Shown: positions 1-64,000 of the stretch, one piece after another
Layout of the letters: every line of letters begins with the position of its first letter
Position numbering within the stretch: position 1 is the first letter of the stretch
Assembly (NCBI GenBank): GCA_012845835.1
Contig: JABAKD010000016.1
Span: 14,435,020 to 14,499,019, forward strand
Reading direction: 5' to 3'
Origin: Undaria pinnatifida
Taxonomy: Eukaryota; Sar; Phaeophyceae; Laminariales; Alariaceae
Length of the DNA: 64,000 nt
The notes under the pieces: model-generated
What the model was told of the DNA's origin: nothing
What the model saw: the letters and a program-made list of their open reading frames with translations, nothing else
Database searches by the model: none
Made by a program: the position numbers and the translations under genes

Positions 1-531
1 CCGCGTCAAATCTGCATGTATGTTGCATCTTACTGCCCAAAAAGATCTATCAATAACGGTATTGTTATTGTATTAAATAGTCTATTACCATGTCCAACTA
101 CTAACAGTAATAATAACTGCTCGGCGGCTTACTGCAGAGTAGTTGTACTTCGTCTACTATAACTTACTCATATTATTATACTACAATAATGTTCAGACAA
201 CTCACAGCCCAAACAATGGCAGCAAATTGGCAGCATGCATGTATATTCTAGCGCATCGCATGACTAACGACAAACCACATCACAGGCAAGCAGTACTATG
301 AACTATTAATAGCAGTTTAATACTAGTGTTAGCATAACGGCGTCAAATGTTCACATATTACACAAGATCAATACCTGGTATGTACTACAGACAGCAGTAG
401 TATACTTCTATATCAGAGGAGAGGACGTGAGTAGGATTGATGCGATATATTTAAAAAATGAAAAAATACGCTTCATTCAGCTGAGATAGACCAAAACGAT
501 TTTTGATCAAAAGTATATGCGATATATTATG
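1..531. other. Intergenic, no gene seen
   Basis: AT-rich DNA without a convincing reading frame on either strand. It contains one copy of the dispersed word ACCTGGTA near 374 and a CTATTAATAG-type word near 303. Nothing else is supported. Confidence 0.6.
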
Positions 532-905
532 AAATGAAAAAACAATCCAGCTGTGAGATCGAATATTTTGTTGAAACCCATCTTTGCAAGCTGTGTGTGA
601 TACTCCGATCGCGCGTATTACGGGTTGTGTGTCCTCATTAAGGATATAGGTCGGCGACTCCCCTTGCAACTACAGTGCAGTCTATTAGGGTCAGCAGGGT
701 GATGTTAGTCAGTCTGTGCGCGGAAACTATAAATACCGTTTCTGAGGGGGACAAATCTGACAGCTGTGGAAGGAAATGCATTAGTTTATAAAGTATATCC
801 TGTAAGTCGTATAACCGGTGAGGGGAGGGCGGAGTTTTCAAGGGCGTGGGGGCATGGGTTTGAACAAGAGGGAGCGGGGCGGGGGGCGGGGGGCGGGGCA
901 AAAGG
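532..905 (+). repeat. CAGCTGTG/poly-G dispersed repeat, copy 1
   Basis: First copy of a family found several times here. It opens with A-rich DNA and CTCCAGCTGTGAGATCGA, passes through a conserved block of about 230 bp (GATCGCGCGTATTACGGGTT, then GTGCGCGGAAACTATAAA and GAGGGGGACAAA), and ends in G-rich DNA. Related copies lie near 1665-2018 (inverted), 2036-2440, 5664-5785, 12921-12975, 19600-19960, 43600-43665, 54790-55075, 56428-56915 and 61225-61335. No protein is conserved between copies, so this looks like a non-autonomous mobile repeat of unknown class. Confidence 0.75.
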
Positions 906-1535
906 GTTTTTAACAGCTTTAGGTCGCATAGATGTAGGCGTTTGCTATACGCGTGGTGCTAGGTCTAGGCGATGGTGCGGGTGGTGGGGAAGGAGGGGGC
1001 GTTGGGGGGGGGGGGGGGGTGAATTGGAGCAGCGGCATGGATGGCTCTAGAAAGATAATGAGGTGATAGCGTTTGAGCAAGAGGGAGCTGGAGAAAAAAA
1101 AAAGGGGGGGGGGGGAGGGTTTTTAACACCTTTAGGTCGCATATATGTAGGGGCTCGCTGTACGCATGGTGCTAGGCTTGGGCGGTCGTGCGGGTGAAAG
1201 GGGGTGTTGGGGGGGGGGGGGGGGATTAAAGCTACGTCATGGATGGCTAGAAAAATGATGACGTGATATCAAGTGCGTAGAAGTGTTTATTACTCTGGCC
1301 CATTTCGATTTTAGGTGAGTCGTTTGAACAAGAGGGAACAAAACAAAGGGAGGGGGGGGGATGGGGCGGAAATGATATGGAGCTACGGCATGGATGGCTA
1401 GAAATATAATGAGGTGATATCAGCTGGCTGGTAGTGTTTACTATGGCAGATTTGTATTTTAGGTGGGGCGTTTGAACAAGAGGGATCGGGGGAGGGCGGG
1501 GGGCGGGTGGGACACTTCAATATGTGAGCGGAAAC
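906..1535 (+). repeat. G-rich degenerate tandem repeat
   Basis: About four degenerate units with a period of roughly 150-200 bp. Each contains GGCATGGATGGCT, a GATAATGAGGTGATA-like block, TTTGAACAAGAGGGA and a run of 8-18 G. It continues the G-rich tail of the repeat before it and could form G-quadruplexes. Confidence 0.6.
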
Positions 1536-1659
1536 TACAAATGAAGGGGACAAATCTGACGGTTGTAGCAAGAATACAACCCTTTATATGCAGCAAGTGC
1601 TTTTTTCACTATCATGTGTTTTAGCGGATGTATGACTTGCTTCAGCTATATTATAAAAA

Positions 1660-2018
1660 ATATGTATCACGCCCCCCCCCTTTGAAAACTCCGTCCTCCC
1701 CTCACCGGTTATACTGTACGACTTACAGGATACACTTGGTAAACTGATGCATTTCCTTCCACGGCTTAGCTGGTGTCAGACTTTGTCCCCGTCAAAAACG
1801 GGTTCTATAGTTTCCGCCCACAGATCGACTAACATTACCCTGTTGACCCTGGTACAAGCTACACTGTAGTTCTAAGGGGAGTCGCCGACCTATATCCCTA
1901 TAAATAATGAGGACACACCCACTAATACGCGCGATTGGAGTATCACACACAGCTTGCAAAGGTGAGTTTCGACGAAGATTCGATCTCACAGCTGGAGCCT
2001 ATTTTCATTTTCATATTA
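1660..2018 (-). repeat. CAGCTGTG/poly-G repeat, copy 2 (inverted)
   Basis: Same family as the copy at 532 but in opposite orientation. Reading the minus strand gives the CAGCTGTGAGATCGA block near 2000, the GCGGAAACTATA block near 1815, the CCGGTTAT end near 1710 and a short G-run (Cs on plus) near 1672. With the next copy it forms a large inverted repeat separated by only about 25-50 bp. Confidence 0.75.
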
Positions 2019-2035
2019 TATTATTATAGAAAATG

Positions 2036-2440
2036 AAAAGACACTCCAGCTGTGAGATCGAAGATTTCGTCGAAACTCATCTTTGCCAGCTGTGTGTGAT
2101 ACTCCGATCGCGCGCATTACGAGTTGTGTGTCCTCATCAAGGATATAGGTCGACTCCCCGTACAACTACAGTGTAGCTATCAGGGTCAACAGGATGATTT
2201 TAGTCAGTCTGTGCGCGGAAACTATAAAACCCGTTTCTGAGGGGGACAAAATCTGACAGCTGTGAAGGGCAATATATCCTTTCATCAAGTGAATCTTGTA
2301 AGTCGAATAACCGGTGAGGGGGGTGGGGCGGAGTTTTGAAGGACGTGGGGGCCTGGTTTTGATCAAAAGCGAGCGGGTTCGGAGGGGGGGGGGGGGGGGG
2401 GGGAGGGGGGCAATTTGTGCATGTAAGCTATAAATCCTTT
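2036..2440 (+). repeat. CAGCTGTG/poly-G repeat, copy 3
   Basis: Near full-length plus-orientation copy. It starts at GAAAAGACACTCCAGCTGTG, carries the conserved central blocks, and ends in a G-rich tail with runs of up to 20 G near 2383-2403. Confidence 0.75.
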
Positions 2441-2545
2441 CGAGGGGATACATCTGACGGTTTTGGCACCAGTATATTATTTGGGGCGGGGGGGGGGGTT
2501 GGGGCGGGGGGGGGGGGGGAGGGGCGGGGGGGGCAGCTCATTATG
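2441..2545 (+). repeat. Poly-G tract
   Basis: Low-complexity G tract following copy 3. It has several G runs of 8-11 near 2485-2531 and a second AACTATA...GAGGGGATA block, so it is probably a duplicated tail of the same repeat. Confidence 0.6.
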
Positions 2546-2680
2546 TGCCTGGAAACTATACATTATTTTGAGGGGATATTATATGCCAGATACATACCAT
2601 TTACATACCTTATACGTACCATATACATACATACCGCGTACGTGGACCACAATTTTGTTTTTTTTTTGTTTTTCTCTGCA

Positions 2681-2951
2681 GTGTTCTTCCACTCCAGATT
2701 GAGTGGAGCCTAGCAGCCTAGCTCTTGCCACCCTCAAGTGTTCAGCCAACCGGTATCTGTATGTCTGACGACTTGGTTGTCTGGTGCGATAATGTGATGC
2801 CCCAACGCCTTTCCTTACAACCTGCGCCGTTTCGGGTGCGTACCACCTTGTTCAACGCGCCTCTGCAACGCCGAACGTCTTGAGTGTCTCGGAGCCAGAG
2901 AAGCAGGCTCTTCCTACGAGCGTATGCCGATCAACAATTCGGATATTATTG
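2681..2951 (+). other. Possible plus-strand exon remnant
   Basis: A long T-rich tract ending in CTCTGCAG at 2674-2681 is a textbook 3' splice site on the plus strand. Beyond it one frame is open for only a dozen codons. From 2793 another frame is open for 52 codons, is Cys-rich (C..C spacing in GCVPPCSTRLC) and stops at 2949. No single frame links the acceptor to this stretch, so it could be a 3' exon of an upstream gene, a decayed exon or chance. I do not recognise the peptide. Confidence 0.2.
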
Positions 2952-3179
2952 TGTAATCAGATTGCGGATCTACAACCCCATTGTATCAACTACTACTGCT
3001 GTATTTTAGGCGCAGTTCATGCCCTGGTAGATAGATTTCTCGGCAGATTTATCGGCTATTCATCTTGTCTTTTTCTGCAACTGTTCCTTGGGTTCGCGGG
3101 GGCCTGAGACTGGTTAGTGGCTTCAGGTTGGCCGGTTGCTCCGATGTACCTTGGGACGCGTACGATCTGTGCATGTAAT

Positions 3180-5650
3180 GTAAGTTCGTAGGCCTTCTTC
3201 TGTTATTTTGAAATGTGGCACGGGCGCGAGGAAAGGCTCATCCCTCATCCCCCGCACCGTATGGTAGTGGCCTCATGCACCTGCTACGCTGTTGTTGTTG
3301 TTCTCACAATACCTCGCATAACCAATCCGCTGTCGAGGAAAGCAAGATCCGAAGCAAGACCTCCCGGTCTACTATTAATAATAGGTCTCGCCTAAGCCGA
3401 CAACAATTGTTCGATTTCTAGTTCTAAATTCCAGGCGAAACATGACACACACAACCGATGACGGAAGCGTAATCATCACCATGGTACTGGCTACCAGTAG
3501 AGCCTTTAATCGCATTTTTCACCTCAGGGGTTGGGAGGACAAGCTATCCTGTACATGTACATGTACACGTACTTCGGATTAAAGTATAAGAGTACACTCG
3601 TATCTCGTACTGGTATGTGGTGTGTGTATTAGAGTTTTTTGCAGTAGCAAACTAGCAGTAGGGTTACCTTACCCCTTTCAGAACCACCTTTTGGGGGGAA
3701 GTTAGTATCGGATGGTTAGGATGGCTTTCGTGGAAGAAAAAACGCGTTGCAAGAAAGTGAGAGCAAAAAGAAAGACAGCGACGTTCGCATTTGGTGTGTG
3801 ATGGGAGTATGCAGCAGCCAGCGTCTAGCATTTACAAAAAATAACCAAGTGTGCGCGTCAAAGGCGAGGGTGACAAGAATCACAAAAAAACGAAGAACCA
3901 GGCCCGCTGTTACAAGAAGCATGAGCGAAGGGGCTAGGCATCCAACGAATCGCTTACGACTACGCACGCCTACGATACACCAAGTACCACCCTGTGCGGG
4001 AATGCAAGGTGATTGTTGTTGTTGTATTCATATTAATTCCCAAACGCTAGGAATTAATAGCTACATTCACGACCGACAGAGTGATACCAGTACCTCGTAA
4101 AAGGAGTAGCACAAAACTTCACCGTGACGCGAATATCTTAAATGTGTACCCGGTACGCACTCGAGGAAGCAAGTCGCCCAGCAACCAGCAACACAACATC
4201 AAACCCTTTACTCTTAACGCTGCCGCTGCCTGGGCTTGTCCTACCGCTTGCTACTATACCATGTGCTGTTACATCTTACATCTTACACCCTTGCTTGATC
4301 GCTCGTCGACACAGCTGATATGTATGCGACAGCTTGTACTGGTATATCACAATGCACGGCCGTATCGGGTACCTGAGCTATAATACAGCTGCGTCGCACA
4401 TGTGTATTTATGGCTGGACCATACATGATACTGATCAACCAGGTAGTGTGTAGTACGCTGCTTGCTGTTGTTGGCATGATCATGCCGTGAAGCGCCGGAT
4501 AAACGCACTGATAAGCGCACACATGAACGCTTACGGTCCGGCGCAACCCGACCGCAACGAAAAAGCTTCGTGATGCTAATGCTACTTATCATACCAGCGT
4601 TATACATGCTCCTGCTGCTGCGTCGTATCATATAATACGATACCACAAGACACTGTTGCGAGCACTATCACTGCTTGCTGAAATCCAGGTACATGGACTA
4701 CATGTGATACCTCGCATGTATAGCTTTGGAATCACAATTGAGCAATGTAGTGTATGTACCCTGCCGGGTCTTCGGGCTTCCGACGGAAACCGTGTCGAAA
4801 AAAACCCGCAAAAAGTGACGATTGCAGCATCAAAGCAGCCGCGGCTGCTGGAGTTAGAGTAGTGTAATGGGCAATGGAAGGGTCACGCACGCAACACGAC
4901 GACACATGCATACAACTCTGTAATACATTGCTGCTGCTATTGCACGCTCTTCCAAAAATACAGAAAAACAGTTATGATTACACGATTACAGCACAGCAGC
5001 AGCATCGGCGACACGAAGCAGCCCGGCCTGCTGAGGTATCGAAGGGGGACTGTTATGAGTCCCAACATTAGCATTAACACAAGGAGGATTACCACACGCA
5101 CGTAGCACCGCCTATTAATATCACGACGATGACCTTGGACTGAGCGCTGCTGTTCATTTGTGTTGCAAGCACTTCCTACTTGATATTTCAAGGCCAGTAG
5201 TACCCGGCATGTCGCTTTGGACGTGACATGGTATCATACCTCGTACGTCGTAAGTCGCTAGGAAGATTACCAGATTACCGGATTACCAGAATACCACTAT
5301 TAATAGACTCTAACCCTGCTGGGGGTGTCAGAGGCGTCAAAGGCGTCAAAGGAAGGCAAAAGGCTGAACATTACCACGCACAAAAAACCAAAAAATATCC
5401 ATTCTGCTCCACAACAGTACAGCAGTAACGAATGGTACCGTTAACCGCCGTTAACCAGGCTAATATTAAAACGCAAGGGTATCATATACCTCGTGATAAT
5501 ATTGATGATAGTGACTATTAATAAACGGTATACCAGACGCATTTTTCGTATTTTTGTTTTTTGCCCGCGTTCTCATTGCAGTTGGCATTTGCACGGCCAA
5601 ATCACCTTGCTGTATACCAGGTACATCGTATAGACTATATATAGACTATA
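3180..5650. other. Intergenic, unassigned
   Basis: No supported gene. A partial match to the GTTGTTGTTCTCAC repeat lies near 3290-3325. The minus and plus frames near 3716-4100 are short and overlap each other without codon or splice support. Scattered CTATTAATAG and TACC(A/T)GGTA words occur. Confidence 0.5.
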
Positions 5651-5663
5651 TTTTTACTATAAA

Positions 5664-5785
5664 AATAAAATTAAACTCCAGCTGTGGGATCGAAGATTTT
5701 GTCGAAACTCATCAAGCAGTGTGTGATATATTACAAAAATAAAAATACACTCCAGCTGTGAGATCGACGATTTTGTCGAATATAC
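5664..5785 (+). repeat. CAGCTGTG repeat fragments, two in tandem
   Basis: Two truncated heads of the family, each AAAATxxxACTCCAGCTGTG-like followed by GATCGA(A/C)GATTTTGTCGAA, lie about 70 bp apart just downstream of Gene A. The rest of the element is missing. Confidence 0.65.
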
Positions 5786-5852
5786 CTGGTATGTGCTATT
5801 AATAAGTATGCGTATCTCTTTGTCGTAGTTGGTGACCACAGAGCTCGTCGCT

Positions 5853-7223
5853 CTATATCGCTCTGTGAGGCATCAGCACGGACACTGGTTGTGCTGGATG
5901 AAGATGGGTGGAAATATAACGTGAACAGACAGACAGACAGCAGAGTCGACGCACCTTCCAAGGCCAAGTCCGAAAGCAACCACACACGGGCATGCGCTGT
6001 CCAGGCTCGATGTGCTCGCTCTCAGCGGTGGAAGGCTTCGTTATTCGCCCTTCCTCGTACAACACATCCTCCAAGCTCTGGTCCGTAGAAGCAGCAGAAC
6101 TCGACCTCTTAGTAGCCCCCCCTCTCGATGACCCCGACCCCGCCGGAGCCTTCCTCGCACCCCCCCCTAACCCCCCTCCTCGCCGGCTGGTCGAATACCC
6201 TGACCCTAAACCCGCCTTACTGCTGTCTTTGGCCCCAACGCTATCCCCGGTAGTTTCATGACCTTCTTCGTTAATACTTCGAGTACGTGCAACCTTGCTC
6301 GGGAACTCGTCGGATAAGGAAGACTCCCGGGTCTCGGCTTTAGTCACGGGTGTGCTCGAGACCGTCCCTCGCTCGCTCCGCTCCTTGTCTTGGCTCGCAT
6401 TGGTGCACAGGTTGAGGTCGGCCGAGCTCTCCCCCTCCTGCAACAGCCGCCGACTGTTATGCGAGAAGTACTGGGCGAGGCTGTTGTGTAAGCGCTCTTC
6501 GCCCACAGTGGCCGGAATTCTCGGCTCGATCGCGCGTCCGAAAGTCGGCCGAGTGCCAAAAATGTTCCCAGCAGCGGTATTCACAAGAAAGCTCAAGTCC
6601 GAAGACGCAGATGAGCTCTGTGTCTCGAATCGACGTTCTAGTTGTCGCCTTGACAAGGAATCAAGCGAACGCGGCGATTCCGCGACAGAGGACTCATCTG
6701 ATTCCGAGACAACTCGGGGAAAGGGTAGAGGGGCCGCACCCGGGGCAACGGGGAGAGCCCGTAGAGACTTGGCTTCCCGTTTGTCCTCCCGAGTCACCCG
6801 AAGCTCCTCCCACGACTCAGGCGCGCCCCCACCCGTCCCACCGAAGGAGGCAGTATGCGGAGAACCACTCTGAGCCTTGCCTCGTCCGAGGGCAGGCCCC
6901 AGTGCCGCGCCCCCCTGGGGCGGCACTTTGGCCTGGGACAGTCCTGTTCCTGGGGCACCAAGACGAACAGGAATTGTCGGATCAAAATCTTCGTCCACGC
7001 CAACTGTCCGTTGCCACCCATGGAAGGCTACGGCTTGCGGCTTCTTGGGGTCATTCAGATCCTTGAACGACGAAGGGTCTGCAGTTGTCAGGGGATTCTT
7101 CTCGCTGAACTGCGAGCCTCCGAACTGCGACCCGACCTGGCTGTCGAACTGCGAGGTGGTGCTATCATCGCCATCGTGAACTTTTGGAGTTTTCACGGGC
7201 AGCGCCAGATCAGCGTCCTCCAT
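5853..7223 (-). CDS. Gene A: serine-rich, probably disordered protein
   Basis: A 456-codon frame opens at an ATG at 7223 just after a poly-A stretch on the coding strand. The product is rich in Ser, Gly, Arg, Glu and Ala, with acidic serine clusters (SESDESSVAESPRS), an SRRQLERRFE segment around residue 200 and a Gly/Arg/Ser stretch around residues 350-380, so much of it is probably disordered. It has no signal peptide or membrane helix, and I recognise no domain. The last 30 or so codons look unlike the rest. A GTGCGT splice donor directly after codon 423 (exon end 5955) suggests the true coding exon stops there and continues elsewhere, perhaps beyond position 1. The CAGCTGTG fragments just beyond the frame fit an exon end at 5955. 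The gene is divergent from Gene B. The reality of the exon is likely, but its function is unknown. Confidence 0.7.
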   Translation of the reverse strand: MEDADLALPVKTPKVHDGDDSTTSQFDSQVGSQFGGSQFSEKNPLTTADPSSFKDLNDPKKPQAVAFHGWQRTVGVDEDFDPTIPVRLGAPGTGLSQAKVPPQGGAALGPALGRGKAQSGSPHTASFGGTGGGAPESWEELRVTREDKREAKSLRALPVAPGAAPLPFPRVVSESDESSVAESPRSLDSLSRRQLERRFETQSSSASSDLSFLVNTAAGNIFGTRPTFGRAIEPRIPATVGEERLHNSLAQYFSHNSRRLLQEGESSADLNLCTNASQDKERSERGTVSSTPVTKAETRESSLSDEFPSKVARTRSINEEGHETTGDSVGAKDSSKAGLGSGYSTSRRGGGLGGGARKAPAGSGSSRGGATKRSSSAASTDQSLEDVLYEEGRITKPSTAESEHIEPGQRMPVCGCFRTWPWKVRRLCCLSVCSRYISTHLHPAQPVSVLMPHRAI

Positions 7224-7634
7224 GTTTTTTTTTTACGGCTGCCTTCTTACGGCGCCGGAGCTTTGCCAGATTCCAACAATATGCGCCCCCCAGGTCGACA
7301 ATCAGCAGCAATAGATGTTCACCCAAGGTGGTTGCCAGGGCATCACCCAACCTCGTACGCCTCTCTTGTCACTGCTTCCCCGAGATGAAATGATGTGACG
7401 GAGAAAAGGCATGGAAAAACCAGAAAAAAACGTCGTGAAAAACGAGACCCTTTCTAAGATCCCATCTCCCTACCTATAACACGCCTCTGCAAGATTTGAA
7501 CTCCATCCAAGCATCAAAGCTTTTTTGTTCCCGCGAGAGGAGCTGAGGAGCTTGTAGATTTGGCCAGCGAACTCCGAAGTGTGGTTGTGGATTACCTACT
7601 GCAGAGACAGATTGTGCGTGCAAGAGTACCAGGA
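7224..7634. promoter_or_regulatory. Divergent promoter interval between Genes A and B
   Basis: About 410 bp separates the two opposed start codons. It is less repetitive than its surroundings and holds no supported frame. No TATA box is clear, so a shared bidirectional promoter is inferred from layout only. Confidence 0.45.
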
Positions 7635-7682
7635 ATGGCTTCGCGTGGCCGTGGCGCCAAGGGAAAGGAAGATACTGAAAAG
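7635..7682 (+). CDS. Gene B exon 1
   Basis: Begins at an ATG in good context (AGGAATGG) and encodes 16 small basic and charged residues (MASRGRGAKGKEDTEK), then a GTATCG donor in phase 0. It is chosen as the start because the next exon opens in the same phase and no upstream coding is seen. Confidence 0.5.
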
Positions 7683-10600
7683 GTATCGTTATTGCTGCTA
7701 ACTTCTGTGTGGCGTCTTTAATTTGAGCTTTTGAGTCACAAATCAATTGTTTCTCCATCGAGCACCAAATAGTAGCAAGAGGATACAACAGCCGTACGCG
7801 TGATGTAGGTAGCGCAACGGTGTTCTCCCTACTTTAGTGCTGGTATATGTGCCCGTCAACAATATCGGCAGTATACGGGACATCGACACTGTTGGGTACA
7901 CTACCTGTATCGTATTGCCCGTTTCCACTCGTGCCAAGCTATTTTATCGGCACTATACCGGAATAAGGCACTACTAACTATGAAGACGACACTTTTTAGG
8001 GACCACGACTAGTAATATTAATGGTACGAAAGTTACAGCAGACAGCAGCAGTACGAGTAGTGCACCGGACGCTGCGCTGTCTATACTCATATTGATTTGA
8101 CAACCACAACATTACGAGTAGTAGCTACCTGGTACCCCTGGTAGTCTCGTACGTTTTCGTTCATCCTGGTATTATTCTTGACTTGGCGCACGAAGAACGA
8201 CAGCCCGTCTTTCGGTCGCATCTGTCTCTACTGCTGTAAACTTACGTATCCAGAGTAGAATACCACGATTACAACAACATTGTCTACTCCATCGCATCAT
8301 CGCGTGATTAGTTCGTATTTTGTATTTTGCAGGTACCAATCAATGTTGAGCCTGGTTTGCGAAAACACCGTTTGTCAGCGAAGATATCTGCTACTAATAC
8401 TGGTACTGCCTGTAGTGGCGGCAGAGAACCGTTAACCGTGTGCTATCCAGCTCGTGCTATCGTTCTATTAATAGTATCATCACCTCCGACAGATCACGAT
8501 CTATCTATAGATGTCTGCTGGTAGTGTACGAGTAGATAGATCCTGTTTCTGCCGTTCTGAGATGGTGTGCAGGGTCTGTGTATGATACAGAGATTTAATT
8601 ATGTGATCTCGGTGTCTTCGGAGTCCACCCTCGACAGTCCTCTGGTAGAATTAAGTACTATTGTGATCTCGGTGCCTTCGTAGCACACCCCCGGCAGTTC
8701 TCTGGGCTCCTAGGCAACTCTGGCAACTCTGGCAACTGTAGGCTCTTCATTGCCGACGAGAAAACTACGTTGCCGAACTGATCCCTGAATTGCTGCTTTC
8801 TTTTTGTCTTTTTTCCCTTTTTTTGTTTTGTTTTGTTTTTGAGCCTGCTTCCTCTGCGCACACTGCGAAGTGAGGGCACAAACCAAGCTCCGATAGCCAC
8901 AGCAGAATCTATAGTACGTACCGCAGGAACAGCAGAACAGCCTGCAATCGGCCCTGCACATGAGGCAGCAAAGTATACCTGGTGTACAGATGTGGTGGCT
9001 GGAGCATATCTGTGGCATGTCCGCGGGGATTTCCAACTGGCACGTTGGCATGCAGTTTATTGCTCGAACCGTAACATGTAACCATAGAGGCCAAAGGAGC
9101 TGCACCGACCATGCACTCAATAATAATTCACCCTCTTTCTGCGTCATCAAGCTGGGTCCACCTAGAGATCTCGCGACTCGCCGAGCACTAGACCCACACC
9201 TACCCCCCTGTACTTCGCAGGATCGGGCCGACATCGTCTTGTACCCGGGTTGGTAGATGGACCTTGCTCAATGACACAAGAGGATACGTAGAGGGACATT
9301 GTTATTGTGTGCATGATCGGCACAAACTTCGAGACAGACACATACATCTCGAGTACTAACATTCGAGGTGCGTATGATACAATGCAGCACACTGATGCAT
9401 GTGGCGTCCGGGTTGTTTTCCTGGAGCGTGGCGGCGGGACTCTTGGCATTGTCAACTCGTCAGTTTGCGCCGACAATCAAACGTGGTCCTCTGTCCGTTT
9501 CACATATTTTTCCTTCCTGCGCGAGTGCAATGGGCGGCGATTGTCGCCGGCAGAGCGAAGCACCTTGTAGAGAGTATAGATTCACCCCTGGAAACATTTG
9601 CTAGATCATGCAGATCATGCAGATCATGCAGATCATGCGGCGCCCACCCGGCAACATGAGCTAAATCATACAGATCTTCCTTGAAATATCTACTGTAGAT
9701 CATCAAGTGGGAGTCGCTGATCTGGCAGACGTTTTACTCGTGTATGATTGCTATATTTGGTGAAATTAAAAAATGCAATGCGTAGACCGTTGTACAACAA
9801 AAGGCAATCCGATGAACAAAAAATATGTCATTCTCTTCGAAGATGCCACTCAAACTTTTCCTGGCCGGTTGTGTTTGGGTGCGATTTTTTACCGGTAGAT
9901 TTTACTTATGGAACTTTCCAACTTTACAGAAAAATAGATTTCTGGGGGCGATCTTGGGCAACGTCTGCCTGAGAGTCTGCCTAAGAAATTGTCAAGCAGA
10001 TCTGGGGTTAGGAGCTGCGAGGTTTCGTGTCCTGCACACACTTCGCTCGACGAAGTCAGTGGCAGCGTCGTACGATCTGAACGTGGTTAGCTCGTCAGGG
10101 GCTCCGACCCACCCTTGGCTGTTCGGCGTTGCTTGCCGGGTTACTTGCGCGATATTTGTTTTTTTAGTTTTCAAAGGTGTTTCCCGTTTTGGCTTTCAGT
10201 TGCGACAGCAGTTGCGACACCCCAGAGGTGTTGAGCTATTATTATTAATTAAGCTATTAATTAAGCTTCGTATTAATTAAGCTATTAATTAAGCTATTAA
10301 TTAAGGTATAACTTGAGCTAATAATTACCTCGTGCGTATTAATAACACCAACAATAACGACATGCTGGTAATAACATCATGACCACATCCCCAGGGGGAA
10401 GCATTGATATTATTTACTATTAATATTAATATTTGCTATTAATTGTACAGCAGTATTCTCTTGCGCTACCGCCGATCAATGTATGCATTGGGTTGGATGA
10501 GGCCGCCTGCGCCGCAGCAGGTGATCCTCGCCCTGGATAAACTCGGCGCCGAGTGTGCCCTCAGCGCGGTGCCCGTCCCTGGGATTGAAATGACCGTGCA

Positions 10601-13600
10601 GGAAAGCAATACTTAGGCTTGTAGGGCGGGTGGGAACGTGTGTTTTTTTCCTGTGCCTGTTCCCTGTTCTCGCCAGGAAGCTAGGGTTAGCTAGGGTTTG
10701 AACGAAATGACCGATGATTGCGTTCATGTTTCTAGTGATTCGCACCTAATGTTGTAACCCGTTTTTGCCTCAAACATGGATTCGTCTCATTGGGTAGCGA
10801 TTTTACTGCTTTAGAACAATGGGGGGAGGAGCGGGCGTGAAAATAACATTTTTTAGATCCTATAATCAATACCTGGTACCTGGTACCTGTGTAGGGACGG
10901 ACGATACGATACCCGAAATAGGGACGAGCTGGTCTGGCTTAGAGCCAGTCAGGACAGTTGAATGGATTTGCGCAGCGCAGTTTTGCGATTTTTGGCCTTT
11001 AGTTTTGACACGTGATTCGCAGCGCATGTGTCGAGGCGTTCAAGCTGGAACCCGCCAAAAAAAGTCGATGAGGTAAAATTATGACCGTTTGAGTAAAACG
11101 CCCACCTAGAAATTGGACGAAATGTACGTTGAAAAAACCTTTTTTTTCTTGGGTTCCCGCTTGAAGGCCCAGACAAATGCGCTTCGCATCACGTGTCAAA
11201 ATTTCACGTCAAAAATCGCAAAACTGCGCTGCGCAAAACATATTTTGTATCTCGCATCGTAGTATCTTGAAAATGGATTGGGATCTTCTGCGCGCCATAT
11301 CTCTTGACAGAGAAGGAATCAAACGATGAGACGGGTATCGATCGTTTCCCGATGCCTCAAAGAACACTCACACCCAGTTTCAGCGGCATACGCAATACAA
11401 CGTTTTCGGGCTTTGGTATACCTGGTAGACTTCAGTATCGATACACCTTCGGGAGTGACGGGATTGATTTGATTTGTAATTTCTCGACGAAAAAAACTCG
11501 GATTGAAAGAATTCCAACGCCAACAAACGCGGTACAGACCCAGACGCACAGCTGCAAAATCTGCCGTCGAAATACTTGTAAACAATTGAGAAAACGCCTC
11601 TTAAGGCTGGTCCAGCTCATAGTGGGGAATAAGTATCATGTTTTGATAGTTGGTGTTATTTTTAAGTTAACTTGAGTGGTTCCAGTTTTGTACCGTACGA
11701 TATTGTATATGATTTCCATGTACCATGTACAGTACAAGGTACAGTACAAGGTACAGTACAAGGTACAGTACAAGGTACAGTACAAGGTACAAGGTTCCCC
11801 TTCGGGATGTGTTTAGCTTGAATTCCCGGGGGTGTCTTAAGTTGAACTTGAAAAGGGGAACAAACAAAAGGCATTCCTACCTTACTATGAGCTATATTAT
11901 ATTGGTATAGTAGATTGCTATATTATATTGGTATATTATATTGCTATCGTCTATTATGTTGGTATATTATATTGCTATATTATATTGCTATACCTGGTAT
12001 GATATTGCTATATTATTTTGCTAAATGATATTGCTATATTATATTGGTATATTGTATTGCTATATTATATTGCTATATTATATTGCTATATTATATTGGT
12101 ATACTATAATCAATACAAAGACGCATGCTACGATGGAGGTACCATAGCAGTTTTGGTGTGAAATGGTTCCTGAATGACGGGGCTCCTTAACCCCTTTAGA
12201 GCCCCCGAACCCCTCCCTATACTAAACCCAAGTAATGTTGTCCCCAAAAACGGGTTTCAAGTTGTAAAGGGGTTAATGTACTAATACTATAACCTACTAA
12301 TACTGTCGTCGGAAAATACCACATTTTCTTTTTGCGTGATTCTCGTTGGGTGCTTAGCTAGGCCATGGAAGTGTTCATCCGGTACTTGAAGCGGTTTTAT
12401 TTTCTCCAAAAATCGGTTTTGTGTTAGGACATGTCTTGAGCTCTCAAATTGAGGAACCTCAGAAGAAACAACAACAACGGTTGGTGCACCTGTCCCAACC
12501 ATTGTTCGTATGGTACTCGTACGAGGTACTCGTATGATACTCGTATGACTTGAAATTTAACTCCTACTCTTTTGGTACTTTATTATAATGGTACTCTTTG
12601 AAAACACGTCCAGATGAGCTATCGCCTACAGCTCGAGCATTGAAAACATGTGCGGATTATGTAGCTCGTATAGCTCATCCAGGGCCAAAGGAGCTAGCTC
12701 ATGTAGCTCGTATAGCTCATCCTGGGCAAGCATGTGCGGATGAGCCATCGACTCTAGCTCACCCTTCCAAAACATGTGGAGATGAGCTACCTTCTGTAGC
12801 TCAAGCTGGGAAAACATGCGCGGACCATGTAGCGCCCGTAGCTCACGGGTGAGCTACCGTCGAAAAGAGCTAGCTCGAGCTACGGTGAGCTGATCCGTCC
12901 CGGGTGTGCTATTAACAAGAATTGAAATACACTAAAGCTGTGAAATCAAAGATTTCGTCGAAGCTCATATTTGCACTCTGTATGATACTACGATATCGCC
13001 TGATGGGACTTGATTGTATCTTGATTGTAGTGGGCAGACCAAAAACGACGAGCGGGATATAATTAAGCGTCTGGGAAAAGTTTGAGGCAATCCAATCCGA
13101 GTATCGTCATGTCTCACGCTTGCTTGCCTCACAGCTACTTGTATATAGCTTCCTGCGTTGCAGTTCGAGCACACATCTCCTACACCGGCAGCTCGGATTG
13201 CTCGGATTGCTCATGTGGCCGATGCTGTAATCAACTCATCTTTCCCCCTCAATTTTATCATGTTTTTTAACATCGGAAGTCCGAAAGTGGTTTGCGAGTA
13301 AAGAACCAGTAACTACTACAAGTAACTACCATAAGTAACAATTACAAGTAACTATTACTAGTAACTAATACAAGTAACTATTAATAACTCCTCGGAGTAT
13401 TAGTAACTACCAGGCATTATTTATACCGGGTAGTAGCTATTATTACCAGTAACTATTAGTAACTATTAGTAACTATTATCAACACGCCACCGTGGAAGTA
13501 ACGCCGACCTGCCCAAACAGGTTTACCTGCACAGCAGTTTACTCTGTTTCTAATACGGCAGCTGTGAGTTTGAGTTTGACGAATTGAGAGGTCGATACTA

Positions 13601-16600
13601 ACGCCGACGTGTTCAGTCGCCATGCTTGTCCTTCAGATACTTGTTTTTTCGTTGTGGCGGTCGACGCTACCACATCTCATGTACAAGCGGTAGCAGTCGG
13701 TGCGGCACTGCTACTGCTGCTGCATTTGAAACGCGTTTTTTTATCAGATCAATGGTGCTCCTCTCACTGCAATATCTGTCCTATGATACGCACAGTTCAG
13801 CAGCACAGCAGCACGCCGTACAGCAGTGCACCTATCGTATACGGCGGTCATGACGAACAGATACACTGATCCAGGCAGGTTTTGTAGTTTGAGCAAGGGC
13901 GCGTTCTACACTAACGTCAGTAGAAATAACGGCTCCCGACTTCCTTATGTTCCTGTAAATCTCGGCCTGGCTTTCTTTGTAGTTTTTCCCTGTTTTTTAT
14001 TTTGTGTCCTGTGCTATCTACTGCTGCTGTACCACGCTGTGTCATGCCTGTGTCGCAGGCAAAGGCAAAGTGCGACATATGCTGCAGAGGTAGCTTTCCC
14101 GAGAGTCTTCTCGCGTGCAACCGATGCATCACGCTCCAGCACACCTTCTGCTTGCCTATTCCGCTCGTGGCCCTCCCAGGTCCAAAGGTGAGTTATGAAG
14201 TGTGTTGCCCTTACTTGGTTACCGGCCCAGCGTGCAACCAACAAAGGCTGCAGCACTTGCTGCACAGTTTGCACCCCAAGCCCTCGTCTTCATCGCTAGT
14301 TTAGCCTTCTCCATGCCTTAAGACACGTGCCTTGAGACACATTCCTTAGTTTACCGTTTGTGTGAAGACACATGCTACGGTATCATAAAGGTGCATCAAC
14401 CATTGTGTTTTCTGAGGCTCTTGACATGACAACGTGATGAGCTCTAGTTTTCACCTCGAAAGTGTATTCATTGATTATGAAAGTGTATTCATTGATTATG
14501 AATGTGTATTCATTGATTATTAAACTGTAGCCATTGATTATGAAAGTGTATTCATTGATTATGAAAGTGTATTCATTGATTATGAAAGTGTATTCATTGA
14601 TTAGTACTGTGGGGCACACTGAAACTGCAACCCGATGACGGAAGCCATACTACCGTGGTAGCATACCATACAATGTAGTACCATAGAATGTAGCTGTAAA
14701 ACACATTCATACGAGTATTAGTAGTGCAAAACAAATAATGTCATATAATGTCATATAATATCATATAATGTCATATAATGTCATATAATGTCATATAATG
14801 TCATATAATGTCATATAATGTCAATGATGTCAATAATGTCGATAATGCCAATGATGTCAATAATGGCATTCCGACGACTTTGCAACTGGAAACCCTTTTT
14901 TTTTTTACAAAATTACTTGAAGTTAGTTTTGGGAGAGATTAAGGGGCTGGCTCTAAAGGGGTGAAGGAGCCACGTCATTCACGACAAAAAGCCGAAGAGT
15001 GCTGCCTTCATCGCAGCACGCGTCCTTAACACATACCGAAACGGCGTGCCGTAGAATTATTTCCTGCTTCGTGGGCAAGTCTGAAAACGTTTGCCGGGTT
15101 CCTTTGCGGCCGGCCTCCCCTAACTGCTTCAACTGCTTCAACTGCTTCAACTGCTTCAAGTGCTTGCCTTCGGTTGACAACTTGAACATCGATAGATCGC
15201 TTTCGAATCAAGCTATCCTTGCCCTCTGGAGTAGCCTTTGCCCCCCCCCCACCTCCTCGAACATGGCTCGTTTCGATAATCGCTCGTTACCCATAGGCGT
15301 AGGAGACGCTAACCCCGCGAAAAGTAGTCTCCGTCTACGGGCAGTCGTTTCGACGCGCTCACCACCGGTGTCGGCGATAGTGCATACGCTAGTTCTACGC
15401 ATACGCACTCGCTAAGACCGGACTATGAGGGCGTTGAAACGACCGTGCGTCTCTGTCGCAGGCTCCGTTTTCGCGTGGTTCGCTCCTCATATTATATTTG
15501 TAACGTTCTACGCGGACGCATTCGCTACCACCGGCGTTTGTCAGCGTCGAAACGACGGTATGTGAACGGCCGGTACTTTTGGAGGGGTTAGGAGGGGTTA
15601 GGGTCCCCTGTGAGTAAAGAGCGGTGAACGGCGTTGCCATGTTCTCAAGGCACCGCAGTAATCAGGGACCACAACTGCCTCTATAGTGTATACTGTATAC
15701 CGATCTGGACGTTGTAAGGACCGTTTGATGCTCATACTATGACCCCAAAGGTGGCCATGTTTCCGTGCATAGGGGTGCTGCTTTCATTAGAGCTAACCGC
15801 TCTTTGCAGAAGCCTGTTCATTGGTCAAGTGCAGGGTTTGGGTTAGGGTGAGCCATATTTTGGGACGTTTCATTGGTCAACACGCGCGCGCACGAACACG
15901 CTTACTTTGCACTTGGCTTCCTGGTCCCACCCAGACCTGACCCGGACCAAACTGACCACGGAAAAAAATGATGGTGTGTCAGTAGCCGCCGCCAGGGCTG
16001 ACCAAGAACCCGGAGCCCACGCCACGCCTGCCAAATCGGGCGGCAGCAAATCGAGGGTCGACCACACAGCTAGCCAACAGTTTATGGCGTAAGTGGGAAC
16101 GCACCCTCGTTATCTTGTCACCCCAGACATATCGTATTCTGCGACCTAAACAGCAAGAAGCGCGTTCTGAACACGCGTCGACGTGGAAGAGCGTGCAGCA
16201 GTATAATACTTTATTAACAGTGTTATGTCCTGCTAGTTGCGTGTCGTGTTTCACGTCTCCCTATAGACTGATGTATAAAGTATGTTTTTTTTTAATCATG
16301 GCTTTTTATTTACGTGTCAAGGTGTCAACTCGTAAGGAGCTTTTACCCTCGCCGACCTTCTGGACAAGCCGCAAGCCACAAGCAGTGGTCACAGGTGCCA
16401 TCCCTTCCCCCCCCCGGCACGTGCCTTTATTTGGTACGGGCACAAGGTTCAGTATTCCCACTTTGTTGCATGTCGGGGACGTTTCCTTCTCCAGTGGCCT
16501 GTGTTGCTTAGTGTCGTCGATGCTGTCATCAATCATGGTAATTTTCGACGTCTTTTGGCGTCCTTTGGCGTCTTTTGGCGACGAAGCCCCGAAGCGAGCG

Positions 16601-19337
16601 ACGACTTGCTGTGTAAGTTAGGATACCGTTGCCCTTTCGAGCACGCCTAACGTCGTTGCCTTGTGCATTTGTATAGTCTACTGGTACACTACAGCTATCC
16701 TCCGGCGGTACGTACGCTGTATCTGAATACTCCTCAAGCTTGATGCCGTCACCTCAAAGTACACCCCTCTTTTAAGTGTTAACAGCTTGCCCTTCTGCTC
16801 TTCTATGGTATCACTTCAATCCTCACAGCAGCAGCTGATAGGTTCTACCAGTCTGTTACCACACCATCTTTCCCTAGTCTTGACGGGTGGGTGCTTTGCA
16901 TGCCCCATACCCATGATTGCGCCCTTCTTTCTCTCCTTGGGGGCATTCCTAACCAGCACAACAAATGTCGGTCGGGAATCGTGACAAAAGAAAAGTTGAC
17001 ATTTTCGCACCTTCGCGAACCGTAACATTGGTCAGGCATCCTGAGTTGAAATACTTTCGAAAACATCGGTAAACAACTGATATCAGGATTTCTGACAAGA
17101 TAACGTGATTTTGTTTTGGGAAAAAACGCGGCTGTTCACAATTTCAACTTAGGGTTAGGAATCGTGATTTTGTGCGTTCGTTAGAAACGACTCTTAGTAT
17201 AATGCAACTCCACCCACAGCTCGCTCTGTCCATTGAAGGTATCTCCCATCCTTTGCTCGGCCACACCTCCTATTTCAACAATCAGCATACGTCCTCTATC
17301 CCCTACCCAATCTCGCCTCCACTAGAATTGTATTCCCTCTCCCCTATCCAATCGCGCCTATTATATTAAGATGCGACACATGGTCCTCTATACTGTCGCC
17401 CCGGTGGCGTGTCAGGTTATCCTCGAGCCTGGTATAGGTCGGTTTCGCGAGTTCGAGCACCCCCGAGTGCATGCTCGTATAAATTCGTAGGGACTTTTTC
17501 TTGTGCACAAATTGACTTGCGGAAAGCGCGAGAGCATGAGTTAGCAACACTCGATGAAACATCGACGAGCAGTGGGATTGCTGAACCCTATGCGCGGTAA
17601 AAATTGAAGGCAAGAACCGAGGAGCAGAAAGGACGACACCTGTGACAACGGCTTGTCCAGACGCTGGAAAGTAGAAGTGTGAAAGAAAAAAAAAATCCCC
17701 CATCCGATCACGCCTCCTAATTTTTCATGCAATCATTGCGTCCCCTATCCCCTACCAATTTTTGCCTCCTATAGTTTCATTCGATCATTGCGTCCCCTGT
17801 CCCAATACCCAATCACGCCTCCTAATTTTTCATGCAATCATTGCGTCCCCTATCCCCTATACCCAATGATGCCTCCTATATGATGCCTTCTACATTTACG
17901 TTCAATATATCGCTTCAATAGCTCCATTTTACTTCGTTCAACTTTCGACAGAAACCTCAGCCTCCATCGTGAAGTTAGCAGCCGAAGGGTTTTCCTTTTC
18001 CCCCCGCCCACTGTCTCACTGTCTCATATTCATGCATGCTCCTGGTCTGTACCATTTCACCGCATCACTACAGCACAGTATCAACGTTATAGCGTACTCT
18101 CAGCAGTACTTTCAGCAGTACTCTCAGCCGTACCCGTGAGTTGCTGCAGAGTTTCGCTGTATCATTCGAAGGTCGTGCGGACGAAACGTGATGGTGTTAC
18201 GATGTTATCATCTTCGCTCATACCAGGTTATCGTATCACGTATCGTTATCATATCTGTTGTGCATATTATATTTGGTCACATGTTGAAATGTACCAAAGG
18301 TATGTTATCATGTTGAACGACTGCTGTATTGCCAGCAGGTATGTACGAGTTTCAAGAGCCGGCCCCTTGTGCACTATTTTCGTTAGTCTAAACGCCGTAC
18401 AGACATACCAGGTGTATCTTGAGACATACCAGGTGTATCTTGAGACATACCAGGTGTATCTTGAGACATACCAGGTGTATCTTCTTGTGAGTACCTGGTA
18501 CGTATGACGGCAGTATGACAGCAGCACCACGTCGGTATCACCCGAATTTGTCCGTGTACCATTCTGTGCTCGTAGCATAAGCATTATAAAGTGCAATAAC
18601 TTTTGGCGAGGGACCACAGCGATTCGAACCCACGATTAACACAAAAATCTGCATATTCCCGTGTTTTTTGTAACCTTTTGGTTCTGACTGCTACATACCA
18701 GACCCCGTAAATACTAAATGGAATGTGTGCGATAGCGACCCATTCTATTAATAGCAGTATGCCCGGTACATAACAGAGTTGCGGCATGCCTGTCACATGA
18801 TAACCTTCGTAGGGAGTTATTCTTGCTTGCGCATAAATTGACTTGCGGAAAGCGCGAGAGCGTAAGTTAGCAACAACACTCGATGAAAAATGGCCTAGCA
18901 GTGGGATTGCTGAATGAACCCTATGCATGATGCGCGATACAAATTGAAGGCAAGAACGGGGGGGAAGGGACGGCACCCGTGACCACGGCTTGTCCAGAAG
19001 CTGGAAAGTAGAAGACTTCAAGTGTCAAAATAAAATAGAATAAAAAATAGGGGCATGTACGCTGTAAGCTGTATGCTATATTGACGGCCCTCTCCTAAGA
19101 AAGAGTTCCAGGACAAAAAACGTAATGCGATAATGACGGGAATCTGGAAATATGCAGAATAAGAAATTCGACAGGTATTAATAGTACTAATAATACTACT
19201 ATTAATAGCAGTATTAATACTATTAATACTATTAATACTATTAACAATAGTATTTACAGCAGTAGTATTGATACTATGCTCAATACTCAGGCTATTGTAG
19301 GACACACCCACCCTTTCTCAACTAACGAGAACTAACC

Positions 19338-19398
<61 letters not shown>

Positions 19399-22300
19399 GT
19401 AGTAGTAGCAGTAGTAGTAGTCCATTACTGTAGACTAATAGCGTAAAGCGAACTATCTGTTTCTTGTCAGAAGGGCGGTAGTTTATGTATAACATTACGA
19501 GGTATATGTCATCAACATCAAATCTCCTGGTACCTGGTATGATATGATACCAGGGACTGGGCATCAAGTTTTTGTTGACTTCGGATTATCTATTGTTATT
19601 ATAATATTATAAAAATTAAAATAAACTCCAGCTGTGAGATCGAAGATTTCGTCGAAACTCATCTTTGCAAGCTGTGTGTGATACTCCGATCGCGCGCATT
19701 ACGAGTTGTGTGTCCTCATTAAGGATATAGGTCGGCGACTCCCCTTACAACTACAGTGTAGCTATCAGGGTCAACAGGATGATTTTAGTCAGTCTGTGCG
19801 CGGAAACTATAAAACCCGTTTCTGAGGGGGACAAAATCTGACAGCTGTGAAGGGAAAGGGGGGCCTGGTTTTGATCAAAAGCGAGCGGGTTTGGAGGGGG
19901 GCGGGGGGGGGGGGGGAAAGGGGCAATTTGTGCATGTAAGCTATAAATCCTTTCGAGGGGATATTGTACGATATGATACTGACATGATCTTTTTATATTG
20001 ACACCGGCCACCGATGTGTTGACGTCTGGGGTATCCTGCCAATGTCATGATAGTATAGGCCGTGTTGTATGTGTTGTAGCGCTCGTACACGTGTCGCGCG
20101 AACTACGGCATGTTACAAAAATGCTACAAAAGTATGAGCTGTGAAATACTAGTATATCGCTATGATATGATACGTCCGTCTATTTGCGTGATATTTGTTT
20201 GTAGCTGGTGGCGGCCGGGGGGGGGTACAAGTCCCGAGGCGTGAGGTTGGTAGTACTGTAGATGTATAATGTGCCAGGTATAACACCGAAGATGGGTTGC
20301 GGAGTGCTGTTTGTAAACAAGGTAAACAAGGCAAGGACAATGATGCTAAAAACGTGTACGATCGTGCCTCGCTGTCTCCTGTTGCCTTCCTGTTTGGTTG
20401 GGTTGCGGAAACACAGAAGACGCGTTGCGGAATGCTGCTTGTAAACAAAGCACGAACACTGAAGCAAAACCTGTACGATTTGCCTCGCTGTCTCCTGTTG
20501 CCTTGTTACCTGGTAGAGCGGTACAGGACCCCTATGATTACACGTATGAAAACACTAGAATATAAACAGGGTAGTAAGAAAGGCAGGCCGACATTTACAA
20601 GAGTGTCTGTAATGTACCAGGTATGCTTTAGCCTTCGAACTGAAGTTATACTGAAGTTAGTGTGGAACGCACCCTCCCCCAAATAAGCCCAGCTTGGTTC
20701 ATATCTACATTTCTTACAAGGTTCTCCTCCTCGATGAGGTTGGCTTCAAATCCCGGGGATGTCGCAAGTTGAGCGGGAAAAAGGTGACACAACACTCGTT
20801 AAAACACTCAAGCGAAAAAAATTAGCCACTGCCCAAGTAACCCGGCAAGCAGCACTGACTGTTAATAGCCCAAACGAATGTGTAGTTTAGACTGTTACAG
20901 TAGATGTCTTGCACTGTAGCATGTCTCTGTAAATGTAAGATTTACTACCGCATATCGCTCATATCACAACACCACCTATTAACGGGATGGATTTCCCATG
21001 AGACGATTTTTTCCGAAACAAGGGGGGGGGGCATACACAGCAAAGACCCGGGCTAAAAAAATACGAGATTATGCATAGTCTACAGACGTGGCATACCATT
21101 CGGCCTTTGCCCTCAACCGGATGTTGAGAAAACTACCTTCCTTGGAAAATCGTCGACATGCACGGTATATACGGTATGTTGCTGTACTTTAGTAGAGCTA
21201 CTCGTAGAACAATATGGATTTTATGAGCCCATGCATATCCAAGAGATGGTCTTGACATATGCCGAAGCCTAAAACAAAGATTTCTGCTTGTAGGTGTTTC
21301 GATTTGTCGGAGAGTGTTGTCTTGCTTGCTGCAGACGGCATGCTTTTGCAGTCCAGCAGAGCTATGCATATACCGGTAACTTTTTTGGTGTTGCACACAA
21401 GTCCACGCTGCGGTCATGACAGAAAATCGCAACCCAAAACCAAGACCACTGCTTGTCTTCAGCAATTTTATTTTGTTCTGAATTGGACTGTTGTAGCGAT
21501 CTGCTGTTGTTCTGACTTGGAGGCGTATGCGTCTCGCTCTCCCTTCCTCCCCCCTTTTCTCTGGCCCGTTTGTCACCTTTTTAGCGTATACAGCAGTATG
21601 CCTACATAAGACCAAGATGTACTTTACCTCTTTTGTGTTAAAACCTTTTTCGTCGCATGTCCTTTTCGCAGTGGTCGTGTGCCGCTTGCAGCGAAATCTC
21701 CCAGCGCCCCTACCCTTCAAGGACACGAAAAACTCGAAACGGTGCAATCGGAGGAGGTCAAGCCTCAGCTAAATATTCATCCAATGGGGTGGCTAAACCT
21801 TCATCCAACGGATCTCAAGCCAACGAATCTCTAGCCGACGGATCTCAAGCCAACGGATCTCTAGCCGACGGATCTTTAGCCAACGGATCTCTAGCCAACG
21901 GATCTTTAGCCAACGGATCTGAAGCCAGCGAATCTAAAGCCAACGGATCTCAAGCCAAAAGATCTCGAGCCAAAGGATCTCAAGCCAACGGATCTCAAGC
22001 CAACGGATCTCAAGCCAACGGTGCTATCGCCAATGAAAAGGGGATGGAACCGCCCCCTGCTGGTGATCGCAAGCGCCCGAGGGAATCGCCTCAAGGAGCG
22101 GCAGACGCCACGAGTACGAGCGACGCCGCGCCAGCCTTTGACGGTGCTGTGCCGGCAAAGGCGGGCGGAGCGCGTTCACCTGACAACGACCGTGAGGAGA
22201 CCTGTATCGTTTTGTATATTGTGTCCATGTCCCTAAAAAAGCGAGTCATATTTGGTTTATTGTCCATGGTATTGTCCATGGTATTGTCCATGGTGTTGTC

Positions 22301-25300
22301 CATGGTGTTGTCCATGGGGTTGTCCGTGGTATTGTCCATGGTGTTGTCCATGGTATTGTTCATGCTATTATTGTCGGGTCGATGTTCCCCAAAAAAACAA
22401 GCCACATCTGTTATTGCCCATGTCTGTACTATTATAGTGTACTAGTGCTGTGGTATCGATGTCTCTCAAAAGCGGGCTCAGTTTGCATTATTGTCTATAT
22501 CTGTCTTCCTGTCTCAAAAAGCGAGTTCAATTATTGTCTACCAGGTATACCTGCAGTACTGTCTTGTCGACGCCCCTCAAAAGCGATACCCATTTAGATC
22601 TATACCTGCATTGTTATAGAGTCGGTGTCCCTCCAAAACGAGTTCCATGATTGTCCAGTCGAGTACCTGTGTTGTTGTCTCCACCTCTAGTTCGAGTATC
22701 TCTTTCCCTGTCATACTGTTTCCAAAGCGATTTCCATTGTCGTCTGTCTGCACGTGCAGTGTTGTCTCGAAATCGAATCCCATTGTTGTGCGTACGTGTC
22801 TTAGTTGTCTCAAAAAGCGAGCTCCGTTGTTGTGTGTACCTGTTTTATTGTCTCCATAATTTATTTATTTATTCCACTACTGTCTGGATGTCTCGATCTC
22901 TATTTAGTGTCAGTGTCCCTAAAATGCGAGTTGGATTTTTTTGTGTAGCTGTGTCACTGTCTCGATGTCTTACGATGTCTTACGGTCTAGCCTCACTCGA
23001 GTTGCGTTACCGTCTATACGTCTATGCGCGTCTTAACTGCCTGAAATCGACTTCAACTATTGTCTACCAGATACACCGCTTTTATTGTCTCCTACCGCAG
23101 GCGACTTCCGTTACCCTACTGTTACGAGCACTGCACCGTATTACTGTCGTGTCGTGTCGTGTCGTGTCGTGTCGTGTCGTGTCGTGTCGTGTCGTGTCGT
23201 GTCTTGTCGTGTCGTGTCGCGTCCCTTACAGGAGAATTTCATTATTTTCCGGACCTGTCTCAATTGTTGAAAACAAACGAGTTCCGTTTATTGTGCTATA
23301 AATCTGTATTTCTGTCTCAAACGGCGAGTTCTATAAATGTCTATACCTCTCGTTTTCTCGAGAGCGAGTTCCATTATTGTCCAGCCCTGCATTGTTGTCC
23401 ATCCCTGCATTATTGCCGTTCCGCCAGTTTTTAAAGTTTCCAGTGCTTGCGATCGGATCCTTGTGTGCTTGTGTGCTTGTGTGTCGCGGCTGTCCCAACT
23501 CAGGAGGAGACCCGTCATACAACCCCGGGACAACCGTAACCATCTTTTGCCGGAGGGACTTGGATAGGTATTTACGCTGGAAGGCTCGGAAGCTGGCGCT
23601 CCAAGACGAGGAGAAGAGGAGAGAGGAGGAGACCAGGTACACCTTTGGCATCACACCGGTAAGGTCGTGATCCCTCTCATAACAAATTCATATATAAGGT
23701 ATTGGTATTAGGCTATGATACATTTATTGTTTGAGAAAAGGTGTGTCCTGCACTAGCTTGAGTATAGTATGTATATAGTAGTAGTAGTACTGTTAATAGC
23801 TGTCGAGCTTCGTGTTTCCCCGTCATTTTTTTGGCTAACTTTGTTGTCCCGTGCCTCTTTCTCAGGAGAAGGCCGGTACTGCTGTTTCTTATGAGAGGAC
23901 CGGTATTGCTCTTTCTTAGTTCTTAGTCGAGTTCATGTCGGGGCTCTTTTGAGAGGGCCGGCAACGTCGATAGTTGTATGCAGTGCAGCAGTGTGTAGTG
24001 TCGTAAACAAAGAATCACGCGCGGCATTTCCAGGTTCAACCAACTCTTTTGGAAGATGGCATAGTGCTGGTCCCCCTGTAGTGCCGGTGTGTGCCAGCCA
24101 ACACTACCGGCACTATACAGGACACCGGCACTATTGGGTGTATTACCGATACTGGCACCAGTGTACCGGGGTCCGGTCGTGCCAAGCGATTTCACCGGCA
24201 CTATGTCGGCAGTAGGCACTATTCAATCGGCAGTATAGGGGGACCCCCAGTGCATGATAACGTGTCGGCCTGTAGTAGTCGCTGTTAGTGGTCGTAATCC
24301 ACGCTTTTTTTTTGTTTTGTATCTTGTGAAGGTGGTTTGGTGTAGTACCTGGTACCTGGCACTATATTACTGTCTAATATTACTAGTGCAAGGATAATCG
24401 CACACTGATTCCAAGTGAAGTGAAAGTGTAATCGTGTGCGCATTTCGAATGGGGCTATAACTGACGTTATAACCAACTCTTCAACTAATATATCGATATT
24501 ACTGCTTGCGGTGTAAGAGGCGGCTACTACTAGCCGAGTGGAAAAGGCTTCACCGTATTGTAGAGGTTCTTCAATAAGGCGTTATCCCCATATAAGGCGG
24601 TATGCCGATATAAGTTGGTATCCCGATGTAAGGCGGTATGCCTACATAAGGCGGTATCCCTATATAAGGCGGTTGAAATGGCTTGACAGTTGACACGACT
24701 ATTAATAGGCAATTGCACCCACAACCTGAAATAAATACTTGTAAGAGGTGAATAAGGCGGATAAGGCGGTCACACGGTACTGCTCTGGCACACCACGGCC
24801 TCGCGCCTTACTGGAGGACCCTGCTGTAAGGTGGTGTACCCTCTTCTGTCGTGCCCAGTGGTGCGGCTGACGTCTGGAGAACAGCTAAGATAGAAATGGC
24901 AATGCTATGTCTTTTTAGCTCGTCGCCCAGACCACACTACCAATAGTTTTTATGCAATGCACGGAAATAACGTACAAAGATGCAGGGCGGTGTATGTAGG
25001 GCGTAACCGTAACATGGTCTGATTGTCAGGAGGGGATTTATTTCCGCGGCCCAGGTCACAAAGAAGGGCGATATTTCTGCGTAGAACATAGCCGAAGCGT
25101 AGCAGACACCCATAGCAGTCGCAAGACAGGAGCGGCAGCAGAGACAGCAAGAGGAGGAGTACAGCTCGCAACAGCAGCAGAAAGCATGATGTGTCGGAAG
25201 CACGTGTTCGCAGAGGACCCACTGTAGCCGACGCACAGAGGCACGGAGGAGGAGTGTTGGGTGCACGAGCGCAACCTCAAAGCTGCGTACAGCAGTGTTG

Positions 25301-26201
25301 CAATAAGAACGCAACCTCAAAGCCGCGTACAGCAGTGTTGCAATAGGAAGGAAGGCAGAGTTCTGTGAGGTGTAGTCGAGAGAAGGAGCCCTACAACCCC
25401 TCAACAGCAGCAGTGTAGTGTTAGGTTGGCACGGCAGCCGAACAGTGCTAGGATGCAAATAGCAGTGTCGAACCCCCCCCTCGCCCCCCCCCCCCCCTGC
25501 CGTGGTCAGTGTTGGTTGTGAGGGTGCCGGCAGTGTGCCTTGGAAGCCCCCCCGACGGTGTGCGTTCGAAATATACGCACTTCGTATTGCAGTGCATTTT
25601 TAATAAGCATTGTCCACATGCTGGAGGTGTCTGTATTGTTAATAGTAGTAGTAGTAGTAGTAGTTGGAGCGGTGCTACGTCTTCAAAATGGGACGCGTGG
25701 TCAATAGTCCAATAACTAAGGCAAACAACAGCAAAGCACACATATTTCGCAGCCGTCATCCAAATGCAAGAATGTAATCGCAAGGTGCCGAGTCCGCCTC
25801 GCAACTGGTTCTTGGTAGGATGCAGCTCACCCTTCATGCATGCGACACGCTTATTAATAGCAATTGATTGATTAATAGCACCTGACGGCGCACCGCCCTT
25901 GGCGCGCTCGATGTCTGCCTGGTTGGTGAAAAACGCCGACGTGCTCCGCCAGGGCATTGTAGGGATGCGTGGGTCGATGGGCATGCAACTACGGCTATGC
26001 GTGACATGAGTACCCCCCCCCGACCCCCTCCCCCAGTGCATGTTTTTGCCTAATAGTCACCCTTGCCCTTCCCCACCTACATCCATTCGCACGCAACGCC
26101 TTGCCGCCCCTGGACATGCACCGCCTCCATCCCACAGGGCCAGGAAAACTTTTTCGAGCATCATCGCCAACTCCAAGACTTGATTTTGTGCGTGATACGA
26201 C
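7635..26201 (+). CDS. Gene B: PHD-finger protein, multi-exon, 3' end not found
   Basis: Seven exons are proposed: 7635-7682, 8333-8437, 10518-10595, 14059-14187, 21672-22191, 23504-23658 and 26138-26201. They join in phase to 366 residues plus one base, with no in-frame stop. The fourth and fifth exons together make a complete C4HC3 PHD finger with ligands C82, C85, C97, C100, H105, C108, C123 and C126 and the usual Trp two residues before the seventh ligand. PHD fingers are known to read histone H3 tails, so a nuclear chromatin role is inferred. The finger is followed by a Ser/Ala/Asn/Gly repeat, a basic tract and a charged helical stretch rich in Arg, Lys and Glu. Exons 4, 5 and 6 are well supported by splice sites and sequence character. 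Exons 2, 3 and 7 are weaker. I found no stop or terminal exon, so the gene continues past 26201. Confidence 0.65.
7824..7975 (+). repeat. CCGGCACTAT-type MITE copy
   Basis: Degenerate copy of the family best preserved at 24068-24245. It shares the TAGTGC(T/C)GGT opening, a central CACTGTTGGGTACACTACC-like block, GTGCCAAGC.ATTT and a terminal CGGCACTATA. Confidence 0.5.
8333..8437 (+). CDS. Gene B exon 2 (3' end uncertain)
   Basis: A T-rich tract ending TTTTGCAG at 8332 is a strong acceptor and opens VPINVEPGLRKHR in phase 0. The end is uncertain: a phase-0 GTGTGC donor after 8437 keeps the model consistent, but a phase-1 GTTTGT donor about 65 bp earlier is possible and would need a further exon before 10518. 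Confidence 0.4.
8598..8705 (+). repeat. Two-copy tandem duplication, ~60 bp
   Basis: The block beginning TGTGATCTCGGTG(T/C)CTTCG and ending CAGT(C/T)CTCTGG occurs twice in a row inside a Gene B intron. Confidence 0.7.
9604..9642 (+). repeat. 9-bp tandem repeat (CAGATCATG)
   Basis: Four perfect units of CAGATCATG in a Gene B intron. Confidence 0.85.
10236..10310 (+). repeat. ATTAATTAAGCT tandem repeat
   Basis: About five near-perfect 12-bp units. Each contains TTAATTAA, so the array can form hairpins. Confidence 0.8.
10518..10595 (+). CDS. Gene B exon 3 (probable)
   Basis: A GCCGCAG acceptor at 10511-10517 opens 26 residues in phase 0 (starting QVILALDKLGAECALSA), closing at a GTGCAG donor in phase 0. 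The stretch is GC-rich against an AT-rich background and reads like a folded alpha/beta segment. No family is recognised. It fits the gene in phase, but the donor is weak. Confidence 0.45.
10969..11236. repeat. Foldback (MITE-like) element
   Basis: The left arm from TGCGCAGCGCAGTTTTGCGA at 10969 and the right arm ending TCGCAAAACTGCGCTGCGCA near 11236 are imperfect inverted copies over roughly 100 bp each. They share GACACGTGAT, GCGCAT and a CAAGC.GGAACCC block. The loop of about 70 bp is unique. This has the shape of a foldback MITE; no target duplication is clear. Confidence 0.7.
11722..11794 (+). repeat. 12-bp tandem repeat (GTACAGTACAAG)
   Basis: Six copies of a palindrome-rich 12-mer, running directly into a copy of the GGTTCCCCTTCGGGATGTG repeat. 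Confidence 0.85.
11792..11862 (+). repeat. GGTTCCCCTTCGGG dispersed repeat, short copy
   Basis: Shares AAGGTTCCCCTTCGGGATGT, CCCGGGGGTGTC and AAGTTGAA with copies at 20712-20860, 34585-34795, 36575-36660 (minus) and near 47040. Confidence 0.6.
11895..12112 (+). repeat. TATATTATATTG(C/G) tandem repeat
   Basis: About 15 units of a 12- to 15-bp AT-rich word alternating ATTGCTA and ATTGGTA, with one ATACCTGGTAT word embedded near 11991. Confidence 0.8.
12150..12510 (+). repeat. Dispersed repeat with embedded 90-bp TTAA element
   Basis: Partner of 29870-30150: both contain TGAATGACGGGGCTCCTTAA, a GTGTTCATCCGGTA-like block, GAGGAACCTCA and GGTTGGTGCACCT. Within it, 12187-12276 is a 90-bp unit with inverted ends TTAACCCCTTTA and TAAAGGGGTTAA. 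The same unit occurs at about 50776-50870 and, inverted and decayed, at 14880-14965. Confidence 0.65.
12600..12855 (+). repeat. Degenerate tandem repeat with open frame
   Basis: Several degenerate units of AAAACATGTGCGGATGAGC...GTAGCTC(G/A). The repeat happens to leave one plus frame open for 84 codons, but no splice sites or similarity support coding. Confidence 0.6.
12921..12975 (+). repeat. CAGCTGTG repeat fragment
   Basis: Truncated head (TGAAATACACTAAAGCTGTG, then GATTTCGTCGAAGCTCAT) of the dispersed family. Confidence 0.55.
13309..13490 (+). repeat. AGTAACTA(T/C)TA tandem repeat
   Basis: About a dozen degenerate 11- to 14-bp units in an intron of Gene B, interrupted by ACCGGGTAGTAG. 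Confidence 0.75.
14059..14187 (+). CDS. Gene B exon 4: first six ligands of the PHD finger
   Basis: A GTGTCGCAG acceptor and an AAAG|GTGAGT donor (full consensus) bound 43 codons in phase 0/0. The peptide has CDIC, then ACNRC with four residues to His and HTFC, which is the C-x2-C-x11-C-x2-C-x4-H-x2-C half of a PHD finger, followed by the usual Leu/Pro-rich loop ending LPGPK. The last two cysteines come from the next exon 7.5 kb away. Confidence 0.85.
14453..14602 (+). repeat. 21-bp tandem repeat (GTGTATTCATTGATTATGAAA)
   Basis: Seven units with few differences in the large intron of Gene B. Confidence 0.9.
14738..14860 (+). repeat. 10-bp tandem repeat (TCATATAATG)
   Basis: Nine near-perfect units, decaying into TCAATAATG/TCGATAATG units at the 3' end. 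Confidence 0.9.
14880..14965 (-). repeat. Decayed copy of the 90-bp TTAA element
   Basis: Reverse-oriented and degenerate relative to 12187-12276. The ACTGGAAACCC and TTAAGGGGCTGGCTCTAAAGGGG ends are recognisable. Confidence 0.5.
15121..15160 (+). repeat. 9-bp tandem repeat (CTGCTTCAA)
   Basis: Four units of CTGCTTCAA followed by a variant. It lies in a stretch (15000-15640) that is less repetitive than its neighbours but has no supported exon. Confidence 0.85.
16310..16430 (-). repeat. SINE body fragment
   Basis: Contains CTTCTGGACAAGCCG and GTGGTCACAGGTG followed by CCCTTCCCCCCCC, which on the minus strand is the 3' half of the SINE seen at 61350-61650. The tRNA-like head is missing. Confidence 0.6.
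17290..17885 (+). repeat. ~60-bp tandem repeat interrupted by a SINE
   Basis: Units of the form CCCCTATCCCCTACCCAATC.CGCCTCCTA, with TTTTCATGCAATCATTGCGT, occur at 17290-17365 and again at 17695-17885. The array is split by the SINE at 17394-17697, so the insertion is younger than the array. Confidence 0.75.
17394..17697 (+). mobile_element. tRNA-derived SINE, full-length copy
   Basis: The 5' head resembles a tRNA: an A-box-like GGTGGCGTGTCAGGTTATC at 17403 and a B-box-like GAGTTCGAGC at 17447 are about 45 bp apart. These are the internal promoter elements that RNA polymerase III uses. A conserved body follows (TTGACTTGCGGAAAGCGCGA; GCAGTGGGATTGCTGA; GCTTGTCCAGA), then an A-rich tail near 17683-17696. 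Sister copies lie at 18815-19045, 29417-29735 and 61350-61650. Confidence 0.75.
18397..18490 (+). repeat. 21-bp tandem repeat containing ATACCAGGTGTAT
   Basis: Four units of GACATACCAGGTGTATCTT(GA). It shows the dispersed TACCAGGT word amplified in tandem. Confidence 0.9.
18600..19045 (+). mobile_element. SINE copy, 5' end replaced
   Basis: From about 18815 the body matches the other SINE copies through GCTTGTCCAGAAGCTGGAAAG and an A-rich tail near 19028-19048. Upstream, 18630-18645 holds GATTCGAACCC, a B-box read on the minus strand, so the head is a different, oppositely oriented tRNA-like fragment. The two parts look like a composite. Confidence 0.6.
19170..19270 (+). repeat. ATTAATACT-type tandem repeat
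   Basis: About ten 9- to 12-bp units of TATTAATACTAT/AATAGTA in a Gene B intron. Confidence 0.75.
19331..19425 (+). repeat. (CTAA)n then (GTA)n microsatellites
   Basis: About 16 CTAA units to 19397, followed by a short AGT/GTA run. Confidence 0.9.
19598..19960 (+). repeat. CAGCTGTG/poly-G repeat, copy 4
   Basis: Close copy of the family, with an AATTAAAATAAACTCCAGCTG start and a central region very like that at 2036-2280. It has a deletion after GTGAAGGGAAAG and ends in G runs and GGGGCAATTTGTGCATG like copy 3. Confidence 0.75.
20285..20515 (+). repeat. ~120-bp tandem duplication
   Basis: Two units, each GGGTTGCGGA.TGCTG, GTAAACAA, an A-rich stretch, then CCTCGCTGTCTCCTGTTGCC, in the intron upstream of Gene B exon 5. 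Confidence 0.8.
20700..20860 (+). repeat. GGTTCCCCTTCGGG dispersed repeat copy
   Basis: Contains GGTTGGCTTCAAATCCCGGG, TGTCGCAAGTTGA and ATTAGCCACT...GTAACCCGGCAAGCA, matching 34585-34795 in the same order. Confidence 0.65.
21672..22191 (+). CDS. Gene B exon 5: end of PHD finger, Ser/Ala repeat, basic tract
   Basis: A CTTTTCGCAG acceptor opens directly with Trp-Ser-Cys-Ala-Ala-Cys, the W-x-C-x2-C close of the PHD finger begun in exon 4, in phase 0. Next come a basic stretch and, from 21790 to 22025, a 15- to 30-bp coding minisatellite giving about 16 pentapeptides like NGSQA/NGSLA. A KRPRE motif with the look of a nuclear localisation signal follows. It ends at GACC|GTGAGG in phase 1, which joins exon 6 to give Arg. 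No stop occurs in 520 bp. Confidence 0.8.
22200..23415 (+). repeat. Degenerate 55-75 bp tandem array with (GTGTC)n
   Basis: Starting just after the exon 5 donor there are about fifteen degenerate units of (T/G)GTCTC(A/T)AAA.GCGAGTTCCATT(A)TTGTC. Embedded are a 12-bp TTGTCCATGGTA array (22258-22362) and a GTGTC pentamer array (23144-23220). The whole intron between exons 5 and 6 is essentially this array. Confidence 0.8.
23504..23658 (+). CDS. Gene B exon 6: charged helical segment
   Basis: A CCCAACTCAG acceptor opens in phase 1 and an ACACCG|GTAAGG donor closes in phase 0. The 51 full codons include CRRDLDRYLRWKARKL then a run rich in Glu, Lys and Arg, which is probably a long charged alpha-helix or short coiled coil. 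No known domain is recognised. Confidence 0.75.
24068..24245. mobile_element. MITE with inverted ends GGTCCCCCT(G/A)TA
   Basis: About 175 bp, opening GGTCCCCCTGTAGTGCCGG and closing CGGCAGTATAGGGGGACC, an imperfect terminal inverted repeat of about 18 bp. It has no coding capacity. Diverged relatives are at 7824-7975, 30925-31115, 37850-37905 and 44990-45370. A target duplication could not be identified. Confidence 0.7.
24250..25440. other. Presumed Gene B intron, no exon recognised
   Basis: Contains a degenerate AAGGCGGTATCCC(T)ATAT tandem repeat (24575-24670) and a 40-bp exact-type duplication AACCTCAAAGC(T/C)GCGTACAG (25271-25348). A 173-codon minus frame runs through 24937-25458 but has no splice or similarity support. 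Confidence 0.5.
25780..26010 (-). other. Possible minus-strand coding remnant
   Basis: The minus strand has two short coding-like stretches in one frame, PTMPWRSTSAFF...ADIERAKGGAPSG and MKGELHPTKNQLRGG. They are GC-rich and are separated by an AT-rich CTATTAATCAATCAATTG stretch. No family is recognised; this may be chance or a decayed gene fragment. Confidence 0.2.
26138..26201 (+). CDS. Gene B exon 7 (probable)
   Basis: A CCTCCATCCCACAG acceptor at 26124-26137 opens in phase 0, matching exon 6. It encodes 21 residues beginning GQENFFEHHRQLQDL and closes at GAC|GTAAGC in phase 1. Splice sites on both sides are good. No following exon with the right phase was identified. Confidence 0.5.
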
Positions 26202-26950
26202 GTAAGCTCGCACCCCGTTCACGGATGCATGTCTGGCGCCTTCCGCTGGAACCCAATAGTCCTATTGGTGGTATTTTAGGGGCGTGAATTATCACAAATA
26301 AGATGCCGTGATGAATGCAGTGGTGGGCGCTTGCTGTGAGCCTAACCACCCTTACCGCTGCTTCCTTACTGCACCTTTTAGCGTCGATTGCGTCGGCCCT
26401 ACGCTCGCCCGTGACAGACGGTGCTCGTTTTTTTGGTGACGGGATGCTGGAAGTCGGCGGGGGGGGGGCGAGCTGTTCATGCGTATTCATACGTTGCGGT
26501 GCGGTACGATCCAACGGGTGGTATTGTGCGTATTAGGCTCGTACCCGAGTTTTGAACGATAGTCTGGTGCCTTCCCTTGTGACCTAACTGGCGTGATTAG
26601 CAGGGGGAAGTCTTTGTGCGCGATAGGCTTGCGTCCGGTTTATGGGCGAACTTGTGGAACATTCAGTTCTGACTGCTGTACTTTGGCGTGATTTTGCGAG
26701 GGGAACGCGGAGGTAGGGTTCACGTTTTGTGGGATGTTGTTTTTCATTCATATTCATACGGCACGATCTATTTTACGATGCGTTTTTTTATTTTTTTACG
26801 ATGGTACGATGGTACGATGTTACGATGTTGCGATGATGCGATGTTGGTGCCACTGGTTTTTGGGGATAAGGCGGGGGTGGGATGCACATACATGTTGTAT
26901 TCTCGGCGACTTTGTGGTTCGGCATACCTAATACTTGGTATTTATGCTGT
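26202..26950 (+). other. Unassigned, presumed Gene B 3' region
   Basis: No exon could be placed with confidence. TACGATG micro-repeats begin near 26795. Confidence 0.4.
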
Positions 26951-26954
26951 GTAC

Positions 26955-27182
26955 GGTACGATGCGATGCGATATACTGTATGATTCGATGCGATACGATA
27001 CGGTACGATGTGATATTTTATACGATATGGTAGGATAGACGAGAGGGTATAGGATTCGATCGGATGCGATGGAATGGAGCGGAATGGGATCGAATCGACT
27101 CGACTCGAATCGAATCGAATCGAATCGAATCGAATCGAATCGAATCGAATCGAATCGAATCGAATCGAATCGAATCCGGCCG
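26955..27182 (+). repeat. Pentamer arrays: GATGC/GATAC then (CGAAT)n
   Basis: Loose GATAC/GATGC words give way to about 15 perfect CGAAT units at about 27106-27176. Confidence 0.9.
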
Positions 27183-27585
27183 TCGGATCGAATCCGGTCA
27201 TTTACACTCCAGGTATATCTTAACTTGTTCATGCGGGACACAACATGCAACCAAGCAACAGCAACAGCAGTTACAATCAATCTTGGTACCAGGTGCCAAT
27301 TATGCTGCAACTGCTCATGCTTGGAGGTTTTCGGAGGGTTTTGCTTGATTTTTATCGGAGTGAGTGAGATATATTTACAAGTTTGTTTGAATCAGACATG
27401 GTCTGACACGATTGATTTTACGTTTGTTTAAAAAATGCGAGTCTTGAAGGAAAAGTGCTGTCGTTCTCCCGTGCCCTGCTCTGCCCTGCATTCAGACCGC
27501 ATACAATTCTGGGTTAGGGTTAGGTGGTGTTTGTCGTACTGGTTATTCGGTGTTCCGGGGATGGTGGTCGTTAGTCTTGGCCATT

Positions 27586-27910
27586 CAGGCCCAAAAATAT
27601 CAGGAGACGTCACATTGACCCTTGACCGACGGCGATTTTCCAATAATTTACCTTGACGGACGCCAAACTACTATTAATAGGTTTTAGTGTGGAAACGGCG
27701 TTTTGGCCGCTTGACCGACGGCAATTTTCCAATAGTTTACCTTAACTGGTGCCAAACTACTACGTCTTAGTGTGGAGACGGCGCTTTCAGCCCTTTACTT
27801 GACGGACGGTAATTTTCCAATAATTCACCTTAACTGACGCCAAACTCTAGGTGTTAGTGTGGGGTGCGTGGATTTGCCACCCTTGACCGCTGGACGTTTT
27901 TCCTTGACTG
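27586..27910 (+). repeat. TTTTAGTGTGGA / GACGGCAATTTTCC repeat, tandem copies
   Basis: About four units, each TTGACCGACGGCAATTTTCC, AAT(A/T)ATTTACCTTGAC, GCCAAACTACTA and TTAGTGTGG. The same family recurs at 46490-46740 and, reversed, at 55560-55705. Confidence 0.8.
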
Positions 27911-28299
27911 ACTTGACCGTCTCCTGACATCTTTGGGGCGGCCGCGGGTGCGGTTTTGCCATTCTTGTTGGCTATTCCGTGGCTATTCCGTGTGTGGCTG
28001 GCTGTCGCAAACGATGCCACGCTGTCGGAGGCACACTTGAGGTGCACTGGAGGTTGGCGGGGTATCACGGTCTACGCGGTCTAATTAATGCACCAGGTAC
28101 CAGGTACGTGTGTGACTCTCGCTCGCTTGCGCTGATTCTCCGATTAACGACGTGGTGGGAGGCCGTTAGCCTAAGAGTACTACTCGTACAGCAGTGCCGC
28201 AGACTGCCCCGTTAACAGGGCTCGGTGGAAGTATTCCAATAGTCTACTCAAACATAGCCAGCACAATATACCATTGCAGCAGGTCCAGGATCTACTACA

Positions 28300-28400
28300 G
28301 ATGATATATATATATATATATGATCTGTGTGACCTATACTAGGTATGATCTGTAAGATCTATATGATTTGTATGATCCATGTGATCTAGATGATCTAGCT
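28300..28400 (+). repeat. (TA)n and GATCTGTATGATCTA repeat
   Basis: A short TA run is followed by degenerate ATGATCTGTRTGATCTA words. Similar words occur at 43010-43075. Confidence 0.7.
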
Positions 28401-28894
28401 GAATTCGATCGTGATTTATCTCTGCGAGGTGATAATCGGTTGTTGCTGTTGTAATCGTTTGTTGCGCTTGGCCAACAAAAATATGAATGTGTCGTAATGA
28501 ATGTTGTATTAGTCCAGGTTAGTGAGGAGTGAGGTGCAGAGCAGAACCTCGGTATTCATATTGGTAGTAGTCTAGAGATAACGAGATAACGGGTGTGTGC
28601 TGTCTTCACTTTTTTTCTTTGCTGATCTCTTTCCTTCGTTTCGTTTCTCTTCGCACTTTTCCTTTTCTCCTTCTCCTCCATCCCTAGACAGTAGAAGTAA
28701 CTTAGATCCGGGGTCACTGAGCAGGCCCTTCTCCCTCCTCCCCATGTTCGTGCCTTTATTTTGATCGCGAGAAGACTCCAGCTTTTCTTCCTCGTCGACT
28801 CGCATCGAACTGCGCCTACCCACGTTGTTAGGCCCTCTGAGTCAGTCAGTCAGCTCATTGATTCCTTCTTACTTTTGCAAATAATCTCTAAAAT

Positions 28895-29012
28895 TCCGAG
28901 CCACGTGGGATTCGAATCCCAGAACCAACTCGAATACTTGTACAGTAGTATTGTTATTGTTAATAACAGCATTCATTCGAGGGTAACCACTAGACCACCA
29001 GGGCGACCGGTT
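28895..29012 (-). mobile_element. tRNA-like sequence with canonical A and B boxes
   Basis: On the minus strand a canonical A-box TGGTCTAGTGGTTA lies at about 28985-28999 and a B-box GGGATTCGAATCCC at about 28907-28920. They are separated by about 65 bp, including an AT-rich insert. It shares CCGGTCGCCC.GGTGG with the SINE heads. The acceptor arms do not pair, so I call it a tRNA-derived retroelement head rather than a functional tRNA gene. Confidence 0.6.
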
Positions 29013-29416
29013 CCACTGCATCGTTTCTTTCTACCCAACGTCGTCAGTAGAAGAAGACGACAGGGAGATGAATATCTCCACGAAATGCCTATAGAATCTC
29101 TACCCCGTCACCTGTTGATGGGATTTCCGGTCTAACGGCGCTATGTTTGGAGGATTTAAGGCAAATTCTGAGGCTCCAAACAGTCCTTAAGGCACCCGGT
29201 TTTGGAAAAGGGCACATCTCAAGGCATGCCTTAAAGGCAAAACCGCGGCCACCGCAAAAGTAACCCAACAAAGAACACAGAACTTAGTTTTAATTTATAA
29301 GTTGGTTTACATGTATGGGACACGAACAAGCGGCGCAACCAAGTACGGTACGGTAGGTAGCAAAAGTTCAAGTAGTGGTCAAAACCACTTGTACCGATTT
29401 TTTTTCAAAACATCCT

Positions 29417-29735
29417 TTTTTTTTTTTTTTTTTGCACACTTCTACTTTCCAGCTTCTGGATTCTGGACGAGCCGTGGTCACAGGTATCGTCCCTTCTTCC
29501 CCCCGGTTCTTGCCTTAAATTTTTATCGCGCATAGGGTTCAGCAATCCCACTGCTCGTCGAATTTCCATCGAGTGTTACTAACTCACGCTCTCGCGTTTT
29601 CCGCAAGTCAATTTGTGCGCAAGAAAAAGTCCCCACGAATTTATACGCGTATGCACTCGGGGGGATTCGAACTCACGAAACTGACCTATACCAGGCTCGA
29701 GGATAACCTGATACGTTACCGGGGCGACCGGTTAC
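29417..29735 (-). mobile_element. tRNA-derived SINE, full-length minus copy
   Basis: A T-run at 29417-29437 (the A tail on the minus strand) is followed in reverse order by the SINE body and a tRNA-like head with a B-box, GTTCGAATCCCC on the minus strand near 29666, ending at ACCGGGGCGACCGG near 29719-29732. It is the best B-box of the four copies. Confidence 0.75.
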
Positions 29736-29869
29736 TAATTCCGAAGTATGAATGTATATAGTTTAAATCATTTACGAGTGAATGCAACAGCAACAGCAGA
29801 CGATGCCGCGTGCTACGATGATGAGAAGTATGTATTATATATTATATCAGTTGTGGTGTGTGGTGTGGT

Positions 29870-30150
29870 GTGGTGAAATGAATGAATGGTTTCCGAATGA
29901 CGGGGCTCCTTAACCCTTGCCTTAATGGTCGGAACTAGGCCATTTTTTTTGTACTGCTCGATTGATTGTGATCTTGGTTGTGTACTTGGGCCAATGGGAG
30001 TTTTCATCCGGTATGTTCGTATGATAATCGTAGCAGCAGTTTTATATTTGTTCCAATCAGCTTTTTGGAGAAAGGTGTCTTGACCTCCCAAACTGAGGAA
30101 CCTCAAAGAAAAAACAATGGTTGGTGCACCTCTATCGTGGAATGTGTATG
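29870..30150 (+). repeat. Dispersed repeat, partner of 12150-12510
   Basis: Shares TGAATGACGGGGCTCCTTAA, TTTTCATCCGGTA, GAGGAACCTCA and GGTTGGTGCACCTC in the same order, but lacks the internal 90-bp TTAA element. That absence supports the TTAA unit being a separate insertion. Confidence 0.65.
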
Positions 30151-30924
30151 GTAATAATACTAACAATAATAGAAATAATAGTAATAATACTACTAGTAAT
30201 AATACCACCTACCTAATTAATGACTAAAGGGGCTATGCAGGGTTACACTGAGGCTACGGTAGGAGGCTTTTTTTGGGGGGGGGCGGGGCTCTTTTTGCTG
30301 TGAGTGAACCTCGGGGCCACTCATGCGAGTGACCCCTCATTTTGCTTAGCAGTCGTTAAGGTTTTCCTGTGGTACCGAGTCACTCGGGCGAGCGGCTGCT
30401 CAGACCTGGCGGCGAAAAACAAGGGGCTATCCCCCCTACACATACAATGACAAGTACTACACATACAAGTCTACAGCCCATATCCATTTGTACCCGAGGT
30501 TATGTATTACGCAGGGCAAACAACCTTTCACGTTGTCGGATAGGTCCGATCCTGGAATGTATGATCTTTAAGGCCTATCTGGTACAAGATCATGTTGCCG
30601 CGTGAGAGCCGGATAATAATCTGAATGATCTATTTACGAGCACAAGCTTCCTGGTGTGGATTTATTTGTACTACAGTACATAGATCCCGCTCCAAACACC
30701 ACAACAACAGACACATCTAGCATAGCATCTAGGTCATCTAGAGTGAACTGTAACCTTCGCATCCATCCCCTCCGCATCCCCTTCGCATCCACAACGTTCA
30801 TTATTAATAGTGTACATTGTACCAACCACGCTTGCACACCAACCTGGAGAGCAAAAAAATCTCATACGAGTATACCGACCGTGGCCAAATTTAGATATAC
30901 AAACACCACCAAAAGAACCGGTAC

Positions 30925-31115
30925 AGTACTAGTCCCCCTATAGTGCCCCTACAGTGCCGGTATGCGCTATTAATGTGCTATTAATAGAAGGAAATACCGG
31001 CACTGTAGCGGCAACCGGCACTACATCGCATACTGCCACTACGGGTCGTTCCCATCTATGCCAAGCGATTTCATAGGCATTCATCATAGCGGGCAACCGG
31101 CACTATAGAGGGATC
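30925..31115. mobile_element. MITE copy of the CCCCCTATAGTGCC family
   Basis: Opens with TAGTCCCCCTATAGTGCC and closes with CCGGCACTATAGAGGGA, an imperfect inverted pair. The interior has CCGGCACT and CCAAGCGATTTCA blocks shared with 24068-24245. Confidence 0.65.
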
Positions 31116-31394
31116 TTTTACCGTAACATAGATACAGGAGACCCACCAGTCTATCGCCTCTTCTTCGTCTCCCCGGGCTTCGCAACGATATTTAGCCCCC
31201 TCCAGCTCGATAAAATCACGCGCACCCCAGCGGCGGCACAATGTACCTTCCGGTAGTAAACCAGAACGATATAATGTTACCCACACACGCGTGCGCTTAG
31301 CGTATACAATACGGGTATGTACGTAAAACACCTGACCTACGCTCGACAAAGGTATTTGGTACCCGCACTCTTCGAAGGGTATGTTTAGTTTAGT

Positions 31395-31720
31395 AGGGAA
31401 TATGCTCTAGTATGTACCCGGGTATCTACCCGGGTATGACCAAGACAATCAGGTTTGATGCCCGGGTACCCTAGAATACATAATCTAGACGTGCCCGTGG
31501 GTATGACCAAGGCAGTCAGGCTTGACACGCGGGTACCCTAAAATATATACTTTACATTTGCCCGGGTATCTCTACTCGGGAAATTACCAACATAATTAGG
31601 GTTGATACCCGGGTACTCCAGAGTATACGCTCAAGCTGTACCCGATTATGACTACCCGGGCATGACCAAGAGAATCACGGTTGACACCCGAGTACCCGAG
31701 AGCATACAACTGGTACCCGA
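31395..31720 (+). repeat. ~70-bp minisatellite with CCCGGGTA palindromes
   Basis: About four degenerate units of ACCCGGGTAT, ATGACCAAGA.AATCA.GGTTGA.ACCCGGGTA. A shorter related piece is at 32750-32830. It lies between or downstream of Genes B and C. Confidence 0.75.
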
Positions 31721-32284
31721 CTAGACACACCCTTGTAATTTTTTCCTGTTGTCCGGTAGCGACTCACAGGGCCCACACCTTAAAGAAAAGGACCGGTACG
31801 CAGGAAAGAAAACTTGCAGGCCACACAAAAAAACATCATTCACGACATGGACGTTTGATTCTACTTTAACCGAACGGCGTAATAGCAGCCCTGACCGAGC
31901 CATGTCTGCCCGGGAAAAAATACAAGGCAACAGACTTGGACTGCTATCAAACACATTTTCTACTATCGGACGCAGGTCCGGTCCGCCGGTGGCGAGAGAC
32001 ACAACAATGCGGTGAAGAGACTCCGTTTGACCCCCCGGTTATTCCTATGGTCACGTCAGTCTTTCAGAGCGTACAAACTACGAGGTACAAGTGCCTGTGC
32101 CTACCAGGTTCCGTACGACGCAAGATGACATACCCCTGCCTGCCCCCTGGCACGACTTTTTTGGGCCGTTTTGTTCCTCCTAAACAACGTGGGTACACAA
32201 AACGCTTTTTTTTTATTTTTCGCAAAAACCCTTGATGCCAAGACTTTTTTTTTCCGCCAATATTCTCACTACCAGAGGTTTTCA

Positions 32285-32500
32285 CGGGTCGGTTTAGTTT
32301 TCGCGGGTCGGTTTAGTTTTCGCGGGTCGGGTCGGGTCAGAGCGAACCCAATCCGACCCGACCCCTGATATTTCAAAATCTCCTGACCCGACCTGTCTGA
32401 GATATCGAACACCTCCTCTCACTACACCGGGCCCGGCCCGCGAGATGCTGAAAACGTCCTGCCCCACCGACCCGCTGGTCGGGTCGGGTCGGGTCATGAG
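32285..32500. repeat. GGGTCGGGTC inverted repeat
   Basis: GGGTCGG-type words on the left, CCGACCCGACC in the middle and GGTCGGGTCGGGTC on the right give a palindromic, GC-rich element. A second, similar block is at 35268-35450. Confidence 0.65.
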
Positions 32501-33669
32501 CCGCGAAAAACCCTGGGAAATTCCGGCGTCTGCACTCTCCCCATTGTCTAGAAAACTATGTATCATCATCTTCCAAGAATTATCCGAGGGGGAGTGTTAC
32601 CTTGCGCGTTATTACTGCATGGAGCAGCTACAGTACGACTTCTTCACGCGAATGTGGACAAAAGTCACCGTGTGTATCCAACAGCAGCGATGCACTTGCT
32701 CCTTGAGAGTACTACTACTGTAGTGCAACAAGGGCGTGCGATTTAGTAGGTTATATACTCGAAGGTACCCGGGTACCAAACCTGATTGCTCTAGGCATAC
32801 TTGGGTATATACCCGAGTACGCCCCGAGCATGTTATACGAAGTACCTTAGTATCCACACCCTCGTACCACTGCTTTACCGCATATGACAGCGCAGAACAT
32901 ACACCCCCGGCCGAAGTTCAACGGTGATTTCTGGCCGATCGGTAGAGCGGCGCGTCTGCGGGAATTTCTCCATGAGGTCGCCGCCATGTTCGTTGTTTTT
33001 GCCCCCTCTTTTACGAGGAAAGCGGCTCTGAAACACATCTCAGTAGGTGTGTTAATAAACTGCCATATACGGTAACCTCGTCGACAAGCCCCGCCCACCA
33101 ACTTGACGGAAGGGTTTGCACAAAAAAGAAACAAAAATACTACGATTTTCTTCTCTGCACGACTCAACATCACACACATACACGCCGCTTACACCGTCCT
33201 CGCGCGATACTTGCTGTCCAAAAGAAACACCATCATTTTACCCGTAACATGAAACCATCCTGCAATAGGTACAGTACAGCCCGAAAACAGCAAGCAAAAT
33301 TAATCAAGACAGGAAACAACGGTGTTCAGCAGCCGTCGTACCGCAGTTCTTTATCGTATGATACCATCATACCATCATACGTAGCGCTGTAGCCGTCGCG
33401 ACGGGGCGATTTCTGTCGCTCTATGAAAAAATCAACACAGTCAGCCATCAGGTAGTTACCCATCCCACTACAGTTTCCCAGCCAACTACAGCGCGACAAA
33501 AAAAATGCTGTTTGGGTCTCTGTAAAAACGTTTATTTCCCCATTAAAAAAAAACAAAGGAAGGAAGAGCACACACCCGTCCGCCCCTAGCGCAGACAGCA
33601 GCACCCGACCAAAAAGTCACAGTACCATCATCATCACCACCACCACCATCATCATCCGACAAAACAAAA
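32500..33669. other. Region downstream of Gene C
   Basis: No supported gene. The 32847-33179 stretch is open on both strands; the minus frame contains an ATGGCGGCGACC start-like context followed by Arg- and Ser-rich coding, but no splice partner or family is seen. A short CAT/CAC repeat (33620-33660) lies just past the Gene C stop. Confidence 0.4.
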
Positions 33670-34485
33670 TCACTCTGGCGGTCCTGTACTCGTCTTATCT
33701 TCGCGCGACGTTTTCGAAGGTCTTCGGAACGAGCCACCACCGCTTTCCCCCCCTTCCAGCACACCCCCCGAAGAACCAGCGCCGCTAAGTCCTCTCTGCC
33801 GGCGCATAGATAGCTCCAGCTCTTGCGAAACAGGCTCGTACGATTTCTCCTCCGATCCCAAATGATTTACCCTCCACGCGAGCACCCCAATCGCAAGCAC
33901 CACCATCCCCGCAAACACAACCGCCCCCCTCACACCCACCGGGGTGGATTCATTACCCGACAGGGGTCTCTCACTCTGAAGGCGGTTGCTATCCGGGGGC
34001 GTGTACGCCTCCCCATTGCTCGCGACAAATATGGCAACCTTTTTAGCACCGGTAATCGTAATCGTCGCCCCACGTAAAAGCCAGTGTTGGTGAGAGGCAG
34101 CCTCTAGCGCCGCCGTGAGGCTTTCAGGGAACGTGGACAGCTTAATGGCCTTGCTCACGCGATCCGCGGCGACTTTGTCAACCTTTGGGGTCAGGTGCAT
34201 TTCCACCTGCGCGGTGCATGGAACGCTCGCCCTCTTGCCCAATTTTTTAACGCCCACGGCTTTGGGATCGTCGGGGATCACGACAGCGTGGACGTTTCCC
34301 GCATTCATGGTCGCGACACGCGCTATCGCGTCCGCGATGGCGATACCTGCCCACTGCATCCAGAAGCCCGAGTCGTCGCCGGCAATGTCATCATCGTTTA
34401 GTTTGATGGTCAGTGCAAGGCCGGTCGTCAACAACAGTCCCGCTTTGCTTTCCGGACACAAGTCACCGACATGGCACGGCCTCAC
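33670..34485 (-). CDS. Gene C exon 10: luminal domain, transmembrane helix, tail, stop
   Basis: The acceptor CTTATCTTGCAG opens in phase 0 with VRPCHVGDLCPES. A soluble region of about 180 residues follows, then a hydrophobic helix (AVVFAGMVVLAIGVLAW) and a Ser/Gly-rich charged tail ending at TGA. GC content is clearly higher than in the surrounding introns. The luminal region is not a domain I can name. Confidence 0.85.
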   Translation of the reverse strand: MRPCHVGDLCPESKAGLLLTTGLALTIKLNDDDIAGDDSGFWMQWAGIAIADAIARVATMNAGNVHAVVIPDDPKAVGVKKLGKRASVPCTAQVEMHLTPKVDKVAADRVSKAIKLSTFPESLTAALEAASHQHWLLRGATITITGAKKVAIFVASNGEAYTPPDSNRLQSERPLSGNESTPVGVRGAVVFAGMVVLAIGVLAWRVNHLGSEEKSYEPVSQELELSMRRQRGLSGAGSSGGVLEGGESGGGSFRRPSKTSREDKTSTGPPE

Positions 34486-37400
34486 CTGCAAGATAAGCGC
34501 GAGGGGCGTGGGGGGGGGGAGGTACGGACGTGTGTGTGGGGGGGGTTGTATCCAGAGTGCGTGGTCATATTGCGTGCAAGTGTCCCCCTCGGGAAGGAAT
34601 GTGGTTGTGGTTGGCTCGGGATGGGATGTGGTTGGCTTCAAGTCTCGGGGGTGTCGAAAGTCGAAACGGGGGAATGCCGGCGTCCCCATGTATGAGCCTC
34701 GCATACCAGGTGTAACATAAAGAAGTTATTGAAATATTAGAGGAAAACATAATTAGCCACTTCGCACCGCGTAAGCAACCGGGCAAGCAAGCAACACCCA
34801 CTATTCACATAGTATTGCTAGCTAAAACGAGTTGAGTTTAGTGCACCTCGTACCTTGATAACTTGATAACTGTATTGTTGTTGCCTTCGTACACAAGTCC
34901 AGGATAACCAGAGTTGCGCATGGTACTCGTTTCGTATGAGGTTGAAAAGACGGTCTGCGTACGAGAGACTTTCGTCATGAAACATACACCACGCGATATT
35001 TATACCTACCAGGTATCTCACTCGTACAATAGTTGTGTGGGAAACACGTTGTATGGGACGAGTGAATTGGACGACATGTCGCCGTTCCGTCCAAGGCACG
35101 TCTCTTCACTCTCCAATAAGCGTGACATGAAGATATCGCTGCCGGTACCATGTTTGCAACTGTCGTCAAGGTGCGTGCATTGCTCGACAACTTGGATAAG
35201 GGTGTATACCGTAGATTAATCTCCCGCTGGCGGACAACAAAAAAACAAGGGCTTTAGCGGGTGATGCATGAACTGTCATGCATCACCCGGCCCGCGGGTC
35301 GGATTAGGAGGTATTCCAAACACCCGCGGGTCGATTCGGGTCGTGTTAGGAAGTGTTGTAAATGTCACGGGACGGGACGGATCGGGTCGAGTCGGGTCGT
35401 GTTAGGAGGTTTTCAAACGTCACGGGTCGGGCCGGGTCACCTTGACACGATTCGATTCGCGATAAGGAATCTGACCAATGGAAAGCCAAACAAAAAAACA
35501 GGCTTTAGGCAGCTCGAAAGGGGTTTCCGGTCCATTTGGGCGATGCGTAATGTTGAAACTAGTATCTGATCGTAACAAAAACCAACCACCCTGTTTACCG
35601 TGCAAGGCAAACGGTTTTTACCTCCGCCTCCTTCTCGCAGGCCTCGTCGAGATATCGCTCCTGCAGGCAGTCCTCCGAGCACTGCGTCCACACCTCTTGC
35701 TCAATCAAGCAATACGTCTCCGGAATCTCCGTCATGTCCACCACTGGTGGTCCATTCTTGTCGTCACCCTCACCTCCCTTCCCCTGCTCCACCACCGCAT
35801 CCACGGAAGGATTGGGAGCTCCTGCAGGGCATTCTTTTTTACATTTTCGTCGCTCTTCCTCCATTTCTTCAGGACACACCCGACCCAGCCCTTTCGCGTG
35901 AGTTACGACCACGTCCACCCACGTCTGTGTTCCCACAGAGAGAGTATAGGACAAGGCAGGGTAGGAGAGGAGGGAAAAGGAGAAAATAGGATAGGACAAG
36001 ACAAGACAAGACAGGACAAGACAGGACAAGACAGGACAAGACAGGACAAGACAGGACAAGACAGGACAAGACAGGACAAGACAGGACAAGACAGGACAAG
36101 ACAGGGTTAGGGTTAGCAGGCGTTGTGAACGTTGGGGTCTGACCAGTATACAAAACCGCACCAAATTTCAAGTTACAGATACTTCATCTTCGACTATTAA
36201 TACTATGTTTGACTCCCTCCGCGTAACGGGAAAAAAACAACGCCTGAAATACATACACATCTCGTGCTCACCTCGTAGCCCTGCAGCGTTTGCGGACACT
36301 TTCGTCGCTACAGTTTACAAATGTACACAAAATCGCTTCAAACTACAGACGCATATCATTCTATGTAACTAATAATATCTTCAAGTTTTCTCGTTCCCGT
36401 GCCAAAGAAACGCCCCAATAATAGACTAAACCCAAAATTGCAGGGCTATTCTAACTATTCTAACTATTACTAGTATTACTAGTATTACTAGTATTATTAG
36501 TAATAGTCCGTGTTACTTGTCGGGATAGTTGCACGGTGGCTGATTTTTATTCTTTGGTTTTGAAGAGTCCCCCCCCCCCCTTCCAACATGGGACCCCCCG
36601 GGACTTCAACTTCAACCCAACCACATCCCGAAGTGGAACCTTGTACCTTGTACTGTGCATGGTAATTATACACCGTAATTATACATAGCAATTATACATG
36701 GTAATTATACATGGTAATTATACATGGTAATTATACATGGTAATTATTCATGGTAATTATACATGGTAATTATACACGGTAATTATACATGGTAATTATA
36801 CATGGTAATTATACACGGTAATTATACATAGCAATTATACATGGTAATTATACATGGTAATTATACATGGTAATTATACATGGTAATTATTCATGGTAAT
36901 TATACATGGTAATTATACACGGTAATTATACATGGTAATTATACATGGTAATTATACATGGTAATTATACATGGTAATTATACATGGTAATTATACATGG
37001 TGCTCACTTCTTCGCCCACGATCGTCTGCGGAGTGTGCGCACCAAGCAAACATTTGGCATCGCATTGCTTCACCATTTCCTTAGCAGTTACGCAGTCCAC
37101 GTTTTCTTGGCCGGACGGGCCCTGTACAGACAAGGAAGGCTTTTTGGTCTGGTATAGGGCAGAGGGAACAAGGAACACGTGAGAGGAACAAAATGCGGCG
37201 AGATAAGCGCGGGTGTGCTGCGACAAGCTTTGACCCATTAAAGTCGCGTTTTGGGCCGAATCTTTGGGTGTGGCAGGGGTGACAGGGAATACAGACAAAA
37301 TGCTGTGAGATCGACATGGGTGTTCGATAAGGAAGGCTGTTTCTTCTGGAAAGGCAAGAGGAAACACGGAGTAGTCGACACAGGAATAAGTGCGACGATA

Positions 37401-40400
37401 AAAACGTGGGTCTTCGGTATGCTTCGACCCATCTTTTCTTCTGGCGCGGCCGAGGGGAAAACAGGACATACCTGGTACACATATCCGAGGAGAAACGCGG
37501 CGAGATAAAGACGGGTGTTTGTTATGCGTTGGCCCACTAAGCTAGCATTGTTAGGCCGTTTCGTCTGGTAAGGGAGAGGGGACATGCGGACACAGGACAT
37601 GGGGACACAAACAAGGCGACATCGATGTAGGTGTTTCGTGGCGCGTCCGCAGGATTCATAAACCACACCGCATATCGTACCCGCTCCTCATCAGAACAAC
37701 ACGTCACACCACCCTGTACCCTATCCATGTTATACCCGCACTTCATCGCAACAGCACGGTACCATACACCACTTGTCTCCATAAGACACATATTCCGCAC
37801 CCCATCGCAACACGTTACCAGCACAGCACTATTTATACTATTAATACTATATGCCGGGTTGCGGTCGCGCCATGCGATTTCATCGGCACTTTAAAGAGGA
37901 GTGGTTATCACGTTATCACGTCATCACTATTGGGAGTAGTTAGCACAGTTATATATCGCATACAGGGTACAGGGTTCGTTCTTGCCCGGGATGTTATTAG
38001 ACCACCACACAGCTCCGGGGTCCAGTCCTAACTAGTTTTACTACACCACCACTGTATGCGTAACCGCATAGCACACATGACCCCCCCCCCCCCCCCCCGC
38101 AGTTATATATCGCATACAGGGTACAGGGTTCGTTCTTGCCCGGGATGTTATTAGACCACCACACAGCTCCGGGGTCCAGTCCTAACTAGTTCTACTACAC
38201 CACCACTGTATGCGTAACCGCATAGCACACATGACCCCCCCCCCCCCCCCCCCGCGGACCGCCTTTCGAGCTGATCTCCTCGGGAGCACTGTATGCCTAA
38301 ACCGGATAGCGCGCAGACAACACATTCCTGTAGGCGGGCGTTCCATGCTTAATTTTTCGGCGACGGGCGAAGCGTCTATATAATTTTTGCGATGAGATCT
38401 CCCCGCGGCTAGGATTTTGGAAGTGCGTGCGTCTCTCGTTCTCTTTTGTTTCCTTTTTTGTTTTTCGAGAAAATTTCCTCCGAACTTTAGCCCAGGATGC
38501 AGGTTATCTTTGGTGTAACATGGTAATCATACATCATATATATATCATACATCATCAGATCATCAGATCATCACCGCCTGCCCCCGAGGGAAAAGCCAAG
38601 GCGTCGGCGACGTGCGGTATTTGATATCCTTACCTCATCACCGCCTACCCTCGAGGGAAATTCAAAGGCGCTGGCGATGTACAGTAATACCATATCCTTC
38701 CCTTATCACCGCCTATACCCGATGGGAAATCCAGGGCGTCGGCGACGCACGGTAATACCATATCCTTACCTCATCACCGCCTACCCCCGAGGGGAAATCC
38801 AAGGCGTCGGCGTTGTAGCCGCACACCATTTGTACGCAAAGTATCCGTATTGATATCTACTACACAGATCCAGTCAAACATACTACAACGTCAGGCATAG
38901 GATCTACTGTAGACCATCTAGATCGTGATCTGTCCGATGTGTGATAAAACATAAATATCATACAATTCCTCAACAGAATAGGGCTGGCCCCTCCGCCCCA
39001 ATGGCGGACGGGCCATAATTTGGACCCACAGTAAAACAAGATGTGTATGACATGTGTGCGGTAGTCGGTATGTTTGCGGCTTGGTTGTTGTGCAGTTAGC
39101 TGCATACTGCTTGCACTAAACCATAAACACACGCAATGCAATCTCTGCCGCAGCAGCTACTGCTATGAGAAAGAGTTTTCCGTCGAAAGTAATCTATGCA
39201 AGCCGCGTGTGGTATCACGCCGCATACGTCCACATGAAAACTTTCTACAAATGACCAGACAACTGTACGCTTCATTCAAGGGAAACAGCCATAGGATAGC
39301 GTTTTCTTTGCCCATGGGCGAGCGCCGGTATCGTACTGAGTGCCGTGCTGTTGTACGTACACATCCTTGCCGTGGCAGCATTCTCAAGCAATAGGATCAC
39401 CGAAATAGTGCTGGTTGTAATTATTGATAGTAAGAGTACATACATACACCAGAATTGCTGGACGTTCACAGAGATGCATAGCTTCAAAACGGGAATCTTT
39501 GTATACAACTTGTAATAACGCGATAGTATATCAGCGCTCGGCACTTCAGACACCAATGACTCTAGTACCGTAAGGCCCTCGCCCGCGCGTTAGTCCACAC
39601 CTGGTACGTATTGGTATTGCGCAGTGTGGAATCTGTACTCCTTTCACGACGATTGGTACACCAGAACTGGCAGTGCAGCGAGGTGGTTCTACAGACACAC
39701 GACGCTCTGCACAGCCTACAGCGCAGAACAGAGGTCAAGCGCGCTCTCGACGCATTTGGTCTTTCAGCCATCTTGTGAATGCCACGCAGCAGGAAATATC
39801 GAGCATGTGCCTACATCAATACATACATCGTTGTTGCTTGGTGCATGGCCGCACCTGCTATGATACTGTACAACTGCTGCATACATGAAACCTCGTACAT
39901 AACATCTGACATGACACATACCAATGATCTCCGCGCATCTTGGTCGCACACAGCAGTGTAGCTTCCGGAAGGCCTTTCTACTGGAAATAAAAAAGTTGAT
40001 TATTTGTTCGACAGAAAAATAAACTGGACATTGTATACAACTGATACGCATCTCCAAAACTCCGTAGACAATAGAAATATGGAAAAGCCCGGAAGGACAT
40101 AGGAAGACACGCGTGATCGTCGTCGATACGGTCGACAGAGTCGATACAGTCGACGCCCACACAATGAAGGCTACAGTAGCACAGATCTTGTTGCTTGTAG
40201 TGCCCTATGTTGCTCTCGCACGAGGTGTTCAAATGCACATTGAACCCAAGGTACAGCCATCCAAAAAACCGTTCACAATTTTTCGAAAAACACAAGCTAT
40301 ACATAGTTAAGTTATCCTTACCTCATCTCCGCCTGCCCCCGTGGGCAAACCCAAGGCGTCTGCGTTGTACTCGCACACGCCGTCTGCGAAGCCCACGAGG

Positions 40401-43400
40401 TGCCTGTCGTAGTCGAAGACCACGTTGTGGTCTCGCATGACATTCGCACCGAGCACGCCCCCCATCGACTCTGTCAGGTAGATCCTGTTCACAGTTTACG
40501 CCACCAAACATATATACATAGCAGGTAGCACTTAGTACTACTGTAGGTAGCCCTTGATACTAACACTATTACTAACACTATTACTAACACTATTACTAAC
40601 ACTATTACTAACACTATTACTAACACTATTACTAACACTATTACTAACACTATTACTAACACTATTACTAACACTATTACTAACACTATTACTAACACTA
40701 TTACTAACACTATTACTAACACTATTACTAACACTATTACTAACACTATTACTAACACTATTACTAACACTATTACTAACACTATTACTAACACTATTAC
40801 TAACACTAATACTATTACTAGTGTAGATACTAGATAATACCTACAGTATTAGTATTAGTATTAGTATTAGTAGTAGTACCGTTACAGGTTTCCCCTTCCG
40901 TACGGGATGGGGTTAATCTGATATACTTGATATACTTGATATTATTGATATAGTTGATACACTTTACACAGTTCACAAATATGATATAGTTGATACAGGT
41001 GATATTATTGATACACTTGATATAGTTGATATAGTTGATATAGTTGATACAGTTGACAAAGATGGTAAAGTTGATACACTTGATATAGTTACAGTTGATA
41101 CACTTGACACCGATGATATACGTAGTTGATATAGTTGATATAGTTGATATAGTTGATACAGATGATACATATGATATAGTTGATACAGATGATAGAGTTG
41201 ATACAGATAATATAGTTGATACAGATGATATAGTTGATACAGATGATATAGTTGATACAGATGATATAGTTGATATAGTTGATACAGTTGATACAGTTGA
41301 TACAGTTGATACAGATGATACAGTTGATACAGATGATACAGTTGATACAGATGATACAGTTGATACAGTTGATTTAGTTGATACGCTTGATTTAGTTGAT
41401 ACACATGATATAGTTGATACACATGATATAGTTGATACAGTTGGTATGGTTGATATATATTTGATACATATGATACAGTTAATATAGTTGAAACGCTTGA
41501 TATAGTTGATACACTTGATACAGCAGTTGATACACTTGATACAGCAGTTGATACACTTGATATAGTCGTCGCACTTGACATAGTTGATACAGATGATACA
41601 GGAGTTGATCGAGTTGATCGAGTTGATACAGCAGTTGATCTCCCAAGGGCGTCTGAAGTAAAGAAGGGGGAAGGCAGACGTTCCAATCATATGGACAGAT
41701 TTCAGCCACAGTACTGCTTTTGCTGCGGCCGTATGGTTCGTATACCTGGTATGACGTCCGACGATTAATGTTTGACTCGTGCATTGTACATGTTAATCAT
41801 GCACCAGGTAATGATGTCGTGGTTCGACCTCCTGCTGCTGCGCACCAGCCACACACAGATACCAGGTGCACCGTGGTTGGTGTAAGAAAGGACTAATAGA
41901 CTATTAATAATAGACCCCCATCAGTGGAAGAAGTACCCCACATACACTACATTACATAAACTACATACACTACGTACACTACATACACTACATACACTAC
42001 ATACACTACATACACTAAATACACTACATACACTACATACACTACATGCACTACATACACCACATACACTACATACACTACACTACATGCACTACATGCA
42101 CACCCTGGTACCTGGTACTGCCATTAGTCACTGCCAGCAGCACCATGCAGGATCGCTTGCGTGAACCTTTGAGTCACAAATCTGGGCGCACACGCGTCAT
42201 CCTTCCCCAATGCGCCCATCTACCCTTCAAGCCTCATCTACGATACTACCAGCATCTACAATAATCTACTATGATAATCTACGGTAATATGATAAGAAAG
42301 GAACGACGACGTATCATTAATCACGCGAGTCACACCGTGAACAACCGGGTCACATTTGAGTCACGCACCTGGGGGCATGCGCGTTATCTTTTTTCATCTT
42401 CCATGCGTTAATGCGTCCACCTAAAACTTCAGGCCTCAAAGTGATACTACGAAGATCTACGATAATCTACGGAAATACTAACGCTACCAGCAGGGGCGCC
42501 AAACATCATATTCTTCCAAGTAAACACTTGAATCACACTGCAGTCACGAACCTGGGTGCATACGCGTTGTCCTTCCCCAGTGCGTCCATGTACGCTTCAG
42601 GCCGGACGAGCACTTCCACACCTCCGTCCAAATGAACCGTGATAACCGGCAAAGCCTCCAGATCCGCCGTACTCAGCGTCATGCAAAAATGGTTGTCATT
42701 GCAAGTCTTGTACGGCTGGGGGAGGGAAAGACGGGGGAGAGCAGGGCGAATAAAGCGCACGAGGTTGTAGTTGTAAGCTTTCACCCGTCGGACAGATGAG
42801 ATGATCTATCACACCGATGATCTATCACACACCGATCCCCACAACAAACGATCAAATCTTTCAGGGAAATATGAATGGGCTAGCTCATGTTACTAGGTGG
42901 GAGCCGTAAGACCTGCATGATCTTACGAGTGCATGCGAAATGGGGTGGATCTGTACTCCCACGTACATAGATCCCGCACAACATTTCATAACGGCAGTTA
43001 CAGGATCTACTGCAGATGATCTATATGATCTAGATCGTCATCTATATGATCTATGTGATCGTCGTCTGTCTGAGGTGCGCAAATTTTGTACCGCTGCAGA
43101 AGGGGAAAGCGGCGTGGATCGGACAGCACCGTAGACACGTCGAAAGTTCATCACACTACGGCATCATGCAGATAGCGTTGTCATTGCAAATCTCAAGTCT
43201 TGTACGGCTGGCTGGGGGAGGAGGAGGTGGGGGAGGGCGGGGCAGCTCGCGTTGGCAGATAGTATCATTGCAGGACCTAGCGCTTGGCTCGGGAGTGAGG
43301 TTATCATTGCAATGCCACTCATGTCCTCAGCGAGAAACGCAGTCTACTGCAGAAAGGAGTGTCATTGCAATGGCTTTTACGGCAGCGAGAGGGGAAGGTG

Positions 43401-46400
43401 GAGACGGGCGGAGCACACACGGGCACGATGTTTTATCATCGTAAATTTAGGGCCAAGGGCTAATAATAAGAGCACAACTATAAATAAATATGCTGTGCTA
43501 AAAACCATGAACGTAACGAGTATTCTCATTGTCCTCATTGTCCTCAGCGAGAAACGCAACGCCATGCAGAAACGATTGTCACAGAAAATTTCATCATACT
43601 ATTATAAATACGTCAGCTGTGAGTTCGATACATTCAATGGTAGATACTCATCTTTGCAAACTGCGTGATACACCGGCCGCTCATTTGGACAGGTGTATTA
43701 CTGTAGTCTGTAGTATTCAACATATGTGATTCCCATGGATGTCAGGGAAAGCACTAAAAGAGACACTAAAAGAGACACTAAAAGAGACACTAAAAGACAG
43801 AACATCAACAACCAAATTTTGATCAAAAATAAGAATGGTACCAAGTATATATAGCACCTATACGTACTAGTACTGTAGTTCGTCCCAAGGTAACTTGCTA
43901 TGATTCCTACTTCCGAGTACATGTTTTGTACGGCTGAAGAAAGGGAAGGAGGACGAGGGAGGGCGGCGCGCACGCAGGCACGCGGAAAGTGGCGGACGGC
44001 AGGAATTACGGGGAAGGGTGGACGGTGGACGGGGGAGCGTACATGGTAATGCGGCAAGTGACCGCCGTGGTGCACGTTGAAAGTCACACTGTCTGAAGCG
44101 GCTGATTCTACCTGCCATCTCTAGCCAACTTCCATACTGAGTTCTTGCCGAAAAACGCAAACCACGCCGATGTGGCGGCACAAGCAGTACTCACATGATA
44201 ACACGGAATTGTAATATTTCACCGACCCCGTGATCGCCTCCTTAGCCTTACAGACCCCTTTGGCGACGGACCTGGGCAGATAGGTGTCCGTAGTCCCGCT
44301 GTCCACGGTAACAGTGGTGCTGCTATCCTTAGTACCCGGGTATGTAAACAATCCGCTTGAGAAGTAATGATGTGCATGAGGTTCCGTCTCATTTATTACT
44401 GTAGTATTAATAGCTAGTGGCTGTTGATAGCTAGTGGCTACTAATAATAGCACTGCTTCACGCCGCTACTAACGAGCCGCTTGACAAAATCGAACTTCTT
44501 GTGTTTTGGGTCGACATAAAAACAGCTGATACGAATGCCCCCAAAAGACATGCTAGGACTGGAAGCCGCGTTTTTTTCTCACCGATCCAGTAACCGACTC
44601 CCACGCCTTGCTGAAGCCTTTCGCGACGGACTTCGGCAGGTAGGTGTCCGTAGTGCCGCTGTCGACGATGATGCCCTTCCCCTTCTGGTACACCGTCGGG
44701 TCGCTCTCAATGCTGATCCCGTTCAACGTGATGTCCAGCACCTGCATCCAGACCAGGGTTCCACACAAAACGCGCAATAAGCGGGGGTTTGATTTGACTG
44801 CCACAAAAATGCGCAAGACGTCCAAAAAAATTACAATACCGAAAAAACGCGGGTCGTTCTCCTTGCTTTCCCCGTTGAGTGCGACGCCCAGCACATTTAA
44901 CCCAGCGGGTGGAAGCAGGTTTACACAAAAACGCACTACCTGGTATGTGTGAAGAGATAAACTATCAATATTAATGGACAGCATTGGGGGTCCCCGTATA
45001 AAATGCAGGTCGAATAGTGCCTACTGCCGATATAGTGCCCGTCAAATCGCTTGAATAGTGCCTACTGCCGATGAAGTGCCGGTAAAATCGCTTGAATAGT
45101 GCCTACTGCCGATGTAGAGCCGGTAAAATCGCTTGAATAGTGCCTACTGCCGATGTAGTGCCGGTAAAATTGCTTGAATAGTGCCCACTGCCGATATAGT
45201 GCCGGTAAAATCGCTTGAATAGTGCCTACTGCCGATATAGTGCCGGTAAAATTGCTTGGAACGATTGGAACCCGCTATACTAGTGTTATGCCAGTATCGG
45301 AACTGTACCCAATAGTGCTGATGTCCTCTATGCTGCCGGGATTGGGTTGCTGGCATATGCCGGCACCATAGGGAGATAGATCACTGCTGAACACGTGAAA
45401 AAAAAGACTAGACTACAGCGGGGTTACCCGGTTTTAAAAGCGGCCACAAATAGAGAAAACTAGGGCTGGGTACTGGCGCTGCGCGCCAGTACAAGTTATA
45501 CTGGCTGCTGACGCAGCCAGTATACTGGATCCGGTCAGTATACTGGTGGCGCGGCGAAGCCGCGCGGTCGCGGCGCAGCCGCGACCATCGGCCCCCCCCG
45601 GCTGGTGAGGGGGCCTCGCCGGAGGCGCCCCCGGAGGGCCCCGCTGGAGGCGCCCCGCCGGAGGCGAATTTTTACGCGATTTGGCTTCACTAGAGCATAA
45701 AAAATGAGTGATTTTGGCTCATATGACAGAGGCACTTTTGTGGGGAAAACGGCACTAAAATTCGAGTTCAACGCCCAAATATGTACCGATTTTCAACATG
45801 GAGGATGTGTAGAATGTAGCACAAATCTTTAACTTTGCAACGCCCATATACTCCATGATCATGGGTGACGTAGCGTATGCATAAGCATGAATTGGAATGG
45901 ATAGCACTCATTCCATGTCACACATACTCAACCCAGCGTATATTGGAAAAAAAGTAGATTGATAGCTATAGATTGACAAGAGTACTAAAGACGACGGCAA
46001 GCAACCAAGTCGATCACCATCATCAGTCCATCAGTTGATGTGCCTACGAACAGCGGTGCAACGGTAGCAACAGAGCAACAGAGTACACAACGAGATAACA
46101 ACGGTGCCACAGCTATCGAAAGCTACCTACCCAACCAAAACCTACACCGCGCATAAATCACAGCCGCTAGATACCAGCACAACAAACAGGCAGCCTGAAG
46201 CTATGGGTTTCCGCTGGTTCTTGAGGCGTATATTGGGATCTTCGTCTATATGCGAATGTACTGGTGTACTGGCAGGTCGGTTTACCAGTATCAGGATACT
46301 GCCAGTACTAGTACTACTGGCAGTACGTACTGGTTCAGTACCCAGCCCTAGAGAAAACGGAATTTATGCACAGAGCGATCAACTCGGCTTGTCACATCTT

Positions 46401-49400
46401 GTGACGCCTATGCTAAAACCTACCTGATATGTTACACGTAATCTGAGATAAGAGCGGGAACACTACAACGCCTCTTCGGAGCAAACATGTCAGGAGTTCG
46501 GGGGGACTTTGACCCCTTGACCGACGGCAATTTTCCAGCGACTTACCTTGACTTGACACCAAACTACTAGGTTTTAGTGTGGGGACGGCACTCTTAGCCC
46601 TTGACCGACCCGACGGCAATTTTCCATTAATTTACCTTGACTGATGGCAAACTACTAGGTTTTAGTGTGGAACGCTTAATTTGACACCCTTGACCGCAGG
46701 ACGTTTTTCCTTGACTGACGTGAACGTCACCTGACGTCTGCGGTGCGGAGGGTCTCTTGAATCGAGTACCCCGCTGAACCGAAAAAAAAACAGCGGGAAA
46801 TGAATTCGAGTACTTACCACGGCAACGAGTACCGTTTACAACGTTACTCAAATAAGGTTCAACTTGCGGCAGCCCACAAGCTCAACAAAACATCAACACA
46901 GGTACGTACATAGGCATAACGGTTACTTCGAAACCATTACGCACCTCAAGCGTTGAGCATTACGAGTACCTTTGCTGTGAGCCACTACGTCGTACCGTTA
47001 CCAATGTTTGATGTACCTTCAGTGCGAAGCAGTACCTTTTACAAGGTTCCCCTTCGGGGGAAGGGTGACGCAAGGGGCTGACGCCGTTGCATTTTGCACC
47101 TCCCCGCGCGTTCGCCCGCATCCTAACGGTAGAGTATGAGTATGCACCTATTATGCACCTATTAATATACTGCAATTTTACTGATACGGGTGTATCGGAA
47201 ATGAAGGTAGTGCTGTGTAGGCCCGGATAAATGATGTCGATGCTGCTTTTGTAACCTACCTGGTACTAGTATTCTGCGCATACCTCGAACATGCGAAGTC
47301 TAACTTGACCGAAGCTAGAAGAGTAGAAGAGTAGCTGCGACATTCTTCGTCTACCGGGCGCATAACAAGCATTCGGGTGCAGCTTCAAACTGCTGCTTGT
47401 GGTTGTGCTCAGCACATTTGATGCGCGTACTACAACAGTCCACTATTTGCTACTACTAACAGCTGTGCTGAGCACAACCACAACCAGCAGAAAAACATCT
47501 ACCCCCACGCGCATATGTCATCAAGCAGTCTACAGCAGCAGCAGCAGTATCCTGCGCACTGCTGGTGTGAGAGAGGTTAAAACAAAAAAATGTGCTCGTA
47601 GAGTGTAGTAGTGAATAGTAAAATTAAAGACGGCGGTGATATCCGTCGGATATTTATTCAAATTTTGAAGTCCCTCCGCGTGGCGTTCGCGATTTTTTTT
47701 ATAATCCAAATACAGGCTCGTAGTTCACGCAAAAACAAACAAAATCGTTCCCCGGCGAATGTCCACGCCGTTTGTTCGATTCAGACCGTGAAATTTTGCA
47801 CACGTCTTTCAAGGCCATTTCTTATACAGTCGGATTCAGCCAGTCGAAAACGATCCTTTTCGACTGCACTTTTTTTCGACCGGAATCTTCTGGTCCTTCT
47901 TCTTATCGTCAGTCGAGTCGATTTTATAGCTTTTGTGCTCTTCCTAGAGGCGGTTGGTGTGAGGGAGTACTGCTGTACAGCAGTCGATATCGGTTGGCAG
48001 CTCCGTGCTTCGTGCTTTCTCCGCGAGCAACGGCTCAACGACCCCTCGTCCCAGCGAGTTGGTGGCTTTGGGCCTAGCCGAAAGCCGCCAAAGCTACGTT
48101 CGTGGAGTTGCACTCAGCCGAGAGCCGCCAAAGCTGCAGCAGGCGCAGCCGTTGTTGGCAGCATGGGATCGATACCGCGCGCTGCTGCCGTCGTGTGATA
48201 CACGCTGCTGGCGAGCGGAACTAGGAATGCGCCACGCTGACTTGCTGCGAGAAGCAACAGCAGGGATAGCCAAGCCAGCGTCAGCGCCTTGTATGATACT
48301 GCAGTGTGGTACCTGGTATGGGTGTGTGGCCGTGTGGCCGTGTGGGTGTGTTTGGTGGTGGGATGAGCGATGCGATCGGTTAAGAAAACACGTGCAAAAC
48401 TTTTCGACTGAGTTTTTCGACTGGAGGATCCAGTCGAAAAAGTCGAGTTTTTCGACTGGATCCGCCAGTCGGAATTCTCAGTCGAAAAAAGTTGAGTCGA
48501 AAAAGCCCTTTTTCGACTGTGTAGGAAAGCCCGGTCTGGGCTTCAGTTGAAAAGGCCGTTTTCGACTGACAAGTCCGACTGTATAAGAAATGGCCCACGT
48601 GCCATTGCGAATACCTCACCCGTCGGGTGTCTGTTCTGTTTTGTTTGTTGTTTGTTTTTTTGTCTGATTTTTCGTCAGTTAAGATCTTTTGGAAATGTGG
48701 CCCAACTTAGACCAGACTTTTTCAGCGAAAAAAAAAGACGACAAAAACCTGGAGGTCAGGCCTCGGGATGGGTTCGTAGAACACGTGCGCAAAATTTAGG
48801 GTATACCTCTCAAAAACGGCGTGGACATTTATTTTTGGACTTCTGTGCGTAAAAATGAGTAAGATACGTTATTTCCTTCAAAATTACTTGGTTTTAGTCT
48901 AGAGTCCAGTTTTTTCGCTAGATTCTGCTTAATGTGGAACACAGGCAGGCCAGATCTTCGATATTGTTGCGCAAAATTTTCTACAGACATGCCTTGGAGT
49001 ACCTCCAGCTACCTCCAACCGGTTCGTACAAAATGGGGCGCAATTTTGTTTCTAGCCTCCTCTTGGAACAAGCCTGAACATTATTGAAGGATACGAAGGC
49101 TTGTGATCTTGTGATTGGTCGATAGGAGTTTTGCTCCTGTAGTAGCTAGAGACAGCCCGAGGCCGTCAAAAAATAAAGTGGGCATGTGACGATGTGACGA
49201 TGTGACGATGTGACGATGTGACCCTCTTACATTGGTCATGGGGGTCAGTATGATACCAAATGTTTACCCTTTGACTGGATATTTTCGAGCGGCATTCGCC
49301 GGGGAGACTTTTTTTTTTCTTTACGTGAACCAGTACTTATTTCCAGTACTTCTTGGAACATACACCGACCGATGGGTAGCCGGCCATGCCGGGCCATGCT

Positions 49401-52400
49401 GGGCCATGCGCAATAATTTGCTGGTACATTTTGATGTGCAAATCTGCGCGAATTGCTGTTTTGGTATCCTCGAAGCTGCAGTCGTGTCGTGTGATTCACG
49501 TGATCGTTTCAGCGAGACCACTCCTCGCGCGGCCGCAACAACTCGAGAGGCGCGAACCCCGACCGCCGCACAATATCACACAATAGTGGTATCACACAAT
49601 ACTGATACCACAGCAAAGTACTGGAAACCTCCCGCGGCCTGCATACTATGTTGGACAATCTGCACCAGCAGCAGCCTTTTCTTTTGCTACCAGTGCAACG
49701 ACAGGCTGCCGGCTGCTGCGATGCATCTGGCACCAGCGAGGTCAACCAATAACACAAATCGAACCGGATTCCGGCATCAGCACACCCAGAGAGGCATACT
49801 GACCGCCTATCGGTGGCAGAGCCCTGCGCAAGGGCCTTCAGTTGATGCCACACGAGGGGGCGGGAGTACTGTTGCAGTGCTTTTCTGCACGCTGCACTCT
49901 GCTCTCTTTGCAAGCTGCCGCGGCAGAGGTTCGAGGCAGACAGAGTTAGTTGCGAGTGGTCATGCAAAATGAGACGGTTGATAGGTCTAACGCATACTTG
50001 AAAAACAAATGCAAGATGCACCTTGCCCACCTCCATCTACAACGTCAGCTGCTGCACACAACCACACAACCGCACAACCACAGAAGGACAGTTTAGTAGC
50101 TGTGACCGAACCTGCAACGAAACGTCAGCTGTGGCGTTGAATACATACAAAACCCACCAGCAGGCACGAAAAAGTCTTATGGACCAGCGGCGAAAATATT
50201 AAAGGTCCGCCAGCAGGCAACAAAACTATGAAAGGTCCGCCAGCAGGCACGGAAGCCTTACCGGCCAGCCGCATCGAATCCGTACGTACTTCTTCTATTT
50301 AGGGTTGGGTTTACCTTCACTGTGAACCAGCCGCTGGTCTTCGTTGAAGGAGTGTAAGCCACCTCCGAGCCCGGCTTGTTGAGACGCTGGTCGTAGCCTC
50401 CAATCACCATGGTCCCACCGTTAAGCCCAAAACACAACGAAAACGTGCGCTCCTGAAACATTGCACAGCAGATCAATGGCAAAATATGGCAAAGGTCAAC
50501 GTGGGGCCACTGCTGTGCCACCTCGATATATGGCGCGCGGGCTTAACTCCTTTTGACCAGTGAAAAAAAAATCGTATAAAATCCCAGCAGTTTGTCCTCA
50601 GGAACGTGGCTGCAGTTAAAGGTATACAGGGTTTTGCATCAGTAATCTAGGACAACCCGTTACATCATACCAGATATATCATACCAGTAGTTGATTGAGG
50701 CTTGAGAGGGAAAACATGTAGGACAAAAACAGTGACTATGACAGCATCTACCGCACAAAGCGATGCTGACAGCTGGGTTACCCCCTTTAGAGCCCCGAAA
50801 CCCCTCCCTATACTAAATCCAAGTATGTTTGTCCCCGAAAACGGGTTTTCCAGTTGTAAAGGCGTTAAGGGATGGTCGGTTTGCCTTACCAACTGCAACG
50901 CAACGAGTTTTACGACACGCGCGCAGGGCAGGCTCACGATACATGGTTGAAACGGCCGAACATTCTAGTCGTAGAGTTCGAAGTATATGAATAGGTATGA
51001 ATAGGTATGAATAGGAGTCGTTTTAGTCGCTTTAGTCGTTTTAGTCGTATTTTTTTTTCTGGGCCTCTTACGAAGGGGTCGATTCCGTGATGGTCTACTA
51101 AAAATACAGTTACATGGTGTACATGGTGTACATGGTCTAGATGGTCTCGTATCTCGTACTGCTCGTATCACGTAAGAGAAAAGCGCAAGAGGAGATTTGC
51201 TACAACAGTGTTTTAAAGAGTGCGGCGGTTCTTCGAACTCAGAGGGATTGGAGCCTATCCCATGGCCACAACAACAACATCAACAACAGCAACAACAGCA
51301 ACAACAGCGGCAACAACAACAACAACAGCAACAACAGCAACAACAACAGCTACAACAACAGCAACAGCAACAGCAGCAACAGCAGCAACAGCAGCAACAG
51401 CAGCAACAGCAGCAACAACGACAAAAATATCAAAAACAACAACAGCAGAAACAACAACGACAGCAAGTGGGACCAGCAGGTATCGAGGGATAGCTGTGCA
51501 CGTTTCGCGCGACAACCGTGCGTCCAAGACCACACCAAATTCGTCTGGGCCAAAAAAAGGTACACCCGTTCCATTTCGAGTAAAATAAAGGCACATACTG
51601 GGACCACTTGAAAAACTCAAGCCACGAGCCCTGCGATTGGGTAAAACCACATGGTGCCTGTGGTTGCCCCAGACAATGAAGAGCACTTACGGTGCGCCCG
51701 ACTCTTGATTTAGTCTACTGCACTCTGTTTTGGTTTCGCCTGTTTTTGTCTACTTTAGAAATCCAATTGACATGCTTACCTAAAGTATGGGATGGGGAGG
51801 GGGGGGGGGGGCATGGAGGAGTGGAAAGGGGGGGGGTTGTTGTGGATTCTATGTCAATGGCCGTACGGTTTCGAGGTGTTTTGCTTTGTGCTGGGGTGGG
51901 TCGTGTGGACACGGAAGAGCAGTTATGGTAGCATATCAGTGCGCTATTTGTTTGAGTGCGGTCATTATTTCGTTCTTTCCCAAAAGGCTCCTTGTACTGT
52001 TTCACATTGCTACTACTATTAATACTGATGTAATTCAAATCACCACTTGCGTTTCTTTTTCATATCGTTACTTTTTACTTTCCAGCTCAACTTGTGAGCA
52101 ACTCGTGAGATTTTACCTTCAGGAACCTTCTGGACAAGCCGTGGTCACAGGTGTCTTTCCTTCCTCCCCCCCCAGTACCATCTAGCCACTTGGCTCCTTG
52201 CCTATGAATATAATACAGGCCGTTTTTATCAATAGCGGAACGCTGCTGCTGATTGGTAGTCTTCATGTGTTCGTGTGTTATCTTGGCATATTGAAACGTT
52301 TTGAATACAAGAATGAAGAATGTATTCAACGGCATGAGCACATGAGCGCATGCTGTGTCCGTCTTTTTTTGTCCCCAAATGATGTGGTCCCAGACTGCCG

Positions 52401-55400
52401 TACAACATAGAATCCAAAACCGTCCCCCCCCCGCAACAAAATCCAGGAACGCCGAAAAAACAATGCTGGACATAAGACATAACGGGGTACAAAAACGAAA
52501 ACAAAAACAAGAACAAAAACAAGCCAAGCCAGAAAAAGGGCACCTAGAAAAAACACCCCCTTCCCCCCAAATGAATCATGAAACTCGCTACACAACAATA
52601 CATCGACGAAAAAAAAAGAACGAGACAAGAAACAAACCGCCGTGCATACAATATGCAGAATAAGCACTCGAAAAAAAATGGACGTTCTGCACTTGCTTAA
52701 TTAGTACCTGGTACACAAGTAGTACGTAATTAGTACAGCAGCGGTCGGTAAGAGTGGAGACCAAAGTTCAGTGGATGTCGATGGGTGGAAATAACAGATA
52801 CAGAGATTAATTAACTCCCTTGAGACTTCAGAGGAAAAACCTTGACGAAAATCGGCGATTACGGCATCGGCCACCTGTCAGCTACTAATAATAGTAACAT
52901 TAATAGTAATATAGTAATATGAACAGTAATGGCAACAGTGATTTTAATAGTGATATAAGTAGAAGCAACAGTAGTAATAGCCCTAACCCTAACCCTATTA
53001 GTAATATTCATATAGTATCGTAGTCTATAATATTAATATAGACTATAATATTACTATTAATATTACTATCACTATTAACAGTATGTTAGTGTTCATGAAT
53101 AGTAATTTGATTTTTCTACTAATATAATATTACTACAGTACTAATGTCAATGATGGTTGGCGATGATACAATTGGTGTCCGAACGACGACGCCAACAATG
53201 CCAAGACTCGTACGGGACGGGCGTAGGCAGCACGATCCTGCTCCTGCTGCTGCGCGCTCATGCTTGTACTACTGACGCGATTGAAAATATCGTATAACAT
53301 TATTCGCGGTACTTAATCGTGTTTCTTCTTGGTCGCTAGTAGTCGCAGGTAGTCGCTAGTAGCCCCTACGTAGCGGCTATTAATACAGTAGTAGCTAGTG
53401 CGAGTAGTCGTGGTGGTGGTGGTGGTGGCTATTAATAGCCAGACACGCCCCCCAAAACGGATGAGATGGTTGACATAATGGTTGACATATACTGTCAAAA
53501 AGCATTTCACGTGAAAAAGCGAAGAGTGTCAAGAGCACACACTCAGCACACAGCAGGGGGGGGCGCGCACCTTGATTTTGCCAGCCTTGGCGAGCTGCCA
53601 CACCAGCGTGTGGCTATCGGCACTCATGCCCATGATGCCGTCAGCGAGCTGCGTCTTGAAAAGCCCGGTTTGGCTCTCGATGCACCCAAACATAAAATCT
53701 ACACCATACGCGGACTCGTCACGGTGTAGCTTCTCCGATTCCTCTAGCGTAAGCTCTCCCACCCACAAAACATCTTCCACCTGGACGGCAATGGTACCGT
53801 AGCAGTACCGTACCACGTAGCAGTACCGTAGTAGTAGCGTACCGACCGGCGTGCAAGACACGACAACACGCGCAGTTGTTTTGTCAGCATCGATTGCGTC
53901 GATTGCATTTCAAGCGAACTAGGTTAAGCCTTAATACCAGTATTGCCGTAATGGTACCATAATAGTACCGCACATGTACCGTACCAGCACCGTGCCAGCA
54001 CCGTACCAGCACCCTACCAGCACCGCACAGAGCGGCGTACAGGAAACGATAAAACGAGCCGATCTGTCTCTCAGCGTCGATTGCCTATTTTGAGCGAAGT
54101 TTGCTATTAATACTGATGGGACGGAGCACACCCGAACGAATCATCCGAGTACTTACACACGACCAAGGGGAATCACCGAAAAATACTACCAGAAGAGTAA
54201 AAGCAGAGCTATGCAAACAACACCACCACCAGCAGGAGTACCAGCAGCAGGTACCCTCGTCTACCTAGTGATAAGTGATAGTAAGTGATAGTTACTGATG
54301 TATAAAGCTACGTTAGGGGGGGTATGTTGATGTTATAATGTTGATGTTGATGTTAATAGGGTTAATAAGGGGTTATGTTGTTGTTTATAAGGGACTTTTG
54401 TTTGCAGTGGCTCGAGGTCGCTCGGTTGAGTGACACACCATACCCCCTGTTCCATGCGGTCATAGTCTTTCTTTCGCGCTGCTTAAATATTTCGATGTGA
54501 GTCCCCAGTGGGATGGTTAGCTATCTATTAATAGTACCAGGTATTAATATGGATGCTGCGCCAAGTAAATCGCCGAACGTGTTTTTATCAGTGAGGTACA
54601 GAGTCGCTCGTATCGTGCGAGTATGGTATGGTATGGTATGGTATGGTATGGTGTGATAGCTCAGACCTCGTAGTGAAAATCGGGGGTATCCCCCTACCTT
54701 AGCCCTACCTTAGCCCTACCTTAGCCTTGATCCCATGCGTTTCTTTTTTTCTTTCATTTCTGTTGTATTTTTTTTTAAAAGTATTAGCACCAGTCCACTC
54801 CAGCTGTGAGATCGAGGATTTCGTCGAAAATCATCCTTGCAAGCATGTGCGATACTCCGATCGCGCGTGTTACGGGGTGTGCATGTCCTCAACATGGGCA
54901 TAGGTCGGCGACTCCCCTTAGTACTGCATTAGCTAGTACTAGGGTCTAGGGTCAAGAGGGTGATGCGAAGACGTCCAGTCTTTACGATAGTCTTTGGCGA
55001 TTCAAGATTTTCTATCAACCCATGCACGGAAACTATGAAACCCGTTTTGAAGGGGACATAATGTAATGGCTATGGAACTAGCAGCTTACAAATATGCGTT
55101 GTCTTGTTACCGGCGATGGGTTCATGGGAGGGGTTGATGGGAGGGGTTGATGGGAGGGGGGTGGGGGTGAGCCATTGTTTTGGATCGCCTCAAGAATAGG
55201 AGGCACTGCACGAATGATGCCAGACCTAAATAGATTATTGGGGCGGCGGGGGAAGGTGTGTGTGTGGGGGGATGAAATTCGAAGGCCGTATAATGGCTAG
55301 GAACTACTGCATCGAAAGGTCAAGATAAATGATGGACAACTGCTGTATTAGTAATATTGCTATGGGTGCTAGAAAAAAAAAACATGAAAGCCGAGAACGA

Positions 55401-56873
55401 CGCATCACGACACGAAGCAGCGGCATCGTACGTAGTCAGCATGCAACACTACACACCACGCTCACAGCAGCGATATCAGCCCCTCCGTGCGTAAGCTGCC
55501 GAGGCTCTTCACACCTTGACAAGTGCCTACTCGTACACAACCAATGTCGGGAGACGGTCAGTCACGGGAACGCGTCCAGCGGTCAAGGGTATCAACCCGA
55601 TCGTTCCACACGAAAACCTAGTAGTTTGCCGTCAGTCAAGGTAAATTATTGGAAAATTGCCGTCGATCAAGCAGTCAAAGTGTCGTCTCCGGACATCTAA
55701 CGAAGCGAAGCGAGTCAGATGATAATCCCACGGCCATGCGCCCCTGCCACCACGTACCACCACCACCACCATCACCACCACCACCACCACCACCACCACC
55801 ACCACCACCACCACCAACTCCACGTACCACCGCGTACCACCACCACCCTCCTCGCTCGAGGCCTATGCTTTGCTTTGCAGCGACTCGTTATCATACCTGG
55901 TAGGCACTCCAAGAGCTGCCTTCGCTGTACCTCTGGTTGAACCCGCAGCGCTTGCTTTTTTGACACCTGGCATCGAATAAGCTGTCAGTAGTCAACTATC
56001 AACTGGATCGGGACGTCAAGCCAAGGTCGTACATCACAGTGTCATATAATACAGTTGTGCGCGCTATATACGCACATCAGCATGTACGAGTGGTATCCTA
56101 CTGGTATCCTATTATCTTGTTATCCTATTATGGTACAGCATTACACTGCTGTATTAGCAGGGCCACTTTCGTCCAAAGTCGTACAGCAGACCTCATTATA
56201 TGTACCAGGTACAGAGTACGCAGCACTGGTGCACAGCAGAGGTGGTGTGGTACGGGCTGTAATCTCATGCACCAGCAGACTGCAAAGTGCGAGGCTCCCA
56301 GTCGTGGCGGTGAAGTCGTTTTGCTCACTTCAACTCTCCTACTAATAACTATACTAAGTAGCCTTCCCAAAAGTAATCGTGCCAGTGCCCTGGATAGTGC
56401 CGGTATGTTGGTTATATATCATTACGAATAAAAAATGAAAATACACTCCAGCTGTGTGAGATCGAAGATTTTGTCGAAACTCATCTTTGCAAGCTGTGTG
56501 TGATACTCCGATCGCGCGTATTACGGGTTGTGTGTCCTCATTAAGGATACGTATAGGTCAGCGACTCTCCTTACAACTACAGCAGTGTAGCTATCAGGGC
56601 CAACAGGGTGATGTTAGTCAGTCTGTGCGCGGAAACTATAAAACCCGTGGTGAGCTAAAGCTTTATTTTTCCCCATCCGCCGGAGGATGATATATATATA
56701 TATATAAAACCCGTTTCTGAGGGGGACAAAATCTGACGGCTGTGGAAGGAAAAGCATCCGTTTATCAAGTGAATTGTGTAAGTCGAATAACCGGTGAGGG
56801 GAGGGCGGAGTTTTGAAGGACGTGGGGGCCTGGTTTCGATCAAAAGGTGCGGGGTTGGAGGGGAGGGGGGAAA

Positions 56874-56906
<33 letters not shown>

Positions 56907-59900
56907 GGTATTATATAGCACATAACTGCACTTTTTTCTGCTAGACTGCTGTGACACCTGGTATGATATAATAGGGGAATAGGGGACGGGGGCGTCCTGG
57001 CCAAGAGACTATCTGGGTCTGGTCATCGTTGTCCTGACGTATGTGTGCGTTCCCATGGCCATAAGTAGCTATTAATAGCGTAAGACCGCCCGGACTTCTT
57101 CGCCTTGCTATGTTCTCCCCTCAGTGCCGTGTGTGCACTTAATGCCCTCCATGTGCCCAATGCCGTTTTCAGTCAGTGTCTACAGTAGGATCCTTATCTT
57201 CGTTGTTTTTCCTTTCCGTTCCTTGTTTATTTTTTCTTTCTGTCTTGCTTATCCAATGGCCTAAACGGCCCCAGGAGGCCAAAATGGACACCATACGCGC
57301 AAATAAGGCGTAGCTCCACTCAAAACGTGCGGTTTAGGGTCGTTCTTAATTGTGCACACAACATTTCAGTTTTTGATGCAATTTCGGTATTTCACCGAAA
57401 TTAACGAGGGTTGGATCTTAACGAGTACCAGCCTCAATTGGCCCGCGAAACAATCGTCTACCCCGGCACAGAACGGTCACTGCAGCAACAACGCTCGCGG
57501 AAGTCATCCTCATCCGCGTGTTTGTTCAACTGGAGTCAGGCTTACTCGTAGGCAGGCGTCGGCGCCTTGGGGAGTGAAATCCATCACCAACTCGTCTCGC
57601 GCTACAAGTACAACGCCCGAAAACGTGACAAAAAGTCTCAGCTACTGCCCTCAGCGAGATCGTGCGGTCGGCCGTCTCGGTGCGGTCACTTTGTCAACTC
57701 GACGAAGAGAGCTCAGAAACTCGCTGGCCTTCTGTGATTAGTCATTACATGCCAATGACCTTGGGAACGACCTTGCTCATGCTTGTGCGTTCGAGAGTGG
57801 TGGCACAGCTCGAGCGGTGCGGCTGCCCGATCCTCTACATCCAGGTATGTACCTAAATTTCATTTTTTTTCCTGAAAAAAGCTGAAAAACTTAGACCATT
57901 TCTTACACAGTCGGATTCCGCCAGTCGAAAATGGCCCTTTTCGACTGGATTCTTCTGGTCCCTCATGTTATTGTCAGTCGAGTCGATTTTATAGTTTTTG
58001 CGCTCTTCCTAGAGGCGGTTGGTGTGAGGGAGTACTGCTGTACTGTTGTGTGGCAGTCGAAAATAGGTTGGCAGCTCTGTCAGCTGTGCTTCGCGCGTTC
58101 TTCGCGAGCAACGCGTGATTCGCGCGCGACGAACCTCCGTCCGAGCGGGTTGGTGGCGTTGGGTTTAGCCGAAAGCCAAAGCTATGTCCGTGGCGTTGCA
58201 CTGAATCGAGAGCCGCCAAAGCTACAGCAGGAGTAGCCGTTGTTGGCAAAATGGCATCGATAACGCGCGCTACTGCTGTCGTGTGATACACGCTGCTGGC
58301 GAGCGGAGCTAGAAGTGCGCCACGCTGACTTGCGGCGAGAAGCAACAGCAGTGATAACAAACGAAGCGTCGGCGCTGTTGTATGATACTGTTGTGTGGTA
58401 CTCGTACCTGGTATGGGTGTGTGGGCGTGTGGGTGTGTGCTTCGTGGTGGGATGAGCGATGCGATGGGTTCAGAAATCAGGTGTAAAAGTTTTTCGACTT
58501 GAGTTTTTCGACTGGATCCGCCAGTCGGAGTTCTCAGTCGTAAAAAGTTGAGTCGAAAAGGCCCTTTTTTCACTGTGTAAGAAAGCCCGATTTGGGCTTC
58601 AGTCGAAAACGGCCGTTTTTGACTGACAAATCCGACAGTATAAGAACTGGCCTTAGAGGCCGGTTTTTTCGGGATTAAAGTTTTTAGGACTTTCCCTAAA
58701 TAATTTCGGGAAAAACCGAACTTTCGGTAAAAACCGGTAAAAACCGAAACATTCGGTAAAACCGAAATAATCAACGACCCTTACACGTTCTTTTTCACCC
58801 TCTCGTAGTATGCGGGTACCAGGGATCCTTCTGCGCACAGAAACCCTATAGATATACTGGCACCAAGAAAAAAAAGTACGAAGGTAAACAAAAACAAATT
58901 GCACAAACGGAAACGAAAACAAAACATCATGTAAGGTCAAATGGTCGTGGACGACCACTTAGCTCAGGGCGAGCATCGCTCCAACACCCAAGCTTCCTCG
59001 TCCACTTGACCCACTTCGGAGTGAAACACAGCAGTGAAACATCTATAGACACCCCATTACCTACTACTGGGAACCCCTCCAAAGTATTGTACTTGTAAGG
59101 GAGACCGCGGTGGACGAAGGCAGGAAGGAGATGGCAGACAGGGTAGCAAGGTACCAGGCCGACTAGTAGGTACGTAGCACTTTTCTTTTTCTGGGGTATT
59201 TTTTTCCCCTTTATTCCCTCCTTGCGTGTCCAGGTTTTTTGGCTCGTGTTCGGATTATCTTATTTTGGTTTTACCTTACTTTATTTTATTTTATTTTTAT
59301 TATGTTTCTTTTCCGAGCTTTGGCTCTCCTTTCCGGTTGGGTTGTTTCTTCGATTTCCCCTTCATTTAGTTTGTTTCATTTTTGTTTTATTTTTATCTTT
59401 GTTTTTTATATGTTTTCTTATTCTTATTTTGTTTTTGTTTTTGTTTTTGTTTATTTTGTATTCTCTCTTCCAATGTATTTCTGTTGCTGACGTATGTATG
59501 TTGTGCCTGTCGTACCCAGTACCTGGGCATGACATTGCGTTGTCGAATGCATTACGATGCATTATCTCTGTGTCGTAGCTTGTGACCACAGAGCTGATCT
59601 TTCTAGGGTGAAGAATCAGTACGGACACTGGGTATGCTGGATGTCGACGAGTAGAAGAACGGTTTAATGTGAAGAACACACACACACTTGTACTTAGTAT
59701 TTTTATGCACACGCTGACGGTAGAGCTTACCACTTTTTCGACGACATGGTTGACGCAGACTGTGTACGAGACGAAGCGGGTTTCACCGTACAATGATTGG
59801 CTGTCGCGTTTCATTGGGTTGGGGTCAGGGTTAGGGATATTCAATTGAAAGAGTATGCCAATCATGTTGTCGAAAAAGCGGTAAAAGAAAAAAAAAGGTA

Positions 59901-62679
59901 CGCTCCACCCTGATCCCTGATACCACCCCTCATGATTTTGGGGCTATGCTATCATGGGTTATGTGAGGACGACAAGGTTAGGGTTAGGGATTACCTGGTA
60001 CGTAGGCGATTAGGCGTTTGATCGGGATGGGACCTGGTATCAGGTATGGCAAAATAACCAATGATAGGAGTATCACCTGCACAGCAGTGTTTCTGATGAC
60101 AACAACAGCAGTAGTGGTGCCAATCACCAGGTAGGTTAAAGTCTTTGTTGTTGTTGTTCTCACATTAACTCGCATAATCAAGTCCGTGGTCAAAGGACAG
60201 GCTCCAGTCACTCTGGAGCTGAGGGATACCCCAGGGAAAAACACACACAACCCAAGGTGGTACACGCATATATCAAAGCTGGCGCAATTCATGCCTCCAC
60301 CAGAAATATATAAAAGTGAAATCGGGAGTCAGTCTACAATGTGCCAGGTCCAGGCCGGTGCATACGTCTCACTACTCACGCCTGGAGGAACCAAATATTC
60401 CGATTGCCACCCAAGCAAGACTACCACGTATATATTACACGTAGTATCTATCACTACGCATACGCACGACAGGCATAAGTCAATTAGAGAAAAAGAAACA
60501 AAGGAAAGGAAAGAAGATAAAGGAAAGGAAAGAGAAGAGAAGAAAAACGAAACAAAACGAAAAAGTATAAAAAAGGTTGAGAGTATATGGTGCCTGGTAA
60601 TAAACAATTAATAATTACGTTACGAGTACATTACGAGTACATTACGAGCATGGACATAACGAGTATGAACATTACGGGTACATGACGAGTACATCCGTGT
60701 GTGCCCCCCTGCCCCCTGCCTTGGAAGGAAAAAACATAACGTGGTAACAGGTATATCAAAATTGTCGCAGGGAGGGCGTTATCTTGCGCGCGCTTCACAT
60801 AACGAGTATCAGTAATAATTACTGTGCTATTAACTACTCAGGTCGGCGTATCGGTACTGCTTGTTCTACGCAGTACTGGTACTATTAATAAGCATCGAAT
60901 GCGAACGGTGCTATGATGTAAAAAGTAGTGATTGTTGTGCCAACTCAACCACTTGAGAGTACGAGTATCAGTACTGCTGTCTGTACCCACCCAAGAGTGG
61001 TACGAGTATCATACCGCCGAAACACGGCGGTGTTTACTACCCTGGTATAATATTACATGTATAAAATACCAGGTACACAATAGTGGAAACTACAGTAGTA
61101 AAAAAATTATAAAATAGATTCGTATGATGTAGATCTATAGCTCAAACATTGCCCACCTAAAGTAACCATACAATAGTACCAGCACCAACCATTAGACTAT
61201 AGTGGAGAAAACATATACTCGGAGTATTATAAAATTAAAATACACGCAATTGTGAGATCGAGTATTTTGTCGAAACTCATGTTTGCAAGCTGTGCGTGAT
61301 ACTCCGATCGCGCGTGTTACGGGTTGTGTGTTATAGATGTAGCCTATATTCCGGTCGCCCCGGTGGCGTATCAGGTTATCCTCGAGCCTGGTGTAGGTCA
61401 GTTTCGTGAGTTCGAGCCCCGCCGAGTGCATACTCGTATAAATTCGTTGGGACTTCTTGTGCACAAATTGACTTGCGGAAAGCGCGAGAGCGTGAGTTAG
61501 CAGCACTCGATGAAAAATCGACGAGCAGTGGGATTGCTGAACCCTATGCGCGACAAAAATTGAAGGCGAGAACCGGGGGGAAGAAGGGACGACACCTGTG
61601 ACCACGGCTTGTCCAGAAGCTGGAAAGTAAAAGTGTGAGGAAGAAGAAAAGCAAACAAGTCTACTTTTAAAAAACGAAAGAACAGGACCCGTCCCATTAT
61701 GAAAAAACTCAGTATATTACAAGTACTCGTACCAACAACGCAGCTTGCTCAGATGAGTATTGACCCGGAATTCGACGAACTCACGGCTGACTTTTATAAA
61801 ACACGCGAGCTGTACACAATGACCCCTTGACTGCTGCTGCTGCACTGTATACAGCTACGGAGCTACATGGAGCATAAGTCGGCCTTGCCGCGCGCACGAA
61901 CTGATATATCATACGTACCACAGGGTATATACGAGCTTGCTGGACCGTACGCATTACCAGGTATATGTCACCATGACAATTCACAATAATTTCACCGTTG
62001 TTTCACGGCTCTTCATTTACTGCCGTGTTTAGTTCTTGCTCGCATCGTAGGATAGCTTGGGACCAGCATAAATATCCTGGTTTTAGTACGGGCATGCGAG
62101 AACACCGATTTCAACACACGCGCAAATGATGGTTCCGGCACTGTACCTGAACGAGCCATGACACTGATCGCAGCCAAAGATGTGCGCCGTGCTAGACTTG
62201 CTGTGATCCCAGTACAGGTCCGTATGGCTGCCACAGTTCTTGCACTCAGAGCACGGAAAGGCCGTGTAGTGGCTACCCGTATCAATGATCACAGACACCC
62301 TCTGCGGGGGGGTGCCGACGTAAACGTAGGCAAAGTGGGTTCCCCACCCGGGAAACAAGGGAGTGTCCTCAAAAGACATATACAACGACCGTCGGCCCTG
62401 CCAGGTCCGTCTCGCCAACTTCTTCTCCTCCACCGCTACCGAGAGGGCAGCGTCCGTCGTGTGGTTGTGCCATGCTCGCCCGAGAGCAAGCGAGTAGAGC
62501 TTCGTAGGCGTGCCATCAGCGAGGTCTGGCCCTGGCAGCTCCCTATCGAAGGGCAGAACCGACCCTCCGGGAAGGGGGAAGTACTTGTGATGTTGCGGAT
62601 CGGTGAGCGCCGCCACTGCAGCCCCGGCGGCACAAATCAACGCCACGGACACACCATAAGGCCTAACGATTAACGTCAT
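33670..62679 (-). CDS. Gene C: membrane-anchored pepsin-family aspartic protease, ten exons
   Basis: Ten exons (62147-62679, 59731-59800, 53571-53780, 50315-50452, 44583-44741, 42552-42715, 40322-40484, 37008-37121, 35622-35924, 33670-34485) join in matching phases to an 889-residue protein. Residues 1-23 are a signal peptide and the next ~90 a propeptide-like region. The N lobe has VGTPPQRV and catalytic DTGS at 133. The C lobe has GGYDQRL, DSGTT at 344 and the GANVMRDHNVVFD...VGFAD signature of A1 proteases. Unlike plain pepsins it continues with a Cys-rich stretch (480-640), an ordered luminal domain, one transmembrane helix (about 804-822) and a 67-residue charged Ser-rich tail. It should therefore be a type I secretory-pathway or cell-surface protease. 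Family membership is certain; exon 2 is the weakest exon. About 91% of the gene is intron. Confidence 0.9.
34486..35267 (-). other. Gene C intron 9, 3' part
   Basis: Holds the GGTTCCCCTTCGGG-type repeat at 34585-34795 (GGTTGGCTTCAAGTCTCGGG, ATTAGCCACTTCGCACC, AACCGGGCAAGCA). The rest is unassigned. Confidence 0.5.
35268..35450. repeat. GGGTCGGGTC-rich block
   Basis: Three degenerate units of CGGGTCG.GTTAGGAGGT.TT.CAAACGTCACGGG. Its right end lies about 170 bp from the exon 9 donor. Confidence 0.65.
35622..35924 (-). CDS. Gene C exon 9: Cys-rich extension
   Basis: Acceptor GGGAACACAG, donor GAG|GTAAAA, phase 0/0, 101 codons starting TWVDVVVTHAKGLG. Eight or so cysteines (RKCKKECPAG, YCLIEQEVWTQCSEDC, EACEKE) probably form disulphides. 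It is acidic and lies between the protease core and the final luminal domain. Confidence 0.8.
35990..36117 (+). repeat. 10-bp tandem repeat (GACAAGACAG) ending in TTAGGG
   Basis: About eleven units of ACAAGACAGG, immediately followed by AGGGTTAGGGTTAG. It lies in a Gene C intron, about 65 bp upstream of the exon 9 acceptor. Confidence 0.9.
36575..36660 (-). repeat. GGTTCCCCTTCGGG repeat, reversed copy
   Basis: GGACCCCCCGGGACTTCAA, CAACCACATCCCGAAG and GGAACCTTGTAC read as the reverse of the copy at 11792. Confidence 0.6.
36655..37000 (+). repeat. 13-bp satellite (CATGGTAATTATA) with higher-order repeat
   Basis: About 26 units. Variant units (CACGG, CATAGCA, TTCATGG) recur in the same order about 154 bp apart, showing a higher-order duplication. 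The array ends at the 5' splice site of exon 8, about 7 bp away. Confidence 0.9.
37008..37121 (-). CDS. Gene C exon 8: Cys-rich linker
   Basis: Acceptor CTTGTCTGTACAG, donor GAAGAA|GTGAGC, phase 0/0, 38 codons. It has three cysteines in a short helical-looking segment (KEMVKQCDAKCLLGAHTP). It directly follows the protease domain. Confidence 0.8.
37122..37640 (+). repeat. Degenerate repeats of the exon 8 acceptor side
   Basis: Three to four diverged units of 100-150 bp, each with AAGGAAGGCT(T/G)TTT, TCTGGTA/TCTGGAA, a GAGGG(G)A.ACA stretch and GCGGCGAGATAA, then a GGG.GT.TG..ATGCTT(C)GACCCA block. They continue upstream (in gene direction) from the exon 8 3' splice site. Confidence 0.6.
37850..37905 (+). 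repeat. CGGCACT MITE fragment
   Basis: GCCGGGTTGCGGTCGCGCCA and GCGATTTCATCGGCACTTTA match the 3' half of the 24068 element. Confidence 0.5.
37949..38257 (+). repeat. Tandem duplication, ~151 bp, each ending in poly-C
   Basis: The unit CAGTTATATATCGCATACAG to CATAGCACACATGA plus 16-19 C occurs twice. The two units are almost identical, so the duplication is recent. Confidence 0.9.
38562..38830 (-). repeat. Four copies of the exon 7 3' edge with splice donor
   Basis: Four units of about 66 bp, each matching the last ~45 bp of exon 7 and its GTAAGG donor (plus strand: CCTTACCTCATCACCGCCT..CCC.G.GGG.AAA.CCAAGGCG). The copy nearest the exon (38765-38830) still encodes DALDFPSG.GGDE where the exon encodes DALGLPTGAGGDE. 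They sit about 1.5 kb downstream of exon 7 in the gene direction. Confidence 0.8.
38840..40310 (-). other. Gene C intron 7, unassigned part
   Basis: No exon or clear repeat family seen. Several short frames on both strands overlap and lack splice support. Confidence 0.5.
40322..40484 (-). CDS. Gene C exon 7: C-lobe end of the protease domain
   Basis: Acceptor GTGAACAG, donor GAG|GTAAGG, phase 2 to 0, 54 full codons. It carries MGGVLGANVMRDHNVVFD then RHLVGFAD, the conserved close of A1 proteases. Confidence 0.9.
40552..40812 (+). repeat. 12-bp tandem repeat (ACTATTACTAAC)
   Basis: About 21 near-perfect units beginning about 70 bp upstream of exon 7 in the gene direction. Confidence 0.95.
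40920..41640 (+). repeat. GTTGATA(C/T)A(G/C) repeat array, ~700 bp
   Basis: About 70 degenerate 9-bp words such as GTTGATACA, GATGATATA and CTTGATACA. It leaves long artefactual frames on both strands. Confidence 0.9.
41935..42095 (+). repeat. 10-bp tandem repeat (CATACACTA)
   Basis: About 15 units of ACATACACTAC with minor variants. Confidence 0.9.
42163..42240 (-). repeat. Copy of exon 6 3' edge (distal)
   Basis: Plus-strand GAGTCACAAATCTGGGCGCA, CGTCATCCTTCCCCAATGCG and TACCCTTCAAGCC match the last ~60 bp of exon 6 and the start of its intron. The donor GT has decayed. Confidence 0.7.
42357..42445 (-). repeat. Copy of exon 6 3' edge (proximal)
   Basis: GAGTCACGCACCTGGGGGCA, GCGCGTTATCTT and AATGCGTCCAC.....CTTCAGGCC match exon 6's end. 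The copy has a small insertion, and on the minus strand its donor reads CAG|GTGCGT, closer to consensus than the real one. Confidence 0.7.
42552..42715 (-). CDS. Gene C exon 6: C-lobe core
   Basis: Acceptor CTTTCCCTCCCCCAG, donor CCCAG|GTTCGT, phase 0 to 2, 54 codons starting PYKTCNDNHFC with the PVITVHLDGGVEVLVRP strand typical of A1 C lobes. The weak donor is supported by exact phase match to exon 7 (split Arg). Confidence 0.85.
43070..43420 (-). repeat. Copies of the exon 6 5' edge (acceptor side)
   Basis: The stretch 43163-43240 repeats ATG, GTTGTCATTGCAA, AAGTCTTGTACGGCTGG and GGGGGAGG, i.e. the start of exon 6 with its polypyrimidine tract and AG. Weaker echoes are 43080-43115 (TTTTGTACCGCTGCAGAAGG) and 43350-43420 (TGTCATTGCAATGGC.TTTACGGC). 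Confidence 0.65.
43600..43665 (+). repeat. CAGCTGTG repeat fragment
   Basis: TACGTCAGCTGTGAGTTCGA and ACTCATCTTTGCAAACTG match the family head; the rest is absent. Confidence 0.5.
43744..43800 (+). repeat. 12-bp tandem repeat (ACTAAAAGAGAC)
   Basis: Four units in a Gene C intron. Confidence 0.9.
43912..43985 (-). repeat. Distal copy of the exon 6 acceptor
   Basis: TTTTGTACGGCTGAAGAAAGGGAAGG and GGGAGGGCGG read on the minus strand as a pyrimidine tract, CTTCAG and the first codons of exon 6. Confidence 0.6.
44223..44327 (-). CDS. Open duplicate of exon 5 3' part (possible alternative exon)
   Basis: A diverged copy of the last 35 codons of exon 5: TVDSGTTDTYLPRSVAKG against the exon's IVDSGTTDTYLPKSVAKG, ending ITGS|GTGAAA where the exon ends VTGS|GTGAGA. 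It has no stop. An AAG acceptor at 44328-44330 would make it 105 bp in phase 0/0, so it could replace exon 5 without a frameshift, though it lacks the first 18 codons. It is either an alternative exon or a well-preserved relic. Confidence 0.4.
44583..44741 (-). CDS. Gene C exon 5: second catalytic aspartate
   Basis: Acceptor CTGGTCTGGATGCAG, donor TCG|GTGAGA, phase 0/0, 53 codons. It starts VLDITLNGISIE, the usual strand before the active site, and holds IIVDSGTTDTYLP with catalytic Asp at about residue 344. Confidence 0.9.
44838..44930 (-). repeat. Copy of exon 5 5' edge
   Basis: On the minus strand the frame reads NVLGVALNGESKENDPRF against the exon's QVLDITLNGISIESDPTV. The acceptor AG has decayed. 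It lies just upstream of exon 5. Confidence 0.65.
44990..45400 (+). repeat. 43-bp tandem repeat inside a CCGGCACTAT-type MITE
   Basis: Six units of CGCTTGAATAGTGCCTACTG and CCGAT(A/G)TAGTGCCGGTAAAAT are flanked by GGGGGTCCCCGTATAA at the left and CCGGCACCATAGGGAGA at the right, which match the ends of the 24068 family. A MITE seems to have expanded internally. Confidence 0.75.
45453..46358. mobile_element. Non-autonomous hAT element with 8-bp target duplication
   Basis: The element spans 45461-46350 (890 bp). Its ends are perfect 15-bp inverted repeats, TAGGGCTGGGTACTG, flanked on both sides by GAGAAAAC (45453-45460 and 46351-46358). The 8-bp duplication and TAGGGCTGGG end are hallmarks of the hAT superfamily. 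The interior has GC-rich palindromes near 45545-45670 but no transposase frame. It sits in Gene C intron 4. Confidence 0.9.
46490..46740 (+). repeat. TTTTAGTGTGGA / GACGGCAATTTTCC repeat, second locus
   Basis: Three units as at 27586-27910, ending with TTGACCGCAGGACGTTTTTCCTTGACTGACG like the end of that array. Confidence 0.75.
46850..47812 (-). other. Gene C intron 4, unassigned
   Basis: Contains an AAGGTTCCCCTTCGGGG fragment near 47041. GTGCTCAGCACA and TGTGCTGAGCACAAC form an inverted pair at about 47405 and 47470. No exon seen. Confidence 0.5.
47813..48595. mobile_element. 783-bp inverted-repeat element, copy 1
   Basis: Begins GGCCATTTCTTATACAGTCG and ends with its exact reverse complement, at least 22 bp of perfect terminal inverted repeat. 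Further inward both ends carry many CAGTCGAAAA/TTTTCGACTG words able to form hairpins. The middle is GC-rich. A 181-codon plus frame is present here but broken in the sister copy (57894-58652), so I do not call it a gene. No target duplication is clear. Confidence 0.8.
48600..50145 (-). other. Gene C intron 4, unassigned with one long antisense frame
   Basis: A 246-codon plus frame (49232-49972) lies antisense within the intron. It has no recognisable domain, signal or splice context. An 8-bp GATGTGAC repeat lies at 49187-49222. Confidence 0.4.
50148..50275 (+). repeat. ~35-bp tandem repeat (GGTCCGCCAGCAGGCA)
   Basis: Four degenerate units of (C)CACCAGCAGGCACGAAA... in intron 4, ending about 40 bp from exon 4. 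Confidence 0.75.
50315..50452 (-). CDS. Gene C exon 4: start of C lobe
   Basis: Acceptor GCAATGTTTCAG, donor AAG|GTAAAC, phase 0/0, 46 codons. TFSLCFGLNGGTMVIGGYD and AYTPSTKTSGWFTVK are strongly conserved A1 protease segments between the two lobes. Confidence 0.9.
50770..50880 (+). repeat. 90-bp TTAA element, second intact copy
   Basis: Opens GTTACCCCCTTTAGAGCCCC and closes AGTTGTAAAGGCGTTAAGG; the interior matches 12187-12276 closely (CCTCCCTATACTAAA.CCAAGTA). Confidence 0.75.
51262..51470 (+). repeat. (CAA/CAG)n repeat
   Basis: About 200 bp of mixed CAA and CAG trinucleotides. It gives artefactual poly-Gln, poly-Thr and poly-Asn frames; no splice context supports coding. Confidence 0.9.
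52075..52195 (-). repeat. SINE body fragment
   Basis: ACCTTCTGGACAAGCCGTGG and TCACAGGTG followed by C-rich DNA match the SINE 3' half in reverse; the head is missing. Confidence 0.6.
52870..53060 (+). repeat. AGTAATAT-rich repeat with interstitial (CCCTAA)n
   Basis: AT-rich AGTAATA/TATTAATA words with two and a half perfect CCCTAA units at 52981-52996. Confidence 0.75.
53571..53780 (-). CDS. Gene C exon 3: N-lobe
   Basis: Acceptor TTGCCGTCCAG, donor AAG|GTGCGC, phase 0/0, 70 codons. It starts VEDVLWVGELTLEES and includes FMFGCIESQTGLF and LADGIMGM, the typical A1 segment between the active-site flap and the lobe junction. Confidence 0.9.
53785..54110 (+). repeat. Duplicated intron segment next to exon 3 acceptor
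   Basis: Two diverged units, from (C/G)G.AATGGTACC through repeated GTACCGTA/ACCAGC words to a GCGTAC..G/AGAC, CAGC(A/G)TCGATTG and AGCGAA close. The first includes the exon 3 acceptor region. Confidence 0.6.
54612..54655 (+). repeat. (TATGG)n pentamer
   Basis: About six TATGG units following CGTGCGAG. Confidence 0.85.
54790..55075 (+). repeat. CAGCTGTG repeat, copy 5 (diverged)
   Basis: CACTCCAGCTGTGAGATCGA, CTCCGATCGCGCGT, GGTCGGCGACTCCCCTTA and GAAACTATGAAACCCG are in order. It has an internal insertion near 54960-55015 and no poly-G tail. Confidence 0.7.
55125..55170 (+). repeat. GGGAGGGGTTGAT short tandem repeat
   Basis: Three units of ATGGGAGGGGTTG(AT). Confidence 0.8.
55560..55705 (-). 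repeat. TTTTAGTGTGGA / GACGGCAATTTTCC repeat, reversed copy
   Basis: Reads CCAGCGGTCAAGGGTATCAA, CCTAGTAGTTTG and GGAAAATTGCCGTCGATCAA, the reverse of the units at 27586 and 46490. Confidence 0.75.
55755..55815 (+). repeat. (CCA)n microsatellite
   Basis: About 18 CCA units with two interruptions. Confidence 0.9.
56428..56915 (+). repeat. CAGCTGTG/poly-G repeat, copy 6 with 32-bp G run
   Basis: Complete copy from AATGAAAATACACTCCAGCTG. It has a short internal duplication (AAACCCGTTTC repeated around a TA run) and ends in an uninterrupted run of about 32 G at 56874-56905. Confidence 0.8.
57894..58652. mobile_element. Inverted-repeat element, copy 2 (~759 bp)
   Basis: Begins GACCATTTCTTACACAGTCG and ends CGACAGTATAAGAACTGGCC, with the same interior order as 47813-48595 but many substitutions. 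Stops break the frame that is open in copy 1. It lies in Gene C intron 2. Confidence 0.75.
58655..58775 (+). repeat. GGTAAAAACCGAA palindromic repeat
   Basis: Several AAAAACCGAA(A/C) and TTTCGG words form short inverted and direct repeats next to the element at 57894. Confidence 0.6.
58970..59730 (-). other. Gene C intron 2, unassigned
   Basis: Mostly T-rich on the plus strand (59240-59480, TTTTGTTTTTG words). No exon seen. Confidence 0.5.
59731..59800 (-). CDS. Gene C exon 2: active-site flap region (probable)
   Basis: Acceptor ACGCGACAG, donor GTG|GTAAGC (strong), entering in phase 2 and leaving in phase 0, exactly what exons 1 and 3 require. It encodes SQSLYGETRFVSYTV then a short insert, which lines up with the Tyr-containing flap of A1 proteases. 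The usual Cys and Gly-Ser-Ser of the flap are missing, so another exon could serve here, but phase and content favour this one. Confidence 0.55.
60138..60395 (+). repeat. GTTGTTGTTCTCACATTAAC repeat, copy 1
   Basis: About 250 bp almost identical in order to 63735-64000, including GACAGGCTCCAGTCACTCTG, ATATATAAAAGTGAAATCGG and CGGTGCATACGTCTC. A TATA-like word near its 3' part recurs in both copies. Confidence 0.8.
60610..60690 (+). repeat. ACGAGTACATT tandem repeat
   Basis: About six degenerate 11- to 14-bp units. Confidence 0.8.
61225..61335 (+). repeat. CAGCTGTG repeat, truncated copy
   Basis: Head of the family to GATCGCGCGTGTTACGGGTT, then cut by the SINE starting at about 61350. Confidence 0.65.
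61350..61650 (+). mobile_element. tRNA-derived SINE, full-length copy
   Basis: Head: CCGGTCGCCCCGGTGGCGTA with A-box-like GGCGTATCAGG, and B-box-like GAGTTCGAGCCCC at about 61407. Body as in the other copies, ending GCTTGTCCAGAAGCTGGAAA and an A-rich tail. It appears inserted in a CAGCTGTG repeat, so it is the younger of the two. Confidence 0.8.
62147..62679 (-). CDS. Gene C exon 1: signal peptide, propeptide, first catalytic aspartate
   Basis: The start ATG at 62679 begins a hydrophobic signal sequence (SVALICAAGAAVAAL). A propeptide-like region follows, then a basic RRTWQGRR stretch that may be the cleavage site. The N-lobe strand AYVYVGTPPQRVSVIID and catalytic DTGS (residues 133-136) come next, then the Cys pair FPCSECKNC. 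The donor TTCAG|GTACAG is in phase 2. Confidence 0.9.
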
Positions 62680-62898
62680 TCGCCTCGATCCCGCTCTCGT
62701 GCCGTCGTCCTGCTCCTAATGGGCCTCGTTGTTGTGCTGCCTTTCCACCCGCAACAAACAAAAGAAACCCCTCGGTGCAAATGGGGTTTCGTAGGAGAAC
62801 CTCGATGGTTGTTTTTAACGGGACCCGGGGTTGTTTTTAGCCAAGCACCGCCACCGATGACCGGTGAGCGCACGCACAACAATATAATAAGGGCCATA
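62680..62898 (-). promoter_or_regulatory. Gene C upstream region
   Basis: About 220 bp between the start codon and the (TAC)n tract; presumed 5' UTR and core promoter. TATATTATTG on the minus strand near 62887 is AT-rich but not a clear TATA box. Confidence 0.35.
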
Positions 62899-63699
<801 letters not shown>

Positions 63700-63734
63700 T
63701 AGTAGAGTTGTGAAGTTTGGCCCGCTGTACAAGT

Positions 63735-64000
63735 GTACAAGTTGTTGTTGTTGTTCTCACATTAACTCGCATAATCAAGTCCGTGGCCACAGAACAGGCT
63801 TCAGTCACTCTGGAGCTGATGAATTCCCTTCGGAAAAACACAAAAACCCAAGGTGGCACGTACGTACACGCATAGTGTATATCACAGCTGACGCAATTCA
63901 TGCCTCCACCGGAAACATATAAAAGTGAAATCGGGAGTCAGTCTACGATGTGCCAGGTTTATACCGGTGCATACGTCTCGTTACTCGCGCCTGCAAAAAC
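63735..64000 (+). repeat. GTTGTTGTTCTCACATTAAC repeat, copy 2 (cut by window end)
   Basis: Same order of blocks as 60138-60395. Together the two copies bracket the Gene C 5' end in direct orientation, about 3.5 kb apart. Confidence 0.8.

Follow-up and report, generated by a model that had tools for sequence, protein, structure and literature searches.

Intronic copies of exon edges with their splice sites, and local direct duplication, in an aspartic protease gene and kinesin loci of Undaria pinnatifida

An exon edge repeated in a protease intron

In a 64,000-nucleotide stretch of Undaria pinnatifida DNA (the window, located on contig C22 of a 511-Mb genome in 68 contigs), the 3' edge of a coding exon and its splice donor recur in the downstream intron as an array of four copies. 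How did these copies come to lie there, and does this genome duplicate exon edges by a process dedicated to them? The exon belongs to an aspartic protease gene with long introns that runs along the minus strand from ~62.7 to 33.6 kb of the window (62715-33672). Exon 1 matched the Pfam families Asp and TAXi_N, plasmepsin V was the best solved relative by sequence (E 7e-12), and the product looks like a pepsin-type, plasmepsin-V-like protease. The protein also has a hydrophobic stretch at the C-terminal end and a cysteine-rich part with a weak resemblance to TSP1 (E 0.008, which does not reach the curated cut-off). Just upstream of the first exon lay a perfect (TAC)n array (62902-63698, 266 copies, 100% matches), and elsewhere in the window an open frame of 459 residues (5856-7232, minus strand) matched no Pfam family with an E-value of 1 or lower. 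The exon models are predictions from sequence, made by visual inspection of open frames and splice sites; the set used, which omits exon 2 and one exon between E9 and the last exon, included the following.

53780-53571, minus strand: exon 3 (E3), predicted from open frame and splice sites
50452-50315, minus strand: exon 4 (E4), predicted from open frame and splice sites
44741-44583, minus strand: exon 5 (E5), with the second catalytic motif DSGTTDTYLP; donor GT at 44582
42715-42552, minus strand: exon 6 (E6), acceptor CCCCCAG/CCG and donor CCCAG/GTTCGT
40484-40322, minus strand: exon 7 (E7), predicted from sequence and reading frame; its 3' edge is most likely the source sequence of the array
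37121-37008, minus strand: exon 8 (E8), predicted from open frame and splice sites
35924-35622, minus strand: exon 9 (E9), predicted from open frame and splice sites
from 34485, minus strand: last exon, predicted from open frame and splice sites

E7 gave weak Pfam matches to TAXi_C and the Asp C-terminal part (E 0.07 and 0.27, respectively), and on the minus strand it ends in GGAGATGAG, followed directly by the donor GTAAGGATA. A BLASTN comparison of E7 plus flanks with the window defined the source segment and the copies.

40313-40378, minus strand: source segment, comprising 57 bases of the exon and 9 of the intron with the donor GTAAGGATA, matched by BLASTN to 38761-38826
38761-38826, minus strand: c1, the longest copy, 66 bp, 88%, E 7e-19; donor GTAAGG intact; ATGGT on both sides
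38693-38744, minus strand: c2, 52 bp, 77%; donor altered to GGAAGG
38625-38682, minus strand: c3, 58 bp, 79%; donor GTAAGG intact
38568-38609, minus strand: c4, 42 bp, 88%; stops short of the donor

After c1, the array continued for three more units of 67-68 bp each. Tandem Repeats Finder independently reported the same region (38568-38812, period 68, 3.6 copies, 80%), and the head-to-tail arrangement with a unit within 10-100 bp makes the array a minisatellite. The alignment of the E7 edge to the array scored 258, a value reached by none of 200 shuffles (shuffled mean 64.6, sd 9.9), and a reversed-window control with seven exon queries yielded, at E 0.05 or better, only 16 bp of E1. An earlier note on this DNA had expected identity above that of shuffled sequence, which was found, and had described the last ~45 bp of the exon plus donor as recurring four times 1.5 kb downstream with a donor-like sequence and part of the coding frame kept in three of the copies. 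The four recurrences and their position were confirmed, but the copied part of the exon is longer, with 57 bases in c1, and an intact GT donor is kept in c1 and c3 and not in c2 or c4.

When the array was searched as DNA against the 511-Mb genome, two matches were returned, the array itself and E7; this search skips very common words, and its match counts are lower bounds. The E7 protein found itself and a distant paralogue (49% over 39 residues, contig C25), the nearest match to a close paralogue that might have served as donor, a candidate that we rejected. Together, the DNA matches and the distance of the paralogue suggest that E7 is most likely the source of the array and that the event was local. 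The description of the unit as a splice junction, neither exon nor transposon, also held. Copying took in the last 57 of the 163 exon bases, not the whole exon with both splice sites as in a tandem exon duplication, and the genome search returned the array and E7 in place of the many dispersed copies of a transposable element or of an ordinary repeat far from the gene.

Formation of the exon 7 array

The alignment of c1 to E7 took in 8-14 exon bases beyond those matched by c2-c4, and the spacer GGATATGGTATTACC and its variants followed c1, c2, and c3, but were absent from E7. Because the spacer is common to these units and lacking in E7, and because the match of c1 is longer, one copy is likely to have come first and the array later; the simplest order that the sequences suggest would be a single transfer of the E7 edge and then tandem expansion from inside c1.

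The homology between E7 and c1 ended at intron base +9, with an exon identity of 88%. Beyond this point, the intron sequence that follows E7 and the sequence past the array showed no residual similarity (score 420 against a mean of 519 for shuffles, 60 of 60 of which scored at least as much), and neither did the first 400 bases of each (176 of 200 shuffles as high), and a self-comparison of the window (E 1e-5, matches of at least 40 bp) listed no partner for 38840-40305. The duplicated intron that a junction-spanning tandem duplication would leave was, in these comparisons, lacking at E7. Since the intron homology stops at +9 despite the 88% identity, the first 1.5-kb step does not appear to have been a plain tandem duplication, and decay alone is insufficient to account for the missing intron, the exon part being too similar. 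The transfer may have been the copying of a short piece, a tandem duplication that later lost its intron part, or a short tandem array that was split by an insertion. The same intron contains a 154-bp tandem duplication of 99% identity (37946-38252), which indicates that some of the local duplication there is recent.

Edge copies at other exons and the rate of local duplication

Besides E7, the edges of E5 and E6 had copies in the adjoining introns, so that three consecutive exons (E5, E6, and E7) were affected.

44219-44307, minus strand: copy of the E5 3' edge, 85 exon and 4 intron bases, 360 bp downstream, 80%
42337-42405, minus strand: first copy of the E6 3' edge, donor CCCAG/GTGCGT, intron homology extending ~30 bp further
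42172-42233, minus strand: second copy of the E6 3' edge, 82%
43161-43243, minus strand: copy of the E6 5' edge, upstream, with polypyrimidine tract and acceptor
43337-43435, minus strand: more diverged copy of the E6 5' edge, from alignment alone and absent from the window-wide repeat pairs
43079-43112, minus strand: weak similarity to the E6 acceptor, 34 bp, score 32, from alignment alone

In the E5 copy, 11 of the 18 differences fell at third codon positions, as expected with one side constrained. Similar copies had been noted earlier around exons 5, 6, and 8; they are present at E5 (one 3' copy) and at E6 (two 3' copies, with two clear and one weak 5' copies), whereas the duplicate near E8 (37129-37238 vs 37326-37432, 70%) is intronic and ends 7 bases short of that exon. 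Local direct duplicates, defined as lying <3 kb apart with short-period repeats masked, covered 4 of the 15 protease junctions, as compared to 1.1-1.2 expected from shifts over the gene or the window and 1.4 for the 11 junctions in 33.6-46 kb (shift fraction 0.016-0.027), an excess that is biased upward because the gene was picked for its edge copies.

The same analysis was applied to nine kinesin loci of this genome, with 32 of 130 kinesin-domain matches providing 64 edges; the ends of the domain matches served as a proxy for exon edges. Edges in local direct duplicates were found at four loci.

L011: two 5' edges and one 3' edge
L013: one 3' edge
L014: one 3' edge, with three copies
L017: one 5' edge

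A 37-bp pair inside an L011 exon (2599-2634 vs 4786-4822) was not counted as an edge, as it covers 10 of the last 25 bases, and at L016 two of the four matches lie in frames that are both listed with a length of 564 and could belong to one exon. The covered edges numbered 6 of 64 as compared to 6.2 expected by circular shift (fraction of shifts at or above the observed value, 0.61), and at two other thresholds there were 5 vs 5.8 and 7 vs 6.9 expected. Eight of the 32 matches contain a stop, which makes their ends unreliable as exon edges; with these dropped, the 24 stop-free matches gave 6 of 48 edges vs 4.8 expected (shift fraction 0.37, and 0.48 and 0.43 at the other thresholds). Thus, there was no detectable edge preference in the nine kinesin loci, although 64 edges are compatible with a modest enrichment. 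For the kinesin loci and the protease gene together, duplicates covered 10 of 80 edges, 7450 of 69306 intron bases (a figure that includes dispersed repeats happening to sit close together), and 237 of 5339 bases of exon interior. Edges are therefore duplicated at about the intron rate. When extended to other genes in this way, the earlier suggestion of a process that duplicates exon edges was sustained in part: edge copies do occur, and a general process also reaches edges, but targeting of edges was not borne out.

Local duplication was predominantly direct wherever we counted it. Repeat families were 21 direct vs 3 inverted in six 10-kb stretches (all six that were fetched), 25 vs 4 in the nine kinesin loci, and 21 vs 6 in the window, where the repeat pairs numbered 31 direct vs 7 inverted and Tandem Repeats Finder gave 98 rows in 64 kb. 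The window also contains a dispersed element of ~300 bp in both orientations (17395-17692, 29400-29731, and 61351-61674; 87-91% identical). On contig C2, identically scoring kinesin matches lie 29 kb apart (16.034-16.038 and 16.063-16.067 Mb), which suggests that a gene or segment was duplicated recently or that the assembly contains a duplicate.

The copies showed a consistent direction. At 10 of the 10 affected edges among the 80 examined, they lay outward, downstream of 3' edges and upstream of 5' edges; the corresponding 16 of 16 pairs are not independent, and the script was able to record inward copies. The E7 array shares this placement: it is directly oriented and lies outside its exon edge. 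Tandem duplication across the junction, combined with selection on the mRNA, should leave copies in this position. Outward placement is automatic for such a duplication as long as the inner splice site stays in use. A clear, less diverged example is L017 (4573-4896), where a tandem array ends in the 5' edge of a kinesin exon; its units of ~120 bp are ~90% alike and span 50 exon-internal bases, the acceptor, and then intron. The L013 copy (70%) still carries >100 bp of intron, so that the intron is duplicated with the edge at both L017 and L013, and one L014 copy retains ~50 bp. In the other L014 copies, the 3' edge of L011 exon 3 (where homology ends at GTA), and E5, mostly the exon edge and the splice site are left. 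Similarity of exon to copy should outlive that of intron to intron, because the functional exon and its splice site are constrained. Residual intron similarity was clearly positive for the first E6 3' pair alone (1 of 200 shuffles reached the score); it was undetected for E5, two L014 copies, two L011 edges, and the second E6 3' copy (28-193 of 200 shuffles), and the value for the 5' edge of L011 exon 3 (10 of 200) compares with 5 of 100 for one of six unrelated null pairs.

Competing explanations and significance

We consider it probable that the E7 array and the other edge copies are by-products of frequent short local direct duplication that is blind to splice junctions. According to this model, short duplications of the tandem type would occur often and without regard to junctions; where a duplicate spans an exon-intron junction, the exon body would go on using the inner splice site, and the outer edge with its splice site would be stranded in intronic sequence, downstream of the exon for a donor and upstream for an acceptor, where it would decay, presumably as neutral sequence. 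At E7, an edge of 57 exon and 9 intron bases would have come to lie in the intron at a distance of 1.5 kb, and this copy may then have grown into the four-unit, 67-68-bp minisatellite by internal replication slippage or unequal crossing-over. The older copies elsewhere would likewise be of tandem origin. Against the model stand the stop of E7 homology at +9, the want of residual intron in most older copies, the ATGGT repeat, and the mild edge enrichment in the protease gene.

Alternatively, the 66-bp E7 edge with its donor may have been inserted 1.5 kb away by copy-and-paste, through a repair patch or a templated insertion at a staggered break, and then expanded in tandem. The sharp end of homology at +9 with 88% identity and the lack of intron homology past that base are consistent with such an insertion, as are the similarly short extents at E5 (+4) and at the 3' edge of L011 exon 3. 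ATGGT on either side of c1 could be a 5-bp target duplication, weak evidence alone; by a rough estimate, a 5-bp repeat with loose boundaries has a chance of ~5%. Copy-and-paste should, however, land on either side of the source exon, and the outward placement at 10 of 10 edges would then have a binomial probability of about 1 in 1000. On balance, we think this route rather unlikely.

Tandem exon duplication can give mutually exclusive exons, and the protease copies resemble that situation in that exon-derived sequence is repeated in the adjoining intron, but here one edge alone was copied, and most of the exon is absent along with its other splice site. As a cassette or mutually exclusive exon, c1 would be an 87-bp phase-0 exon and the E5 copy an alternative active-site exon. 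The stretch 38856-38770 is indeed open in phase 0, with AG before and GAG/GTAAGG after, a reading that ruled out our argument that c1 is without any acceptor, and the E5 copy retains the DSGTTDTYLP frame with no stop. Nevertheless, an open 87-bp frame after AG is not rare, c1 has neither the acceptor nor the 5' two thirds of E7, its putative acceptor is not derived from E7 and has a pyrimidine tract that is weak by eye, and 5 of its 7 changed codons are non-synonymous. An exon formed from the E5 copy would probably lose the strand before the catalytic motif. This interpretation is quite improbable, and c1 is probably dead.

A dedicated duplication of exon edges, arising for example from breaks during co-transcriptional splicing, is very doubtful. 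It appeared plausible in the protease gene, given its covered junctions above expectation and three consecutive exons with edge copies, but it was not borne out in the kinesin loci, where enrichment was undetectable, and introns are covered at a similar rate. A dispersed repeat, transposon, or assembly artefact is scarcely credible even in a window so rich in tandem repeats, as the genome search returned the array and E7 as its two matches (a lower bound) and the copies differ from E7 by 12-23%, too much for an assembly echo.

Duplication across an exon-intron boundary is already known, and minisatellites are ordinary. In the potato RdRp gene, a junction-crossing tandem genomic duplication made a new spliced intron that is supported by RNA-seq reads, as described in PMC4974935. 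The likeness to the present case is a local direct duplication over an exon-intron boundary that doubled splice signals and exon edge; the differences are that a new intron resulted there, whereas the copies here appear to have been left inside an existing intron, and that at E7 no duplicated intron was found. The Rogers model, also described in PMC4974935, derives intron gain from a duplicated AGGT-containing exon segment. Exonic sequence with a splice-site motif was likewise duplicated locally within the gene here, but the intron was already present and no new intron boundary is implied. With minisatellites, the array shares head-to-tail 67-68-bp units that are ~80% alike, and it differs from them in having a founding unit that can be identified, an exon 3' edge with its 5' splice site.

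What is added here is a small-sample rate, the outward placement, and the occurrence of edge copies without the need of an edge-specific process. The kinesin test turned an impression from a single locus into a rate and gave no sign that special targeting is needed. An improbable further reading is that fragments of exon edges, 50-90 bp long and including the splice site but no adjoining intron, are copied outward into neighbouring introns by a repair or replication process of this lineage; if true, it would seed introns with decoy splice junctions, some of which, such as the 87-bp phase-0 frame, could be recruited as exons or extensions. At about one edge in ten (10 of 80 examined), part of the coding exon and its splice site is also present in an intron. 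Such copies matter for gene prediction because the decoys resemble exons, and local duplication of this kind could move the boundaries of exons or give rise to alternative ones.
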